NCBI GenBank assembly: GCA_028284225.1
Contig: JANQSD010000013.1
Span: 1-64,000, forward strand
Length of the DNA: 64,000 bases
Direction of reading: 5' to 3'
DNA from: Arenicellales bacterium
Lineage (GTDB): Bacteria > Pseudomonadota > Gammaproteobacteria > Arenicellales > JAHEKD01
This document shows, in pieces, positions 1-64,000 of this stretch (positions are counted from its first letter, which is position 1; the number at the start of each line of letters is the position of its first letter). The notes under the pieces are model-generated. The model was not told where the DNA came from. It saw nothing but the letters and a program-made list of their open reading frames with translations, and did no database searches. The position numbers and the translations under genes are program-made.

Positions 1-60
1 AAGTATTACCGGTAACTGGAGCATGCTGGGGGATCCATCGGCTTTTCTAAGTCCACAGTA

Positions 61-113
61 GTGTCAGTGATCGAGTAACTTTTTCAGAAAGTAAGCTAAA
101 GTAGGCCTGACAG
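61..113. repeat. Partial third copy of ~170-bp repeat
   Basis: The stretch starting GTGTCAG and ending GGCCTGACAG matches the middle of the copy at 489-541 with scattered mismatches (AAGTAAGCTAAAGT against ATGTAAGTTAAATT). It is directly followed by a short inverted repeat, CCTGACAG then CTGTCAGG. It is probably a decayed member of the same family as the copies at 231-402 and 453-622. Confidence 0.55.
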
Positions 114-230
114 ATAAGCATAACCTGTCAGGCCCATTCACAACTCACCGACGTATCTCAACGCGGTTATATCCTTTATCGAAGGATAGCCCATAAACAA
201 ATAGAGGTACTGATTTCATCTGGGACCTCC

Positions 231-402
231 CCCGAAACGATAACAACTATCCTCAGCACGATTAATGGGTGATGACGACTTGATTGTTCAGTAGAGAATG
301 TAGGCTGAATTCGGTCTGACAAGATGGGCAATGATAAAGGTTTTAATCCTCGCAGCCTTGTACATAACTGTTTCACCGGGAAATGAAACGGGCTTTAAGA
401 AG
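231..402. repeat. ~170-bp direct repeat, copy A
   Basis: This copy begins CCCGAAACGATAAC and ends GGGCTTTAAGAAG. Its second half is nearly identical to copy B, including GGGCAATGATAAAGG, GCAGCCTTGTACATAACTG and TTTCACCGGGAAATGA. Copies A and B start 222 bp apart. A diverged relative of the second half occurs at about 31049-31126. It does not encode a convincing protein, and no target-site duplication is obvious. Confidence 0.8.
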
Positions 403-417
403 TACTACCCCACCTAA

Positions 418-436
418 CCTCCCCTGGAAGGGGAGG
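418..436. repeat. Palindromic repeat CCTCCCCT-GGA-AGGGGAGG
   Basis: A perfect 8-bp inverted repeat with a 3-nt loop lies between copies A and B of the longer repeat. The same palindrome core recurs at 706-720, 31003-31021 and 55454-55472, so it is a dispersed family of REP-like type. Confidence 0.8.
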
Positions 437-452
437 AACTGGATAGCCATGT

Positions 453-622
453 CCCGAAACGATAACGATGATCACCGGCACGATAGTAGTGTCAGACTGC
501 AACGGACTAATTCAAAATGTAAGTTAAATTCGGCCTGACAGGGTGGGCAATGATAAAGGATTCAATCCTTGCAGCCTTGTACATAACTGTTTCACCGGGA
601 AATGAGATGGGCTTTAAGAAGG
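453..622. repeat. ~170-bp direct repeat, copy B
   Basis: This is the second full copy of the element at 231-402. The 3' half (about 540-622) is highly similar to copy A; the 5' half is more diverged. The spacing between copies is occupied by the GGGGAGG palindrome. Confidence 0.8.
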
Positions 623-705
623 AACCTCTTTTAACGGAGTCATTCAATTTCCCGGTGAATGATGACAGTGTTAATCCGAGTTGCCTCACTTCGAATCATT
701 TCCAG

Positions 706-720
706 TCCCCTGGAAGGGGA
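706..720. repeat. Palindromic repeat TCCCCT-GGA-AGGGGA
   Basis: This is a shorter copy of the palindrome at 418-436, followed by the same GGAAC. It lies 86 bp from the 3' end of the minus-strand gene at 807 and could act as a transcript-end hairpin, but it has no T-tract. Confidence 0.65.
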
Positions 721-806
721 GGAACATGTCCCGCATTCATTGCGGGATCTCCTGAATAGCTCTTGGTTCTCTTGGAGGTTCCGGCACAGAGCCGAAATAT
801 CATTTC

Positions 807-1925
807 TCAGTAACTTAGTACAGGCTTTCCTAATACCTTTAAATCCGGTTTAACACCAAGCCCGGCTGACTCAGGAGCTGTAATAGTTGAATCAATAAGT
901 TCAGCGTTAAGTTCTGCTGTTTTGAGGTTAATCATGCCGCGTGTATCCAGTACGCAACGTAAATAGCGCTCAGGGACAGTTTGAGCGAGATGCAGAACGG
1001 CAGCAAAAGCAATTTCAGAACCGACCGTGTCTTGTACACTCATGGTCAGACCAGCGGCGATACATATATCCCGTTGCCGTCGGCACTTTGTTAAACCACC
1101 GTTTTTAGAAATTTTCAGCCCAATGCCATCAGCCGCGTCATCGGCAATAATCTGAATCAGTGATTGCTCGGTAGTTGCCAGTTCATCCAGAACGATTGGA
1201 ATACTTGTACGTTTTCTTAATGATAATGTTTCGCGCCAGCTGGAACAGGGGGCTTCTAGAACAAAGTCTAAATCTGAAGGCAAAATTTGTAACATGCGTA
1301 ACGCATTTTCAACAGTTAAACCGCCATTTGCATCAACCAGGAAATACTCGCCATGTTGACGATCAGCCAGACATTGTTGAATCCGTTCAGCATCTAATGC
1401 TGGTCCGCCTTCTGAATCAAGAGTGCCAATTTTAATTGAATGGCCTTTATAGCCTTGGCTTCGATGAGCTGCCACATTTTGCCGCATAGCATCGGGCGAA
1501 TCAGTTGGAATTGATGAAATGGTGGGTAATCCTCGTGCGGTACTGCCACCAAGTAGTTCACAGACGGGCATATCGACAGATTTACCAAAAATATCCCAGC
1601 AGGCAACATCTAAAGCCGTTTTAGCATGGTTATGTCCAACCAGGCTCTGGTCCATTATTTCATTAATACGATCAACCTGTCTCGGATCATAACCAATTAA
1701 ATTAGGGGCGATTTCAGCAATACCGGCTCGTACACCTAATGCATGCGCGGCAATATAGGTTGCACCAAAAGGTGTACTTTCACCCCAGCCTTCGATGCCT
1801 TCATCGGTTGTTATTCTGACTATGGTGGCGTCAAAGCTTGTGTATTGTCGACCGCCAGATAGTTTATAGACACCGCCTGAATAGGGTAAGTCAACTTGAA
1901 AAACGTCTATCTTTTCTATTTTCAT
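807..1925 (-). CDS. Mandelate racemase/muconate lactonizing enzyme family protein
   Basis: This 372-aa protein belongs to the enolase superfamily, which abstracts a proton next to a carboxylate with Mg2+ help, giving racemisation, epimerisation or dehydration. The N-terminal capping domain covers about residues 1-130 and a TIM-barrel follows. Visible active-site residues are the lysine of HSIKIG (about 165), metal ligands in LVDANGG (D198), VLEAPC (E224) and VLDE (D247), and the lysine of GLKISKNGG (about 271). The HSIK motif and N-terminal half resemble cis-3-hydroxyproline dehydratase and hydroxyproline-betaine 2-epimerase (HpbD) relatives; the exact substrate is unknown. I chose the ATG at 1925 (MKIEKIDVF), the family's usual start, because the 18 codons upstream are translated repeat DNA. 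It follows the MDR gene on the same strand. Confidence 0.85.
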   Translation of the reverse strand: MKIEKIDVFQVDLPYSGGVYKLSGGRQYTSFDATIVRITTDEGIEGWGESTPFGATYIAAHALGVRAGIAEIAPNLIGYDPRQVDRINEIMDQSLVGHNHAKTALDVACWDIFGKSVDMPVCELLGGSTARGLPTISSIPTDSPDAMRQNVAAHRSQGYKGHSIKIGTLDSEGGPALDAERIQQCLADRQHGEYFLVDANGGLTVENALRMLQILPSDLDFVLEAPCSSWRETLSLRKRTSIPIVLDELATTEQSLIQIIADDAADGIGLKISKNGGLTKCRRQRDICIAAGLTMSVQDTVGSEIAFAAVLHLAQTVPERYLRCVLDTRGMINLKTAELNAELIDSTITAPESAGLGVKPDLKVLGKPVLSY

Positions 1926-1927
1926 TG

Positions 1928-2026
1928 CAGCGGCCCAAGGCCGGGTTTGGGTTATCTGGTTAATATTGTCCCGGCACAAGGCCGGGGTTGCTTATCTCTT
2001 CAACATGTCCCGGCACAAGCACTAGT
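1928..2026. repeat. Cluster of CCCGGCACAAGGCCGGG-type palindromes
   Basis: Three related units occur: CGGCCCAAGGCCGGG near 1931, CCCGGCACAAGGCCGGGG near 1971, and a truncated CCCGGCACAAGC near 2008. The two minus-strand genes meet inside this cluster, so the last codons of the oxidoreductase are written by repeat sequence. A related CCGGATCGAATCCGGCAC unit occurs near 63897. Confidence 0.7.
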
Positions 2027-3090
2027 TTGCCAACATGTTTCTTACTAAGAAAATCCTCCTGGGCTTGATGGATTTCAGTTAGTGGATATGATTTTGCAAC
2101 CAAGGGTTTAATTTCATTTCGCTCTATATAACCAATCAGGTTTTCAAACACAACATCATCCTGAAAGGTCGAACCGAATAATGATAAATCTTTTAAATAC
2201 AGCGTCCGCACGTCAAATTCCACTATGGGTCCGGCTATTGCACCTGCTGTGACATAGCGGCCACCTCGGACCAAAATATCCAGAAATGACGGCCAGCTTG
2301 GTCCTACCACCAGGTCAATTACTACATCAATGCTTTCTGTGCCAAGTTCGGCGATTAAATCTGCATTTCGATCTATGACCTTATCGGCACCTATATCTAT
2401 AACGTCTTGTTGTTTGTCTTTGCTTGATACAGCAACGATTTTTGCACCTCTGCGTTTGGCGAGTTGCACTGCGGCTGAGCCGACTCCACCAGAAGCTCCA
2501 GTGATTAGTACTCGTTCAGCACCGACATTGGCCCTGTGCAGCATTCCTTCCGCAGTGGAGTAAGCGCATGGAATTGAGGCGAGTTCGATATCACTCCAGT
2601 TACAGTCAATTTTATGGGTTTCTCGGGCAGGAGCTTTGGCGTATTGCGCAAATGCGCCGTCGCATTCTGAACCGAAGGTCCAGCATTTGAATGGTTCATA
2701 ATTGACATAGCTTCTAAGCATGTTTCTGACTAAGACTCGTTCCCCAATCCTGGCTTGGTCAACATTCTCACCCACTGCGACAACCCGACCGCAGCAATCA
2801 GCACCTTGAATACGGGGGAAGTGTAATTTTTCACCCGACCAGGAGCCGTCATCATCCTCGGCTTCTGCAAAACCGCTTTCTCCTCCTGAATTGGTATCAC
2901 CGGTAACAGCTTTCGAGTACCAGGCAATGCGTGTATTTATGTCGGTATTATTGATGCCGGCGGCAGCAACTTTGATTAACACTTCATCCGGACCCGGGTT
3001 TGGTGTCGGCACGTCCTCTCTGATTTCAAGTTTGTCCAGGCCTCCATGCCCGGTGAGCAGGATTGCTGTCATTCTTTCTGGGATAGTCAT
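1960..3090 (-). CDS. MDR-family zinc-independent alcohol dehydrogenase / quinone oxidoreductase
   Basis: This 376-aa protein is a medium-chain NAD(P)H-dependent oxidoreductase. A GroES-like catalytic domain covers about residues 1-150 (GPDEVLIKVAAAGINNTDIN), followed by a Rossmann domain with the dinucleotide motif GASGGVGSAAVQLAKRRGA near residue 200. The cysteine and histidine ligands of zinc alcohol dehydrogenases are not evident, which suits a quinone-reductase-like member. The last residues (about NPGLVPGQY) are encoded by palindromic repeat DNA and are probably not functional. It lies between the LysR gene and the enolase-superfamily gene on the same strand, so the three may be co-transcribed. 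The substrate cannot be told from sequence. Confidence 0.85.
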   Translation of the reverse strand: MTIPERMTAILLTGHGGLDKLEIREDVPTPNPGPDEVLIKVAAAGINNTDINTRIAWYSKAVTGDTNSGGESGFAEAEDDDGSWSGEKLHFPRIQGADCCGRVVAVGENVDQARIGERVLVRNMLRSYVNYEPFKCWTFGSECDGAFAQYAKAPARETHKIDCNWSDIELASIPCAYSTAEGMLHRANVGAERVLITGASGGVGSAAVQLAKRRGAKIVAVSSKDKQQDVIDIGADKVIDRNADLIAELGTESIDVVIDLVVGPSWPSFLDILVRGGRYVTAGAIAGPIVEFDVRTLYLKDLSLFGSTFQDDVVFENLIGYIERNEIKPLVAKSYPLTEIHQAQEDFLSKKHVGKLVLVPGHVEEISNPGLVPGQY

Positions 3091-3142
3091 TTACGTTCTC
3101 GAGTTATTTGTGCCTGAGCATAGCAAACTCAACTTTTCCTGG

Positions 3143-4006
3143 CTATGCTTGATCAATAATCCATTGCCTGAAAATTTTAAGAGCAGGGTTGTCCATTGCT
3201 TTTTCCGGGTAGGCCAGATAATAACCATAGTCATCAAGTTCTACAGGTGAAATCTGAAACAAAAGTTTTTTTTGGATTTCATGATCGACCAGTATGTCAT
3301 TGAGAGCGATGCCTTGCCCATTAATGACAGCTTCAACACGTACATTTGGGTCCGAAATTACCAGATCTGTTCGCTTGGGTGCATAGCTAAGTCCCGCTTT
3401 TTGATACCAGGTTTGCCAGGCTTCGCTATCGTCTCTATCGTGAAGCAGCGTGATGCTGCTCAAAGTTTCTTTCAGGCTAGAATCCCTAACTTGCCTGGCA
3501 ATAATTTTCCCGGCAGTCACTTTAGCAGGGCAGCTGAATAATTTTTCAATGACCATGTCTGACCATCTGCCATCGCCCCAGCGGATAGCCAGATCGATTT
3601 GGTTAGAGGCCAGGTCAATTAAATCGGCCATTGGCTGTAGTCGTAAACTAATATCAGGATGAATCGCTGTGAATTTCATTAAGCGAGGCATTAACCAGCG
3701 CGAAGCGAAGTAAGTCGACATGCCTATTGTAATCCGTCGACTATTGTCAGTTTTTAAGTTTGATATTTCTGATTCAATCTGTGCAAACAAAGGTTGAGTT
3801 GTTTGTAACAGTAGTTTGCCCTTGTCAGTCAAGCTTATGCGGCTATGTTGACGCATGAATAAGTCAAAACCTAAATTGTCTTCAAGACGCTTGATTTGAT
3901 AACTGACTGCACCTTTGGTCAGATTTAATTCTGTTGCAGCACGCGTGATGCTCATGGATTGGGCCACGACGTTAAACACTCTTAAACTGTCAAAAGCTCT
4001 GAACAT
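3143..4006 (-). CDS. LysR-family transcriptional regulator (GcvA-like)
   Basis: This 287-aa regulator has an N-terminal winged helix-turn-helix at about residues 5-65 (FNVVAQSMSITRAATELNLTKGAVSYQIKRLE) and a substrate-binding domain from about residue 90. The wording FRAFDSLRVFNVVAQ and the domain layout resemble the GcvA/AmpR branch. It is the first gene of a minus-strand set with the oxidoreductase and enolase-family enzyme. It is divergent from the MttB-family gene at 4158, so it is the natural candidate to control both directions through the 151-bp AT-rich space between them. The inducer is unknown. Confidence 0.92.
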   Translation of the reverse strand: MFRAFDSLRVFNVVAQSMSITRAATELNLTKGAVSYQIKRLEDNLGFDLFMRQHSRISLTDKGKLLLQTTQPLFAQIESEISNLKTDNSRRITIGMSTYFASRWLMPRLMKFTAIHPDISLRLQPMADLIDLASNQIDLAIRWGDGRWSDMVIEKLFSCPAKVTAGKIIARQVRDSSLKETLSSITLLHDRDDSEAWQTWYQKAGLSYAPKRTDLVISDPNVRVEAVINGQGIALNDILVDHEIQKKLLFQISPVELDDYGYYLAYPEKAMDNPALKIFRQWIIDQA

Positions 4007-4157
4007 TATCTTTGTTTAAATTGATTGAACACTTAGTATAAATTATTTGGTTTGCAACTTGATTATTTTGCTATGAAAATTAGTTCTTTGTCATTTTAAT
4101 TGGTTTTTTAAACAAAATTTAAGTAAAAAAAATTTAAACAATCAGTTTAGAGAGTAA
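4007..4157. promoter_or_regulatory. Divergent LysR/mttB-like control region
   Basis: This very AT-rich intergenic space separates the regulator from the methyltransferase gene. An imperfect inverted repeat of GTT-N11-AAC form lies at 4014-4030, close to the LysR start, and TTTAAAC motifs recur at about 4108 and 4133. LysR proteins typically bind T-N11-A repeats in such divergent spaces. The assignment is by position and pattern only. Confidence 0.45.
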
Positions 4158-5708
4158 ATGCATAGGCAAGTCACGGATAATTTAAGAACCCGACGTCGGC
4201 GCAGAATCGATCCGACTTGCAATAATTCAACCCACTCCCATTCATTACAGCCGAAAAAACTAATACGAAAGTTGCCTGCTTATCAGATGCTGGATGAATC
4301 ATCACTGATTCAGCTGGAAGATCAGGCCGATTGGATTTTGGACCAAATCGGAATTGAGATTCGAAACGATGAAGAAGCGCTTGAGTTGTTTCGCAATGCA
4401 GGTGCAAGAGTATCTGAGCAACGGGTTAAATTTGAACCGGGTTTAGCACGATCATTGTGTCAGACGGCACCGTCCATGTTTGAAATGCATGGACGTGATC
4501 CCAGGCACACTATCACTATAGGTGGTGACTATGTTGTTTTAACGCCGAGTTATGGCCCGCCATTTGTGACTGATCTGGATAAGGGCAGGCGTTATGCGAC
4601 GATTGTTGATTTTCAGAATTTTATAAAACTGGCTTATATCTCACCCTGGCTGCATCATTCCGGAGGAACGGTATGTGAGCCGGTCGATATTGCTGTGAAC
4701 AAGCGGCATTTGGATATGGTTTATAGCCATTTGCGTTATTCAACTAAACCGTTCATGGGTTCGGTAACAGCACCGGAGCGTGCGCAGGATTCGATTGAGA
4801 TGGCTCGAATCGTATTTGGTCGCAATTTCATGGAACAACATTGTGTGATTCAGGGCAATATCAATGTCAACTCCCCTCTGGTCTTTGATGAGGTCATGAC
4901 CGGGGCGCTGAAAGCGTACTCAAGAGCGAATCAGGGCATTGTACTCTCGCCGTTTATTCTTGGTGGGGCCATGGGTCCTGTAACCCAGCCGGCATTGATA
5001 GCACAAGCTCATGCGGAGGCAATGGTCGGAATTGCGTTGAGTCAATTAGTGCGACCAGGGGCACCGGTTGTCTATGGTAATTTTCTGACAACGTTAAACC
5101 TTAAAACGGGTGCACCCACATTTGGTACACCTCAGGCCGTATTGTCGACTTATGCTATTGGACAGCTTTGCCGACGTTTAGGCTTGCCGCTGCGTTGCGG
5201 TGGCTATTTAACAGCTGCCAAGAGTGTTGACGGGCAAGCCATGCAAGAATCCATTGATTCTATGAATGCAGGGATTATGGCGGGTGCTAATTATATTCTG
5301 CATGCAGCAGGCTGGCTGGAAGGCGGATTGACCATGGGCTATGAGAAGTTTGTCATCGACCTGGAGAACTGTGGTGCTCTACACAGTTTGCTTGATGGTT
5401 TGACTATTGACGAGAATAATCTGGCTAAACAAGCTTATAGACAAGCCGGTCCGGGGGAAAACTTTTTAGGTGTACCGCACACCATGGAAAATTTCAAAAC
5501 AGCAAACTATATGGCAGATTTAGCTGATACCCAATCGTTTGAACAATGGTCTGAACAAGGCAGCTTGACCATCGAACAGCGTGCAAACAAGCACTGGAAA
5601 CAAATGCTGGCTGAATATGTCATGCCGCCCATGGACGAATCAATCAATCAAAGGTTAATAGATTTTATTCAGCAAAAGAAGCAGGCAGTGCCGGACCAAT
5701 GGTATTAG
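4158..5708 (+). CDS. MttB-family (trimethylamine methyltransferase-like) protein, non-pyrrolysine
   Basis: This 516-aa protein belongs to the MttB superfamily, whose characterised members move a methyl group from a methylated or quaternary amine to a corrinoid cofactor. Family landmarks include LPAYQMLDESSLIQLEDQAD near residue 40, the glycine-rich GAMGPVTQPALIAQAHAEAM, QLVRPGAPVVYGNF and MAGANYILHAAGWLEGGL. The reading frame has no internal amber codon, so it lacks the pyrrolysine of true MttB and falls with the glycine betaine methyltransferase-like group. The N-terminus carries an arginine-rich tail (RTRRRRR). The ATG at 4158 follows a GAGAG. The GcvT-like gene begins 28 bp downstream, suggesting an operon. 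No corrinoid protein is encoded nearby. The substrate is unknown. Confidence 0.88.
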   Translation: MHRQVTDNLRTRRRRRIDPTCNNSTHSHSLQPKKLIRKLPAYQMLDESSLIQLEDQADWILDQIGIEIRNDEEALELFRNAGARVSEQRVKFEPGLARSLCQTAPSMFEMHGRDPRHTITIGGDYVVLTPSYGPPFVTDLDKGRRYATIVDFQNFIKLAYISPWLHHSGGTVCEPVDIAVNKRHLDMVYSHLRYSTKPFMGSVTAPERAQDSIEMARIVFGRNFMEQHCVIQGNINVNSPLVFDEVMTGALKAYSRANQGIVLSPFILGGAMGPVTQPALIAQAHAEAMVGIALSQLVRPGAPVVYGNFLTTLNLKTGAPTFGTPQAVLSTYAIGQLCRRLGLPLRCGGYLTAAKSVDGQAMQESIDSMNAGIMAGANYILHAAGWLEGGLTMGYEKFVIDLENCGALHSLLDGLTIDENNLAKQAYRQAGPGENFLGVPHTMENFKTANYMADLADTQSFEQWSEQGSLTIEQRANKHWKQMLAEYVMPPMDESINQRLIDFIQQKKQAVPDQWY

Positions 5709-5736
5709 TTAATTTCAATTTACTAGGAGAAATAAT

Positions 5737-6840
5737 ATGACCGAATCAACACGTACATCACAGCTCGCGTCACGGCATACTGCTCTCGGTTCTGATCTGG
5801 AAGACTGGAATGGGATGGGTACGGCCTGGAGCTACAACACTAACCCTGAGGATGAACATGATGCGGTGCGTGAAGCAGCAGGGCTGTTTGACATGTCTGC
5901 GCTTAAAAAAGTTTATTTGCGTGGCCCTGATGCGGCTAGAGTGGCTGATCATGTAATCACTCGTGATATGAGCAGAATAGACCCGGGTCAATCGGCTTAC
6001 GGAGCAATTCTGACTGAGCAAGGTACAGTTTGCGATGATGCGATCATTGCCAATAATGACAATACCGAGTGGCTGGCTTGTCATGGTTCGGGTGAAACCA
6101 TGGAGCGACTGCAAGAATCAGGGGCGGGATTAAACGTTGATATCGAACTGAATGATGATTTACACAATATTTCAGTCCAGGGTCCGAAAGCAATGCAATT
6201 ATTGGATGCGCATACCCCCACGGATTTGGGTGCCTTGGCTTATTTCCATCATCAACCGACTGAATTATTTGGTCATCGATGCCGGATTTCCCGAACAGGT
6301 TATTCAGGCGAAAAAGGCTATGAAGTCCTTGTGGATCGTTCAGCAGTCTGTGATGTTTGGGATAATCTTTTAGGCTATGGAGAGGAGCTTGGTGTTTTGC
6401 CATGTTCGTTCACTGCATTGGATAAGGTGCGTATCGAAGCCGCATTATTGTTTTTTGGTTATGATATGACTGTAGAGCATAGTCCTTGGGAGGTTGGATT
6501 AGGATTTACTATCAATCGCAATAAAGGTGATTTCCGCGGTAAGGATAAGGTGTTTGAACTGCAGGGCCGGGAACGTTTTAAGTTGGCGGGTATAGATATC
6601 GATCATAATGAGGCTTTGGTGGGTGGTGAGAAATTATTGCATGATGGAAAAGAAGTGGGCGTCATTAACAGTCCCGGTTATTCGCACCGATTGAAAAAAT
6701 CTCTGGCTTTAGTGCATCTGGACCCGGGTGTATTAACTACCGGAACGCAACTAAATATAGTTTCCGAAGCAGGCAATTACTCGGCACGAGTGTCGACTAT
6801 ACCGTTCTATGATCCAACAAAATCACGAGTTAGGACATAA
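5737..6840 (+). CDS. GcvT-family aminomethyltransferase-like protein
   Basis: This 367-aa protein has the fold of glycine-cleavage T-protein, DMSP demethylase DmdA and sarcosine/dimethylglycine oxidase tails, which transfer one-carbon units to tetrahydrofolate. Landmarks are AAGLFDMSALKKVYLRGPDA near residue 50, ILTEQGTVCDDAIIA with the conserved aspartate near 100, and RTGYSGEKGYEV near 190. A clear ribosome site, CTAGGAG, lies upstream of the ATG. No P, H or L glycine-cleavage gene is in the window, so a role in glycine cleavage is unlikely. Its place after an MttB-like gene suggests it takes the released methyl group onto folate. That pairing is inference. Confidence 0.85.
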   Translation: MTESTRTSQLASRHTALGSDLEDWNGMGTAWSYNTNPEDEHDAVREAAGLFDMSALKKVYLRGPDAARVADHVITRDMSRIDPGQSAYGAILTEQGTVCDDAIIANNDNTEWLACHGSGETMERLQESGAGLNVDIELNDDLHNISVQGPKAMQLLDAHTPTDLGALAYFHHQPTELFGHRCRISRTGYSGEKGYEVLVDRSAVCDVWDNLLGYGEELGVLPCSFTALDKVRIEAALLFFGYDMTVEHSPWEVGLGFTINRNKGDFRGKDKVFELQGRERFKLAGIDIDHNEALVGGEKLLHDGKEVGVINSPGYSHRLKKSLALVHLDPGVLTTGTQLNIVSEAGNYSARVSTIPFYDPTKSRVRT

Positions 6841-6848
6841 ACTTGAGG

Positions 6849-7811
6849 CTAGCTATAATACCCGGCTCGTACTGTTGCTCCAATAAAGTTGCAAAGCAGG
6901 CGTTCGGCGTGGACCATGCTGGTGTTGCCGACATCAAGAGAAGGGGCAATTTCAACCAGATCCATGCCCAGCACACGGCCTTTATTTACCAGGCCATGAA
7001 TCAATTGACGAGTCTGTACCCAATTTAACCCGCCAGGCGTCTGAGCCATAACAGCAGGCATAATGCTGGGATCAAGCCCATCTGCATCAACGGTTAAATA
7101 GTAGTAGCCATCATCCACAATGCGATCCAGGACCGCCTGAATGCCGATTTCATGCATTTCATAAGCGGTAATAATATCTGCACCATATTCTAATGCCGCT
7201 TCAACTTCACCCGTTCTGGCACTACCGATACCACGGATGCCGACTTGTACAATTTCGTTGATCCAGGGCATTTCGCTGGCCCGACGAATCGGGCTGGAAT
7301 AGCCTTCTTTTTGCCCATTTATATCATTGCGCCAATCAATGTGTGCATCAATTTGAACCAGTGTGATTTTTTGATTGATCTCTTCGAGCGCGCGTAATAC
7401 AGGAATAGGTATGCCATGATCGCCGCCGAGAGTGATCAATATCGCTTCTGATTTAAAAATCAGTCTGGCGGCTTGCTCGGCTCTACGATAATGTTCCTCA
7501 GGATCGTTTAGATCAGCTGTAACATTGCCGCAATCAACAATCTTAATGTCCTGATCGTTCAGTAGTGGACCACCTAAATCCCAATCAAAGTGATTGAGTG
7601 TATATTCGATATCAATCATGTTGCTTGACTGGCGTATTGCATCCGGTGCCAGGCTTTGATCGTTGGCTAATTCATGAGTGCGATAAGGTTTGCCATAGGG
7701 AATACCCAATACAGCAATGTCGGCATCGAGTTGATCCAAATTTAGCTGAAGTGGAAAATCTAGAAAAGTTTGTGGTGAGCAACCTGGTGATTGTGTGAGA
7801 TTATCAGTCAT
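6849..7811 (-). CDS. Agmatinase/ureohydrolase family protein
   Basis: This 320-aa protein belongs to the arginase/agmatinase family, binuclear Mn2+ enzymes that hydrolyse guanidino groups to urea plus an amine. The metal motifs are intact: GGDHG (H132), DAHID (D155, H157, D159) and DADGLDP (D242, D244). Known members act on agmatine, guanidinobutyrate, guanidinopropionate or related compounds, and sequence alone does not separate these. It is convergent with the GcvT-like gene and divergent from the second MttB-like gene, so it sits inside the methyltransferase block and may act on the same substrate family. Confidence 0.9.
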   Translation of the reverse strand: MTDNLTQSPGCSPQTFLDFPLQLNLDQLDADIAVLGIPYGKPYRTHELANDQSLAPDAIRQSSNMIDIEYTLNHFDWDLGGPLLNDQDIKIVDCGNVTADLNDPEEHYRRAEQAARLIFKSEAILITLGGDHGIPIPVLRALEEINQKITLVQIDAHIDWRNDINGQKEGYSSPIRRASEMPWINEIVQVGIRGIGSARTGEVEAALEYGADIITAYEMHEIGIQAVLDRIVDDGYYYLTVDADGLDPSIMPAVMAQTPGGLNWVQTRQLIHGLVNKGRVLGMDLVEIAPSLDVGNTSMVHAERLLCNFIGATVRAGYYS

Positions 7812-7849
7812 TCGATAATATTAAACTGTTAAGCGGCTTAAAGTCTACG

Positions 7850-7891
7850 TTGATTTATAGTGACATTACATTTGCTAAACTGATAAATCAA
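7850..7891. promoter_or_regulatory. Inverted repeat in divergent ureohydrolase/mttB-like promoter region
   Basis: TTGATTTAT at 7850-7858 and its exact complement ATAAATCAA at 7883-7891 form a 9-bp inverted repeat with a 24-bp spacer. It lies between two divergent genes. It could be an operator for a shared regulator, perhaps the LysR protein of this block. Confidence 0.4.
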
Positions 7892-7966
7892 ATTTTGCAA
7901 AAGCCTATTGCACTTATTGTTAAGACTTCATAGTATCGGCAAATACAAACACACCGAGAAAACTGT

Positions 7967-9523
7967 ATGGGCGCAGCAAAAAGAGGCCGTCGCGGCCGAC
8001 GACGCGAAGCACTGGAAAGTTCGGTTTCGCAGCAGTCTAATCATCCGGTTTCTGGTGCAAATTATCGTGCGCCGGTCAATCCCTATCCACCAATAGAAAT
8101 ACTCAGTGAGGACCAGCTAAACAGTATTCACGAGGCCTCGCTCAAAGTGATCGAAGAAACCGGCATGAGGATTCTTTATGATGAAGGTCGGGAGATATTC
8201 AGGCAGGCAGGTGCTGAGGTCAATGACGAGACAATGATGGTCAAGATTGATCGCGGCTTATTGATGGAGTCAGTTGCTAAAGCGCCTTCCAAGATAGAAC
8301 TAGAATATCGCAACCCTGAACGTAATAATGCTATTGGAAAAGGTCATGTCGTATTCTCGGCTGTTGGTGGAGCGCCGAATGTCAGTGACATAGACAATGG
8401 CAAACGCCCTGGCACATTAGAGGATTTCAAGAACTTTCTCAAGCTCTCACAAAGCTTTGACATCGTACACATGGTCGGAGGTGCGCCGGAACCCATTGAT
8501 ATTGATACTTCAATCAGGCATTTGCTGGTCACACAGGCAGATGTCACGCTGACGGATAAATTCCCGCATGTTTACGCCAGGGGTCAGGGTTCGATTGATG
8601 ATGCCCTTGAGATTATCCGAATTGCTAATGGCGTTACTAATGAGCAATTTAGACAAAATGTTTATTGCAACACGGTTGTTAACACCAATTCACCATTGCA
8701 GCTTGATGTGCCCATGACACAGGGTATAGTTGAGTTTGCCAAAGCAGGGCAGCTGACGATTATTACGCCTTTTACGCTCTCCGGCGCTATGGCACCTGTA
8801 ACAATCAGCGGAGCTCTGGTTTTACAGAATCTTGAAGCTCTGGTTGGTATTGCTCTTGCTCAAATTGTTCGTCCGGGTGCACCTGTTGCTTATGGTGGTT
8901 TTACCTCCAATGTGGATATGAAAAGCGGCTCGCCGGCATTCGGTACTCCCGAATATACTAAAGCGGCTTTTGCCAGTGGTCAGCTGGCGCGTTTTTATAA
9001 TGTGCCCTGGCGCTCATCCAATGTTAATGCGTCCAATGCTCCGGATGCACAATCGGCCTATGAGTCAGAAATGGCCCTATGGGGTGCATTAATGGGCGGC
9101 GCAAACCTGATTAAGCATGGCGCAGGTTGGCTGGAGGGTGGGTTAACAGCATCTTACGAAAAATACATTATCGATATTGAGATCATGCAAATGTTCGCCG
9201 AAGTCTTTCATCCGTTTACAGTTACAGTGGAAGATCTGGCATTAGAGGCAATTAAAGATGTCGGGCCTGGCGGCCACTTTTTTGGTACTCAGCATACAAT
9301 GGAGCGTTATAAAACTGCATTTTATGATCCACTAGTCTCGGATTGGCAGAACTATGGCAGTTGGACTGAGGGCGGCAGTAAAGACAGCGCACAGCGTGCG
9401 AATGCAATCTATAAGCAGATACTTAACGATTATGTTCAGCCACAGATGGATCAGGCCAGAATAGATGAGATACAACAGTACGTAGACCGCCGCACCCGTG
9501 AGGGTGGTGTGCAGATGCTATAG
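7967..9523 (+). CDS. Second MttB-family methyltransferase, non-pyrrolysine
   Basis: This 518-aa MttB-superfamily protein is a paralogue of the one at 4158. It shares LSGAMAPVTISGALVLQNLEAL, AQIVRPGAPVAYGGF, FGTPEYTKAAFASGQLAR and GGANLIKHGAGWLEGGLTASYEK, but the two diverge widely elsewhere. The frame is uninterrupted, so there is no pyrrolysine. The N-terminus again has an arginine-rich tail (KRGRRGRRREA). It stands alone on the plus strand, with a divergent ureohydrolase and no corrinoid protein or reactivase nearby. It probably acts on a different or sequential methylated amine from its paralogue; the substrate is unknown. Confidence 0.88.
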   Translation: MGAAKRGRRGRRREALESSVSQQSNHPVSGANYRAPVNPYPPIEILSEDQLNSIHEASLKVIEETGMRILYDEGREIFRQAGAEVNDETMMVKIDRGLLMESVAKAPSKIELEYRNPERNNAIGKGHVVFSAVGGAPNVSDIDNGKRPGTLEDFKNFLKLSQSFDIVHMVGGAPEPIDIDTSIRHLLVTQADVTLTDKFPHVYARGQGSIDDALEIIRIANGVTNEQFRQNVYCNTVVNTNSPLQLDVPMTQGIVEFAKAGQLTIITPFTLSGAMAPVTISGALVLQNLEALVGIALAQIVRPGAPVAYGGFTSNVDMKSGSPAFGTPEYTKAAFASGQLARFYNVPWRSSNVNASNAPDAQSAYESEMALWGALMGGANLIKHGAGWLEGGLTASYEKYIIDIEIMQMFAEVFHPFTVTVEDLALEAIKDVGPGGHFFGTQHTMERYKTAFYDPLVSDWQNYGSWTEGGSKDSAQRANAIYKQILNDYVQPQMDQARIDEIQQYVDRRTREGGVQML

Positions 9524-9531
9524 AGTAAGGT

Positions 9532-9660
9532 TTAGGCGTTCAGAAAGCTGAAAATTAATACCATCAGTGGGATGGCGATCAGGGTTGCTACGTGTATTAC
9601 CTTACCGTTCGTCTGCATTTTTATCATTTGAATTAGTAGTCTTTTATGAGCAATTTTCAT
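9532..9660 (-). CDS. Possible 42-aa single-span membrane protein
   Basis: A short frame from an ATG at 9660 to a TAA at 9532 encodes 42 residues. They consist of a basic N-terminus (MKIAHKRLL), a second basic stretch, and a C-terminal hydrophobic run (about residues 21-40, VIHVATLIAIPLMVLIFSFL) that would span the membrane once. There is no clear Shine-Dalgarno site. Internal ATGs at residues 12 and 15 are alternative starts. It is convergent with the MttB-like gene, 8 bp away. It may be a real small membrane protein or chance; conservation would decide. Confidence 0.3.
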   Translation of the reverse strand: MKIAHKRLLIQMIKMQTNGKVIHVATLIAIPLMVLIFSFLNA

Positions 9661-9890
9661 TTGCAGTAAATAGATATTAACCTTAGTTAAAGTGAATTCT
9701 ACCTATCCCAGTATGAAATATCTGTGAACAATTGTCAACATTTTGTGTGAAATTTTCCACAAAGTTGTATTTTTGAGACATTTTGGCTTGCCAGTAGTAT
9801 AAATTTGTTGATCGATTACTGAGCAAATAAGTAGATGGAAAGATTCCGGGTTAAATTAATATGATTCCAAATGAGTACAGAGGATTGTTG
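9661..9890. other. Gene-free AT-rich spacer with TTTGTG/CACAAA inverted repeat
   Basis: I see no gene here. The only structure is an inverted repeat, TTTGTG at 9742-9747 and CACAAA at 9758-9763, flanking a GAAATTTTC core. It might be a regulator site or promoter element. Confidence 0.35.
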
Positions 9891-10265
9891 TTACTCATCA
9901 ACAACCCGGATATAAAACCGGGAATTTTGGAAGCGATAATCTTCAAACCAGCATACGGGAGTCAAATTTTCACCGACATTAGCTTGAATTAGCTTTGAAT
10001 CTCTTGGCAATGCGTGAAAATATCGTCCGTTTGTAAGTGTTGTAGTCACGGCTGGAAGGCTTGGTAAGTGGTTGCGTAGGCGTAACTGCCCGTGCTCCAT
10101 TTGTTCACCCTCAAATAGCATTACACCGGTACGTGTTTCAGCATTAAATTGATGGATCTTGACAATAATAATTTCGTTGCAGGTCAGTGATTTATTAATC
10201 AACACGGAATCACAACCTGTGAGTAATAAGACAAAACTGACCAAAATGACAAATTTATTGATCAT
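9891..10265 (-). CDS. Hypothetical lipoprotein
   Basis: This 124-aa protein has a lipoprotein signal peptide, MINKFVILVSFVLLLTGC, with a lipobox (LLTGC) and cysteine at residue 18, so the mature part would be lipid-anchored. The remainder (about 105 residues) is soluble and not recognised. It sits upstream of gloB on the same strand with a 137-bp gap, so co-transcription is uncertain. No function is proposed. Confidence 0.7.
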   Translation of the reverse strand: MINKFVILVSFVLLLTGCDSVLINKSLTCNEIIIVKIHQFNAETRTGVMLFEGEQMEHGQLRLRNHLPSLPAVTTTLTNGRYFHALPRDSKLIQANVGENLTPVCWFEDYRFQNSRFYIRVVDE

Positions 10266-10402
10266 AGAATACCCCCGTACTTAAGTTAATTTAGAACCCC
10301 TATCTCAAAATACTCTTTTACCTCAAATGAACTGCGCTTTTCGCCCACTTTTGTCTGGTCTGAACATCGCTTAACTATTTTGAGGTAGGTTAACGTTAAT
10401 TT

Positions 10403-11194
10403 CTACCAATTATTTCTCAGTTCACGTAGTTTTAGAAAAACAGCTTGCCTTGAAGGTTCGGCACCCAGTTCTGGATATCGGTTCGTCAGATTCTTGATCA
10501 CAGCTGTTTCACTCAATCTTAGAAATGTATTAAACGCTTTTTCCTGGCCGATATTAGTAATGATCTGATTTTCAGGGGAATGATGATTGGCTTGCTGCAG
10601 CATTTGCTTAGCAGCCTGATTGTCAGCTTCAATGCTTAAGGTGAATTCAAGGTTGGTTTGCATATAATCATGGCCGGGGTAGATGCGTGTGGAATCAGTC
10701 AGTTTGCTGATTTTGTTCTCAAATGTTTCGTAGAGTGTTATCGCATCGCCGCTATGAACATTGCCGGCACCGGCATTAAAAATAGTATCACCACAAAGCA
10801 GTTCAGGTGTCTGCGTATTAGAGAGCAATGAAATATGCGGCAGTGTATGGCCGGACGTGTCAATAATATCGAACACAATTGATTCGCCTAAATTAATCTG
10901 ATCGCCTTCGTTTAGCCATTGATCAACATTATTAATTGCGGCATTTGTTGGTGCCAATAATGGTGCGCCCGTAGCAGTGATCACATCGGCATTGCCGGCT
11001 ATATGGTCACCATGATCATGGGTATTTACGACGGCTTTTACAGTCCAGCTGTTTTGCTTAACTACCACCAGGATTTGATCGACAGCAAAAGGATCAATCA
11101 CCAGTGCTTCACCGGTTTTTCGGCACACGGCAATGTAATTATAGTTTCGCAGATTGTTAGCTAACCAAAGTCGTTCTATGTGTAAATCGTCCAT
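10403..11194 (-). CDS. gloB: Hydroxyacylglutathione hydrolase (glyoxalase II)
   Basis: This 263-aa metallo-beta-lactamase-fold enzyme hydrolyses S-lactoylglutathione to lactate and glutathione, the second step of methylglyoxal detoxification. The metal motif THDHGDH is at residues 58-64, further ligands are in DTSGHTLPH, CGDTIF and YPGHDY, and a C-terminal substrate-binding domain ends with LRELRNNW, typical of GloB. The length matches the family. It is co-directional with the metC-like gene 16 bp upstream, so the two are probably transcribed together. Both concern sulfur compounds. Confidence 0.93.
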   Translation of the reverse strand: MDDLHIERLWLANNLRNYNYIAVCRKTGEALVIDPFAVDQILVVVKQNSWTVKAVVNTHDHGDHIAGNADVITATGAPLLAPTNAAINNVDQWLNEGDQINLGESIVFDIIDTSGHTLPHISLLSNTQTPELLCGDTIFNAGAGNVHSGDAITLYETFENKISKLTDSTRIYPGHDYMQTNLEFTLSIEADNQAAKQMLQQANHHSPENQIITNIGQEKAFNTFLRLSETAVIKNLTNRYPELGAEPSRQAVFLKLRELRNNW

Positions 11195-11210
11195 TTTATG
11201 TACCCATTTT

Positions 11211-12404
11211 CTATGCCTTTGCGTTATTCATACGGTCAAAGCCTGCTCTAAGATCATGTTTAAGGTCTTCAATATCCTCCAGGCCGATATGAATGCGCAT
11301 AATTATACCTTGCTCCTGCCAGGGCTCGGCGGTTCTGATGCTGGACATAAATCCGGGCACGAGTAGACTTTCATAACCTCCCCAGCTATAACCCATGCCG
11401 AATAACGACATGTGATCGAGCAGGGCAGCCAAGGCCGGTTTGTCAACCGGATGGAGCACAAAGCCAAATAGACTGCTGGCACCTTTGAAATCGCGTTTCC
11501 AGAGCTGATAGTCCGGATGATCCTCGCGGGCCGGATGAATAACATATTTGACTTCCGCTTGCTCACTCAGCCATTGTGCCATTTCCAGTCCGCTACGCTG
11601 ATGGTGTTTTAATCTTGTTTCCAGGCTGCGCAGGCCGCGCAGCAGCAAATAGCAATCATCCGGGCCGATATGATTACCCATAAGCTGAGCATAGTAGTGA
11701 ATTTTAGGGTAAAGCTTTTCATTGGCCGTAATGCTACCGCCCATCACATCTGAGTGCCCGCTGAAATATTTAGTGGCAGCGTGGATTGAAATGTCAACAC
11801 CCTGGTTTAAGGGCTGATAGAAAAGAGGTGTGGCCCAGGTATTATCAAGTAAAGTAGTAATCTTGTGCGCTTGAGCGACCTGTACAATTGTTGGAACATC
11901 CTGAATTTCAAATGTATATGATCCGGGTGATTCAAGATAGATGGCACGGGTATTAGGTTTGATTAGTGTTTCTATTTCGTCCCCCATTCTGGGTGGGAAA
12001 TAAGTGACTTCAATATTCTGACGACGCAGAACATTATCGCAAAATGCGCGTGTTGGACCATAAACGGAATCGGCTATTAATAAATGATCACCTGAGTCGA
12101 GCACGGCACCGATTGCCAGTGTGATTGCCATTAATCCAGAGGCGGTAATTATCGTATCATGCCCGTTTTCCAGATTGGTTATAGCTTGAGCCAGGGCATA
12201 GTGTACGGTGGTGCCGTGAATACCATAGGTGCTATGGCCGGGTAAACTGGCGGCCTTTTGCCGATCCTCAATCTGTTCCAGGGTATCGAACAATATGGTT
12301 GATGCATGAAATACCGGTGGATTTACAGCGCCTTTGGTTGGATAGATAGTTGCATCTTCATGTAGAGTGCGAGTGGTTAACTTGAATTTGCTGTAATCGC
12401 TCAT
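11211..12404 (-). CDS. metC: Cystathionine beta-lyase
   Basis: This 397-aa PLP-dependent lyase belongs to the Cys/Met metabolism family and would cleave cystathionine to homocysteine, pyruvate and ammonia. The PLP lysine is in HAATKYFSGHSD (about residue 212). TYGIHGTTVHYALAQAI and the C-terminal GYSWGGYESL fit the MetC branch better than MetB. I chose the ATG at 12404 (MSDYSKFKLTTRTLH) over a longer TTG-initiated form. The gene is followed after 16 bp by gloB. It is separated from the upstream kbp-like gene by a strong terminator. A different C-S lyase activity remains possible. Confidence 0.88.
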   Translation of the reverse strand: MSDYSKFKLTTRTLHEDATIYPTKGAVNPPVFHASTILFDTLEQIEDRQKAASLPGHSTYGIHGTTVHYALAQAITNLENGHDTIITASGLMAITLAIGAVLDSGDHLLIADSVYGPTRAFCDNVLRRQNIEVTYFPPRMGDEIETLIKPNTRAIYLESPGSYTFEIQDVPTIVQVAQAHKITTLLDNTWATPLFYQPLNQGVDISIHAATKYFSGHSDVMGGSITANEKLYPKIHYYAQLMGNHIGPDDCYLLLRGLRSLETRLKHHQRSGLEMAQWLSEQAEVKYVIHPAREDHPDYQLWKRDFKGASSLFGFVLHPVDKPALAALLDHMSLFGMGYSWGGYESLLVPGFMSSIRTAEPWQEQGIIMRIHIGLEDIEDLKHDLRAGFDRMNNAKA

Positions 12405-12440
12405 CTGAATGCCCGAGAATAATTGGGTCAATCATACACA

Positions 12441-12469
12441 AAAAAAGCGCTTCAAATGAAGCGCTTTTT
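12441..12469 (-). terminator. Rho-independent terminator after the BON-LysM gene
   Basis: AAAAAGCGCTTCA and its exact complement form a 13-bp stem with a 2-nt loop, flanked by A-run and T-run on opposite sides, 17 bp downstream of the stop codon at 12486. Read on the minus strand it ends in a U-tract. The symmetry would let it work in both directions, but only the minus strand has a gene reading in. Confidence 0.9.
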
Positions 12470-12485
12470 GCTGGAATAAGATTCC

Positions 12486-12938
12486 TTATGCGACTTGGCC
12501 TTCGCTATCCTTGGGGATGCGGATTTTTTGACCGGGGAAGATTAAATCAGGATCCTGGATTACTTCGCGATTAGCTTCAAAAATCTCAGGATAACGGTTA
12601 CCGTCACCTAAATGTTTGCTGGCAATAGCCCAAAGCGTATCACCCGATTGAATTTCATAGTAAGTGACTTTGTCTTCTTCAATCTCCGGGGCGCTGACAC
12701 CATCAGCTTTTACTTCGCTAACACCTTCCACGTTGCCGGCCATGAGTATAGCCTTTTCCAGCGCTTCGGCACTTTCAGCTTCGCCGGAAAGTGTAGCAAC
12801 ACCGTCATTTACCTCGACTTTAAGGTTGTCAAGACCAGGGTTGTTGTCTTCGATGTGTGCTTGAATTTTATCGCCAGCATCTTCTTCGCGATCAAACAAT
12901 TTTCTACCAATATTAGCGGCAAAATCAAAAAGTCCCAT
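12486..12938 (-). CDS. kbp: BON-LysM potassium-binding protein (Kbp/YgaU-like)
   Basis: This 150-aa protein matches E. coli Kbp (YgaU), a cytoplasmic K+-binding protein, in length and domain order. It starts MGLFDFAANIGRKLF, has a BON domain at about residues 20-90 (VEVNDGVATLSGEAESAEALEKAI), and a LysM domain at about 95-145 (YYEIQSGDTLWAIASKHLGD to LIFPGQKIRIP). There is no signal peptide. A good ribosome site (TAGGAG) precedes the ATG. It ends in its own terminator, so it is probably monocistronic. Confidence 0.9.
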   Translation of the reverse strand: MGLFDFAANIGRKLFDREEDAGDKIQAHIEDNNPGLDNLKVEVNDGVATLSGEAESAEALEKAILMAGNVEGVSEVKADGVSAPEIEEDKVTYYEIQSGDTLWAIASKHLGDGNRYPEIFEANREVIQDPDLIFPGQKIRIPKDSEGQVA

Positions 12939-13042
12939 TATTTGGCTCCTATTACTGTAGGGTTGGTTTTAAGTGGCTAAACTATACAATAAATCGCTAA
13001 ATTAGTCTGCGCTTTAAGCTTGTTTTAACAATCGTTAGCATA

Positions 13043-13192
13043 TCAGTTTTCGTTTTTTTGTTTGTCTAGTTCCTGTTGTAAGGATCGTGTATAGCGGCTT
13101 TGCTGCAAACCCCTAAGTACCCAGCCCATTATAAAACCGATCAACAAAGCGGCTAATAAATAAAGAATTATTTCACTAATTAAATACAGCAT
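13043..13192 (-). CDS. Small membrane protein with coiled C-terminus
   Basis: This is a 49-residue protein from the ATG at 13192. Residues 2-28 are strongly hydrophobic (LYLISEIILYLLAALLIGFI), followed by a charged helix (LQQSRYTRSLQQELDKQKNEN). An upstream in-frame ATG would add 14 residues that look non-coding. The layout recalls small LapA/YtxH-like single-span proteins, but no family is assigned. It is divergent from ddl. Confidence 0.5.
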   Translation of the reverse strand: MLYLISEIILYLLAALLIGFIMGWVLRGLQQSRYTRSLQQELDKQKNEN

Positions 13193-13267
13193 GTCCGTGT
13201 TCGATAATTGTAGACAGGGGACAGAGACTAGCATAATCTTTGGCTCACATCATTTAAGATTAAGCAC

Positions 13268-14371
13268 ATGAAAAAAATAAAAGTGGGTGTGTTATTCGGT
13301 GGACAATCTGCCGAGCACGAGGTGTCACTGGTTTCTGCGCGCCATGTTGTTGCCGCTATGGATAAAAGTAAGTATGAAATCAGTTTGATTGGTATTACCC
13401 ATACCGGTAACTGGTTATTGGCCGATGATCAGTCTAAAGCGCTTGCACACAAGACTGTTGACGAACAGGCTTTACCGGCAGTGACTCTGGACTACACCGG
13501 TTCGGATCGCTCGCTTAAGCGTAACGAACATGGTGTGATTTCTGAGGCGATTACAGAGCTTGATGTAATTTTCCCGGTACTGCATGGGCCTCATGGCGAA
13601 GATGGTACTGTTCAAGGGCTATTCGAACTCGCCAATGTGCCTTATGTGGGTTGTGGTGTAGCGGCATCTGCTCTGGCGATGGATAAGGTATTGGCCAAAC
13701 AGGCGTTTCAGGCAGTTGGCATTCCCCAAACTGACTATCAGGCCTATCGCAGTCACCAGTGGCAGCAAGACCAGGCGGCTGTAATTAAGTCGATTGAAGA
13801 TAAGTTTAACTACCCGGTATTTGTTAAACCTGCAAATATGGGATCCAGTGTAGGTATTAGCAAAGCGCATGATCAGAATGAACTTGTAACCGGTATCAAT
13901 CTGGCGCTGAACTATGACCTTAAAATCATCATAGAAGAATCTGCCGAAGGGTTTCGTGAAGTTGAGTGCGCCGTATTGGGCAATGAGAATGCTAAAGCCT
14001 CTGTTGTGGGTGAGATTATTCCCGGAAAAGAATTCTATGATTACGAAACTAAATATATTGATGATAAATCGGAGTTAATTATCCCGGCAGATTTACCGGA
14101 ACAGGCCGCAAAACAAATCCAGCACTATGCCGTAAAAGCATTTCAAGCGATTGACGGCAGTGGCTTGGCACGTGTGGATTTCTTTATCAGCACAGATAAT
14201 CAGGTTATTTATATTAATGAAATTAACACCATGCCGGGATTTACGCCGATCAGCATGTACCCCAAACTGTGGCAGGCTAGTGGTGTTGAATATCCGGATT
14301 TGATCGATAAATTGATTTCTCTAGGATTAGAAAAATCAATTCAAAAACAAAAGCTTAAAACAGAAATTTAG
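13268..14371 (+). CDS. ddlA: D-alanine--D-alanine ligase
   Basis: This 367-aa ATP-grasp enzyme joins two D-alanines for peptidoglycan precursor synthesis. The N-terminal motif VGVLFGGQSAEHEVSLVSA, the middle KPANMGSSVGISK and the C-terminal EINTMPGFTPISMYP (metal-binding asparagine and glutamate) are intact. The length and spacing fit the DdlA type rather than the shorter DdlB. It is a single gene, not in a mur/fts cluster, and is convergent with the HAD phosphatase gene 14 bp away. Confidence 0.95.
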   Translation: MKKIKVGVLFGGQSAEHEVSLVSARHVVAAMDKSKYEISLIGITHTGNWLLADDQSKALAHKTVDEQALPAVTLDYTGSDRSLKRNEHGVISEAITELDVIFPVLHGPHGEDGTVQGLFELANVPYVGCGVAASALAMDKVLAKQAFQAVGIPQTDYQAYRSHQWQQDQAAVIKSIEDKFNYPVFVKPANMGSSVGISKAHDQNELVTGINLALNYDLKIIIEESAEGFREVECAVLGNENAKASVVGEIIPGKEFYDYETKYIDDKSELIIPADLPEQAAKQIQHYAVKAFQAIDGSGLARVDFFISTDNQVIYINEINTMPGFTPISMYPKLWQASGVEYPDLIDKLISLGLEKSIQKQKLKTEI

Positions 14372-14384
14372 AATATACATTAGG

Positions 14385-15134
14385 CTATTTAAGGTTAATA
14401 TGCTGGATGGAATCTAGTATGGCATGAGTGTAAGGGCATAGCATGTCAGCCGTACCTGCACCGGTCAGCACTCCGATTGAAACTGCTCCGGCTTGCTGAG
14501 CCATATAAACGTCGCCTACAGTATCACCCACCATGGCTATTTTCGAAACCTGTGTACCCCACATACGGGCTATTCTATGCAACAAATCCGGATCAGGCTT
14601 TGCGGGTAAGCCGAGGTCATCACCACAGGCAATAAAAATTGACTCTGTATCGCATTGTAGTTTTTCTAATGTATCCAAGGTGCCATGGCGATTATCAGCT
14701 GTGGCGACGCCCACCTTAATTCCACTGACTTTGAGGGTATTAAAAAATTCGGGCAAATTTGCAGTGGGTGTCAATTGGTCCAAAGTTGGCGGTGTTTCAG
14801 CAGCTTGTTTGAATATTTTAAAAACCCGTTGCTCTGCATCAGTCCATTTCATCCCATGCTGATATAAAACAGTCGCGACGACTGTGTAAATTTTGTCGAA
14901 TGTGGAGATCGAATAAGGCCCGTCAAACGAGTGCATGGTTTCTGGGTCCACCCCTAATGTCTTGAAAACATTTGCAGTGATTATTTCTTTATCATCAAAG
15001 GGCTCAACCAAATCATCGACCGCTTTACGCAGAATTGGTCCCCAAGTGGCATGAAAGTCGATTAAGGTACCGTCTTTATCAAACACAATTCCGTCAATTT
15101 CATGGGTTTGGCCGTTGAGAATAATTGCAGGCAT
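14385..15134 (-). CDS. HAD-superfamily phosphatase (phosphoglycolate phosphatase-like)
   Basis: This 249-aa HAD hydrolase has motif I DKDGTL (nucleophile D19, acid D21), a helical cap at about residues 30-120, motif II VATAD, the KPDPD loop and motif III MVGDTVGDVYMAQQAG. The layout fits the Gph/PGP-like branch of small-molecule phosphatases. It is divergent from the glycosyltransferase gene at 15191 and convergent with ddl. The substrate is not determinable. Confidence 0.85.
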   Translation of the reverse strand: MPAIILNGQTHEIDGIVFDKDGTLIDFHATWGPILRKAVDDLVEPFDDKEIITANVFKTLGVDPETMHSFDGPYSISTFDKIYTVVATVLYQHGMKWTDAEQRVFKIFKQAAETPPTLDQLTPTANLPEFFNTLKVSGIKVGVATADNRHGTLDTLEKLQCDTESIFIACGDDLGLPAKPDPDLLHRIARMWGTQVSKIAMVGDTVGDVYMAQQAGAVSIGVLTGAGTADMLCPYTHAILDSIQHINLK

Positions 15135-15190
15135 GCGTATTAGCTCAGTGATATGATTCGATCTCGTAACTATACTTAAATTCTTTTGGG

Positions 15191-16252
15191 ATGAAAGTCT
15201 TAATTATCCGGTTAAAGCAAATAGGTGACTCTATATTGGCGTTGCCGGTTTGTAATACATTGCGAAAATCCGCACCTGATGCTGAAATCCATTTCATGCT
15301 CTATGAGCATATTGCCCCGTTGTTTGAATACCACCCGGCTATCGATAAGATCGTTACCATTACTCCTCATGAACGTAACAATAAACGTGCATTTCTTGAA
15401 AAACTCAAACAAATACGCGCACAAAAGTATGATGCTGTATTAGATATCATTAATACCCCGACTAGTTTGATTATTACTCGTTTTACCGGAGCGAAAATAC
15501 AGGCAGGATTTGCTAGTGAGAAATTTCGTAGCAAATTCTATCCGCACAAGGTTCGCCGCTTGGGTCAGGGTGCAGGCAAACGTAAAGTCCCCATTCTGGA
15601 AGTCTTGAACATTCCTCTTGATTATGATTACAGTATTGATATACCGCTACCGGGCGATGAAGTTGAAGCAATGCAGGTAGCGTTACAAGAAGCTGGAATA
15701 GTTAAATCCAGGCCGTTAATTGCGATGATGGTGTACAGTCGGCGTGATTATAAAATCTGGCCCGCCAAATATTTTATCGAACTGTCTGATTATTTGATCA
15801 GTAAATATAACGCTCAGATCTATTTTGTCTACGGTCCGGGTGAAGAGGATGCGGTAAATGCTATCGCTGAGCAAGTTGAACGCAGCGAATCTGTATTTAC
15901 CCAACCGCAGGCACCCAGTACACGTGATCTGGCATGTTTATTACATTGTGTTGACTTTTTTATTGGTAATGACGGCGGGCCAAGGCACATTTCTCAGGCA
16001 GTTGGAACATCCACTTTTTCAATATTTTCACCGCTTATTTCAAAACGGGGATGGATACCCAATTATCCAGACCCTAAGCATCAGGCCATTGATATAACTG
16101 ATGTAGAGGGTATCAGTGACAAACAAAAAGAAAAATTCAAACAAAACTTGCAGGACTATTATCTTAAAATTACTCCCCAAATGGTTATTGAGCGACTCGA
16201 TAAGATGCTGGAAAATAGGGACAAGTTTAAGTTGAGTCATAACAATGAATGA
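15191..16252 (+). CDS. Glycosyltransferase family 9 (heptosyltransferase-like)
   Basis: This 353-aa protein has the GT9/ADP-heptose:LPS heptosyltransferase layout. The N-terminus MKVLIIRLKQIGDSILALPV and the C-terminal acceptor/nucleotide site FIGNDGGPRHISQAVGTSTFSIFSP are diagnostic. It probably adds a sugar to the lipopolysaccharide core at the inner membrane. It overlaps the next gene by 8 bp, implying translational coupling. With the acyltransferase and LPS-kinase genes at 17.6-19.6 kb it suggests a scattered LPS-modification region. Confidence 0.87.
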   Translation: MKVLIIRLKQIGDSILALPVCNTLRKSAPDAEIHFMLYEHIAPLFEYHPAIDKIVTITPHERNNKRAFLEKLKQIRAQKYDAVLDIINTPTSLIITRFTGAKIQAGFASEKFRSKFYPHKVRRLGQGAGKRKVPILEVLNIPLDYDYSIDIPLPGDEVEAMQVALQEAGIVKSRPLIAMMVYSRRDYKIWPAKYFIELSDYLISKYNAQIYFVYGPGEEDAVNAIAEQVERSESVFTQPQAPSTRDLACLLHCVDFFIGNDGGPRHISQAVGTSTFSIFSPLISKRGWIPNYPDPKHQAIDITDVEGISDKQKEKFKQNLQDYYLKITPQMVIERLDKMLENRDKFKLSHNNE

Positions 16253-16655
16253 AAGCCGAGTTGATGTTGTCCAGGTAAAATTACCTGTATCCGAGTTTGT
16301 GGACCGTTATTTGATCAGTGTTCTAAAACTAAATAAATTCACCGAGGCCGGTAAATCCAATACACAAGCATTACAGCAATGGATTGCTGGACATGATGAT
16401 GATTATCAAAAAATCATTAACTCATCGGATAAAGTCAAACAGGCGAGTGATGAGCTATCTGATGTGCATTCAAAGTTATGGGATTTAGAAGACCTTGTGC
16501 GTTCCCCCGAAGCCGAAAACACTGATTACTTTGCCAAGATAGCCAAACAGATTTTTGCCTTAAACACACAGCGCCATAAACTCAAACATGCTATCGATCA
16601 GGAGTTACCTTCATTAGCATTCGGCCCACGTTTGTATGATAAGGGGATTGAATAA
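16245..16655 (+). CDS. DUF6165-like protein coupled to glycosyltransferase
   Basis: This 136-aa protein starts with a VQVKLPVSEFVDRYLISVLKL stretch and has a later KLWDLEDLVRSPEA and ALNTQRHKLKHAIDQEL. That pattern resembles DUF6165 proteins, small helical proteins often found beside sugar transferases. There is no signal peptide or membrane segment. The start overlaps the end of the glycosyltransferase gene by 8 bp, so the two probably work together. The function of the family is not known to me. Confidence 0.7.
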   Translation: MNESRVDVVQVKLPVSEFVDRYLISVLKLNKFTEAGKSNTQALQQWIAGHDDDYQKIINSSDKVKQASDELSDVHSKLWDLEDLVRSPEAENTDYFAKIAKQIFALNTQRHKLKHAIDQELPSLAFGPRLYDKGIE

Positions 16656-16757
16656 AGGTTCTAAATTCGGGTTAAAAAGTGAATTATTCCCACTGACACG
16701 GCGAATTCGCATTGTTAGAATGCCGTTGTCAAATAAAAACTATAGGAGACTGGTTTT

Positions 16758-17561
16758 ATGTACAAAAAAAGTTTATTCATCGGCTTAATGTCGCTATTGT
16801 TGGCTAGCTGTGCTGAAATTCCCGTTAAGACTGGCACTAGTGCTTCAGCGGCCACGGGCTCAGCTGCAGGATCAAGTTCCCAAGGCGCGAATTCAGATCT
16901 ACAACGCTGTGACCGGCCATTAGGTACGCTGGGCATTATTGAAAGCCGAGATGACTGGTATTACTGGATGAATCGTCAATATGGTGTACAAAGTACCGAA
17001 CCGATTTTACGATTGATCGCCCAACAGAGTAATTGTTTTGTTGTGGTTGAACGTAGCCGAACAGGTCTTGATGCTGCTATGACTGAACGTGATTTAGAAG
17101 AATCCGGAGAATTGCGTAGTAATAGTAATTTTGGCAAGGGTCAAGTAGCTGCAGCAGATTATGCCCTCAAACCAACTATGATTTTCAGGGACAATAATAC
17201 TGGCGGAGTTGGCGGTGCAATTGGAGGTCTATTTGGTTCAGTAGGCGCTGCTGTAGGTGGAGCTGTGAATTACAAACAGGCCCAGGCTTTGTTAACCCTG
17301 GTAGATAATCGATCAACTGTTCAAGTTGCAGCTGCAGAGGGCAGTGCCAAAGGATTCGATGTGGCCGGATTCGGCGGCAGAGCCGGTACAAAAACATTGG
17401 CGGCCTTAAGCGCATATACAAAAACTCCGGAAGGCAAGGTTGTTGTAGGTGCATTATTTGACGCCTTTAATAATATGGTCATAGGTCTGAGAAACTATAA
17501 TCCACAGGAAAGCGCAACCGGACAAGGTCACGGTTCAGGTGGTGCGTTGCAGGTAAATTAG
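16758..17561 (+). CDS. CsgG/HfaB-like outer-membrane lipoprotein
   Basis: This 267-aa protein has a lipoprotein signal (MYKKSLFIGLMSLLLASC, cysteine 18), a low-complexity Ala/Gly/Ser linker (residues 24-45), and a CsgG-like domain. Visible family features are LGIIESRDDWYY, the ERSRTGLDAAMTERDL segment, ADYALKPTM, and a glycine-rich GGVGGAIGGLFGSVGAAVGG stretch typical of the pore loop region. CsgG proteins form outer-membrane secretion channels, but no curli subunit gene is nearby. A TATAGGAG ribosome site precedes the ATG. A terminator follows. Confidence 0.78.
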   Translation: MYKKSLFIGLMSLLLASCAEIPVKTGTSASAATGSAAGSSSQGANSDLQRCDRPLGTLGIIESRDDWYYWMNRQYGVQSTEPILRLIAQQSNCFVVVERSRTGLDAAMTERDLEESGELRSNSNFGKGQVAAADYALKPTMIFRDNNTGGVGGAIGGLFGSVGAAVGGAVNYKQAQALLTLVDNRSTVQVAAAEGSAKGFDVAGFGGRAGTKTLAALSAYTKTPEGKVVVGALFDAFNNMVIGLRNYNPQESATGQGHGSGGALQVN

Positions 17562-17584
17562 TCATATAATACGGCGACCAGATC

Positions 17585-17614
17585 AAACGGAGTGAAGGTT
17601 CACTCCGTTTTTTT
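17585..17614 (+). terminator. Rho-independent terminator
   Basis: AACGGAGTGAA pairs with TTCACTCCGTT around a GG loop and is followed by a run of T. It lies 24 bp after the CsgG-like gene and ends that transcript before the acyltransferase gene. Confidence 0.9.
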
Positions 17615-17647
17615 ATGTGATTACAGAAAGCTTGCGATACCGATATT

Positions 17648-18826
17648 TTGGAAACGACGAAACCTGCCAGTAAAAAAATTATACCGCTTGAGTCGATGCG
17701 GGGACTCGCTGCTTTTATGGTGTTTTTGTTTCACTTCATTTTGGGATTTATGCCACAACGGCATGGTCAGGAAGCGGCAGTTGCAATTCCAGGAGGCAAC
17801 CTGCTTGAGACACCATTTTTCTTTTTAATTAACGGCCATGCTGCTGTTACATTTTTCTTTGTGTTATCAGGGTTTGTGCTTTCCTATAGTTATTTTGCAA
17901 AAAATTCGAATGACGGCTTGTTAGGATCAATTATCAAGCGTTGGCCACGCCTGTTTCCTATGGCGTTAATTTCTACTTTATTCTCCTGGTTGATGATTCA
18001 CTATGGTCTTTATACTTATGCTGAAACCGCTAATATAACCAAGTCAGGCTGGATGGCCAGATTTGCCAGCTCATCCGGCGATTTTCTTAATGCCACAGCC
18101 TTTGATGCATTTATGCAGGGCTTTTTCTTTTCTTTTTTCAAGGGCGACTTTAATCTCAACACCAGTTTGTGGACCATGCATTATGAATTTATCGGTAGCC
18201 TGTTGGTATTTGGCTTGATTCCTATTTTAAATGGGACCAGGGCGAATCTGGCCTGGATATTATTCACGATTCTGGTTCTTGCTGCATTTTTTACAAATGC
18301 CTATATGTGTGCCTTCGTCATGGGGTGCTTTTTAAGCTACTACCGCTGTCAGGTCAGGAGCACAGAAGGGTTGTTGCCCACAAACAAGATCATGTTGCTG
18401 TTAAGTGTCTTGCTGGTTTGTATTGCGTTTGGTTACTTTGAACCCGGTTATGGATTTTATGGTTTTGTCAGGGATATAAGTTTTTTGAATACGCATTCAA
18501 TGCGAGTCGTGATTCATTCAGTAGCTGCCGTGATCTTGATTCAGGTGATCTTGAACTATGATTCTGTTTACAGGTTATTTGATGGTCGACTAGGACGTTT
18601 TTTGGGCCGTTGTTCTTTTTCGCTTTATGTTATCCATGTGCCGCTAATGTTTTCGTTTTCGACTTATGTTTTTCTAACTTTGCTTGAACCTATAGGCTAT
18701 CGTATGGCTGTATTCGTGACTTTTTTGGCCTCTGTTCCGATTTTATTTCTGGTTTCCTGGTTAATGACTCTGTTGGATGAATTCTGGTGTAAACATGTGA
18801 ATCACACAGTAAAAAGACTAATTTGA
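17648..18826 (+). CDS. Acyltransferase 3 family membrane protein
   Basis: This is a 392-aa integral membrane O-acyltransferase of the acyltransferase-3 family, which acylates cell-surface sugars. The N-terminal signature IIPLESMRGLAAFMVFLFHF holds the conserved arginine (19) and histidine (30), and about ten hydrophobic segments follow. The start is TTG at 17648; no ATG gives an intact first segment, and a later ATG at residue 17 would cut into the signature. It is convergent with the LPS-kinase-like gene, 7 bp apart. The acceptor is likely LPS or another envelope glycan. Confidence 0.85.
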   Translation: METTKPASKKIIPLESMRGLAAFMVFLFHFILGFMPQRHGQEAAVAIPGGNLLETPFFFLINGHAAVTFFFVLSGFVLSYSYFAKNSNDGLLGSIIKRWPRLFPMALISTLFSWLMIHYGLYTYAETANITKSGWMARFASSSGDFLNATAFDAFMQGFFFSFFKGDFNLNTSLWTMHYEFIGSLLVFGLIPILNGTRANLAWILFTILVLAAFFTNAYMCAFVMGCFLSYYRCQVRSTEGLLPTNKIMLLLSVLLVCIAFGYFEPGYGFYGFVRDISFLNTHSMRVVIHSVAAVILIQVILNYDSVYRLFDGRLGRFLGRCSFSLYVIHVPLMFSFSTYVFLTLLEPIGYRMAVFVTFLASVPILFLVSWLMTLLDEFWCKHVNHTVKRLI

Positions 18827-18833
18827 ATAGTAC

Positions 18834-19565
18834 TTATCTTTTGTAATCAATTCTCAGCAACTTTCTGAGTGCATTTTTTATACTGCGACGAATCTGTTGT
18901 AGGTCAATTAGGTAATCAACCAGTCGATATACAGGGTTTGAATTTTTATCGACTCCCAATAAAGCATAAATAACGTCAGGGTTTTCACTTTTTCTGGCCA
19001 AAGTGATGTTGTTATGAGCGATACCCAGATTGAAGAAAAGATTTTTTCTGGGTTTACAATCGATGGCAAATACACTGTTTTCAGATTGTAGAAAATTCTT
19101 AATATGCGGGTCATCATGCAAATAACCGTTGTCATGCAACGTTTGCATATGGTTAATCATTTCAGCATAGTGGCTCTCTGTGATTTGCTCTCCGTCTTTA
19201 AACCGATAAATAATTCTCGAATCAACAACCATGCCGAATTTTCGCTTTTCCAACGCAGCCACAGGCGTTACTGTTGCTACGCCTAGTTGTGCAAGTAATA
19301 GTTGCGATTTCAGATCTTTTACCACCTCGCTATCCCGGTAAAGCGTAGTAAACCGAATCCAGTAACTGTGATTTTTATTATTTGGTTGTTTCACCACATA
19401 ATAAACATCGTCAAGTTTCTTTTTTTCTACAACACTTCTGTGATGCTGGCGTAACATTTCCACAGGTTTTTGATTGTTTAATTCAATAATCGACTCAACT
19501 GAAACCGTTGAATCGATTTGTGTATAAATTAACCAACCAGAATGTTTTTGTAATTTGACTCTCAT
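18834..19565 (-). CDS. LPS core heptose kinase-like protein (RfaY/WaaY family)
   Basis: This 243-aa protein has a kinase-like fold of the RfaY type. The start MRVKLQKHSGWLIYT resembles RfaY N-termini. The catalytic loop reads LHDNGYLHDDPHIKNFL in place of the usual HGDxxxxNF, with asparagine kept. The metal-binding step is FAIDCKPRKN (D in IDCK). I chose the ATG at 19565; 17 more codons are open upstream to a TTA-type frame edge at 19616. It probably phosphorylates LPS core heptose in the cytoplasm. It sits with the acyltransferase and the heptosyltransferase-like genes. Confidence 0.72.
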   Translation of the reverse strand: MRVKLQKHSGWLIYTQIDSTVSVESIIELNNQKPVEMLRQHHRSVVEKKKLDDVYYVVKQPNNKNHSYWIRFTTLYRDSEVVKDLKSQLLLAQLGVATVTPVAALEKRKFGMVVDSRIIYRFKDGEQITESHYAEMINHMQTLHDNGYLHDDPHIKNFLQSENSVFAIDCKPRKNLFFNLGIAHNNITLARKSENPDVIYALLGVDKNSNPVYRLVDYLIDLQQIRRSIKNALRKLLRIDYKR

Positions 19566-19654
19566 GACGAATATTCTAATTGATAAAAACATGCGTCTGA
19601 GTGTTAATATCCACAATTAAAATTTGATTGCAGACCCTAGTGTAGTGTGAAAAG

Positions 19655-20158
19655 ATGACAGAGATTTTTGATGTAGTTGATAAAAATGACAGGGTTATTG
19701 ACCAACAGCCTCGCCACCTTGTCCATGAAAAAAAATTATGGCACCGAGCAGTACATGCGTTGGTGTTTGATGGTGACCAGCGCATCTATTTGCAGAAGCG
19801 CTCAATGTCGAAGGATAGTAACCCCGGGCTTTGGGACACCTCGGTCGGAGGGCATTTAGATAGCGGTGAAAGCTATGATCAGGCAGTTATCCGCGAAACT
19901 AATGAAGAATTGGGAATTGAGTTGGCTGAAGTACCAAAACGCTTGTTCAAGCTTTCGGCCTGTAAAGAGACAGGATTCGAATTCATCTGGGTTTATAAAA
20001 TTCTCTACTCGGGTGAAATTAAACCTTGCCCGATAGAGATTACAGAAGGTCGATGGGTGGATCATCAGGAGTTAATTTACTGGACTCAGCAGATGCCAGC
20101 ACTATTCACTTCAAGCCTGCTGCTGATACTTGATCGTCTACAAGAAGCTGACGCATGA
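19655..20158 (+). CDS. Nudix hydrolase (YfcD/IDI-like)
   Basis: This 167-aa protein contains a complete Nudix box, GHLDSGESYDQAVIRETNEE plus LGI, at about residues 65-88, which binds Mg2+ and hydrolyses diphosphate-linked compounds. The N-terminus TEIFDVVDKNDRVID and HRAVHALVFDGDQRIYLQKRS follow the YfcD/isopentenyl-diphosphate isomerase-like pattern. It overlaps the next gene by 4 bp (ATGA), so they are translationally coupled. The substrate is unknown. Confidence 0.88.
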   Translation: MTEIFDVVDKNDRVIDQQPRHLVHEKKLWHRAVHALVFDGDQRIYLQKRSMSKDSNPGLWDTSVGGHLDSGESYDQAVIRETNEELGIELAEVPKRLFKLSACKETGFEFIWVYKILYSGEIKPCPIEITEGRWVDHQELIYWTQQMPALFTSSLLLILDRLQEADA

Positions 20159-20865
20159 ATAAAGCACAAGCACCAGTGATTGGATTGAGCGTTTACAGCG
20201 CTGACGACAAGTATCATTATTTCCCCCATGATTATATTAATGCAGTGAGAAGGGCGGGTGGTGTACCGGTTTTATTGCCAGCGGATGAGCCAAATATCAG
20301 TAAACTGATTAACGCACTCGACGGTGTTATTTTAACCGGTGGTGGAGATATTAACCCTGAGAGATACAACGGAGCGGATCATCCGGCTATATATTGGATT
20401 AGTGATCAGCAGGATAAAACCGAGATGGATCTGGCCAATGCTGCATTAAAATACCAAAAACCAATGCTTGCAACCTGCAGAGGCATGCAGATAGTTAATG
20501 TATTATTGGGCGGTACGTTACATGCTCATGTGCCCGATGTTTATGGTGAGAGTACATTGCACCGCCATGCCGAAGATAAAGCCACAGAGCACCAGATTGA
20601 AGTGGCGCAGGAGTCGAAACTGATTCAAATTTTTGAATCAAACAGCTTTTTAGCTAAATCCTGGCATCATCAAGCGATTGATAAATTGGCTGATAATTTT
20701 AAAGCAGTTGCTCACGCTCCTGATGGTGTCATTGAAGCGATCGAGTCAGACCAGTATCCAAACTTGATCGCGGTACAGTGGCATCCAGAGATTTGTGCCG
20801 GTACTGAACCGCTTCAACAAAAACTTTTCGATCAATGGTTGAATTTATGTGCAATTGCGAGTTGA
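20155..20865 (+). CDS. Gamma-glutamyl-gamma-aminobutyrate hydrolase family (PuuD-like, peptidase C26)
   Basis: This 236-aa class I glutamine-amidotransferase-like hydrolase cleaves gamma-glutamyl amides. Visible features are GLSVYSADDKYHYF at the N-terminus, VILTGGGDINPERY, the nucleophile cysteine in MLATCRGMQIVNVLLGG (about residue 107), and the histidine of VQWHPE. PuuD releases GABA from gamma-glutamyl-GABA in putrescine breakdown. No other puu gene is adjacent, but a PuuA-like ligase is encoded at 55571 and could supply a gamma-glutamylated substrate. It overlaps the Nudix gene by 4 bp. Confidence 0.87.
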   Translation: MNKAQAPVIGLSVYSADDKYHYFPHDYINAVRRAGGVPVLLPADEPNISKLINALDGVILTGGGDINPERYNGADHPAIYWISDQQDKTEMDLANAALKYQKPMLATCRGMQIVNVLLGGTLHAHVPDVYGESTLHRHAEDKATEHQIEVAQESKLIQIFESNSFLAKSWHHQAIDKLADNFKAVAHAPDGVIEAIESDQYPNLIAVQWHPEICAGTEPLQQKLFDQWLNLCAIAS

Positions 20866-20866
20866 T

Positions 20867-21766
20867 ATGATGATTGAACCATTAAGAGAAACTTCCCAAG
20901 ATTGCTTAAGGGATAATCCGGTTTTATTAAAACTTATACATAAGATGATAAAACTCATGCCCAGGGGGAAAGGCGCTTTACCGAGATTTTTCGGGAAACT
21001 ATTTTACTCTTACTTTTCCCAAGCATGTTTAACTACCCGTCACGGTGCAAAATTGACAATTGCACCTGAAGCTTTGGATTTTTACACTACTATGCTGGAG
21101 CAAAATAAGAGTTTTGATTACTGGGTCTTTGATACTTGCAGGTCATTTATGAAACCTGGCGGTATTTTTTACGACATAGGCGCCAATGTCGGTTATATGT
21201 CAATTGAGATGGCTCAATGTGTTGGTTCAACCCTAAAAGTTTACTCCTTTGAAGCTCAGCAGAAACTAGCCGAAAATATTGCGAAAAGTGCCAGTTTGAA
21301 TGATTTTCAAACGATAAAAGTATTTAGTTGTGCACTGGCAGATGGAAACGGAGAAGTTGAGTTTGTTACCGAAAAACATTCGATTCATGGACATTTAAAC
21401 AAATCTGATGATTTGAATCCGAATGCTGTCAAAGTAAGTGCCTACTCCATTGATTATTTAGTAGCTGAATCTATTATTGAACCTCCTGATGTAATCAAAA
21501 TTGATGTTGAAGGGGCAGAACACAAAGTTTTGTTAGGCATGTGTGAAGTAATAAAAAAGCATAAACCTGTAATTGTATTTGAAATATCAGGAGATACTTA
21601 CGATTTTAATTCTACGCCAAAGTTGATCGTTGATTATTTGTCAGAACTGGCGGGGTATAAATTCTATTGGGCTAATGGAAGTTACCGGGAAGATATTGAG
21701 GTAACTGTATCGGATTTAGAAAAAATTTATACCGCAAATAGTAATATTGTTGCTTGTTTTAACTAA
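20867..21766 (+). CDS. FkbM-family methyltransferase
   Basis: This 299-aa SAM-dependent methyltransferase has motif I FYDIGANVGYMSIEMA (about residue 108), the FEAQ acidic residue after the next strand, and the FkbM hallmark VIKIDVEGAEHKVLLGM (about residue 210). Such enzymes often O-methylate sugars. I prefer the ATG at 20867, just after the stop of the PuuD-like gene, over an overlapping GTG at 20849. The last bases overlap the 3' end of avtA on the other strand. Confidence 0.85.
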   Translation: MMIEPLRETSQDCLRDNPVLLKLIHKMIKLMPRGKGALPRFFGKLFYSYFSQACLTTRHGAKLTIAPEALDFYTTMLEQNKSFDYWVFDTCRSFMKPGGIFYDIGANVGYMSIEMAQCVGSTLKVYSFEAQQKLAENIAKSASLNDFQTIKVFSCALADGNGEVEFVTEKHSIHGHLNKSDDLNPNAVKVSAYSIDYLVAESIIEPPDVIKIDVEGAEHKVLLGMCEVIKKHKPVIVFEISGDTYDFNSTPKLIVDYLSELAGYKFYWANGSYREDIEVTVSDLEKIYTANSNIVACFN

Positions 21767-23028
21767 GCAGCATTTTGTGAATAGATTTGCCTTAATTCTT
21801 CGCTTATGATCTTTATACCTGTTTCCACGGTGACCGGGTTGCCTGCATAGCTTAATCTAATGCATTCGTGTTTATGTGGCCACTGATCGGATTCCAGACC
21901 CGGGAAAAAATGCTCGCCGGCGATGATAAAAACACCTTTAGCTTTTAGGCGCCGATAAAGTTCTAATGAGGTGATTGGCAGGTCCTGAAACCATAGCCAC
22001 AAAAATAATGCACCCTCTGGTTGATGGATTAAAACCGGAATATCGCCAAGATAGTCTTTAACCCAGCTTACGGCCTGCTGCATACGGTTTTTATAGTAAG
22101 GTTTGATTGTAGTTTCACTTAACTTGAGAATTTCACCGGACTTGATTAGTTCGTTAACTAATACCGGTCCTGTGCTGCCAATGGCCAGGTGATGAATAGC
22201 ATTAAGATGTGAAATCATCTCAATCACCGACTCATTGGCAATAACTATACCGGTTCTTACTCCCGGCAGCCCCAGTTTCGATAGACTTAAGCAAAGAATA
22301 ATATGCTGATCCCACAATACTTTGGCATCAGTAAAAATAATACCGGGGAAGGGGATTCCATAGGCACCATCAATAATAAGTGGAATATCGGCCGCTTTAG
22401 CCAGACTGGAGAGTTTCTGGATTTCATTGTCGGTCATGACATTGCCTGTGGGATTAGTCGGCCTGGAAAGGCAAATCGCCCCAATATCATGTAAATCCGG
22501 CATGGCGTTAAAATCGATACGGTATTTAAAAAAACCATCGTCAAATAAGTCGATTTCAGGCCGTAATGATTTGAATAAAGGTCTTTGATCGGCAATATCC
22601 GTATAACCTATATATTCAGGAGCAAGTGGGAGCAGGATCTTTTTGAATGAGCCATCCTCATAATGTCCACCAAATGCATTGAATAAGGCAAAAAAACTCG
22701 ATTGACTACCATTGGTCAAGGCTATATTTTTCTCGCTGACATCCCAGCCAAATTCTAATTGCAGCAATCCGGCCAGATTTTTCAGAAATGCACGTTCACC
22801 CTGAGGAATATCGTATTGGCCAATCATTCTTTCAAATTCATCGCCATTTGCCAGCAGCTTAATCATTTGTTCTCTAAAATGCTGCTGCATTGAGGGGATT
22901 TGCGCTGGATTACCGCCACCCAGCATATAGGTGGGTTGGTCGCTTTGATAAGCACAGCCAAAGTCTTCCATCAGGTCCACAATGCCGGTTTTACGCGTAA
23001 AAGACTGGCCGAAAGTAGAGAATTTCAT
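21763..23028 (-). CDS. avtA: Valine--pyruvate aminotransferase
   Basis: This 421-aa PLP enzyme, also called transaminase C, exchanges amino groups between valine and pyruvate. The N-terminus MKFSTFGQSFTRKTGIVDLMED, YMLGGGNPAQIPSMQ, IALTNGSQSSFFALFN and the PLP lysine region LSLSKLGLPGVRTG agree closely with E. coli AvtA in order and length. It is co-directional with prc, which lies 18 bp upstream of its start. Confidence 0.94.
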   Translation of the reverse strand: MKFSTFGQSFTRKTGIVDLMEDFGCAYQSDQPTYMLGGGNPAQIPSMQQHFREQMIKLLANGDEFERMIGQYDIPQGERAFLKNLAGLLQLEFGWDVSEKNIALTNGSQSSFFALFNAFGGHYEDGSFKKILLPLAPEYIGYTDIADQRPLFKSLRPEIDLFDDGFFKYRIDFNAMPDLHDIGAICLSRPTNPTGNVMTDNEIQKLSSLAKAADIPLIIDGAYGIPFPGIIFTDAKVLWDQHIILCLSLSKLGLPGVRTGIVIANESVIEMISHLNAIHHLAIGSTGPVLVNELIKSGEILKLSETTIKPYYKNRMQQAVSWVKDYLGDIPVLIHQPEGALFLWLWFQDLPITSLELYRRLKAKGVFIIAGEHFFPGLESDQWPHKHECIRLSYAGNPVTVETGIKIISEELRQIYSQNAA

Positions 23029-23046
23029 TAATGTTTAGAGTAAGTT

Positions 23047-25164
23047 TTAGTTGATGTTTGAATTTGTATCCAGCATTTCGGCAGCTAGATTGGCCGAACT
23101 TAAATCGAGAAAATCAGTAAGAATATTGGCCGCTTCATTAAGCAGGATGTCTTCATCAATAGTGAAATCAAGCTCAGAATCTTCTTCCAGGGAAGCCAGG
23201 TAAGTTTCCTTATCGATTTCGTCCTGACCAATTTTATTGCGGTATAAGTTATAGCGGGCCAGACGCTGGTTGTCGATAATATCAGAACGTTGGCGACGCT
23301 TTTCTTCCATCAACGAAATAGATTTTTGTTTTTCGATTTCAAAATCAGAACGGCCTTGTGTGAGTAAGTAATGAAACCCCGGATCACTTTCTATCCGGGT
23401 TGCATGGGATGTCTTTAGTTGTTCAATGATATCGGTTGTTATACCTGCTTCATGACGCTGGTAGTTGGCCGGTTCAACCTCAGCCCATGGTATGGCATTG
23501 ACCAGCGCTCGCTCACCGTGATTTTCTATATCAAACGCCGTTGGATAAACAATATCCGGAACCACACCACGATGTTGGGTACTATGACCGTTTACTCTAA
23601 AAAACTGAGCAATCGTCATTTTTAACTGTCCCAGGGGCTCTCCCTTCATCCATTGGAATTGATTAAGGTCTATCAGATTTTGGACTGTGCCTTTCCCAAA
23701 AGTGGGTTCGCCTATGACTATACCGCGCTCATAATCCTGTATGGCACCGGTTAAAATTTCCGATGCCGAGGCGCTGTTGCGGTCAACCAATACTGCAAGT
23801 GGGCCGTCATAGAATAAATTCGGATCAGGGTCACGGTTTAAATTCAATTTGCCGCCGGTTTGCAGAACTTGGACGATAGGTCCCGACTTGATGAATAAAC
23901 CGGTTAGCTCATTGGCTTCGGTGAGTGAACCGCCACCGTTGTTTCTCAGATCAAGAACGATACCATCGACTTGTTCTTCTTTAAGTCCAATCAGCAATTT
24001 CTTGACGTCTCTGCTGGTGCTGCGAAAATCTTTTTCGCCGCGTTGACGGGCATCAAAATCACTGTAAAAAGTCGGCAAAGTAATAACACCTATTTTATAT
24101 TTGCCGGTGCCATGATTAATTTCGAGAACATCCTTTTGAGCAGCCTGTTCTTCAAGTTTGATTTTGTCTCTGACGATTGCAATAGTTTTAAAATCGCCTT
24201 TGGTTGCGCCTTTGGGAAAAATTTTAAGCCTGACTGTTGTGCCTTTGGGGCCTCTAATCAAGTCAACCACATCGTCTAACCGCCACCCAATAACATCTAC
24301 TATAGGCCCTTGTTCATCCTGGCCTACACCAACAATTCTGTCGCCGCTCTTCAATTGTTCGCTAGTGGCTGCCGGGCCGCCGGTAACAACGCGTCTGACT
24401 TTGGTATACTCGTTTTCCGGTTCCAGCACAGCACCGATGCCTTCTAAAGACAAACTCATACGAATTTTAAAATTCTCTGATGTGCGTGGCGAAAAATAAC
24501 TGGTATGCGGCTCTACTGATGCTGTATAGGAGTTGATAAATAACTGATAAACATCGTTAGTATTAAGCTGGTTAGTACGGCGCTTTAAGTTTTGGTAATT
24601 ATTTTGCAGCGTTTCGCGAATGTCTTCATCACTATCTTTATCACCGAGTTTTAAACTTAGATAATCGTTTTTAACACGCTTACGCCAGGTTTCATCAAGC
24701 GCCTTTTGGGTTGCCGGCCAGGGATCGTCCGACCGATCAAACTGATATTCTTCATCAACGTTGAAATCGAAATTTTGTTCTAATAGTGCAAGGGCGTAGT
24801 CAACTTGCTTATTAACCTGTTCGTGATAGCGATTGAAGATCGTAAACGCAGGTTTTAGATTGTTGTCTTCCAGCGCATCATCCAGCTCGGTTTTGTATTG
24901 CTTGTATTTCTTAATGTCGCTGGCAAGAAAATAACTGCGGTTGGGGTCAAGATCATTCAGATAAGTATCCAGGATTGTTTCAGAAAGCTCATCATCAAGC
25001 GGGATTTGCTTAAAATTATGACGACTGATCGTGTCGGTGATGATGCGGGTAATTTTGTCGAAATTTTTAGCAGCATCCTTATCTTCTATCGCTATTTTCG
25101 CTGGCAAAATCAGGCTATAACAGGCAATAAAAATGCCGAAAGTGAGCGTGATAATCCTGAGCAT
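23047..25164 (-). CDS. prc: Tail-specific C-terminal protease (Prc/Tsp)
   Basis: This is a 705-aa periplasmic S41A protease that degrades ssrA-tagged and misfolded periplasmic proteins and trims PBP3 and lipoproteins. It has an N-terminal export signal (ITLTFGIFIACYSLILPAKIA), a helical domain to about residue 200, a PDZ domain at about 235-325, and the catalytic domain with NSASASE (S466) and FGKGTVQ (K491). Length and order match E. coli Prc. It is likely co-transcribed with avtA. Confidence 0.94.
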   Translation of the reverse strand: MLRIITLTFGIFIACYSLILPAKIAIEDKDAAKNFDKITRIITDTISRHNFKQIPLDDELSETILDTYLNDLDPNRSYFLASDIKKYKQYKTELDDALEDNNLKPAFTIFNRYHEQVNKQVDYALALLEQNFDFNVDEEYQFDRSDDPWPATQKALDETWRKRVKNDYLSLKLGDKDSDEDIRETLQNNYQNLKRRTNQLNTNDVYQLFINSYTASVEPHTSYFSPRTSENFKIRMSLSLEGIGAVLEPENEYTKVRRVVTGGPAATSEQLKSGDRIVGVGQDEQGPIVDVIGWRLDDVVDLIRGPKGTTVRLKIFPKGATKGDFKTIAIVRDKIKLEEQAAQKDVLEINHGTGKYKIGVITLPTFYSDFDARQRGEKDFRSTSRDVKKLLIGLKEEQVDGIVLDLRNNGGGSLTEANELTGLFIKSGPIVQVLQTGGKLNLNRDPDPNLFYDGPLAVLVDRNSASASEILTGAIQDYERGIVIGEPTFGKGTVQNLIDLNQFQWMKGEPLGQLKMTIAQFFRVNGHSTQHRGVVPDIVYPTAFDIENHGERALVNAIPWAEVEPANYQRHEAGITTDIIEQLKTSHATRIESDPGFHYLLTQGRSDFEIEKQKSISLMEEKRRQRSDIIDNQRLARYNLYRNKIGQDEIDKETYLASLEEDSELDFTIDEDILLNEAANILTDFLDLSSANLAAEMLDTNSNIN

Positions 25165-25384
25165 TAGTTCGAAAACGTTACAATATAGTGAATAAGGCTG
25201 ATTTTAACCTAAATAAAAACATAAATTCAGATAATTCTATGTGACAAACTTCACAAAAGGAGGTTCAAAATCATAGTCATAATGATCTAAATCGATATAT
25301 TTTTAACAATCTCTATTGTTTTTCGCTTTAATTGTTCTATCCTATATGACAGATTTAAAAATTAAATCGGTATTTATTCATAAT

Positions 25385-25411
25385 GAGCCCGCTGATTCAG
25401 TGTGCTCGTTT
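25385..25411 (+). terminator. Leader hairpin before ABC importer (possible attenuator)
   Basis: GAGCCCGCTGAT and TTCAGTGTGCTC form an imperfect stem (10 of 12 positions pair), followed by GTTTTAATTT. It lies 37 bp before the ATG of the solute-binding protein gene, with no gene reading into it from the plus strand. It may therefore act as a leader attenuator or a 5' stabiliser rather than an end of transcription. Confidence 0.4.
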
Positions 25412-25443
25412 TAATTTATTTAAATAAAATCGGAGTAACGGAG

Positions 25444-27000
25444 ATGAAATCAAAATACTTGAAATTACTGATAGCCAGTACGTTTGCAGGTGTTCTTTCA
25501 GTTTCGGCCAGTGCCAAAACGCTCAAACTAGCTTATGATGCCGATCCGGTCTCATTGGATATTCACGAACAACTATCCGGTGGTACCTTGCAACTTTCAC
25601 ATATGGTCTGCGACCCACTGGTACGTTGGAATCAGGATTTAGGCTTTGATCCCCGGTTGGCAGAAAGCTGGGAGCGGCAGGATGATACAACTGTACGTTT
25701 TAATTTAAGGCAGGGTGTTAAATTCCATTCCGGTCGGGAAATGACTGCCAAGGACGTCAAATTTACATTTGACCGCTTGAAACAGAGCGAAGATTTTGCC
25801 GGTATTTTCGTTAATTTCACCGCCTTAAATATAGTGGACGATCACACTTTTGATTTGGTGACCGAGGGTCCGTATCCTTTGGTGTTGCACACAGCAACCT
25901 ATATTTTTCCATTGGACAGTGAATTTTATTCCGGCACTGATGACAACGGCAAAGATAAAGCTGAAATCATTAAGCACGGCGATAGCTTTGCTTCAACTAA
26001 TATTTCCTGCACCGGGCCATATACCATTAGTGAGCGTGAACAAGGTGTAAAAGTCGTTTTTGATCGATTTGCGGATTACTGGGATGCTGATTCACCGGGT
26101 AATGTAGAACAAATCGTTATGACGCCAATTAAGGAAGACCCAACACGTGTGGCAGCTTTGTTGTCAGGTGATGTTGATTTTGCTGCACCAATTCCACCGA
26201 CAGACCTGGAGCGTATCGATGCTTCCGAGGATGTCAACCTGGTGACCATGAGTGGTACCCGTATTATTACTTTTCAGCTAAATCAGGAGCGTAAAGAAGA
26301 GTTTAAAGATGCCCGTGTCAGACAAGCGATTGTTTATGCCATTAATAATGAAGGCATTGTTGAAAAAATCATGAAAGGCTTCGGAACTGCTGCGGCTCAA
26401 CAAAGCCCTAAAGGTTACCAGGGTTATCACCCTGATTTACAACCTCGCTATGATCTGGATAAGGCCAAAGCCTTAATGAAAGAAGCCGGTTATGAAGATG
26501 GATTTTCAGTGACCATGATGGCGCCGAATAACCGTTATGTGAACGATGACAAGATCGCTGAAGCGGTAGCCGGTATGTTGGCAAAGATTAACATTGATGT
26601 AGATTTAACCACCATGCCCAAGGCACAGTACTGGCCTAAGTTTGATGAGCGTGCGGCCGATATGATGATGATTGGTTGGCATTCTGACACGGAAGATTCT
26701 GCCAATTTTAATGAGTTCTTAACCATGACACCTGATGAAGAAACAGGCTATGGTCAGTACAATAGCGGCAATTATTCCAATGCTGAAGTTGATCAGTTAA
26801 CGCTTGATAGTGCTAAGGAAACAGATGAAGCCAAACGGATTGAGATGCTGCAAAAAGTCGAACAGATTCTTTACGACGAAGCAGCTTATGTGCCTTTGCA
26901 CTGGCAGGATTTAGCCTGGGCCGCAAAAAACGGTGTCAACATAGATAAAGTTCTAAATGTCATGAACTTTCCCTACCTGGGTGACCTGGTTATAGACTAA
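25444..27000 (+). CDS. Peptide/nickel-type ABC transporter substrate-binding protein
   Basis: This 518-aa periplasmic protein belongs to the SBP_bac_5 (DppA/OppA) family. The signal peptide is MKSKYLKLLIASTFAGVLSV ending SASA, and the mature protein begins KTLKLAYDADPVSLDIHEQL. Family landmarks are RFNLRQGVKFHSGREMTAKDVKFTFDR and DARVRQAIVYAINNEGIV. I chose the ATG at 25444, which follows GGAGTAACGGAG; 14 upstream codons of the longer frame are leader. It is the first gene of the five-gene importer and is separated from the permease by a hairpin, which would give it extra expression. The ligand could be a peptide or another small molecule. Confidence 0.92.
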   Translation: MKSKYLKLLIASTFAGVLSVSASAKTLKLAYDADPVSLDIHEQLSGGTLQLSHMVCDPLVRWNQDLGFDPRLAESWERQDDTTVRFNLRQGVKFHSGREMTAKDVKFTFDRLKQSEDFAGIFVNFTALNIVDDHTFDLVTEGPYPLVLHTATYIFPLDSEFYSGTDDNGKDKAEIIKHGDSFASTNISCTGPYTISEREQGVKVVFDRFADYWDADSPGNVEQIVMTPIKEDPTRVAALLSGDVDFAAPIPPTDLERIDASEDVNLVTMSGTRIITFQLNQERKEEFKDARVRQAIVYAINNEGIVEKIMKGFGTAAAQQSPKGYQGYHPDLQPRYDLDKAKALMKEAGYEDGFSVTMMAPNNRYVNDDKIAEAVAGMLAKINIDVDLTTMPKAQYWPKFDERAADMMMIGWHSDTEDSANFNEFLTMTPDEETGYGQYNSGNYSNAEVDQLTLDSAKETDEAKRIEMLQKVEQILYDEAAYVPLHWQDLAWAAKNGVNIDKVLNVMNFPYLGDLVID

Positions 27001-27035
27001 GATTGATTAACGTCAGTCTAATGATAAAAACAAAC

Positions 27036-27067
27036 AGGGATGGGCTGTTCGGCTCATCCCGTTTTTT
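27036..27067 (+). terminator. Intra-operon terminator-like hairpin
   Basis: GGGATGGGC pairs with GCTCATCCC (one G-U pair) around GTTCG, followed by GTTTTTT. It sits between the binding-protein and permease genes, the usual place for a partial terminator that raises binding-protein level. The T-run ends directly at the permease ATG at 27068. Confidence 0.8.
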
Positions 27068-28045
27068 ATGATCGCTTTTTTAATCCGCCGGCTCGGGCAG
27101 GCGCTCGTCGTCATGTTCGTGATCAGCCTATTGAGTTTTTCCATCCAGGATGAACTTGGAGACCCGCTGCGTGAATTAGTCGGCCAATCGGTTTCAGAAG
27201 AAACCCGTCAACAACTGCGTGATGAGTTAGGCCTCAACGATCCTTTTTTAACCCAGTACTGGCGCTTTTTAAAAAAAGCCGTTCGTGGTGATTTAGGTAC
27301 ATCATACTTTTTTAAGCGTCCGGCTCTGGACGTGATTCTGGATAAATTGCCGGCTACCATTGATTTGGTGATCGGGGCCACATTCTGGATATTATTGTTC
27401 TCTGTGCCGGTAGGTGTTTTTGCAGCGATTCGGCCTAATCACTGGTTTTCTAAGTTGGCAATGGGTTTAAGTATTATCGGTATCTCTATTCCGGTATTTT
27501 TGACTGCCATATTTTTGATTTATTTATTTTCAGTTGAGCTGGGATGGATGCCATCTTATGGCAGGGGCGAAACAGCAATTTTATTCGGTGACTGGGAAAC
27601 CGCTTTATTAACTGCTGATGGTTTAAAGCACCTGGTTCTACCCAGTATTTCGCTGGCTTCAGTAATTTTACCGTTGTTTGTGCGTATGATTCGTTCGGAA
27701 ATGATGGAAGTTTTAGAATCCGAATATATCAAGTTTGCCTGGGCCAAGGGCTTGAAACGCCGGCGAATCTGGTTCTTACATGCGTTTAAAAATACACTTT
27801 TGCCAGTGATAACCGTAGGCGGCGTGCAGATCGGTATCATGGTGGCCTATACGATTTTAACCGAGACGGTGTTTCAATGGCCGGGCATGGGATTTATGTT
27901 TTTAGAAGCCATAAATCGTGTTGATACGCCATTGATTGTGGCTTATTTGATCGTCGTTGGTTTGATATTTGTTATTGTCAATACTATTGTCGATATTATC
28001 TATGGTCTGGTCAATCCTACCGTAAAACTGATTGGCAAGAAGTAA
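27068..28045 (+). CDS. ABC transporter permease, DppB type
   Basis: This 325-aa inner-membrane permease starts MIAFLIRRLGQALVVMFVIS, standard for DppB/OppB. It has six predicted membrane spans and the cytoplasmic coupling loop EYIKFAWAKGLKRRRIWFLHAFKN with the EAA motif near residue 225. Unusually, the ATG is immediately preceded by a run of T from a terminator-like hairpin and no Shine-Dalgarno sequence is visible. The next gene starts directly after its stop codon. Confidence 0.92.
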   Translation: MIAFLIRRLGQALVVMFVISLLSFSIQDELGDPLRELVGQSVSEETRQQLRDELGLNDPFLTQYWRFLKKAVRGDLGTSYFFKRPALDVILDKLPATIDLVIGATFWILLFSVPVGVFAAIRPNHWFSKLAMGLSIIGISIPVFLTAIFLIYLFSVELGWMPSYGRGETAILFGDWETALLTADGLKHLVLPSISLASVILPLFVRMIRSEMMEVLESEYIKFAWAKGLKRRRIWFLHAFKNTLLPVITVGGVQIGIMVAYTILTETVFQWPGMGFMFLEAINRVDTPLIVAYLIVVGLIFVIVNTIVDIIYGLVNPTVKLIGKK

Positions 28046-28963
28046 ATGTACTGGCAACGTATTAAATCATCTGCTGCCTATTACAGTTTTACTCACAACC
28101 GTGTCGCCATGGTTAGTGCCTTGGTGGTGTTCATCATCTGTGCACTCAGTGCGCTGGCGCCGATTATTGCGCCGTACGACCCCTGGGATTTGACCCAATT
28201 CGATATTATGGATTCGGAGATTCCACCCATTGGCGCAGAACAAGCCGATGAACGCTTTATGCTGGGTACTGATGCCATGGGCCGAGATATGCTCAGCACC
28301 ATTCTATACGGAACCGGTATTTCCATTTTAATTGGTGTTTTTGCGACGTTATTACAAGCGTTTATCGGTATAACCGTCGGTCTATTTGCGGGTTACTTTG
28401 GCGGCCGTCTAGACAGCTTTTTAATGCGAGTCGCGGACGTCCAGCTGTCCTTCACCACCTTGATGGTGGCAATTGTTATCCTGGCGGTTTTCCAGGCTAC
28501 AGTGGGGCTCGACTTTTATGAGGACTATGCAATATTAGTCATCGTCTTGGTAATCGGTGTTGCTGAGTGGCCGCAGTATGCTCGTACTGTTAGAGCCTGC
28601 GTACTGGCCGAAAAGGAAAAAGAATATGTTGATGCGGCAAGGGTGATTGGTTTAAAGCCATTGCAAATAATTTATCGACACATTTTACCCAATACTTTTT
28701 CACCGCTATTAGTGATCTCAACTGTACAAGTGGCAAACGCAATCATTACCGAAGCAGCGCTTTCATTTTTAGGTCTGGGCATGCCGGTGACTAAGCCTTC
28801 ACTGGGGTCGTTGATTCGAAATGGCTTTGAATTTATTTTCTCAGGCTCCTGGTGGATTACCGCCTTCCCAAGTTTGATTTTGATTATATTGATTTTGTCA
28901 CTTAACTTATTGGGCGATTGGCTGCGAGATTTATTAAACCCCAAAATGTATAGCAATGATTAA
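28046..28963 (+). CDS. ABC transporter permease, DppC type
   Basis: This 305-aa second permease has the DppC/OppC N-terminal extension (residues 1-90, including FMLGTDAMGRDMLSTILYGT). The EAA loop EYVDAARVIGLKPLQIIYRHILPN lies near residue 205. GLGMPVTKPSLGSLI follows, as in the family. The start codon follows the upstream stop with no gap and its stop overlaps the next start (TAATG), giving tight coupling. Confidence 0.92.
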   Translation: MYWQRIKSSAAYYSFTHNRVAMVSALVVFIICALSALAPIIAPYDPWDLTQFDIMDSEIPPIGAEQADERFMLGTDAMGRDMLSTILYGTGISILIGVFATLLQAFIGITVGLFAGYFGGRLDSFLMRVADVQLSFTTLMVAIVILAVFQATVGLDFYEDYAILVIVLVIGVAEWPQYARTVRACVLAEKEKEYVDAARVIGLKPLQIIYRHILPNTFSPLLVISTVQVANAIITEAALSFLGLGMPVTKPSLGSLIRNGFEFIFSGSWWITAFPSLILIILILSLNLLGDWLRDLLNPKMYSND

Positions 28964-29934
28964 TGGCGCTGCTTGAAGTTAAAAACCTGGATGTTATTTT
29001 TAAATTACGTACCGGTGACGTAAAAGCTATTGATAATGTCAGTTTCACTTTAGAAAAAGGTGAACGTCTCGGTATTGTTGGCGAAAGCGGGGCAGGTAAA
29101 TCGGTTACCGCTTTTGCCATTTTGAATTTAATCAGTAAACCGGGAAAGATAACGAATGGGCAAGTCCTGTTTGAAGGTCGGGATTTAGCTTCTTTAGACG
29201 ACGAGCAAATCAGGGATATTCGTGGTAATCAAATCAGTATGATTTTCCAGGATCCCATGATGACATTAAACCCCGTATTGACCATCGGCAATCAGATGGT
29301 GGAGTGTTTACAAGCGCATCGCAACATCAGCAAAGAGAAAGCTAAAGAGATCGCGATTGAAAAGCTTAAAGCTGTACAAATTCCATCTGCCGAAACGCGC
29401 TTGGACCAGTATCCCCATGAACTGTCCGGTGGGATGCGCCAGCGGGTAGTGATCGCAATCGCTTTACTAAGTGATCCGGCGATCATTATCGCCGATGAAC
29501 CAACAACAGCACTTGATGTGACTATTCAGGCTGAAATTCTGGAGTTGCTCCTAAATCTGTGTAAGGAATTTCATGTCGGTCTGATTTTAATCACCCATGA
29601 TTTAGGCGTGGTATCGCAGGTCACAGAAAAGATAATGGTGATGTACGCAGGTGCTGTAATCGAACAAGGACCGACAGAACAAATTATTCATCAACCCATT
29701 CATCCTTATACTCAGGGATTGATAAATGCCTTGCCGCAGCAAACCATCCCTGGTCAGCGTTTAAATCAAATCAAGGGCGTTATGCCATCGTTGCAGGATA
29801 TACCCCAAGGTTGTGCATTTCATCCACGCTGTGAGTATCGGCAAGAAGTTTGCAGCCAACAAAGGCCGACTTTAACTCAATATGCCGAGCGTTTATCAGC
29901 TTGCCACTTTAGTCAACAGTTTTTAGATAAATGA
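28963..29934 (+). CDS. ABC transporter ATPase, DppD type
   Basis: This 323-aa ATPase has Walker A GESGAGKS (near residue 40), the Q-loop FQDPMMTLNPV, signature LSGGMRQR, Walker B IIADEPTTALDV, and the oligopeptide-transporter C-terminal extension ending GCAFHPRCEYRQEVC with conserved cysteines. The gene overlaps its neighbours by 1 bp and 4 bp. It pairs with the DppF-type ATPase to power the importer. Confidence 0.93.
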   Translation: MALLEVKNLDVIFKLRTGDVKAIDNVSFTLEKGERLGIVGESGAGKSVTAFAILNLISKPGKITNGQVLFEGRDLASLDDEQIRDIRGNQISMIFQDPMMTLNPVLTIGNQMVECLQAHRNISKEKAKEIAIEKLKAVQIPSAETRLDQYPHELSGGMRQRVVIAIALLSDPAIIIADEPTTALDVTIQAEILELLLNLCKEFHVGLILITHDLGVVSQVTEKIMVMYAGAVIEQGPTEQIIHQPIHPYTQGLINALPQQTIPGQRLNQIKGVMPSLQDIPQGCAFHPRCEYRQEVCSQQRPTLTQYAERLSACHFSQQFLDK

Positions 29935-30950
29935 ATCAGACCGATAATAACTTAGTTGCTATTGAGAACTTGTTTAAAGAGTTTGTCATTTCGGGCAGTT
30001 TTCTTGATGAAATTACTTTTGAAAAAGGCAAGTTAATCCGCAAACGTGAGACCGTAAAAGCGGTGAACGGCGTTAATATGAATATTGCCCAGGGTGAAGC
30101 ATTGTGCGTAGTAGGAGAGAGCGGTTGCGGTAAAACCACTATTGGCCGTCTCGTCATGGGTTTGTTACAACCAACACGCGGGTCGATTCATTATGCCGGC
30201 CAAAGGATTGATGATTTAAGCCGTGATCAACTTATTCCATATCGGCGCAAGATGCAGATGATTTTTCAAAATCCTTATGCATCGCTTAATCCCAGAAAAA
30301 CAGTTAACTACACACTTTCTGAACCGGTTGCTTACCATTTTCCTGAGTTAAACAAATCAGAGCGTGCCGAGAAGGTTGCCGAAGTGATGGAGTCGGTAGG
30401 TATAAGCCCAAAATGGGGTGATCGTTTTCCCCATGAATTTTCCGGTGGCCAGCGCCAGAGAATAAGTATTGCCCGGGCGTTAACAGTTGACCCGGAGTTC
30501 ATTGTTGCCGATGAGCCGATTTCTGCATTAGATGTTTCTATACAAGCACAAGTGCTTAACTTGCTCATGGATGCACAGGAACAGCGCAAGCTTACTTACT
30601 TGTTCATTACGCATGATTTATCAGTAGTCGAACATTTCGGTACTCGTGTTGCGGTAATGTATTTAGGTACTTTATGTGAATTTGGTGAAACCAAAAAAGT
30701 ATTCTCCCAACCCAAGCACCCTTATACCAAAGCTTTGTTAAGCGCCATTCCCAAAATTAGGACTACAGAGTCGAAACATATCAAACTTAATGGTGAAGTA
30801 CCGACGCCTATAAACCTTCCATCTGGTTGTGTATTCCATGGCAGATGTCCGCATGCTACGGATATCTGTAAGCAACAAATCCCCGAGCTTGACAGTTCTG
30901 ATTCAACTCACCGTGTTGCTTGTCATGCGATAGCTGAGGGCAGGATTTGA
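29931..30950 (+). CDS. ABC transporter ATPase, DppF type
   Basis: This 339-aa partner ATPase has Walker A GESGCGKTT (near residue 64), Q-loop FQNPYASLNPRKTV, signature FSGGQRQR, Walker B IVADEPISALDV and the C-terminal GCVFHGRCPHATDIC motif. The N-terminal part, with FLDEITFEKGKLIRKRETVKAV, is longer than in DppD, as expected for this subunit. It is the last gene of the importer operon. A repeat-rich spacer follows. Confidence 0.93.
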   Translation: MNQTDNNLVAIENLFKEFVISGSFLDEITFEKGKLIRKRETVKAVNGVNMNIAQGEALCVVGESGCGKTTIGRLVMGLLQPTRGSIHYAGQRIDDLSRDQLIPYRRKMQMIFQNPYASLNPRKTVNYTLSEPVAYHFPELNKSERAEKVAEVMESVGISPKWGDRFPHEFSGGQRQRISIARALTVDPEFIVADEPISALDVSIQAQVLNLLMDAQEQRKLTYLFITHDLSVVEHFGTRVAVMYLGTLCEFGETKKVFSQPKHPYTKALLSAIPKIRTTESKHIKLNGEVPTPINLPSGCVFHGRCPHATDICKQQIPELDSSDSTHRVACHAIAEGRI

Positions 30951-30989
30951 TCCATACTTCCCCGGGTTGGCGAAACGGGTATTAAAAAA

Positions 30990-31126
30990 GAACCCCTCCT
31001 AACCTCCCCTGATAGGGGAGGAATAAAGTTCCCTCCCTTTCAGGGGGACGGGCAATGATTCGAGGTAAAGCAATGTGGAATTGTTCTGATTTGTTTTACC
31101 GGGAAATCGAAACAAGATTTAAGTAA
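30990..31126. repeat. Dispersed repeat: GGGGAGG palindrome plus relative of the ~170-bp element
   Basis: CCTCCCCT-GAT-AGGGGAGG at 31003-31021 is the same palindrome as at 418 and 55454, and is followed by a second, weaker one (CCCTCC...CAGGGGG). From 31049, GGGCAATGAT, then TGTTTTACCGGGAAATCGAAAC and GATTTAAG follow in the same order as in the second half of the repeats at 231-402 and 453-622. This shows that the two motifs travel together. Confidence 0.72.
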
Positions 31127-31172
31127 TGCACTTGCTTATCGCCACTAACAGGTGATGAAGAACGAATAAGCA

Positions 31173-33974
31173 CTATTCTAAAATTTTTGCACAGGACTCC
31201 GAACGGGCTTTAACCTTTTCCAATTGTCCTTGGGCTAACAACGAAACACCTCCGGTAGCGATTGCAGCGCCTACGGTTGCGCCTATTTCAGCTACGCCCT
31301 GAGCACTTATGCCTATTTTAGGTTCCGGAATTGTGCCTGTAATTTTAATGGCACGGGCCAGTTCACCGAGACCAAGTCCCAGGCCTTCTTTAGGGTTGGT
31401 ATTAACTTCTATGTCCAAGCCCTGATTTTTAAAATTAACTTCGGATTCGCCCGTAATAGTAAATGCCTCGGCATCTGCTATGTAACCATTAGGTGTTTTC
31501 AACAGTCCATCGGTTATATCTATTTTTACAGCACTACACAGAATTTTAGTTGTATCCTGGTTTTCCTGCAGAGGATTCAGCTTGGTAGCAGCTTCCTTGA
31601 CTAAATCACCGGAAACAAATTTGATTAAATCATTTTTGATGGTAAGGTTTTTTATATCTATATAACCACCGCCGTTAGCAGTGCCGAGTATTGCTGCAAT
31701 TGATTCGCCCGAACCAACAACATCAAGACTGGCGTTAGCAGTTCCTTCATTTTCAAGTAATGTTGAATCTTCAAAAGTACCTGCCTGCTTAAAAGAAAAA
31801 CCATTAATCGTCGTTTTAATGGACAGATCAGCGGGACTAGAACTTGCATCAATTGTCGCCTCGAAGGATGTATCACCACCATTAAGGTTTGAATTAAATG
31901 GGCCGAGTTTAAGTTTGTCCTGCTCTGTAATGATTCTGACATTAGTGTCTTTCAGACTGATGAAACTACTGTCGAACTGCTTTATATCAAGTTCCAGATC
32001 TAGATCATTTTCGCGAATTAAGTGAAATGGCAATGGTGAATCAGGAATTTTTGCGGCGGGTTTATCAGTTGGCTCACTGCTTGTTTCAGTCGGGGCTCCC
32101 AGCAGATCGTTGAGATTGAATTTTGTTACCTCAATATTTCCCGAAAGCTTAGGTCGCTTTGACTCAGCCAGGATGCCTTGAATATCAACATTGCCGTGAA
32201 TCTTGTTGTCGTCCAATTGCAGCTTGAAAGTTTCAAGATTGATACCTTCACCTTGCTGAAGAATGTTTGCGGTTAAATGTGCAGGCGTCGTTGCAGTGCT
32301 TTGCATACCAAACCGGGATAACAAGTTGCCAATTGAAGGTGAATTCAAATCTGCATTGACTTTGATTTGATCAAAGTTACTAATTGAACCGATGTCGCCT
32401 GTTAGATTCCCTGTCAAGACTTTGTCGTTAAGTTCAGCATTAATCTGATTTACTCTGATTTCAGAAAACTTACCGGTTATCCTGGTAGAGAGATCAATCG
32501 GGCCGAGTTCCGGTAATTTGCTTTTTGCTAATTCGTTTAAAGCGGTGAGTGAATTAACAGCAGCTTTTACACCCAGGTCTAGTTCACCGCCGTTTTTGAT
32601 AATTGAATTAATTGAACCGTCAGCATTCAGCTTAAGGCCTTGATGATCGTAATGTAGTTCGATGTTGTCAGCGGATAAATCCTTAGCGGCATTACTGACT
32701 AGATCGCTGGTTAGCCGGATTTGGCCCAGAGCTGGAAGTTCAGTGTCAGTAAACAGCTTGGCAATGTTCAAATTGGGTAATTCTATATCTGCTTTCAAAT
32801 TTACTTGATCGACATCGAGCAAATTGCCTATATCACCTTTTATTTCAGCTTTTCCGTATTCACCGCTGTAACTAAGATTGCTGCTTTTAAGTGTTAACTT
32901 ATTTTGATCGGAAGCCACAGTGCCGTTAAATTTGAAAGGGCCCAAATCGGGCAGTGGATCTGGTGCAAAAACAGAAAGGGAATTAATTGATACCAGACTC
33001 GCATTCAGATCAAGATCAACCCCTCTTAATTGATTCAAATCACTAATTGAGCCGGTAACATCCACCTTTAGGCCACCATCCATTTTAATATCAGCATCTT
33101 GTAACATGAACTGACCCGCTTTTGAGTAAAGCCTGCCGGAAGCTGTTATGTTTTTCCAATCCTGAGGAAATTCTTGATTAACAAATTTGTGGATGACAGC
33201 AAATGTCGGCATCGATAAATCAAGATCGGAATTTAAATTAAATTCATCAGACTCAGCATCTACACTGCCTTTGATCGATAATACCAAATCATCCAGGCTG
33301 GCTTTTAAATCAAGCGGCAATTTACGACTGTTCTTTAGTTCAGTGAACGTGCCTGTGCTGCCCGTTAACGATAAAGCCAGTTTGTCTAATGATCCTTTGG
33401 CATCAAATTTTTGTGTAATTCCATTTTCCGATTCGACCGCATCCATTTCTTCAATAATCAATTCGTGCTTGCGATTAGCTTGTTGATCATCAAATACCAG
33501 CTTGAAATTCTTCATGTTAAGGTGTTTTAAGACAAACCGGGCCAATGTTTGAATTGAAGGATTTTTACTTTGTTGCTTCACCGGGCTGGCATCTTCACTT
33601 GCAAATGCCCAATTTGTTTTTCCTTCTTTATCCCGGATCAAGTCTACATTTAGGGCGTCGGAAGCCAAATCAATATTTAATCTTCCTTTGATCAACTCAA
33701 CCAAATCAATTGAGGCCTTAAATTCATCTGCACTCAACATCTCAGGTTTTTGTGCCCAATCAGGATTTGCTAATGTAAAGCCTTTGAGATTAATTGAAGG
33801 ATTAAGGCCCCGTTCGGTGATTAACTCAGTAATAGCAGCCTGGCGATTAGTGACTTTTTGAATTGCTTTTTCGGCTAATTGCTTATAGTACTGATCGGGA
33901 ATCAAAAGCAACACAACCAACACTAAAAATAATAATAAAAATGTAAAGCCTAAAGTTTTTAATATAAATTTCAT
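31173..33974 (-). CDS. AsmA-family protein
   Basis: This 933-aa protein has an N-terminal membrane anchor (residues 6-27, KTLGFTFLLLFLVLVVLLLIP), an AsmA N-terminal domain (AITELITERGLNPSINLKGFTLANPDW), a long repetitive beta-rich middle with many DLDLNASL- and SISDLNQ-type strands, and an AsmA-like C-terminal domain ending near GVAEIGATVGAAIATGGVSLLAQG. Such proteins are bridge-like periplasmic proteins linked to phospholipid transport to the outer membrane. It is downstream of dacB on the same strand with a 128-bp gap. Confidence 0.88.
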   Translation of the reverse strand: MKFILKTLGFTFLLLFLVLVVLLLIPDQYYKQLAEKAIQKVTNRQAAITELITERGLNPSINLKGFTLANPDWAQKPEMLSADEFKASIDLVELIKGRLNIDLASDALNVDLIRDKEGKTNWAFASEDASPVKQQSKNPSIQTLARFVLKHLNMKNFKLVFDDQQANRKHELIIEEMDAVESENGITQKFDAKGSLDKLALSLTGSTGTFTELKNSRKLPLDLKASLDDLVLSIKGSVDAESDEFNLNSDLDLSMPTFAVIHKFVNQEFPQDWKNITASGRLYSKAGQFMLQDADIKMDGGLKVDVTGSISDLNQLRGVDLDLNASLVSINSLSVFAPDPLPDLGPFKFNGTVASDQNKLTLKSSNLSYSGEYGKAEIKGDIGNLLDVDQVNLKADIELPNLNIAKLFTDTELPALGQIRLTSDLVSNAAKDLSADNIELHYDHQGLKLNADGSINSIIKNGGELDLGVKAAVNSLTALNELAKSKLPELGPIDLSTRITGKFSEIRVNQINAELNDKVLTGNLTGDIGSISNFDQIKVNADLNSPSIGNLLSRFGMQSTATTPAHLTANILQQGEGINLETFKLQLDDNKIHGNVDIQGILAESKRPKLSGNIEVTKFNLNDLLGAPTETSSEPTDKPAAKIPDSPLPFHLIRENDLDLELDIKQFDSSFISLKDTNVRIITEQDKLKLGPFNSNLNGGDTSFEATIDASSSPADLSIKTTINGFSFKQAGTFEDSTLLENEGTANASLDVVGSGESIAAILGTANGGGYIDIKNLTIKNDLIKFVSGDLVKEAATKLNPLQENQDTTKILCSAVKIDITDGLLKTPNGYIADAEAFTITGESEVNFKNQGLDIEVNTNPKEGLGLGLGELARAIKITGTIPEPKIGISAQGVAEIGATVGAAIATGGVSLLAQGQLEKVKARSESCAKILE

Positions 33975-34102
33975 GGCACAAAAAAGTTATGTTTATTAGT
34001 TAGCGGATTTTAGCCGCAAATCACCTGATTAAGAAAAAGATTTAAGCTGAAATCCTCAATGCACTTAAATGTATTTCGCAGCGGTTAACTGGGGATTCAG
34101 TT

Positions 34103-35536
34103 TTATTGTTGATATGCCCAGTCAAGAATTGCATTTTGGATAGCTTTGCCACGACCGTTGCCGATACCGGGATGCTGCTGAATGGTAGCGACTGTATATT
34201 GCTTGCCGGATTGGCTGTTGACATAACCGGCGATGGCTCGTACACCGTTTAATGTACCGGTTTTAATAAAGATTTGGCCTTGGGCCGGGTGATTACGAAA
34301 ACGATTGCGCATCGTACCATCAACGCCGGCAATGGCCAATGATTCCATAAATTCCTTGGCCTGTAGATGATTGGCTGCATCGGTTAATACATCTGAGAGC
34401 AGTTTGGTTGATAGCTTGGACTTGCGCGACAGCCCTGAGCCATTATCAAAAAAGCTGTCTTTAGTGTCGAAACCTTTTTTATTTAACCAGCTATTAATGA
34501 CTTGTCTGGATTTGTCCAGTGTTCCCGGTGAACTGATTTTTTCTGCACCCAGGGTTAAGAATAACTGTCGTGTCATGACGTTGTTGCTTTTTTTATTCAT
34601 GATCGAAATCTGATTAATCAGCGGTTCAGACACTAAGGTATAAATCAGTTTGGCTGACTCAGGGACTACACCGTATTTATATCCGCCAGAGAATTCGCCG
34701 CCGTGTTGTTGCCAAAGTTTTTTGAATGCACCGTATAATAATTTATCTGCAGTAGTAATTACTTTGTAGATATTGCTGTTGCCGCAGCGTTTTGCATATT
34801 GGCCCGCAAACGAGATTGTCACTGTGCCTTGATAGGGCACAAGTTCGATTTTAGGACTACGGTAACGACTGCGACAGTTCCCGCCTCGCATACGCAAGCG
34901 ACTGAATAGCTTATAACCGGGTAACGGCGGATTCATGCGGACATCAGGCCGGGATGAATATTTTCCAGTGAGGATATTAAATTCAACGGTGCCGAAATTA
35001 ATATTAGCTGCATCAGGTAGAGCATTATAAGGTGACATGGAAAAATCATCATAAAGGGCCAATGTTGATTGTTCCAGGTCAAAATAGGAATTATCGATGA
35101 CCAAATCGCCGGCTAGCGTGTGAATCCCTTGCTCACGAATTGCCAAAACCGCTTGTTCAAGTGTTTCGTTTATTAATAGCGGATCACCATGACCTTTAAT
35201 ATAAAATTCATCCTGTATGGTGCCGCCAACAATAGGTGAATCAATATAAAAATCTGTATTCCAGGTATAGTCCGAACCAAGCAAGTCTAATCCTGCATAG
35301 GTGGTCAACACCTTCATGGTTGAGGCGGGGTTTACCTGTTGATCGGAGCGCCAGTCCAGTAATGCGCTTTTATCGTCAGTATGTTCAACGTAAATACTGA
35401 TACTGCTGTCAGGAAAATTATACTTCTCCAGCGCCTGCTTTATGTTGTCCGGTAAATCCGCAGCTAAAACATAATTAAAACTGCAAACAGCAGCAATTAA
35501 GCAGTGCAATAGTTTGTGAACTACTTTTTTATACAT
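34103..35536 (-). CDS. dacB: D-alanyl-D-alanine carboxypeptidase/endopeptidase (PBP4, peptidase S13)
   Basis: This 477-aa periplasmic penicillin-binding protein trims or cleaves peptidoglycan peptides. It has a signal peptide (HKLLHCLIAAVCSFNYVLA), the active-site SxxK as STMK at S72-K75, an SNN motif in NKKSNNVMTRQ, and KTGT in IFIKTGTLNGVRAIAGY. The insertion between the first two motifs is characteristic of class C type-4 enzymes. It is divergent from prpE and upstream of the AsmA-like gene. Confidence 0.93.
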   Translation of the reverse strand: MYKKVVHKLLHCLIAAVCSFNYVLAADLPDNIKQALEKYNFPDSSISIYVEHTDDKSALLDWRSDQQVNPASTMKVLTTYAGLDLLGSDYTWNTDFYIDSPIVGGTIQDEFYIKGHGDPLLINETLEQAVLAIREQGIHTLAGDLVIDNSYFDLEQSTLALYDDFSMSPYNALPDAANINFGTVEFNILTGKYSSRPDVRMNPPLPGYKLFSRLRMRGGNCRSRYRSPKIELVPYQGTVTISFAGQYAKRCGNSNIYKVITTADKLLYGAFKKLWQQHGGEFSGGYKYGVVPESAKLIYTLVSEPLINQISIMNKKSNNVMTRQLFLTLGAEKISSPGTLDKSRQVINSWLNKKGFDTKDSFFDNGSGLSRKSKLSTKLLSDVLTDAANHLQAKEFMESLAIAGVDGTMRNRFRNHPAQGQIFIKTGTLNGVRAIAGYVNSQSGKQYTVATIQQHPGIGNGRGKAIQNAILDWAYQQ

Positions 35537-35777
35537 TAGTTATTCGTTTCTGTCATATGAACGATAGATCTGCTGACGATTATTAGTACAAAAAATAAAC
35601 TTATAAAATATCAACACCCCATGGCTATTCTACAATAATTTTGTCCTCATGTTTCCCAGGGACACAGGCTGGTCAGCACTAAACTCCAGAACCATCATGT
35701 TGAATATAAAAAATAATTATTGGTTAAAAGACAGTATTAATTTCATAATAATAAGAGTCGACTCCAGGGAGATATCA

Positions 35778-37676
35778 ATGACGCAAAAGCAGCTTGTCGA
35801 ACAATCCATAAATGATCCGGACCAATTCTGGGGTGAGGCGGCTCGCCAAATTAGCTGGACCCGGCAATACGATAAAGTGCTGGATGATTCTAACAAACCC
35901 TTTTATCGCTGGTTCACCGGGGGTGAACTAAATACTTGCTATAACGCCCTGGATGTACATGTAGAAAACGGGCGCGGTGATCAACTCGCGTTGATTTACG
36001 ATAGTCCGGTCACACAGACCAAAAAACAATTTACCTACAGTGAATTGACCGACTACACCGCCCGGTTTGCCGGTGTACTACAAGGTCTTGGAGTGGGAAA
36101 AGGGGATCGAGTTATTATTTATATGCCCATGATCCCGGAGGCTGTAGTGGCTATGCTTGCCTGCGCCCGAATTGGCGTTGTGCATTCTGTTGTATTTGGC
36201 GGCTTCGCCGGTGAAGAGTTGGCAAAACGAATTGATGATGCTAAACCCAAACTGGTGGTGTCGGCATCTTGCGGTATTGAAGTTAATCGATTAATTGAAT
36301 ATAAACCTTTGCTGGACGAGGCGATTCGTCTTTCCTCACATAAACCCCAATCTTGTGTGATCTACCAGCGTCCGCAATCAATCTGCGAATTAATTGAAGG
36401 GCGGGATCATGAGTGGCAAACACTCTGTGATCAATCCGAACCAGTTGCTCCTGTTGCAGTTAAAGCAACCGATCCGCTTTATATTTTGTATACATCCGGC
36501 ACCACAGGTATGCCCAAAGGTGTGGTTCGTGATAATGGCGGTCACGCTGTAGTGATGAAGTGGACCATGAAAAATGTCTACAATGTTGAACCAGGAGAAG
36601 TTTTTTGGGCAGCATCAGATGTAGGATGGATTGTCGGTCATTCATATATTGTTTATTCACCGCTGATTAGCGGCTGTACAACTATTGTCTATGAAGGAAA
36701 ACCTGTAGGCACACCTGACGCCGGTGCATTCTGGCGAGTAATCGATGAATATAACGTCAGTGTCATGTTCACAGCACCCACGGCTATTCGGGCTATTAAG
36801 CGTGAGGACCCACAAGGCGAACAAATTCAAAAGTATCCAATGAAGAACTTTCGTGCCTTGTTTTTAGCAGGAGAACGTTGTGACCCGGACACTTTGGATT
36901 GGTCAGCAAAACTGTTGAATGTGCCGGTTATTGATCATTGGTGGCAGACGGAGACCAGTTGGGCTATAGCGGCCAATTGTTTAGGTATTGAACAGTTGCC
37001 GGTTAAATCCGGTTCACCGACTCAGGCTGTACCGGGTTATCACATCAAAGTCCTGGATGAAGAAGGTAATTCCAAACCTAAAGGTGAGCTTGGAGCCATC
37101 TCAATTAAACTACCATTGCCGCCGGGATGTCTGCCAACCCTCTGGCAAAATGATGAACGTTTTATAGATTCTTATTTAAGCCGCTATGAAGGTTATTATT
37201 TGACTGGCGATGCCGGCTATCTTGATGAGGATGATTATCTCTGGGTCATGAGTCGCATTGATGATGTGATTAATGTGGCCGGACATAGACTCTCAACCGG
37301 ACGTATGGAAGAGTGTATTGCAGAGCATGTTGATGTTGCTGAATGTGCGGTTTGTGGTGTGACTGACTCGTTAAAAGGGCAGTTGCCGTTGGGGTTGATT
37401 GTGCTCAAGTCTGGCGTGGATAAAGATCACCAACAAATTGTCGCAGAATTAATTCAGCAAGTCAGGGAAAAAGTCGGGGCCGTAGCAGCGTTTAAACAAG
37501 CCGTAGTTGTAAGCAAATTACCTAAAACACGTTCAGGCAAGGTGCTACGAGCAACGATACGAAGCATCGCTGATGGAACAGAAGTAAAAATACCTCCAAC
37601 TATTGACGATATCTCAGCGATAGATGTCGTCACCGAAGCACTTTCGTCTTTGGGTTACCCCAAGCAACAGGACTGA
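35778..37676 (+). CDS. prpE: Propionyl-CoA synthetase
   Basis: This 632-aa acyl-CoA synthetase activates propionate to propionyl-CoA with ATP. The AMP-binding motif YTSGTTGMPKGVVRDNGGHAV lies near residue 235-260, with WWQTETSW and the C-terminal lysine motif KTRSGKVLRATIR, the usual acetylation-regulated site. DNGGHAV after the motif favours PrpE over acetyl-CoA synthetase. I chose the ATG at 35778, preceded by CAGGGAG; the frame is open for 43 codons upstream without family sequence. It begins the prpEBCD set; placing prpE first differs from the E. coli order. Confidence 0.92.
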   Translation: MTQKQLVEQSINDPDQFWGEAARQISWTRQYDKVLDDSNKPFYRWFTGGELNTCYNALDVHVENGRGDQLALIYDSPVTQTKKQFTYSELTDYTARFAGVLQGLGVGKGDRVIIYMPMIPEAVVAMLACARIGVVHSVVFGGFAGEELAKRIDDAKPKLVVSASCGIEVNRLIEYKPLLDEAIRLSSHKPQSCVIYQRPQSICELIEGRDHEWQTLCDQSEPVAPVAVKATDPLYILYTSGTTGMPKGVVRDNGGHAVVMKWTMKNVYNVEPGEVFWAASDVGWIVGHSYIVYSPLISGCTTIVYEGKPVGTPDAGAFWRVIDEYNVSVMFTAPTAIRAIKREDPQGEQIQKYPMKNFRALFLAGERCDPDTLDWSAKLLNVPVIDHWWQTETSWAIAANCLGIEQLPVKSGSPTQAVPGYHIKVLDEEGNSKPKGELGAISIKLPLPPGCLPTLWQNDERFIDSYLSRYEGYYLTGDAGYLDEDDYLWVMSRIDDVINVAGHRLSTGRMEECIAEHVDVAECAVCGVTDSLKGQLPLGLIVLKSGVDKDHQQIVAELIQQVREKVGAVAAFKQAVVVSKLPKTRSGKVLRATIRSIADGTEVKIPPTIDDISAIDVVTEALSSLGYPKQQD

Positions 37677-37682
37677 TATTTC

Positions 37683-38567
37683 ATGAAATCTTCCGGTAAA
37701 AAATTCAAACAGGCTGTAATTGAAGATAAGCCGCTACAGGTTGTCGGCGCAATTAATGCCTATTCGGCGAGGCTGGCGCAGGCCAGTGGTTTCAAAGCTT
37801 TGTATGTGTCCGGGGGTGGCGTCGCTGCTTGCTCCAGAGGCATCCCGGATTTGGGAATTACTACGCTTGAAGACGTCTTAATCGATGTCGAACGTATTAC
37901 TGACATTTCAGACCTGCCGTTATTAGTTGATATTGATACCGGCTGGGGAGGGGCATTTAATATTGCCCGAACTATACGTGCAATGACGCGTGTTGGTGCA
38001 GCGGCAGTTCATATTGAAGATCAAGTGCAACAAAAACGCTGTGGACACCGGCCTAATAAGGCTATCGTCTCGCAATCAGAGATGGTGGATCGGATTAAAG
38101 CAGCCGTCGATGCCAAAACCGATCCAGACTTTGTGATCATGGCTCGCACTGACGCGTTAGCTGTGGAAGGTATTGAGTCAGCGATTGACCGAGCTTGTGC
38201 CTGTGTAGAAGCCGGTGCTGATATGATTTTTCCGGAGGCCATGACCGAGCTAGAAATGTACCGGCAATTTACCCAGGCGGTCGAAGTGCCGGTGTTGGCA
38301 AACATCACTGAATTTGGCCATACGCCGCTTTTTACCAGAGATGAACTTGGTGGTGTTGGAGTGTCCTTGATTTTGTATCCCTTGTCCGCTTTTCGGGCCA
38401 TGTCGGCTGCGGCAATTAAAGTTTATGATGCTATTCGTAGCGACGGTACACAAACTCAGGTTTTAGATACTATGCAAACTCGTGATGAGCTTTATGAACG
38501 GCTTGATTATCACAGTTATGAACAGAAATTGGATCAACTTTTTGCCCAAAAGGAAGGTGAAGCATGA
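37683..38567 (+). CDS. prpB: 2-methylisocitrate lyase
   Basis: This 294-aa TIM-barrel lyase splits 2-methylisocitrate into pyruvate and succinate. The catalytic loop KRCGHRP (C120), Mg2+ ligands in DIDTGWGG (D83, D85), and the substrate motif SGGGVAAC are present, and the length fits. It starts 6 bp after prpE and overlaps prpC by 4 bp (ATGA), so the three are one operon. Confidence 0.95.
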
Positions 38568-39712
38568 GCAAAACTCAAACAGGAAAACCGGTTAAAAAGT
38601 CTGTCGCCCTCTCGGGTACTGAAGCAGGCAACAGCAGTATTTGCACTGTCGGTAATGTGGGTAATGATTTGTATTACCGTGGTTACGATATCGGTGAATT
38701 AGCAAAACAGGGCACTTTTGAGGAAATTGCATATTTATTAATATACGGTGTGTTGCCGACCAAATCAGAATTGCAAAACTATAAACTCAAACTCAAGCGA
38801 TTGCGCGGCTTGCCGGGCCCGGTTTTGAATGTACTGGAAGAAATTCCTGCTGCAGCACATCCCATGGATGTGCTAAGAACAGGCTGCTCAGTGCTCGGTA
38901 CAATATTGCCTGAAAAAGAAGACCGTAATCATGCCGGAGCATGCGATATTGCCGATAAATTGATTGCCTGTTTTGGTTCAATGCTGCTTTATTGGTATCA
39001 CTATTCACATAATGGCCGCAGCATTGATGTTGAAACCGATGATGATTCGGTTGCAGGCCATTTTTTGAATTTATTGCACGGGGCGAGGCCATCGAAGTCA
39101 CACCAACGGGCGCTGGATCAATCCTTGGTTCTATATGCCGAACACGAGTTCAATGCCTCAACGTTCACCGCAAGAGTAATTACGGGCACCGATACCGATA
39201 TTTATTCAGCCATCACGGGTGCGATTGGGGCGTTACGCGGTCCCAAACATGGCGGTGCCAACGAGGCTGCTATGGACGTTATTTCGCGTTATCGAACCGT
39301 AAAAGAAGCCGAAGAAGATATCGTCAAGCGAGTTGCCGCTAAACAGATTGTCATCGGTTTTGGACATCCGGTTTACACAATTTCTGATCCACGCAACCCG
39401 ATTATAAAATCGATTGCACGTAAACTGTGTCGGGAAGGCGGCAACATGAATTTGTTTCAAATTTCTGAGCGCATTGAAAAAGTGATGAAACGAGAAAAAA
39501 ATATGTTTCCGAATTTAGACTGGTATAGCGCGTCCAGCTATCACATGATGGGCGTGCCTACTGCCATGTTCACGCCGCTGTTTGTCATTGCCCGTACTAC
39601 AGGCTGGTCAGCACACGTAATGGAACAGCGCATCGACGGCAAGATCATTCGACCCGGTGCTCATTACACCGGACCCAAGCCAAGAAAATATGTTCCGATT
39701 AGCAAACGCTAA
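38564..39712 (+). CDS. prpC: 2-methylcitrate synthase
   Basis: This 382-aa citrate-synthase-family enzyme condenses propionyl-CoA with oxaloacetate. The active-site residues are visible in [25 protein letters not shown] and [29 protein letters not shown] at the N-terminus is typical of PrpC. It overlaps prpB by 4 bp. Confidence 0.94.
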
Positions 39713-39923
39713 AGATAACATTATCACCTCTAGGCAGATTATTAAGATGTCATTGCGAGCACAGCGAAGCAATTCAATGGCTTTTGAGTTATTAAAAAGT
39801 TTATTTTTGCCTGTGCGGAAATTTAGTAGATTCACTTTGTTGTTATAGGCACAGCTTGATTTCTTAAAATACACCATTATTCGGATTTAATTTTTCAACT
39901 TAGTAAGTTTATAAGGAATACCC
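39713..39923. repeat. prpC-prpD spacer with CATTGCGAGCACAGCGAAGC repeat
   Basis: This 211-bp spacer interrupts the otherwise tight prp operon. A common intergenic repeat type (TCATTGCGAGC...GCGAAGCAATT) lies at about 39749-39781. A GTTTATAAGGAA site precedes prpD. No terminator with a clear T-run is visible, so read-through into prpD is likely. Confidence 0.6.
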
Positions 39924-41375
39924 ATGTCTTCAGCCATTGTTAGAAACGCCAAACGTCCTGAGCCTGATCAGGTTTTAATTGATATTGCTGATTATGTGAT
40001 CAATTACAAAATCAGGAGACGTGAAGCATTGCATACCGCACGTTATTGTTTAATGGACACCATAGGTTGCGGTCTTTTAGCACTTGAGTATCCAGCCTGC
40101 ACCAAAATGCTGGGGCCGGTTGTACCGGGTGCAGATATGGATGGCGGCACACCTGTGCCGGGAACATCATATGTATTGGATCCGGTGCAGGCTGCTTTGA
40201 ATATCGGCGTTATGATTCGCTGGCTGGATTTTAATGATACCTGGCTGGCGGCAGAATGGGGACATCCCTCTGATAATCTCGGTGCCGTATTAGCGGTAGC
40301 GGATTATGTCTCACGTCAACGGCTGGCGTTAGGCGAAAAACCATTAACCATTCGTCAGGTTTTGGAAGGCATGATTAAAGCACATGAAATTCAAGGCGTG
40401 ATAGCACTTGAGAATTCATTTAATCGTGTCGGACTGGATCATGTCATGCTGGTACGGATTGCCTCGACTGCGGTTGCGGCAGGGATGCTGGGTGGAACAC
40501 GGGAAGAAATTATTAACGCCGTATCACATGCCTGGATCGACGGTAGCGCTCTGCGAACCTATCGTCATGCACCGAATACCGGCTCACGTAAAAGTTGGGC
40601 TGCCGGTGATGCAACCAGCCGGGGTGTTAAGTTGGCCTTGATTGCCCTCAAAGGTGAAATGGGTTACCCCTCGGCAATTACAGCCAAAGGCTGGGGATTT
40701 CAGGACGTGTTGTTTAACAGCAAGAAACTCAAGTTCAAGCAATCCTATGCTAGCTATGTTATGGAAAACGTATTGTTCAAGATTTCTTTTCCAGCCGAAT
40801 TTCATGCTCAAACCGCAGTAGAGGCGGCGGTAACACTGCATGATGAAGTCAAAGATAAATTGGATAAAATTAGTCGTATCGAAATTGAAACACAGGAAGC
40901 CGGGGTCAGAATCATTGATAAGCAAGGGCCGCTGGATAATCCTGCGGATAGAGATCATTGTATTCAATATATGGTTGCTGTGGCCTTGATTAAAGGCTCC
41001 CTGGAAGCCGGTGACTATGAAGATAAGGTTGCTGCAGACCCGCGTATCGACGCCTTACGTAAGAAAATGCTGGTCACAGAGAATAAGAAATTCAGTAAGG
41101 ATTATTTGGACCCTAAAAAACGTTCGATTGCCAACTCAGTTCAGATTTTCTTTAAGGACGGCACTAAAACCAAAAAAGTCCAGGTAGACTATCCAATCGG
41201 TCATCGTCGTAGACGTAAGGAAGGCATTCCAGTATTGATCGAAAAATTCAAGCGCAACATTGCCACACGTTTATCGCGCAAACAATGTGAAAGACTAAAC
41301 CAGTTATGTGCTTCACAAAGCCGACTGGAAAAAACATCAGTTACTGAATTTATGGAATTATTACGACTACCCTAG
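39924..41375 (+). CDS. prpD: 2-methylcitrate dehydratase
   Basis: This 483-aa MmgE/PrpD-family protein dehydrates 2-methylcitrate towards 2-methylisocitrate. Landmarks are [54 protein letters not shown], and [17 protein letters not shown]. It matches PrpD in length. No acnD or prpF is in the window, so this looks like the PrpD variant of the pathway, with hydration left to a housekeeping aconitase. No prpR-type regulator is adjacent. Confidence 0.93.
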
Positions 41376-41379
41376 GATG

Positions 41380-41412
41380 AAGATTTCTCCACTTCGGTCG
41401 AAATGACACATT
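41380..41412. repeat. Intergenic repeat, TTTCTCCACTTCGGTCGAAATGACA type
   Basis: The stretch following the prpD stop has the form GAAGATTTCTCCACTTCGG then TCGAAATGACA, a familiar class of short bacterial intergenic repeat. Only one copy is evident in this window, so the call rests on its resemblance to that class. Confidence 0.4.
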
Positions 41413-41620
41413 AGATCAGCCTGAGGAGTTCACGACCAGGGATCCACTGATTGTGTTGCTGGCAAGACTGCTTGCTATAAGATCAAGGTGTCATTTTTAC
41501 CATTTTCAGGAGCTGAAATACTCGTATAAAACATTGTTTTTATAGTAGACTTTCATATTGATTGAACTTCTATATATTTGGCAAGTCAATATTAGTCTTC
41601 ACAAGAAACAGGGGATTTTT

Positions 41621-42529
41621 ATGTTCTCAATAATTAGAAATGCAGCAATAGCATTTTGTTTGTTAATCGCAAGTGCTGCGCAAGCACAGTATAGCGCTAT
41701 GTTTGTGCTTGGTGACAGCTTGTCCGATAACGGTAATTTAAAACTCACCGGGCAAGTACCTTTCCTTGAGGGGCCTCCATATCTTGATGGGCGCTTTAGT
41801 AATGGTCCCGTGGCAGTAGAGCTATTAGCGGAGGAACTTGGTTTAACTTTAACGCCTGCGCTGGCAGGTGGCACAAACCTGGCTGTTGCCGGTGCGACTG
41901 CGGGTGGTGCATCAGCAATCGATTTGAATGCTCAGTTAGCTAATTTCTTTGCGGCAACCGGTGGTTTTGCCCCACCTGATGCACTTTACATTGTCTTTTT
42001 TGGCGGCAATGATATTCGTAATACTACCGGTTCTTCAAACCGGGAAGCTTTCCGTACATTGTTTGATGCTGCAAATAATATCAGCTCGGCAGTACAGCAA
42101 TTGATCGATGCCGGCGCGGCAAATATTATGATTGTGAATGCACCTGATATTGGCGGTATACCTGAAACAGCATTGGTTGCGGCACAAACTGGTGATCCTC
42201 GTCTACCTCGGCGGCTAAGTTTCAGGAGTCGAGTATTCAATTTCTTTCTAAAACGAAATATCAGAAGTTTACAACGTAGTAACGATGCTCAAATAGTTCC
42301 GATTGATTTGTTTGATTTCTTTGCTTTTCTGACAACGAACGGCGAGGACTTGGGCTATGAGAATTCTACCGATGCCTGCTTTGTTCAAACTGGTCCTTTG
42401 CCAAGCGATCAGGTTTATGACCCAAATTGTAATTTCGATGAATTCTTATTCTTCGATGCCATTCACCCAACGGCAGTAACTCACGAAAGGGCGTCGAATT
42501 TATTGGAAGCATCGATTCCATTGCCTTAA
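41621..42529 (+). CDS. GDSL/SGNH-family lipase or esterase, secreted
   Basis: This 302-aa hydrolase has a signal peptide ending ASAAQAQ (about residue 23), block I as FVLGDSLSDNGN (nucleophile serine), block III as FFGGNDIR, and the catalytic D/H pair in FDAIHPTAVTH near the C-terminus. This fits extracellular GDSL lipases and phospholipase/acyltransferase-type enzymes. I chose the ATG at 41621, which is preceded by AGGGGA and starts a proper signal peptide; the frame is open 21 codons further upstream. It is followed by a terminator. Confidence 0.88.
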   Translation: MFSIIRNAAIAFCLLIASAAQAQYSAMFVLGDSLSDNGNLKLTGQVPFLEGPPYLDGRFSNGPVAVELLAEELGLTLTPALAGGTNLAVAGATAGGASAIDLNAQLANFFAATGGFAPPDALYIVFFGGNDIRNTTGSSNREAFRTLFDAANNISSAVQQLIDAGAANIMIVNAPDIGGIPETALVAAQTGDPRLPRRLSFRSRVFNFFLKRNIRSLQRSNDAQIVPIDLFDFFAFLTTNGEDLGYENSTDACFVQTGPLPSDQVYDPNCNFDEFLFFDAIHPTAVTHERASNLLEASIPLP

Positions 42530-42556
42530 TACTTTTAAGGACCGGATAACAACACT

Positions 42557-42586
42557 AAAAAGGCCTGTTATCAACAGGCCTTTTTT
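42557..42586 (+). terminator. Rho-independent terminator after GDSL hydrolase
   Basis: AAAAAGGCCTGTT and AACAGGCCTTTTT pair around an ATC loop, with the T-run on the plus strand and the A-run on the other side. It could also terminate the minus-strand merR gene that ends at 42624. Confidence 0.92.
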
Positions 42587-42623
42587 AATTCTCGGGTAAC
42601 CAATTACTCACAAGATTCAGAAG

Positions 42624-43001
42624 TTAACTGATCAATCCCTTATCTTTAATGTGCTGCAGGCAATGCTGCTCATATTCGTCAATGTGTTTTTTAATGATTT
42701 CTAAGTTTTCCTGCTTGTGATCTAACTCACGCTGTTTAGCGCGTAACAATTGAATGAACCTAAATAGCTGTGTTTCTTCATTTTGCGATTCGTCATAAAG
42801 AGTAAAAATTTCAGCTAAATCTGCAAGGTTAATACCAATTTCTCTGGCCTGTAAGGTGAGTTCAAGTCGTTCTTTATCAAGATTGTTATAAATTCTTTTA
42901 TTCCCGTCACGTTTAGGTTTTATGATGTTCAGCTCCTCGTAATAACGTAAAGTACGGGCTGTAGTATGAAACTCCTTTGCTAATTGTTTGATTGTGAACA
43001 T
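42624..43001 (-). CDS. MerR-family regulator, LiuR-like
   Basis: This 125-aa MerR regulator has an N-terminal winged helix (FTIKQLAKEFHTTARTLRYYEELNIIKPKR), then RIYNNLDKERLELTLQAREIGINLADLAEIFTLYDE and a coiled C-terminus. The sequence and short length resemble LiuR, which controls branched-chain amino-acid degradation in proteobacteria. Just upstream is the palindrome TTACGTTAACGTAA, which agrees with the known style of LiuR operators. No liu/ivd genes are in the window, so targets must lie elsewhere. It has no metal-binding cysteine arrangement typical of metal-sensing MerR proteins. Confidence 0.82.
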   Translation of the reverse strand: MFTIKQLAKEFHTTARTLRYYEELNIIKPKRDGNKRIYNNLDKERLELTLQAREIGINLADLAEIFTLYDESQNEETQLFRFIQLLRAKQRELDHKQENLEIIKKHIDEYEQHCLQHIKDKGLIS

Positions 43002-43008
43002 ATTAAAA

Positions 43009-43022
43009 TTACGTTAACGTAA
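43009..43022. promoter_or_regulatory. Operator 1 of LiuR-like regulator
   Basis: TTACGTTAACGTAA is a perfect 14-bp palindrome 8 bp upstream of the merR-like start codon, well placed for autoregulation. Confidence 0.65.
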
Positions 43023-43078
43023 ACATAATTTTACTAAAATAAGCTAATAAAAACAATAAAATAAGTTTGGTAATTTAA

Positions 43079-43094
43079 TTTACGTAAACGTTAA
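43079..43094. promoter_or_regulatory. Operator 2 of LiuR-like regulator
   Basis: TTTACGTAAACGTTAA is a near-perfect copy of the site at 43009 (with outer bases extended). It lies 57 bp further upstream and ends exactly against the uup stop codon. Paired sites suggest cooperative binding at the merR-like promoter. Confidence 0.6.
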
Positions 43095-44954
43095 TTATAT
43101 TGATTCAAGTTCTTCCCAGCGTTTATAAGCAGTTTCCAGCTTTTCCTGGATGATCTTAAGATACTCATTCTTCTCGCTGATAATAGCATCTTGTTGCTGG
43201 TAAAAATCCGGATTAGACAGTTCCAGTTGCAACTGTTCTAACTCTAGTTCAAGTTTTTCGATTTTATTCGGTAAAGACTCTAATTCTCGTTTATCGTTAT
43301 AACTGAGCTCTTTAGGTTTGCCTGCGTTCGACTTGGCCTCGCTCTTTTTAGGCTGTGATTTTTTTTCAGCTGTTTCTACAGCTGGCCGTTGTCTGAGCCA
43401 ATCATCGTAACCACCGACGTATTCGTTTACTCTACCTTCGCCTTCAAACACCAGCGTGCTAGTGACTATATTATTGATGAAAGTTCGGTCATGACTGACA
43501 AGTAACAGTGTGCCTTGATAATCCACCAGTTTTTGTTCTAATAATTCAAGTGTATCGATATCAAGGTCGTTGGTGGGTTCATCCAAAATAAGCAAATTAA
43601 ACGGCTTTGTGAAAAGTTTAGCTAAAGTGAGCCTGTTACGCTCACCCCCTGACAAAGCGCTAGCTGGGGTCTGAGCACGATCGGGAGAAAACAAGAATTC
43701 CTGAATATAAGACATAATATGAATTGACTTGCCATTAACAACGACTTCAGAGCGACCTTCAGCAATGTTATCTAATAAAGAACGGTCTTCTCGAATTGTA
43801 CTGCGCTGTTGGTCCAGATAGGCCGGTTGCAGGCGAGTGCCCAACTTAATGGTTCCATCTGTAGCCGATAGATCACCGGTCAATAACTTGATTAAGGTCG
43901 ATTTACCACATCCATTTGGACCGATAATTCCAATTTTGTCACCGCGTAAAACAGTAGTGTTAAAGTCTTTGATAGTGAATTGGTTTTCACTATAGCGAAA
44001 GCTGACATCTACAAGCTCAGCAACAAGCTGACCTGATAAGGAGCCCTGATTAAGCTCAAAACTGGCAGATTGTTGTATTGTACGTCGTTGGGAGCGCTGT
44101 TGACGCATCTTTTTTAAAGCTCTGACGCGGCCTTCATTGCGGGTGCGGCGGGCCTGAATGCCTTTTCTGATCCAGGTTTCTTCTTGAGATAACTTTTTAT
44201 CAAAAGCTTTTTGCTGATTCAGCTCATCTTCCAGCGCTTTTTCCTTGCCGGCTACGTATTGATTGAAATTTCCCGGCCAGGACGTCAGTCGGCCCCGGTC
44301 CAGGTCAATGATTCTTGTTGCCAGTGTGTTGATAAATGAGCGGTCATGCGAAACGATTACTAAGGTTATGTTTAACCCCATAAGCAATTTTTCCAGCCAT
44401 TCAATGGTCGAAATATCCAGATGATTGGTAGGTTCGTCAAGCAGCAAGACATCTGGTTCATCGAGCAAGCATTGCGCTAACAACACACGACGTTTTAGAC
44501 CGCCGGACAAATTAAAAAACTGCGTTTCGGCAGTTAGCTCAAATTTCGATAACAAGGTTTTTACTCGCTGATCAATAGCCCAGGCATCACTGTCATTAAG
44601 CTTGGTCTGCAACCCAGCAGGGATTTCGTCGCCTTGCCTGATTGATTGGTAATAACTCTTGAGCAATTCACCACAACGGTAATGTCCCTGGGCAATAATA
44701 CTTTGAATATCACCGTCTAAGTCATTGGGAATTTCCTGGCGTAATTTGCGAACCAATAGCCCGTCCTGAAACTGAATTTCACCTTCATCCGACTCAAGTT
44801 TACCTTGCAGCAAATTTAACAACGTCGATTTACCGGCTCCATTACGGCCGACCAGCGCAATACGCTCTTTTGCTTCAATGGATAAGTTGACCGCATCAAG
44901 TAAGGGTCTATCCCCAAAACTGAGACTAAGATTCTTAAGTTGAATTAACGCCAT
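43095..44954 (-). CDS. uup: ABC-F ATPase Uup
   Basis: This 619-aa protein is a soluble ABC-F ATPase with two nucleotide-binding domains. Walker A motifs are GRNGAGKST (near residue 37) and GPNGCGKST (near 355), with signatures LSGGLKRR and LSGGERNR and a linker rich in RRTRNEGRVRALKKMRQQR between them. The basic C-terminal coiled coil (about residues 535-619) is typical of Uup, linked to ribosome function and transposon excision. I chose the ATG at 44954 (MALIQLKNLSLSFG). It is divergent from typA. Confidence 0.93.
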   Translation of the reverse strand: MALIQLKNLSLSFGDRPLLDAVNLSIEAKERIALVGRNGAGKSTLLNLLQGKLESDEGEIQFQDGLLVRKLRQEIPNDLDGDIQSIIAQGHYRCGELLKSYYQSIRQGDEIPAGLQTKLNDSDAWAIDQRVKTLLSKFELTAETQFFNLSGGLKRRVLLAQCLLDEPDVLLLDEPTNHLDISTIEWLEKLLMGLNITLVIVSHDRSFINTLATRIIDLDRGRLTSWPGNFNQYVAGKEKALEDELNQQKAFDKKLSQEETWIRKGIQARRTRNEGRVRALKKMRQQRSQRRTIQQSASFELNQGSLSGQLVAELVDVSFRYSENQFTIKDFNTTVLRGDKIGIIGPNGCGKSTLIKLLTGDLSATDGTIKLGTRLQPAYLDQQRSTIREDRSLLDNIAEGRSEVVVNGKSIHIMSYIQEFLFSPDRAQTPASALSGGERNRLTLAKLFTKPFNLLILDEPTNDLDIDTLELLEQKLVDYQGTLLLVSHDRTFINNIVTSTLVFEGEGRVNEYVGGYDDWLRQRPAVETAEKKSQPKKSEAKSNAGKPKELSYNDKRELESLPNKIEKLELELEQLQLELSNPDFYQQQDAIISEKNEYLKIIQEKLETAYKRWEELESI

Positions 44955-45054
44955 GATTTTGCCGATATAAAAGCGGACGAATTTTAACAAAATAATAACA
45001 ATCTTATCGTCCGCAAATGATATGATGCGCCGTTTTTAGTTAGCAACAGACTAG

Positions 45055-46866
45055 ATGATTGAAAAACTTAGAAATATAGCCATTATCGCTCACGTTGATC
45101 ACGGTAAGACAACCCTGGTTGATCAGCTGTTTCGGCAATCCGGTACATTGAATGACCGTGGTGAACAGCAAGTGCGATTAATGGACTCCATGGATTTGGA
45201 AAAAGAACGCGGCATCACGATTGTGGCCAAGAATACCGCCGTACAGTGGCGTGATTATCGAATCAATATCGTTGATACGCCGGGTCATGCTGATTTTGGC
45301 GGCGAAGTTGAACGGGTCTTATCAATGGTCGATTCAGTATTGTTATTGGTCGATGCAGTTGATGGACCGATGCCGCAAACCCGTTTTGTGACCCAAAAGG
45401 CATTTGACCTAGGTCTAAAACCAATTGTCGTTGTCAACAAAATTGACCGCCCAGGCGTCAGGGCAGACTGGGTGATTAACGAGACCTTCGATCTATTTGA
45501 TCGTCTTGGTGCAACTGATGAGCAACTCGATTTTCCGGTTGTTTATACCTCCGCACTGCAAGGCTATGCCGGCTTGGATGAATCTGTTAATAGCGGCAAT
45601 ATGGAACCGTTATTCGAAACTATTATTAATCATGTCGATGCCCCTAAAGTTGAATTGGATGGTGCATTTCAGATGCAAGTCAGTTCATTGGATTACAGTA
45701 GCTATACCGGCGCAATCGGCATTGGCCGAATCCAGCGTGGCATGATCAAGCGCAACTCTCAAGTGGTTGTGGTTGATCGTGAGGGTAACAAGCGTAATGC
45801 TAAAGTGATGCAATTACTGGGATTTATGGGCCTGGAGCGTAAAGAAGTTAGCGAGGCTCGGGCCGGTGACATCATTGCTTTTACCGGCATCGAAAATATT
45901 CAAATCTCAGATACGTTGTGTGATCCATCGCATGTCGAAGCCTTGCCGCCACTAACGGTAGATGAACCGACAATGAGCATGACATTTCAGGTGAATACGT
46001 CACCCTTTGCCGGCAGGGAAGGCAAGTTTATTACCTCCCGGCAGATTAGAGAAAGGCTACAACGCGAGTTGATCCACAATGTAGCGCTGCGGGTAGAGGA
46101 TACGGATGATGCTGATAAATTTAAAGTATCAGGTCGTGGAGAACTACATCTTTCTATTTTAATTGAGAGTATGCGCCGTGAAGGTTACGAACTGGGTGTT
46201 TCCAGACCTGAAGTGATTTATCGAGAAGTCGATGGAGAAATTCATGAGCCTTATGAATTGCTGGTTGTCGATGTGGAAGACACTCATCAAGGTATTGTGA
46301 TGGAGAAGTTGGGTGAACGCCGTGCAGAATTATTAAATATGCAGCCGGATGGGAAAGGGCGCATTAGACTGGAATATATGATTCCGGCCAGGCGCTTGAT
46401 TGGATTTCAAACAGAATTTATTACTATTACATCAGGTACGGGTTTGAAATATCAAGTATTCGATCATTACGGACCAAAATCGAAATCTGAACTGAAAAGC
46501 CGCAATAACGGCGTATTAGTATCAATGGCTAACGGTAAGGCGCTTGGCTATGCACTGTTCAATTTGCAAGACCGTGGGCGCATGTTTATTTCTCCCGGCG
46601 ATGAGTGTTATGAAGGCATGATTACCGGTGTGCATAACCGTGATAATGATTTAGTCGTTAATCCCATGAAAGCCAAGCAACTCACTAACATTAGGGCGTC
46701 CGGCAGCGATGAGAACATTCTGCTGACACCACCGATTAAGCTAACTTTGGAGCATGCGTTGGAATTTATTGAAGATGACGAATTAGTAGAAATTACACCA
46801 ATGAGTATCCGATTACGCAAAAAAATGCTAAAAGAACATGAGCGTAAACGAGCAAACAAATCTTGA
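45055..46866 (+). CDS. typA: Ribosome-associated GTPase TypA/BipA
   Basis: This 603-aa translational GTPase has G1 AHVDHGKTT at residue 10, the switch region RGITI, G3 DTPGHADF, and G4 NKID. The elongation-factor domains II-III/V follow, with the TypA-specific C-terminal domain from about residue 480. It acts in 50S assembly and stress or low-temperature adaptation. Its stop codon overlaps the TTG start of glsA. Confidence 0.96.
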
Positions 46867-47786
46867 CAGGTTTCGATTATCAAAATCTATTAGTTGACAT
46901 CGCAACAGAAGTCGAGCGTCTCTACGGACAAGGTAAGGTAGCGGCTTATATCCCGGAACTAGAAAATATAGATCCAAAGCAATTCGCTATGACCTTGACG
47001 TTTCTGGATCAAGATAAGTATTCAACCGGTGTAAGTCAGCAACGATTTTCAATTCAAAGTATTTCCAAAGTGTTTACCTTGATGTTAGCTGTCTCAGAAA
47101 TAGGAGAGAAGGTCTACCAACGTGTAGGTGTAGAACCTTCCGGCGATCCGTTCAACTCTCTGGTACAACTCGAACATGAGAAAGGTTTGCCAAGAAACCC
47201 ATTTATCAATGCCGGGGCGATTGTTGTTTCAGATGTTTTATTGAGTATCTATGATGACCCGCTCAAACAACTGCTGAATTTTGTTCATGATATTTCCGGC
47301 TCTGACCAAGTCTATTTTGACAAGGCCGTAGCAAAATCAGAGCAATTAACCGGGCATCGCAATTATGCGCTGGCAAACTTCCTGAAATCATTCGACCGGA
47401 TAGAGAATCCCATCGAAGATGTGTTGGATGTTTACTTTCATCAATGCGCATTAGCCATGACCTGTGAAGAACTATCAGCCGCATTTTTACTATTAGCCAA
47501 TCACGGCAAGTCAGTGTTTTCATCAAATGCTTATTTGACTCCCAGTCAGGCCAAACGCATAAACTCAATCATGCAAACCTGCGGCTTTTACGATCAAGCC
47601 GGTGAATTCACCTTCCGGGTCGGGTTGCCCGGAAAAAGCGGCGTAGGCGGAGGCATAGCCGCGATCAAACCAGGCGAATTTTCAATCGCAGTCTGGAGCC
47701 CCGAACTCAATCAATACGGCAACTCGGTATTAGGCATGAAAGCCCTGGAGCTATTCACCACCGCAACGGGTAAATCGATATTTTAG
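46863..47786 (+). CDS. glsA: Glutaminase A
   Basis: This 307-aa serine-dependent glutaminase converts glutamine to glutamate and ammonia. The SxxK site is in FSIQSISKVF (S66, K69). NPFINAGAIVVSD, MTCEELSAAFLLLANHGKSV and GLPGKSGVGGGI are family hallmarks. The start is a TTG at 46863 overlapping the typA stop, so expression is translationally coupled to typA; no ATG upstream of the active site fits. The stop codon lies in the loop of a 12-bp perfect hairpin. Confidence 0.93.
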   Translation: MTGFDYQNLLVDIATEVERLYGQGKVAAYIPELENIDPKQFAMTLTFLDQDKYSTGVSQQRFSIQSISKVFTLMLAVSEIGEKVYQRVGVEPSGDPFNSLVQLEHEKGLPRNPFINAGAIVVSDVLLSIYDDPLKQLLNFVHDISGSDQVYFDKAVAKSEQLTGHRNYALANFLKSFDRIENPIEDVLDVYFHQCALAMTCEELSAAFLLLANHGKSVFSSNAYLTPSQAKRINSIMQTCGFYDQAGEFTFRVGLPGKSGVGGGIAAIKPGEFSIAVWSPELNQYGNSVLGMKALELFTTATGKSIF

Positions 47787-47800
47787 TGAATATCGATTTA
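47771..47800 (+). terminator. Hairpin spanning the glsA stop codon
   Basis: TAAATCGATATT and its exact complement AATATCGATTTA form a 12-bp stem, and the loop TTAGTG contains the TAG stop. There is no long T-run, so termination efficiency is uncertain; it may instead protect the mRNA end or mark translation end. Confidence 0.5.
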
Positions 47801-47808
47801 TGGCTATA

Positions 47809-47965
47809 GATTGCCGCAGTCACTCACTTTGTTCGTTCCTTCGCAATGATATTTCTCTCTATAGTCATTGCTAGCACCCAAAGAGCGTAAAGCGATGAAG
47901 CAAACTAATATCAACATAGGTATCATACAACCGTCATACCGGCGCAGGCCGGTATCCAGAAACAG
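47809..47965. repeat. Intergenic repeats between glsA and mnmC
   Basis: Two units are visible. At 47809-47850, GATTGCCGCAGTCACTCACT continues to a TTCGCAATGAT end, the reverse-orientation type of the CATTGCGAG repeat near 39749. At 47932-47965, GTCATACCGGCGCAGGCCGG is followed by TATCCAGA, similar to the GTCATTCC...GGAATCCAG family near 56971 and 59676. No gene is supported between 47787 and 48030. Confidence 0.65.
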
Positions 47966-48030
47966 CTTATGCATTTGAGTTGTGTATTCAGTTTGTCGCA
48001 ATCTATAGAAAAATCGAGTAAATTAATTTT

Positions 48031-50046
48031 CTAATTAATGCAATCTCTAACAAAAAACCGTGCCGGGTGTACAGAATGAAAAAGTTGTGTGGGCAAGGGA
48101 AGTTGTTTGTCGGCCAATAACGACGCAATAATTTCTCCGGCTAACAGGCTGGCGGTGATGCCTCTGGAGCCGTGGGCGGTGTTGATAAACAAACCGTCAA
48201 AATATTTGGGATTAGGACAACCTTTTAAGCGACCGGTTTTGATGTATTCTGGATAGTGTTTTTGATAAAAGCTCATATCCGGGATTGGGCCGATGAGTGG
48301 TAAATGATCACGACTGGAAAGTCGGATGCCCTTGCTGCTGTTTGAGGTTTCCAAGTTGGATAATAGCTGTGTTTCGGTTTTGATAATGTTATCGATGTCT
48401 TCGCTTAAACCTTTGAGTGCGGTTAGATTCTTTATATCGGCCTCTATGGTTGCACAGTTGGTTGCCAGGTTGGATCGGTCGTAATTTGAACCTGTTATTA
48501 ATTCTTTGCTTTGGTGTGCTGGAATTAGATAATGACCATTGTTAATAATGGTTTTGAGGTTGCCTAGCTTTTCGGGGCTTTGAATAGTAGTAACTTGGCC
48601 CTTGATCTTGTCTAATCTGCAAAGTTTATAATCATCAAGCAGGTTAGAATTCGCGCCGGTGCAAAAGATTACATGCGAGCCCTCAAAAATCCCATTTGTT
48701 GATTCAACTTGCCAGTGGTTATGATGTTTTTTTATGTTGAGCACCTGTGTGGCTAATTGTGTTGAAATTAATGGGGAGTTGATCAATGATTTGCACATAC
48801 TCCGTAGGTTTAGCCAGCCAGCTTGTTTAACAAATAATCCCGGGTGATTTATTTCTATTCCTGTTGTTGTCAGGGTCTGGTCTTTTTTAATCCATTCGAT
48901 TTCTAAGCCTGAGCGCTTGAGTAGTTGATAAGCAGCATTAAGTGCGGTAAATCGTTCTTGATTATTTGCTGTAAGAAAGACGCCGCAAAAATCATGAATC
49001 ACATCATCATGCTGGAAAAGATAGTGTTGCAATAAACTATAAGCGGCCCAATAGAATTGACTGACAGGATTGAAATCAGCACTGATATAAGGCGAAAAGC
49101 TGCTGTAGTTAAAATCAGCAATGGTTCCACCAATACTGGCTTCTGAATCGATAATGATGGATTGAATATTTTCTTTGGCTAAAGCATGTGCTGTTGCGCA
49201 ACCTGCGATACCGGCTCCAATGATAATGATCGGTTCAGTGATGCTGGTAGTATGCTTGGTTTCGAACCAGGGGTATTTTGATTTATAAGTTGGGATATTT
49301 GAGTGCGATAAAACACCTGTCAACATTTCTCGCTTTGAGCCAAAGCCTTTTACCTTTTTAATTGTGTAACCACTATGAATTAAATCTTTTCGCACCCGGG
49401 AGGCAGCGGTAAAGGTGCTGAAAGTGGAATCCTGTTTGCAGAAATAGGATAAGCGCCTGAGCAATGCCGATTCCCACATGCTTTTATTTCTGGAAGGAGT
49501 AAAACCGTCAAGAAATAAGCAGTCGAACAACGGCCTACCTTTAGGCTCGATTATTGACAGCGCCTGATCCAACGGCATTAAAATCAGTTTTAATTCAATG
49601 CGCCCAAAATCGAAATGGTAAATGCCTTTAATCGCCGGTGGATAATATGTAATGAGTTGGTTGGTGTAGGTGAATTCAACTGACCAGTTGCGGATAATCT
49701 TGATTAAGTCATCAAGCTGCAACGGATGTATTTCAACACTGGTATAGCTGAGCTTGTTTAAATGTTCAGGCTTATGTTCGCGTTTAAAATCGAGCCAATG
49801 TTCAGCCGTTAACAGAAAATTCAAGCCACTGCCGAACCCTGTTTCAAAGATAGAAAATCGACTTAAATGCTCGTCTTCAAATTGTTGCCAACGTTCTAAT
49901 AGTTTATTCCCTTGAATAAATACATAATCTGATTCTTCGACGCCATTTTTTTTGCTGTAATAATAATCGCCAAAATCGAGACTATAAGGCGTGTTATCGC
50001 GCCAGCAGATTTTAGCTGGAGATAAAACCGGGCTGTGCTGTGACAC
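48031..50046 (-). CDS. mnmC: Bifunctional tRNA 5-methylaminomethyl-2-thiouridine synthase
   Basis: This 671-aa two-domain enzyme finishes the wobble-uridine modification mnm5s2U34. The N-terminal half (to about residue 250) is the SAM-dependent methyltransferase with FETGFGSGLNFLLT and FDCLFLDGFTPSRNKSMW. The C-terminal half is the FAD oxidoreductase that removes the carboxymethyl group, with IIIIGAGIAGCATAHALA near 272. Length and order match E. coli MnmC. The start is a GTG at 50046. It lies 9 bp downstream of the ChaC-like gene. Confidence 0.93.
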   Translation of the reverse strand: MSQHSPVLSPAKICWRDNTPYSLDFGDYYYSKKNGVEESDYVFIQGNKLLERWQQFEDEHLSRFSIFETGFGSGLNFLLTAEHWLDFKREHKPEHLNKLSYTSVEIHPLQLDDLIKIIRNWSVEFTYTNQLITYYPPAIKGIYHFDFGRIELKLILMPLDQALSIIEPKGRPLFDCLFLDGFTPSRNKSMWESALLRRLSYFCKQDSTFSTFTAASRVRKDLIHSGYTIKKVKGFGSKREMLTGVLSHSNIPTYKSKYPWFETKHTTSITEPIIIIGAGIAGCATAHALAKENIQSIIIDSEASIGGTIADFNYSSFSPYISADFNPVSQFYWAAYSLLQHYLFQHDDVIHDFCGVFLTANNQERFTALNAAYQLLKRSGLEIEWIKKDQTLTTTGIEINHPGLFVKQAGWLNLRSMCKSLINSPLISTQLATQVLNIKKHHNHWQVESTNGIFEGSHVIFCTGANSNLLDDYKLCRLDKIKGQVTTIQSPEKLGNLKTIINNGHYLIPAHQSKELITGSNYDRSNLATNCATIEADIKNLTALKGLSEDIDNIIKTETQLLSNLETSNSSKGIRLSSRDHLPLIGPIPDMSFYQKHYPEYIKTGRLKGCPNPKYFDGLFINTAHGSRGITASLLAGEIIASLLADKQLPLPTQLFHSVHPARFFVRDCIN

Positions 50047-50055
50047 TAGCAGCTA

Positions 50056-50613
50056 CTAGAGAAGTTCTACAACCGACTTTAAGTAGGGATCTTCTATACC
50101 CAAATCCATAAGGTGCTCATAGGTATTAACAGCGTAATCAGTATTAGGACCGCGATTGCCCATAGAGCGTTTAATTACACGTACTTTTTCTTCGATAGCC
50201 AGCTTTCCGGCATAATGATCATGTTGATGATCGGCAATAAAAACCAGACTATCGACACATTCACCGTTATCCAGCCAGATCGGGCGAATCGACGGAATAT
50301 AGACACCTGTATCCATTTCCCGGTCTTTAAGATAATTCATAACAGGGTAAAGTTGCTCTTCACGGATTCGGTAAGCCTGACCGATACATTCCCCTCCATT
50401 GTCCAGGCCAACAACTAGTCCCGGGTTTTCGAATGTACCCCGGTAGTGGACCGACCAAATGCAAAAAGCACGGTGGTAGTCCTTAATAATGGCTTTTTGT
50501 GTTTCTTCGAATTCGAAACCCGGATCCCACATTAATGATCCGTACCCAAATACCCACACATCACCATCTGGCACTGGTAAACAAAGATTATCCCGACAAT
50601 GGTTGACTAACAT
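50056..50613 (-). CDS. Glutathione-specific gamma-glutamylcyclotransferase, ChaC-like
   Basis: This 185-aa protein has the ChaC signature VWVFGYGSLMWDPGF near residue 22 and the catalytic-acid region MNYLKDREMDTGVYIP (E of REM, about 98). It would cleave glutathione into 5-oxoproline and cysteinylglycine in the cytoplasm. It is upstream of mnmC on the same strand with a 9-bp gap, and is one of several gamma-glutamyl enzymes in the window. Confidence 0.9.
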   Translation of the reverse strand: MLVNHCRDNLCLPVPDGDVWVFGYGSLMWDPGFEFEETQKAIIKDYHRAFCIWSVHYRGTFENPGLVVGLDNGGECIGQAYRIREEQLYPVMNYLKDREMDTGVYIPSIRPIWLDNGECVDSLVFIADHQHDHYAGKLAIEEKVRVIKRSMGNRGPNTDYAVNTYEHLMDLGIEDPYLKSVVELL

Positions 50614-50701
50614 ATGACGCTATCAATTAACTTGTAGTTAGTATATCTCTATTAAGTCTGTAACTACAGACTTGAAAGTCATCGCTAATTATATTAATAG
50701 C

Positions 50702-51568
50702 TCAGGGAACTTTTCGAAAAAGCCTGGTTTGGTCAAACAGCTCTTCCAGAATTTTCATTCGCTTTTTGGTTTCAGGCCAGCGCGTATTTTGTAGCGCAGC
50801 GATTAAGGCTTCCAGAATCAATGAAATCACAATACAGGAATCCCAGGCAGAAGGTACTTCTATCTGGCAGTTGAATTTATATTTGGCATATTTAGAAACA
50901 GGCGAACCCCATTGGTCAGTGAATAAGACGATTGAAACTTTGCGTTGTTGTGCTATTTCAGCCAGCCTCAGTAAATCATTTTCGTATCGTCTAATATCAA
51001 AGATAATCAAGATATCGTTTTTTTGCATGTCAATAATATAGTGAGGCCAGGCGTTGGTGACTGCATGCAGATGTGTTACGCCTGATCTGATCATTTGCAA
51101 ATGCGTAAAAAAATACTCAGCCAATGAGCGGGTAATTCGGCCGCCGGTAATAAATATTTGCTTGGATGAATCAGCTAAAAGTTTGCAAACTGAATCAAAC
51201 TCTTTGGGATCTGTCTGATTCAATGTCCGCCGGATATTATGCGTGACTGCTTCAGTGAATTGATTCAAAGTATGCGTGTCAGGCGCACTTTTAGCCCAAA
51301 TTTCGTGTTTATCTATAGGGCTGGATATTTTGGCGCTAAGTTCATTTTTGAGTGATTGCTGAAATTGGGGAAATCCCTTGAACCCGAGTTTATGGATCAT
51401 CCTTGCTACAGTAGGCGTTGAGACGTCCGCTTTTTCCGCAATATAGGTAATACTTCCCATCGCTGAAATTGGATAGTCTTTTAGCAATGAGTTTGCAAGC
51501 TGGCGTTCTGAGTGGGTCAGTTCATCAAACTGACCCAGTATCTGCTCCATAATTGTCTTTGCTGCCAC
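50702..51568 (-). CDS. RpiR-family transcriptional regulator
   Basis: This 288-aa regulator has an N-terminal HTH_6 domain (about residues 1-78, with SERQLANSLLKDYPISAMGSITYIAEKADVSTPTVARMIHKLGF) and a SIS domain (about 125-250, KQIFITGGRITRSLAEYF). SIS domains sense phosphosugars or other small ligands. It is divergent from the amidohydrolase/TRAP cluster at 51688, which it most likely controls. A candidate operator lies in the space between. The effector is unknown. Confidence 0.92.
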   Translation of the reverse strand: MAAKTIMEQILGQFDELTHSERQLANSLLKDYPISAMGSITYIAEKADVSTPTVARMIHKLGFKGFPQFQQSLKNELSAKISSPIDKHEIWAKSAPDTHTLNQFTEAVTHNIRRTLNQTDPKEFDSVCKLLADSSKQIFITGGRITRSLAEYFFTHLQMIRSGVTHLHAVTNAWPHYIIDMQKNDILIIFDIRRYENDLLRLAEIAQQRKVSIVLFTDQWGSPVSKYAKYKFNCQIEVPSAWDSCIVISLILEALIAALQNTRWPETKKRMKILEELFDQTRLFRKVP

Positions 51569-51610
51569 GTTGATTTACTTTGCATACTTTCAATGATTTA
51601 TCACAGCATA

Positions 51611-51644
51611 TCAGAATCAGAAAAATTAAAAAGAATTATTCTGA
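51611..51644. promoter_or_regulatory. Candidate RpiR operator
   Basis: TCAGAAT at 51611-51617 and ATTCTGA at 51638-51644 form an exact inverted repeat in the divergent space, just upstream of the -35 box at 51652. RpiR-type regulators bind inverted repeats in such positions. The overlap with the promoter region suggests repression, but it is unproven. Confidence 0.5.
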
Positions 51645-51651
51645 AAAAATA

Positions 51652-51678
51652 TTGACATAAAAATTTTCTGTGTATAAT
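51652..51678 (+). promoter_or_regulatory. Sigma-70 promoter of the amidohydrolase/TRAP operon
   Basis: TTGACA at 51652-51657 and TATAAT at 51673-51678 are both perfect consensus boxes with a short 15-bp spacer. Transcription should begin near 51685, only a few bases before the ATG at 51688. Confidence 0.7.
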
Positions 51679-51687
51679 CTTTTACAA

Positions 51688-52500
51688 ATGACAAATCATG
51701 CGACAACGGAACTTTTGACATCGATCGAGCTGCTTGCAGATCAGGAAAAACCCGTTGTTGAAGTTATTAATGCTAGCGGCAAATCAGCGATCATTCTGGT
51801 TTGTGAGCATGCATCCAATTCAGTGCCGTTGTACTTTAACCACTTGGGCCTGTCTGAAGACGTATTGCAAAGCCATATCGCCTGGGATCCGGGTGCAAAA
51901 CAGGTCGCTGAGCAACTGAGCCTGAAATTTGATGCAACGCTGGTGTCATCACGTGTTTCAAGATTGGTGTATGACTCTAATCGTCCGCCCGACAGTGACA
52001 GCGCCATGCCGACCAAGAGCGAAATCCATGAAATTCCGGGTAATAAGAACATCTCCCCTGATGAAAAGATGGCCCGTATAGCGCAAATTTATCAACCGTT
52101 TCAAACCAGGTTAGCACAAGCTATAGCCGCGAAGAAATCGGAAGGTATTACACCCATCTTGGTGACAGTACACAGCTTTACACCGGTTTATTTTGGTCAA
52201 AAAAGAGCCGTTGAATTAGGAGTTTTGCATAGCGAAAACGACTCGCAGTTTGCCGATGCTGTCTTAGATGCATCGTCTGGTATCAGTGATTTAATCATAG
52301 AGCGTAATCAACCTTATGGCCCCCAAGACGGCGTTTCGCATACATTGATAGAACACGGGGTTAACAATGCAATTCCCAATGTTATGCTGGAAATCAGGAA
52401 TGATCTGATAGCCACTCCAGAACAGGTTGGTCGTATTTCAACCAAGATTAGGTTTATGATTGATGCAGCGATTAATGAGCTTGGTTTGAATAAACAATAG
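51688..52500 (+). CDS. N-formylglutamate amidohydrolase family protein
   Basis: This 270-aa zinc-dependent amidohydrolase is related to HutG-type N-formylglutamate deformylase. Landmarks are GKSAIILVCEHASNSVPLYF, HIAWDPGAKQVAEQLS, SRVSRLVYDSNRPP and ILVTVHSFTPVYFGQKR. Clustered with a TRAP transporter and gamma-glutamyl ligase, it may hydrolyse another N-acyl-glutamate or amide. I chose ATG 51688 because the longer frame starts inside the -10 region. The message would be nearly leaderless. The next gene starts 1 bp after the stop. Confidence 0.85.
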   Translation: MTNHATTELLTSIELLADQEKPVVEVINASGKSAIILVCEHASNSVPLYFNHLGLSEDVLQSHIAWDPGAKQVAEQLSLKFDATLVSSRVSRLVYDSNRPPDSDSAMPTKSEIHEIPGNKNISPDEKMARIAQIYQPFQTRLAQAIAAKKSEGITPILVTVHSFTPVYFGQKRAVELGVLHSENDSQFADAVLDASSGISDLIIERNQPYGPQDGVSHTLIEHGVNNAIPNVMLEIRNDLIATPEQVGRISTKIRFMIDAAINELGLNKQ

Positions 52501-52501
52501 A

Positions 52502-53008
52502 ATGAATACACCCATCAGAAATTATGTAAGGTTTGTAGATAAGCTGAATAAAAAGATCGGCCGTGCCACCATGTATTTGATTTTCGTTATCATGGCGGTG
52601 CTGCTTTATTCTTCTATTTCAAAAACCTTCTTTAACCCCTCAATCTGGACAATCGAAATAGCCCAGTTCTTAATGATGGCATATTTTCTTCTTGGTGGCC
52701 CGTATTCCATGCAGATGGGCGATCATGTTCGTATGGACTTACTCTATGGTAGCTGGTCAAACAAAACCCGGGCCTGGGTTGACGCTTTTACTATTTTTTT
52801 TCTTATCGCATATTTAATTCTATTGCTCTATGGCGGTTATTCATCCACCAGCTACGCAATAGGGTATGGAGAACGCAGTTATTCAGCCTGGCGTCCTTAT
52901 ATGTGGCCGATAAAGGTCATCATGTGCATCGGGATTTTCCTGATGTTATTACAGGCTATTGCAACTTTTTTTAAGGATCTCGCCAAGATCAAGGGAGAAA
53001 CACTTTAA
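52502..53008 (+). CDS. TRAP transporter small permease (DctQ)
   Basis: This 168-aa membrane protein has four hydrophobic segments and the DctQ-type motif GGPYSMQMGDHVRMDLLYG near residue 62. It starts 1 bp after the upstream stop and shares its stop with the DctM start (TAATG). It forms the membrane complex with DctM and works with the periplasmic binding protein for Na+-driven uptake. Confidence 0.9.
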   Translation: MNTPIRNYVRFVDKLNKKIGRATMYLIFVIMAVLLYSSISKTFFNPSIWTIEIAQFLMMAYFLLGGPYSMQMGDHVRMDLLYGSWSNKTRAWVDAFTIFFLIAYLILLLYGGYSSTSYAIGYGERSYSAWRPYMWPIKVIMCIGIFLMLLQAIATFFKDLAKIKGETL

Positions 53009-54330
53009 TGGGGTATGAAATGATTGCATTATTGATGTTCTCATCAATGATGCTCATGCTGATGACGGGTCAACGGGTGTTTGCGGCTATTGGCGCAGTA
53101 GCTTCAATATCGGCCTTACTGCTTTGGGGCGATGGTGGTTCCGAGATCGCCTTTTCTGCGGCGATGAAACTGATGAAATGGTATCCGTTGCTTACCTTGC
53201 CCTTGTTCATTTACATGGGTTTTCTACTATCGGAAAGCGGTATAGCCGATGATTTGTATGAAATGTTTCATGTTTGGTGTGGTGGGCTTAGAGGTGGCCT
53301 TGCTGTGGGAACGATCCTGCTAATGGTCATGATTTCCGCCATGAACGGCTTAAGTGTTGCTGGCATGGCAATCGGAGCAACTATTGCCTTGCCGGAATTG
53401 CTAAAGCGTAGTTATGACAAAATAATGGTCACCGGGGTGATCCAGGCCGGTAGCTCACTCGGAATATTAGTTCCGCCTAGCGTTGTGTTGGTTTTATACG
53501 GCATGATTGCACGTCAACCTGTAGGTCAATTGTGGTTAGCTGGTGCGATTCCGGGATTATTAATGGCCAGCTTGTTTATATTATATATTGTCATTCGTTG
53601 CCGACTACAACCACATCTTGGGCCGGTATTGCCAGCAGAAGACAGGCAAATGCCATTACTTGAAAAGCTAAAATTACTACAGGCCGGTATTATTCCTTTA
53701 TTGATTTTTTTCTCTATGACTGGGTTATTCCTAATGGGCTACACCAGTCTGGTAGAGAGTTCAGCGGTTGGTGCAACTGCAGCAACGCTGGCAGCGATTT
53801 TTAAGCGTCGTTTAACCGCAAAGGTTATGGAAGAAACCATTCGCAAGACACTGGGCATTACCTGTATGTTTATGTGGATCATATTGGCGGCGCTGTGTTT
53901 TGGTGCGGTATTCGATGGGCTGGGGGCAGTGCGTGCGATTGAAGGTTTTTTCCTGGAACAATTAGGCCTTGGTCCTTGGGAAGTTTTGATTTTAATGCAG
54001 CTGTCGTTTTTACTCATGGGTACATTCCTGGATGATACTGCCATGCTGGTAATTGTCGCACCGTTGTACGTACCATTAGTAAAAGTATTAGGTTTTGATT
54101 TGATCTGGTATGGTGTGCTGTACACCATCACCTGCCAGATTGCTTATATGACGCCACCGTTTGGTTACAATTTATTTTTGATGCGAGCGATGGCTCCACC
54201 TGAAGTTTCCCTGATTGATATTTATCGATCAATTATCCCGTTTGTGGGCGTAATGCTGATTGCACTGGTTTTGGTAATGGTGTTTCCACAAATTGCCTTA
54301 TGGTTGCCCGAATGGCATTACAGCAAATAA
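53008..54330 (+). CDS. TRAP transporter large permease (DctM)
   Basis: This 440-aa protein has about twelve membrane segments. Landmarks are MLMTGQRVFAAIGAVASI near the N-terminus, YPLLTLPLFIYMGFLLSESG, SIQAG-type AGSSLGILVPPSVVLVLYGM and FLDDTAMLVIVAPLYVPL. It is the transport subunit, driven by sodium or proton gradients. It begins on the DctQ stop codon. Confidence 0.92.
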   Translation: MGYEMIALLMFSSMMLMLMTGQRVFAAIGAVASISALLLWGDGGSEIAFSAAMKLMKWYPLLTLPLFIYMGFLLSESGIADDLYEMFHVWCGGLRGGLAVGTILLMVMISAMNGLSVAGMAIGATIALPELLKRSYDKIMVTGVIQAGSSLGILVPPSVVLVLYGMIARQPVGQLWLAGAIPGLLMASLFILYIVIRCRLQPHLGPVLPAEDRQMPLLEKLKLLQAGIIPLLIFFSMTGLFLMGYTSLVESSAVGATAATLAAIFKRRLTAKVMEETIRKTLGITCMFMWIILAALCFGAVFDGLGAVRAIEGFFLEQLGLGPWEVLILMQLSFLLMGTFLDDTAMLVIVAPLYVPLVKVLGFDLIWYGVLYTITCQIAYMTPPFGYNLFLMRAMAPPEVSLIDIYRSIIPFVGVMLIALVLVMVFPQIALWLPEWHYSK

Positions 54331-54358
54331 ACTCAACATTTACATAGGAGATTACGAG

Positions 54359-55405
54359 ATGACAAGTAGACGTGAATTCATTAAAAAAACCGGGTTAGCG
54401 GGTGCTGCAGGCGCATCAGTACTGGCGGCTCCGGCGGTACACACTCAATCAACCATAAAATGGCGCTTGCAAACCTATGCCGGGCCTGCGCTGGCAGAAC
54501 ATGTGATAAAGCCCTCCATTGACGCATTCAATAAAGTGGCCAATGGAGAAATGGAAATTGAACTGTATTTTGCCGATCAATTAGTACCCACCAGTGAATT
54601 GTTCCGCGCTATGCAGAAAGGCACTATAGACGCAGTGCAGTCAGATGATGATTCAATCGCATCACCGACCGAGGTCTCGGTTTTTGGCGGTTACTTCCCA
54701 TTTGCCACACGTTATAGTCTTGATGTGCCGGTGTTATTTAGCCAATGGGGTCTGGCGGAAATCTGGGAATCCGAATACGACAAAGTTGAAGGTGTTAAAT
54801 GGCTGTCGGCAGGGGCCTGGGATCCATGTCATTTTGCGACTAAAGAGCCTATTAATAGTTTGGCTGACCTTGAAGGCAAACGGGTATTCACTTTCCCGAC
54901 AGCGGGCCGGTTTTTGACACGCTTTGGTGTGGTGCCGGTAACCTTACCTTGGGAAGATATTGAAGTTGCAGTCCAGACAGGTGAACTAGATGGAATCGCC
55001 TGGTCGGGAATTACCGAAGACTATACTGTTGGCTGGGCTGATGTAACGGATTACTTCCTGACTAATAACATTTCCGGTGCCTGGTGTGGCAGTTATTTTG
55101 CTAACGAAGAAAAGTGGAATGCTCTGCCTGAACACCTGCAGGAATTGTTTAAACTTTGTATGGATTCATCGCATTATTATCGCCAACACTGGTATTGGGG
55201 CGGTGAAGCCAAACTCAGGACAGAAGGTACCAAAATGCAATTAACCTCAATCCCGGATGAAGAATGGGCAACGGTTGAAGCCGAGGCACGTAAATTCTGG
55301 GATGAGATTGCAGCCGAAAGTGAAGTTAAAGCCCAGGTCGTGCAAATCCTTAAAGATTACAACGCAGCCATGGGTAAAGCCGGTCGACCTTATCGGTACG
55401 GTTAA
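54359..55405 (+). CDS. TRAP transporter substrate-binding protein (DctP), Tat-exported
   Basis: This 348-aa binding protein starts MTSRREFIKKTGLAGAAGA, a twin-arginine signal ending near AAPAVHTQ. Its DctP landmarks include LADLEGKRVFTFPTAGRFLTRFGVVPV and WEDIEVAVQTGELDGIAWSG. In this family the arginine and aromatic residues bind a carboxylate or similar acid. I chose the ATG at 54359 after CATAGGAGATTACGAG; the longer frame overlaps dctM. The order Q-M-P is unusual but known. The ligand is likely an anionic small molecule, unspecified. Confidence 0.9.
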   Translation: MTSRREFIKKTGLAGAAGASVLAAPAVHTQSTIKWRLQTYAGPALAEHVIKPSIDAFNKVANGEMEIELYFADQLVPTSELFRAMQKGTIDAVQSDDDSIASPTEVSVFGGYFPFATRYSLDVPVLFSQWGLAEIWESEYDKVEGVKWLSAGAWDPCHFATKEPINSLADLEGKRVFTFPTAGRFLTRFGVVPVTLPWEDIEVAVQTGELDGIAWSGITEDYTVGWADVTDYFLTNNISGAWCGSYFANEEKWNALPEHLQELFKLCMDSSHYYRQHWYWGGEAKLRTEGTKMQLTSIPDEEWATVEAEARKFWDEIAAESEVKAQVVQILKDYNAAMGKAGRPYRYG

Positions 55406-55442
55406 TTGTTAGTTTTTAATGGATTTAGAGAATTACCATATT

Positions 55443-55521
55443 ACCCCTCCTAGCCTCCCCTGATAGGGGAGGAATTTTAATAGCAAAGATTCTCCCCCTC
55501 TCAGGGGGAGCTAGGGGGGCT
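55443..55521. repeat. Double-palindrome intergenic element (GGGGAGG family)
   Basis: CCTCCCCT-GAT-AGGGGAGG at 55454-55472 and CTCCCCCT-CTC-AGGGGGAG at 55492-55510 are bracketed by an outer inverted pair, CCCCTCCTAGC and GCTAGGGGGG. The element could fold into one long two-armed structure. It separates the TRAP genes from the ligase gene. The first palindrome is identical to that at 31003-31021. Confidence 0.8.
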
Positions 55522-55570
55522 AAAATAAAATTTAAAAGCCATTACACCAGATAATAGTTGAGGAATAAAC

Positions 55571-56938
55571 ATGCCAGGAAATCTTTCGTTAGATCAGTTA
55601 AAAAAGCTGGTTAGAACAGGCCAGATCGATACAGTTTTGGCCTGTCAGGTTGATATGCAAGGGCGTTTAATGGGTAAACGTTTTCAGGCTGAGTTTTTTG
55701 TTGATGGTGCCTGGAATGAAACTCACAGTTGTAACTATCTGCAGGCAACCGACATGGAAATGTTTACAGTTGAAGGTTACAAAGCGACCAGTTGGGCAGC
55801 CGGTTATGGTGATTACACCATGAAACCGGATATGAGTACCTTACGCTTGATTCCCTGGCTGGAGGGCACAGCATTAGTGTTATGTGATGTGCTTGACCAT
55901 CACACTCATGCTGATGTGCCGCATTCACCCAGGGCCGTACTCAAGCAGCAAATATCCCGGCTTAAAGGGATGGGTTACCAGGCCATGATGGCTACAGAGC
56001 TTGAATTTTTCCTGTTTCGGGAGTCGTTTGAGGAATTACACGATTTAGGTTATCGCAACATGACGCCGATTAGTCCTTACAATGAGGATTATCATATCTT
56101 TCAGACCACCAAGGAAGAAGATGTGATGCGTTCGATCCGAAACGGTCTGCAGGGTGCAGGTGTGCCGGTTGAGAACTCCAAGGGTGAAGCTGATCCGGGC
56201 CAGGAAGAAATTAATGTGCGTTATGCTGAAGCTTTAGAAATGGCGGATAATCACGCTATTACCAAAAATGCATGTAAAGAAATTGCCTGGCAAAAAGGCC
56301 GGGCATTGACCTTTTTGGCCAAATGGCATCATGATGCAGCCGGTTCATCCAGTCATGTTCATCAATCTCTGTGGACGTTAAAGGGGCAACCCGCTTTTTA
56401 CGACAAAAAAGGCGATTACGGCATGTCAAAGCAGATGTGTCATTATATGGCCGGCTTGTTAAATCATGCCTCTGAAATCACATATTTTCTGGCGCCATAT
56501 ATCAACTCCTATAAACGTTTTGCTGCGGGTACCTTTGCGCCTACCAAAGCAATCTGGTCAAAGGATAATCGTACCGCCGGTTATCGGCTCTGTGGTGAAG
56601 GCAGTAAAGCGATTAGAGTAGAATGCCGAGTAGGTGGCTCCGATTTAAATCCTTACCTGGCAATGGCAGCACTAATCGCAGCAGGCATATCCGGCATTGA
56701 AAACAAACTGGAGCTTGAAGCAGAGTTTAAGGGTGATGCTTACCAGGCCAAACGGGCACGGGGTATTCCGGAGACCCTGCGCGATGCGACTAAGGCGTTA
56801 AAATCTTCCAAGATGCTTAGAGCGGCAATGGGTGATGATGTTATTGATCACTATGTCAGAGCTGCAGAATGGGAGCAGGAAGACTTTGACACTAAGGTCA
56901 CAGACTACGAAGTTGCGCGTGGATTCGAGCGAGCATGA
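55571..56938 (+). CDS. Glutamine-synthetase-like gamma-glutamyl ligase (PuuA/GlnA3-type)
   Basis: This 455-aa protein has the glutamine-synthetase fold and catalytic signatures but a non-canonical sequence. Landmarks are the N-terminal QVDMQGRLMGKRFQAEFF, TELEFFLFRESF (Mg2+ glutamates), GQEEINVRYAEALEMADNH, KWHHDAAGSSSHVHQSLW and NPYLAMAALIAAG. This pattern fits gamma-glutamyl-polyamine or gamma-glutamyl-amine ligases (PuuA, IpuC, GlnA3) rather than GlnA. It would attach glutamate to an amine. It sits upstream of an aldehyde dehydrogenase and an iron alcohol dehydrogenase, as in gamma-glutamylated catabolic routes. A GAGGAA ribosome site precedes the ATG. Confidence 0.88.
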   Translation: MPGNLSLDQLKKLVRTGQIDTVLACQVDMQGRLMGKRFQAEFFVDGAWNETHSCNYLQATDMEMFTVEGYKATSWAAGYGDYTMKPDMSTLRLIPWLEGTALVLCDVLDHHTHADVPHSPRAVLKQQISRLKGMGYQAMMATELEFFLFRESFEELHDLGYRNMTPISPYNEDYHIFQTTKEEDVMRSIRNGLQGAGVPVENSKGEADPGQEEINVRYAEALEMADNHAITKNACKEIAWQKGRALTFLAKWHHDAAGSSSHVHQSLWTLKGQPAFYDKKGDYGMSKQMCHYMAGLLNHASEITYFLAPYINSYKRFAAGTFAPTKAIWSKDNRTAGYRLCGEGSKAIRVECRVGGSDLNPYLAMAALIAAGISGIENKLELEAEFKGDAYQAKRARGIPETLRDATKALKSSKMLRAAMGDDVIDHYVRAAEWEQEDFDTKVTDYEVARGFERA

Positions 56939-56965
56939 GTTCAACGCCATCAGTAGAACTGTGAT

Positions 56966-57018
56966 TCGTCATTCCAGTGCTGCCTGTCCCCGTGTAGGCG
57001 TGGAGCGGGAATCCAGAA
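56966..57018. repeat. Intergenic repeat GTCATTCC...GGAATCCAG, forward copy
   Basis: The unit starting GTCATTCC near 56970 and containing CTGTCCCCGTGTAGGCGTGG and GCGGGAATCCAG matches the reverse complement of 59720-59765 with about 40 of 48 positions the same. It lies in the 101-bp gap between the ligase and aldehyde dehydrogenase genes. Confidence 0.75.
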
Positions 57019-57039
57019 AATGATCCAGGTAAATATTAC

Positions 57040-58422
57040 ATGACTAAAACCCTACAATGCATATCCCCAATTGACGGTTCGGTTTATGCCGAGCGACAAA
57101 CATTCAGCTTCGAACAAGCAACTCAAAACGTTGCCAGAGCCGGATCTGCACAACGGCAATGGGCGGCAAGGCCTATCGCCGAGCGCATAGAATTGGTCCT
57201 GGCCGGTGTTGCCAAAGTCGGCCAAATGAACGATGAAATCGTACCGGAATTAGCCTGGCAGATGGGCAGGCCGGTGCGCTATGGCGGTGAGTTTGGTGGT
57301 TTTGAAGAACGTTCCAAATACATGGCAGAGATTGCAGAAGAATCGCTGGCGCCTATATTGATCGAGGACAGCGATAATTTTGAGCGACGTATTATCCGTG
57401 AACCACATGGTGTAGTAATGGTAATTGCACCCTGGAATTACCCTTATATGACTGCCGTCAACACCGTGGCTCCAGCATTAATAGCCGGTAATGCAGTTGT
57501 ACTTAAGCATGCCACCCAGACATTGTTAGTAGGTGAACGCATGGCTAAAGCATTCCATCAAGCTGGTGTGCCTGAAGATGTTTTCCAGAATATTTTTCTG
57601 GATCATGACACAACGTCAGCATTGATTGCAGCAAAGAGTTTTGGGTTTGTTAATTTCACAGGCTCTGTAGGTGGTGGACAAGCAATGGAAAAAGCCGCCG
57701 CCGGTACATTTACCAATCTTGGTCTGGAGCTTGGCGGCAAAGATCCGGGCTATGTAATGGACGATGCAAATGTTGAAGCTGCTGCTGAGACTTTAATAGA
57801 CGGAGCGATGTTTAATTCAGGCCAATGTTGCTGTGGGATAGAACGTATTTATGTGTATCGTTCACATTATGATGAGTTTGTCGATAGAGCCGTTGCCATT
57901 GTCGAAAGTTATAAATTAGGCAATCCTTTGGATCAGTCAACCACACTTGGACCGATGGCAAACAAACGGTTTGCTGATGAAGTTAGAGCACAAACCGAAG
58001 AAGCGCTTGCACAGGGCGCAACGGCTCATATTAGTAAGTTTGCTGAAGATGATGCCGGCACCTATTTATCACCACAAGTATTGACCAATGTGAATCACGA
58101 CATGCGTGTGATGCATGATGAAAGCTTTGGCCCGGTGGTGGGCATTATGAAAGTTGATTCCGATGAACAGGCTATCGAACTAATGAACGACAGCGAGTTT
58201 GGCCTGACAGCATCATTATGGACTAATGATACACAACGGGCTGCAAATATTGGCGCGCGAGTCGAAACCGGAACTGTGTTTATGAACCGCGCCGATTATC
58301 TTGATCCCGCCTTGTGTTGGACCGGTTGCAAACAGACCGGCCGAGGTGGTGCTTTATCAGTCATTGGTTATCAGAATTTAACCCGTCCAAAATCCTATCA
58401 TTTAAGGAAGTTACAATCATGA
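57040..58422 (+). CDS. Aldehyde dehydrogenase family protein
   Basis: This 460-aa NAD(P)+-dependent dehydrogenase has the oxyanion asparagine in PWNYPY (N133), the general base in LELGGKDPGYV (E230), and the nucleophile in NSGQCCCGIERI (C264, within a triple cysteine). It is slightly short for the family but complete. Following the gamma-glutamyl ligase and overlapping the alcohol dehydrogenase by 4 bp, it probably oxidises an aldehyde made on a gamma-glutamyl or free amino substrate. Confidence 0.9.
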   Translation: MTKTLQCISPIDGSVYAERQTFSFEQATQNVARAGSAQRQWAARPIAERIELVLAGVAKVGQMNDEIVPELAWQMGRPVRYGGEFGGFEERSKYMAEIAEESLAPILIEDSDNFERRIIREPHGVVMVIAPWNYPYMTAVNTVAPALIAGNAVVLKHATQTLLVGERMAKAFHQAGVPEDVFQNIFLDHDTTSALIAAKSFGFVNFTGSVGGGQAMEKAAAGTFTNLGLELGGKDPGYVMDDANVEAAAETLIDGAMFNSGQCCCGIERIYVYRSHYDEFVDRAVAIVESYKLGNPLDQSTTLGPMANKRFADEVRAQTEEALAQGATAHISKFAEDDAGTYLSPQVLTNVNHDMRVMHDESFGPVVGIMKVDSDEQAIELMNDSEFGLTASLWTNDTQRAANIGARVETGTVFMNRADYLDPALCWTGCKQTGRGGALSVIGYQNLTRPKSYHLRKLQS

Positions 58423-59564
58423 CAATTCAAGCAAATTGGTCTTATCCAACTGCCATAAAATTTGGGGCAGGAAGAATTAATGAAATTGCCGAGGCCTGTG
58501 CACAGGCGGGTATTAACAAGCCGTTGTTGGTTACTGACAAGGGCTTGGCGGATTTGCCGATTACCCAGTCAACTCTGGATTTGCTTGAATCTGCTGGTCT
58601 TGGACGCGCATTGTTTGCAGATGTTGACCCAAATCCGAATGAAATAAACATGGAGGCCGGTATTGAAGTGTATAAGCAAGGCGGTCACGATGGAGTGATT
58701 GCTTTTGGCGGCGGTTCTGGTCTTGATTTGGGTAAAATGGTGGCATTCATGGCGGGGCAAACTCGTCCGGTTTGGGATTTTGAAGATATTGGCGATTGGT
58801 GGACCCGGGCAGCCGCTGATGCCATCGCCCCAATTATTGCGGTGCCGACTACTGCGGGCACAGGTTCAGAAGTAGGTCGGGCCAGTGTGATTACTAACAG
58901 CCAAACACATGTAAAAAAAATCATCTTTCATCCAAAAGTTTTACCGACAGTAGTCATTTGCGATCCTGAACTTACTATAGGCATGCCCAAAGTTATTACA
59001 GCAGGCACCGGTATGGACGCATTCGCTCACTGCCTGGAAGCCTATAGTTCGCCGCATTATCACCCCATGAGTCAAGGTATAGCATTAGAAGGGATGAAGC
59101 TTGTTAAAGAAAATTTACTCAGGGCTTATGAAGATGGCACGGATATTGATGCCAGGGCCAATATGATGTCGGCTGCAGCAATGGGAGCTACCGCATTCCA
59201 AAAAGGGCTGGGAGCTATCCATGCTTTATCGCATCCTATAGGCGCCATCTACAACACTCATCACGGCATGACTAATGCAGTAGTGATGCCACCCGTGTTG
59301 AGGCTTAACCGGCCTGAAATTGAACAGCGCATTGGCCATGCTGCCGCTTACTTAGGTATTGAAGGTGGGTTTGACGGGTTTTACGGCTATGTTTTGAAGC
59401 TAAGGCAAGAATTAGCCGTGCCGGATAAACTGGCTGAACTTGGTGCAGGAACAGATCGCATTGATGAATTAACCGACATGGCGTTACAGGACCCGAGTTG
59501 TGGTGGTAACCCGGTTGAACTCAACCAGGAAAACGTCAAACAATTATTTATTGATTGTATTTGA
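58419..59564 (+). CDS. Iron-containing alcohol dehydrogenase
   Basis: This 381-aa group III alcohol dehydrogenase has the cofactor-binding GGGSGLDLGKMVAFMA, the VPTTAGTGSEVGRASVI loop, and metal ligands in GTGMDAFAHCLEAY (D, H) and HALSHPIGAIYNTHHGMTNAVVMP (two H). I chose the ATG at 58419 overlapping the aldehyde dehydrogenase stop (ATGA) with AAGGAAG upstream. It would supply the aldehyde from an alcohol, or reduce it. The long frame starting further upstream runs through the neighbour's coding sequence. Confidence 0.92.
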   Translation: MTIQANWSYPTAIKFGAGRINEIAEACAQAGINKPLLVTDKGLADLPITQSTLDLLESAGLGRALFADVDPNPNEINMEAGIEVYKQGGHDGVIAFGGGSGLDLGKMVAFMAGQTRPVWDFEDIGDWWTRAAADAIAPIIAVPTTAGTGSEVGRASVITNSQTHVKKIIFHPKVLPTVVICDPELTIGMPKVITAGTGMDAFAHCLEAYSSPHYHPMSQGIALEGMKLVKENLLRAYEDGTDIDARANMMSAAAMGATAFQKGLGAIHALSHPIGAIYNTHHGMTNAVVMPPVLRLNRPEIEQRIGHAAAYLGIEGGFDGFYGYVLKLRQELAVPDKLAELGAGTDRIDELTDMALQDPSCGGNPVELNQENVKQLFIDCI

Positions 59565-59675
59565 GTAACTACAACTACGGCATTGCGGGCTATGATCCGG
59601 AATTCAAGCATTATCAACAGCATTCTAAATACACCACAGGTTGTGCTTAGGGAACATTACATAAAGGCAGTTTCG

Positions 59676-59765
59676 TTACTCTCGCGAAGGCGGGAGTCCA
59701 GGAACATCAAGCGCTCATGGATTCCCGCTCCCTGCCTACGCGGGGACAGGCTACGTGGGAATGAC
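59676..59765. repeat. Intergenic repeats, GGGAGTCCAGG and reverse GGATTCCCGC copies
   Basis: GTTACTCTCGCGAAGGCGGG followed by AGTCCAGG is one unit, and TGGATTCCCGCTCCC to CGTGGGAATGAC (59717-59765) is an inverted copy of the repeat at 56966. A long frame across here (59583-59828) reads repeat DNA and is not a gene. The 267-bp space between the alcohol dehydrogenase and exporter genes holds nothing else evident. Confidence 0.75.
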
Positions 59766-59830
59766 TACGTATATATTTTCTCTATGAGTGTAAATCTGAT
59801 GCGGTATTACTTCAGGAATCATTTTTAAAT

Positions 59831-60697
59831 TTGACTCATTCATACAAGGGGGTTGCTTTATTCGTTAGCGCCTGGTTAATAATCCCGTTAATGGATGTAT
59901 CGGCCAAGCAACTGAGTTATTTGGGCTATTCGATAGTTGAAATAACCTGGGCCAGATTCTTCTTTAATAGTTTAGTCATTATCCCGGTTTTGTTATTCAC
60001 ACAGCGCAATGCTTTTCGCAAGCCTGTAATGCCTCAATGGCAATTTATCCGGGTTGCCTGTTTATTAGCAGCCACTTTTTTTTATTTTAGTGCGCTCAAG
60101 ACTATGCCGCTTGCTGACGCACTTGCGATTTATTTTCTTTACCCGTTTGTGATTACCGTGTTTGCGCCGTTATTATTGGGTGAGAGCGTAGGAATAAGGC
60201 GCTATTTAGCGGTGGCTATTGGTTTTTTGGGTACGCTAATCATAGTGCGTCCAGGTTTTCAGTCTATTCCTGCAGGTGTCTGGTATTTAATTATAGGCGC
60301 ATGCTGTTTTGCTTTTTATAATTTGTACACACGTAAATTAATCAATCATGCAAAACCCAGTGAGATTCTATTGTTTCAATCTTTGTCTGGTACTTTGGTG
60401 ATGACAGCTATTGTGCCGTTTTTCTGGAAAATGCCGGACTTAAAGGCCTTAAGTTTATTTTTAGTAATGGGTGGTGTCTCAGCTCTAGCACATTATTTAT
60501 TGATTCTGTCTTATCGTTTCGCCAGTGCATCGTTTCTGGCGCCGTTTGCATATTTTGAAATCATTTCAGCAACCTTGTTTGGTTTTATATTCTTTGGAGA
60601 TTTTCCTGATAGCTGGACCTGGATTGGTATTGCCGTAATCGTTATCTGTGGTATCTATATCTCACTTAGAGAACAAGAAAAACCAAATAACACCTGA
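59831..60697 (+). CDS. EamA/DMT-family transporter
   Basis: This 288-aa inner-membrane protein has about ten hydrophobic segments in two EamA repeats, with LADALAIYFLYPFVITVFAPLLLGE in the first and RFASASFLAPFAYFEIISATLFGF in the second. Such carriers export or import amino acids and related metabolites. The start is a TTG at 59831, as the only start that leaves the first segment intact; upstream is repeat DNA. It may move a product of the adjacent catabolic genes. It is convergent with the nitrilase-family gene. Confidence 0.88.
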   Translation: MTHSYKGVALFVSAWLIIPLMDVSAKQLSYLGYSIVEITWARFFFNSLVIIPVLLFTQRNAFRKPVMPQWQFIRVACLLAATFFYFSALKTMPLADALAIYFLYPFVITVFAPLLLGESVGIRRYLAVAIGFLGTLIIVRPGFQSIPAGVWYLIIGACCFAFYNLYTRKLINHAKPSEILLFQSLSGTLVMTAIVPFFWKMPDLKALSLFLVMGGVSALAHYLLILSYRFASASFLAPFAYFEIISATLFGFIFFGDFPDSWTWIGIAVIVICGIYISLREQEKPNNT

Positions 60698-60698
60698 T

Positions 60699-61532
60699 TT
60701 AGACTTCACTTTTGATTACATTCAAATCTGCATAACTTTTAAATCTGTCAGCTAAAAACGAGTAGTTTTCTCGGGTTTTTGTTATTGTTGCCGGATCAAT
60801 TTCAAGATAAATCAAAGCCTCATCATGTTGAGGAAATTCAAAAGCCGGATTTTGTTGATCTGACCAGGGGCCACAGAACAGCGAATGGCCATAGTTTTTT
60901 CCTGCTCTATTCAGGCTGAGCAAATAAATCTGATTTTCCAGTGCCCGGGTTTTGACAAAATCATGCCAATTATCAAATGACTCATCGCGCCCGTAAGCAC
61001 CGCAATGTAGTACCAGTTGTACGTCATGGTTAATCACTAGTGTGCGAGTCAGCTCGGGAATACGAATGTCATAGCAAATAACGGGTGCTATGTTTATACC
61101 TTTATGCTTAAATACAAATAGGTGATCACCTTTTTGGAAATATTCCTTTTCCATTGAATAACCAAATTGAGCAATATGCAATTTGTCAAAATGACCCAGA
61201 ATAGTTCCATCCGCCCCAAGCGCAACTTGTGTGATTCGATAACCATCATCTCTTAACCTGGGGATACCATAAACCACAGCAGTTTGAAATTCGACACACA
61301 GTTCACGAAAAACAGAGTAGGTTGGCCCATCCAACGATTCAGCCAATTCACTCAAATTATCAAATGCAGCTCTGGAGTAATCAATGCTGGATAATTCCGG
61401 CAGTACCACCAAGTCGGCATGTTCTTGCGATAAACAGCGGCAGATTTTCTCAGCAATTATGTTTACATGATCATCTCGTTCACTGGCAGTTGTTAACCGA
61501 GGAACATCGATTTGGCAGGCGAGGATTTTCAT
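60699..61532 (-). CDS. Carbon-nitrogen hydrolase (nitrilase/omega-amidase family)
   Basis: This 277-aa hydrolase has the Glu-Lys-Cys triad in LPELSS (E, about 46), FDKLHI (K, about 118) and VICYDIRIPE (C, about 150). It resembles amidases such as omega-amidase and N-carbamoylputrescine amidase and would cleave a C-N bond of a linear amide. I chose the ATG at 61532 (MKILACQI) over a TTG-initiated form that overlaps the next gene upstream. It lies beside the gamma-glutamyl cluster and could hydrolyse an amide from it. Confidence 0.88.
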   Translation of the reverse strand: MKILACQIDVPRLTTASERDDHVNIIAEKICRCLSQEHADLVVLPELSSIDYSRAAFDNLSELAESLDGPTYSVFRELCVEFQTAVVYGIPRLRDDGYRITQVALGADGTILGHFDKLHIAQFGYSMEKEYFQKGDHLFVFKHKGINIAPVICYDIRIPELTRTLVINHDVQLVLHCGAYGRDESFDNWHDFVKTRALENQIYLLSLNRAGKNYGHSLFCGPWSDQQNPAFEFPQHDEALIYLEIDPATITKTRENYSFLADRFKSYADLNVIKSEV

Positions 61533-61542
61533 GACTAACTTC

Positions 61543-62937
61543 TTACTGTTTATAAGAGTCGAATAGAACTCCAATAGGTGATCTTATTAGTTTATTTCTC
61601 TTGGATCTGAAACTCATTTCACTACGGTAAAGTGAAATTAATGCTGATCCACCTGTGATACTTCCAATAACACCAGCAATTGGCCAAACCAAGGCCGTAG
61701 CTGCAATAACTCCTGATACAATAATTCCTGCCGCTTCTTGCTTTCGATTATTAATATACTCAGTTTTCAGGAGCTTAAGATTTTTTTCATGCAAATGAAA
61801 TGCGTTTTCAAGTTCACTTTGTATACTCTGTGCTATTTTAGTAATGTCTTTAGGTTCGGAATCTCCAAGTCGGCGTAGCGAACTTAATATAAGTTGTCTT
61901 AATTCTGAAACAGTACTATTCTCTCGTAGCTTCATAACATCATTAATTGTAAGATTATCAAGCCAAGATAATTCTTTCGTCATCAATGAAGAAGCTATGA
62001 TTTCATCGTTAAGTTCAGCCAGTTGCATATTTAGCGTTCGATGAGATGCCGCATGTAAATCATAAAGATGCCTGTCCAATGCTAATTCACTATGATAACT
62101 ACTAGCTACTTTTCCTGCTCCTAGACATTGCGAAACACTGTAAAAAAGCGTTGAATATAGGTCCATGCTATTAAGAGGTAACGGATTATTATACAGGCCT
62201 TGTTTTTGATACCTTGAAAACCGTGACCAAGCAGCTAAAGGGTTTGTCCTATCATCCGGTTGATTGAAGCCAGGTATATTTTTAGGATTCCTGATTTCTT
62301 TTGAAAAATTTTCTAAATTAATATTGTTATTTAAAAAATACATAACATCTTTAAAATCAGAAAATACTAAACCTGTTATCTCGGAAAGTAAACGTCTTGA
62401 GACTGACTCGATTATTTGAGTGTCTGCATATCTTGTATCGTGCTCTGCAATAACTACTGCTAATGGGAAACCATCTTGAGGGCAAAGAGCAGATTCTCCA
62501 TTTGCAATGCCGAGGTAGTTAATTAAAATTTCGGAGACCCGTCCAAAATTTAACGCTAGTCCAGAATTTAACGTTACCATTGTCTGATCTGGAATTAATA
62601 TAATATCTGTAAAACAACCAATCCTTGATGCCATTTGTTGAAATGTCCATGGGGCTGGAATAAGAAATTTTTGATTTTGCTGGTTTACTAATAAATTTTT
62701 GAGGTCTGAATCAACGTCACTCCAAATCTTGGATATCTCTTGTCTGGTTTTATCACATTCGGCTATGTAGTAGCTAAGTTGATCAGAAGTAGCCAATAGT
62801 TTCTCATTGACAAAAAAATGAATCGGGTCATTAGAATTTTTAAACTCTTGAGCTTCCGGACCAAACCTACTTTTTAGTATTTGTAAAATATGATTATTGT
62901 GTTCATAGATTTGTTTTGCGAAATCTCGATTAAGCAT
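61543..62937 (-). CDS. Unrecognised 464-aa protein with C-terminal hydrophobic segment
   Basis: I do not recognise this protein. The N-terminal two-thirds is soluble and mixed helical, with no motif I can name; CPQDGFPLAVVIAEHDTRYAD near residue 160 is the most ordered-looking stretch. Residues about 345-405 are charged and probably coiled (LRRLGDSEPKDITKIAQSIQSELENAFHLHEKNLKLLKTEY), followed by a glycine- and alanine-rich hydrophobic stretch of about 34 residues (AAGIIVSGVIAATALVWPIA to SALISLY) that could span or insert into a membrane. The tail is basic. It is rich in N and L with AT-rich codon use. It ends 10 bp before the nitrilase-family start, on the same strand. Confidence 0.6.
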   Translation of the reverse strand: MLNRDFAKQIYEHNNHILQILKSRFGPEAQEFKNSNDPIHFFVNEKLLATSDQLSYYIAECDKTRQEISKIWSDVDSDLKNLLVNQQNQKFLIPAPWTFQQMASRIGCFTDIILIPDQTMVTLNSGLALNFGRVSEILINYLGIANGESALCPQDGFPLAVVIAEHDTRYADTQIIESVSRRLLSEITGLVFSDFKDVMYFLNNNINLENFSKEIRNPKNIPGFNQPDDRTNPLAAWSRFSRYQKQGLYNNPLPLNSMDLYSTLFYSVSQCLGAGKVASSYHSELALDRHLYDLHAASHRTLNMQLAELNDEIIASSLMTKELSWLDNLTINDVMKLRENSTVSELRQLILSSLRRLGDSEPKDITKIAQSIQSELENAFHLHEKNLKLLKTEYINNRKQEAAGIIVSGVIAATALVWPIAGVIGSITGGSALISLYRSEMSFRSKRNKLIRSPIGVLFDSYKQ

Positions 62938-63006
62938 TTATTGTTACTAATAATTATTGAATTTGCTTCTTGTTTAAACTAAATATAACTAGAAATTTTA
63001 ACCTAA

Positions 63007-63831
63007 TCAATCCTTAGATATCGCATTCAGCACATCTATTTGACTGAGCAATTTGTCTTTTTTGTTGTTGTGATGAAGGTCGAGGATATCTTTGAAACGT
63101 TCTGTTAGTTGCTGAATGGTTTTCTTTAGATGTGCGCCTTCTTCTTTGTCGAGTTTGATGCCGCCGTCTAGTTTTTGGAAAACTTCTATAGATTGTGGCA
63201 GGTAGGAGTGATAAAACGCGGAGCGTTCAAAATTGAAATCCGGTTTGCGAGCATACAGCTCATGGACTTGCTTGAACAGTTGTAATAATTCCGGGTATCG
63301 TCTTGCACTTTTTAAACTTAAAAGGATAGAAAACTGATGTTGTACGGCATCCGGGCTTTCTTGAACTGGGCTGACGTCATAAGGTGCATCAGCTGCAATA
63401 ACTTTTAGCTCGGTGCTGGATGTTTGATCGATGACACGAACTTCAGTGCCGATTTTGAATAATTCAGGATTATCACTGCGAACCCGCCAGAGGGTATCGC
63501 CAATCTGTACTTTGGCAGAATCGTCAGCAAATACATCAACGACCTTGTAGAGCTTGCCAATATAGCGAGCACTCATAGTATTGAGATTTTCAACATCGGG
63601 GATATCAGGTCGATAATGTTTCCAGATTCGATAAGCGCCGATTGCCACAACCGATAGCCCGGTAAAAATCACGGCTACTGCGGCAAAGCTGAGGCCCGGA
63701 ATAAAATAGCTTAATAAGGCTGTTGCCAAGCCGGCAAAACCCAGCCATAGAAAATAGCCGTCGATGGCGAGCATGGCCTCAAGGGCAAAGAATAAAATGC
63801 CAAGCAGCAGGAATATGATCGAATTACTCAT
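63007..63831 (-). CDS. NfeD-like membrane protein with XpaC-like C-terminal domain
   Basis: This 274-aa protein starts with three hydrophobic segments (residues 5-70, including LLLGILFFALEAMLAIDGYFLWLGFAGLATALLSYF), typical of short NfeD proteins. An OB-fold-like domain at about 90-150 (YIGKLYKVVDVFADDSAKVQIGDTLWRVRS) completes the NfeD part. The remaining 120 residues (YPELLQLFKQVHEL, FYHSYLPQSIEVFQKLDGG, a long helical end) look like XpaC, which pairs with TelA in tellurite or toxic-anion resistance. The fusion is my reading of motifs, not a search result. It probably lies downstream of the gene that ends at 63919. Confidence 0.72.
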   Translation of the reverse strand: MSNSIIFLLLGILFFALEAMLAIDGYFLWLGFAGLATALLSYFIPGLSFAAVAVIFTGLSVVAIGAYRIWKHYRPDIPDVENLNTMSARYIGKLYKVVDVFADDSAKVQIGDTLWRVRSDNPELFKIGTEVRVIDQTSSTELKVIAADAPYDVSPVQESPDAVQHQFSILLSLKSARRYPELLQLFKQVHELYARKPDFNFERSAFYHSYLPQSIEVFQKLDGGIKLDKEEGAHLKKTIQQLTERFKDILDLHHNNKKDKLLSQIDVLNAISKD

Positions 63832-63849
63832 TTACTTTTGCACCTTGGG

Positions 63850-63930
63850 ACTTATATGGAGATCCCGTGACAAGCACGGGAAATTTTCCCTGGATACCGG
63901 ATCGAATCCGGCACAAGTTCATTCCGGGGT
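63850..63930. repeat. Intergenic repeats ahead of the NfeD-like gene
   Basis: CCCGTGACAAGCACGGG (about 63863-63879) is a stem with a short loop, and CTGGATACCGGATCGAATCC with GGCACAAG (about 63890-63917) is another palindromic unit related to the CCGGCACAAG units at 1928-2026. The end of the partial gene at 63919 abuts the repeat. Confidence 0.6.
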
Positions 63931-64000
63931 CTCCTGTTTTGCAGTATTGTCTTCAGTTTTTGTCTGCTCAAACAATTCCTTAATTCCAGCCAGAGAACCG
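63919..64000 (-). CDS. Partial CDS, C-terminal end, runs off the window
   Basis: A minus-strand frame without internal stops ends at TGA (63919-63921) and runs off the right edge. The last 26 residues read about GSLAGIKELFEQTKTEDN then TAKQETPE, a charged tail. If the XpaC-like reading of the neighbouring gene is right, a TelA-like protein would be one reasonable identity for this partner, but the visible part is too short to tell. Confidence 0.5.
   Translation of the reverse strand, partial: GSLAGIKELFEQTKTEDNTAKQETPE

Follow-up and report, generated by a model that had tools for sequence, protein, structure and literature searches.

A conserved LysR-MttB1-GcvT gene module and its probable use of a shared corrinoid hub in an Arenicellales bacterium

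Gene layout around MttB1 and MttB2

The window analyzed here covers the initial 64 kb of contig C21 from the draft genome (4.09 Mb, 96% complete) of an Arenicellales bacterium. Near its start three genes lie in close tandem on the minus strand and encode an enolase-superfamily protein of 373 amino acids (807..1928), a zinc-type MDR alcohol dehydrogenase (1960..3090; PF00107/PF08240; 307 bits to PDB 4j6f) and a GcvA-like LysR-family regulator (3143..4006). The first of these belongs to the Pfam MR/MLE enolase superfamily, in the cis-3-hydroxyproline dehydratase/proline-betaine racemase-like group. It keeps both catalytic lysine motifs (IKIG and LKI), matches PDB entries 2ps2 (526 bits) and 2pce (486 bits), and scores 365 bits against NCBIfam NF043002, under the cut-off of 500. 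Only 806 nt separate its gene from the contig end, so more genes of the cluster could lie out of view.

MttB1 (4158..5708; PF06253, 704.6 bits) starts on the plus strand 151 nt from the divergent LysR gene, and is followed after 28 nt by the gene for a stand-alone, DmmD-like folate enzyme of the GcvT family (5737..6840, plus strand; PF01571, 221 bits, and PF08669; hereafter GcvT). An agmatinase/ureohydrolase-family gene (6849..7811; PF00491, 206 bits) lies on the minus strand, its product having intact metal motifs (GGDH, DAHID and DADGLDP), and a second methyltransferase gene, MttB2 (7967..9523; PF06253, 633.6 bits), on the plus strand. Every open reading frame of the initial annotation is found where it had been placed, with Pfam backing for the families. 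Both MttB genes had also been called non-pyrrolysine, in agreement with the lack of an in-frame stop in either; the pyrrolysine-containing trimethylamine methyltransferase was rejected on this ground and on the TIGR02369 scores (244 and 341 bits against a cut-off of 525). MttB1 and MttB2 share 37% identity and belong to different MttB subclades.

A corrinoid hub on contig C22 and its candidate clients

The initial annotation saw no corrinoid partner for these enzymes, and for the window this is correct, matches to B12-binding and RACo domains being confined to contigs C22, C1 and C14. The partner is nevertheless present in the genome, where a whole-genome check found a corrinoid protein, MtgC, and a RACo reactivase encoded together on C22 and co-conserved with MttB, an outcome that the initial annotation had named as contradicting its reading. 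The genome has three B12-binding domains, two of them in proteins identified by eye as a radical-SAM protein and IcmF, and the third in a stand-alone corrinoid protein of 234 amino acids (C22:86838-87539) that lies 4.4 kb from the only RACo domain in the genome. The best model for this protein is MtgC, at 205 bits and below an exception-type cut-off of 370; PF02310 and PF02607 are above cut-off and a DIHDIG motif of the DxHxxG type is present. The gene string reads FolD; MetF, MtgC, DUF1638, Virulence_fact, MTHFR-like, pterin-binding MeTr, GFA and RACo, with the central families confirmed by HMM scans and FolD assigned by eye. MtgD scores 365 bits against PRK07535 (cut-off 259), the reactivase is RACo/AcsV-like, and two MTHFRs accompany DUF1638. 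Serine and sarcosine-oxidase genes were seen by eye nearby on C22.

The type of pathway is already known. In aerobic Ruegeria pomeroyi, proteomics and mtgC and mtgD mutants established that a set of MtgC, MtgD, MetF2, DUF1638 and RamA demethylates glycine betaine. The study counted as many as seven PF06253 genes in a genome, and predicted that the set serves several PF06253 proteins and that other substrates are used (PMC12478193). The Arenicellales genome resembles the MtgBCDE systems of R. pomeroyi and Sinorhizobium meliloti in every component of the MtgBCD set (non-pyrrolysine PF06253 proteins, stand-alone MtgC, MtgD, MetF2, DUF1638 and RamA/RACo) and in the scatter of PF06253 genes away from a single hub. 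As in most MtgBCD genomes, a classical MetH was not found among its B12-domain proteins. It differs in the number of PF06253 genes, which is 14 here. In Eubacterium limosum, MtpB, MtcB and MtyB share one MtqC, so that in the MtqC-MtqA-RamQ system too a single corrinoid protein, with its gene at another site, takes methyl groups from more than one member of the MttB superfamily; however, this organism is an anaerobic acetogen, and the text searched names no GcvT partner (PMC8604678).

MttB1 and MttB2 would thus be two of 14 substrate-specific quaternary-amine methyltransferases, each passing one methyl group to MtgC. MtgD, a methylcobalamin:H4F methyltransferase, would move this methyl into the folate pool as CH3-H4F for oxidation by MetF2 and FolD, and RamA/RACo would reactivate the shared corrinoid protein. 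MtgC probably serves all 14 MttBs as their common carrier, and MttB1 and MttB2 are very probably clients of the hub. What appeared to be a missing-partner puzzle becomes a testable hub-and-client design, in which one B12 carrier would serve 14 demethylases in an aerobic-type bacterium, and B12-dependent demethylation in the sea may extend to a broader set of osmolytes.

Co-occurrence across genomes fits this arrangement. Among 109 genomes of the same order, MttB was found in 89, RACo in 84 and a close MtgC in 85. MttB and RACo occur together in 84 and are both absent from 20, with MttB alone in five and RACo alone in none (Fisher value 1e-17, in which the relatedness of the genomes overstates independence). 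RACo and MttB are also both present in all 13 genomes with GcvT relatives, which include Anaerolineales (Chloroflexota), Kiloniellaceae, Desulfobacula and Rhodobacteraceae. Neither MtgC nor RACo was detected in G067 (92% complete), which has the MttB1-GcvT pair, nor in G007, G056 and G082, which have MttB.

The 14 paralogs are diverse. MttB1 and its partners form one clade (support 100/99) apart from that of the S. meliloti protein of PDB entry 4yyc, and MttB2 groups in a subclade with MttB_C1, MttB_C17 and MttB_C21b. The closest of the bacterium's own proteins to 4yyc is MttB_C14a (68%), which lies outside the MttB1 clade and is inferred to be the best candidate for a glycine-betaine enzyme in this genome.

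A charge pattern at the protein termini distinguishes genomes with this type of hub. Arg-rich tails are found at the N-termini of MttB1 (MHRQVTDNLRTRRRRRIDP) and MttB2 (MGAAKRGRRGRRR), and at the C-termini of RACo (...GGGEGRRRRRRR) and MtgD (...GGGGRRSGRRRARGNA); outside the window, the pattern lies at L037:8839-9543, 11479-12399 and 12805-14832, and at L152:11529-12593. Counts were made on full-length, non-redundant open reading frames in the fetched loci, with the proviso that relatedness among the sequences limits their independence. An Arg-rich N-tail occurs in 66 of 71 MttBs of hub genomes, against 112 of 645 other open reading frames. An Arg-rich C-tail ends 33 of 34 RACo proteins there and 25 of 26 MtgD proteins, against 23 of 645. 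The sole MtgE-like protein seen ends in ...KRRRGRRSI. MtgC N-termini are acidic, with a net charge of -12 to -19 within 45 residues. Tails are absent from all five RACo and six of seven MttB proteins of the Desulfobacula controls, from MttB, MtgD and RACo of the actinobacterial control G117, and from the aligned sequence of Desulfitobacterium hafniense MtgB. The acidity of MtgC does not discriminate by itself, since one MtgC of Desulfobacula, at -11, is fairly acidic too. These tails could form a docking code, in which those of MttB (N-terminal) and of MtgD, RamA and, in one case, MtgE (C-terminal) bind the acidic MtgC N-terminus; we regard this as a possibility that falls a little short of being probable. 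With such a code, numerous methyltransferases could compete for a single corrinoid carrier wherever their genes lie, and the tails allow the sharing of one corrinoid protein by many enzymes to be tested directly. A search for Arg-rich tails together with corrinoid proteins returned no match in the open-licence full-text literature, including the R. pomeroyi study (PMC12478193), whose main text mentions neither the tails nor an MttB1-GcvT-LysR module; it is this conserved module, presumptively for a betaine, and the tail pattern that are new here.

Conservation of the MttB1-GcvT pair and its possible substrate

The adjacency of MttB and GcvT genes was surveyed across genomes, a check proposed in the initial annotation, and the pairing proved to be conserved in several phyla and not a product of chance. 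Among 18 scorable loci with GcvT orthologs of at least about 58% identity (about 58-73%), an MttB gene of the MttB1 type directly adjoins GcvT in 16, against an expectation of about 2.6% per locus. The pair occurs in either gene order, with a 4-nt overlap of its members in Anaerolineales, and nearly every pair is flanked by a LysR relative (44-59% identity), the whole being conserved in Gammaproteobacteria, Alphaproteobacteria and Chloroflexota. This conservation supports a functional link between MttB1 and GcvT and makes the pair a marker of a putative betaine route. In the proposed scheme LysR would control a divergent regulon, with MDR and enolase genes on one side and MttB1-GcvT on the other. 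Searches of the open-licence full-text literature for MttB with GcvT or aminomethyltransferase gave no match. Two Thioglobus-like genomes carry GcvT without an adjoining MttB (L058:2681-3784 and L071:7744-8835), and have MttB and RACo elsewhere.

The block of paired MttB genes described initially holds together only in part: the link of MttB1 to GcvT stands, whereas agmatinase and MttB2 fall outside the conserved core. They were rejected as members of the module as no agmatinase gene lies beside MttB1 in relatives, and are better described as a second pair, oriented divergently, with no more than a possible link to the LysR-MttB1-GcvT core. An agmatinase-family gene adjoins an MttB at two separate sites in this genome (window 6849-9523 and L048:9683-13141). 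A guanidino-type betaine is a conceivable substrate for an MttB with such a neighbor.

The other neighbors of MttB1 bear on its substrate. MttB1 orthologs occur without GcvT in G072, G091, G093 and G086. In G091 and G093, MttB1 is in one string with a Rieske enzyme, enolases, an MDR relative (53-54%) that directly adjoins it, and an FAD enzyme that is L-pipecolate-oxidase-like (278 bits, below a cut-off of 600); in G072 it has an aldehyde dehydrogenase on one side and an enolase on the other. Rieske genes are also near MttB1 in G067 and G051. Because enolase, MDR, Rieske and pipecolate-oxidase-like genes are linked to MttB1 in this way, a cyclic imino-acid betaine, e.g., proline or hydroxyproline betaine, is tentatively suggested as the substrate of MttB1-GcvT, a reading to which we give rather less than an even chance. 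The same hub mechanism could also act on a substrate unrelated to proline, such as a trimethylated amino acid, a carnitine-like compound or a pyridinium, with enolase and MDR as incidental neighbors, and this alternative comes close to an even chance. It accords with the adjacency of enolase and MDR to MttB1 in only a minority of relatives (three, besides the window), with the lack of both genes at the L056, L059 and Anaerolineales loci, and with the identity of the paralog beside an HpbD-like enolase, which is MttB_C14b and not MttB1. It leaves unaccounted for the union of enolases, MDR, MttB1 and an imino-acid-oxidase-like FAD enzyme in the single strings of G091 and G093. The HpbD-like enolase itself (hydroxyproline-betaine epimerase, by eye) directly precedes MttB_C14b on contig C14 (L040:8574-11446), which suggests use of hydroxyproline or proline betaine through an MttB instead of a Rieske enzyme.

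Identity and proposed role of the GcvT protein

The closest relatives of GcvT outside the module are found in actinobacteria and Rhodobacteraceae (41-44% identity); they too are stand-alone, and several have DmmA and HODM genes as neighbors and are therefore DmmD, the H4F enzyme of the dimethylamine monooxygenase cluster dmmDABC (PMC5520151). The motif DLEDWNGM is common to GcvT and DmmD-type proteins. Identity falls to 22-30% with the bacterium's own GcvT and DmdA, the Thermotoga maritima T-protein and the GcvT domains of fused FAD oxidase-GcvT/DMGDH proteins. Long branches make the GcvT tree unstable, with weak support for wider groupings, and identities and motifs were used in preference to topology. 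The protein also keeps a T-protein-type folate motif (RTGYSGEKGYE) and an Asp at the catalytic position (Asp101). Assignment as the T-protein of glycine cleavage was rejected, with scores of 191 against 235.85 bits and 223 against 300 bits; a true gcvT (550 bits) is on contig C12, where gcvH- and gcvP-like genes come next.

The function proposed for DmmD is to attach to H4F the formaldehyde that amine demethylation releases (PMC5520151). GcvT differs from DmmD in being paired with MttB1, not with dmmABC, and no dmmABC or HODM genes were found at positions 1-18000 of the window or beside the MttB1-linked relatives. Since GcvT is nearest to DmmD and not to DmdA or the T-protein, its more likely role is to capture a second methyl group, removed oxidatively, as methylene-H4F. 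A GcvT domain lies within 2.5 kb of six of the 14 MttB genes in this genome (binomial tail 8e-6), and fused FAD oxidase-GcvT proteins are near four of these six. Together with the likeness to DmmD, this proximity points to removal of the first methyl via B12 and of later ones by oxidation: GcvT would handle the next methyl, released as a formaldehyde equivalent, to give CH2-H4F, and would be no substitute for the corrinoid protein. The combined reading, with MttB1 and MttB2 as clients of an MtgBCD-type hub and GcvT as a DmmD-like enzyme, is considered likely.

Two further roles for GcvT have to be weighed against capture of an oxidatively released methyl. DmdA and LigM share the GcvT fold and transfer methyl groups to H4F, and GcvT might likewise form CH3-H4F with no corrinoid protein involved, its methyl coming straight from the quaternary substrate or else from MttB1. 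The DmdA-style hand-over raised in the initial annotation would suit both the co-conservation of the pair, down to the 4-nt overlap, and the gene order of most relatives, which places no oxidase between MttB1 and GcvT or immediately behind them, an absence that also tells against capture of an oxidatively released methyl. Such a hand-over is unlikely all the same. GcvT is stand-alone and of a fold that is H4F-dependent in DmdA, but it shares only 24% identity with that enzyme, falls short of the DmdA model, with 137 bits where 410 are required, and has RTGYSGEKGYE where DmdA has SGWSKQGG; the genome also has a separate, true DmdA. MttB1 moreover still resembles a corrinoid client in both its family sequence and its Arg tail, and a corrinoid reactivase is present in all 13 genomes of the other collection, and in 10 of 11 genomes of the order, that carry GcvT or a relative. 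Least probable of all is that GcvT, tightly linked to MttB1 and of folate-type fold, serves as an operon-dedicated H4F acceptor from methyl-MtgC in place of MtgD, as MtgD was found in nearly every hub inspected, GcvT (24 proteins) is at background for Arg-rich tails, that of the window having none, and we know of no GcvT-fold methylcobalamin:H4F transferase.

The true DmdA is encoded on C22 (L035:1378-2556; 480 bits, cut-off 410), which makes DMSP a probable further substrate of demethylation in this bacterium.
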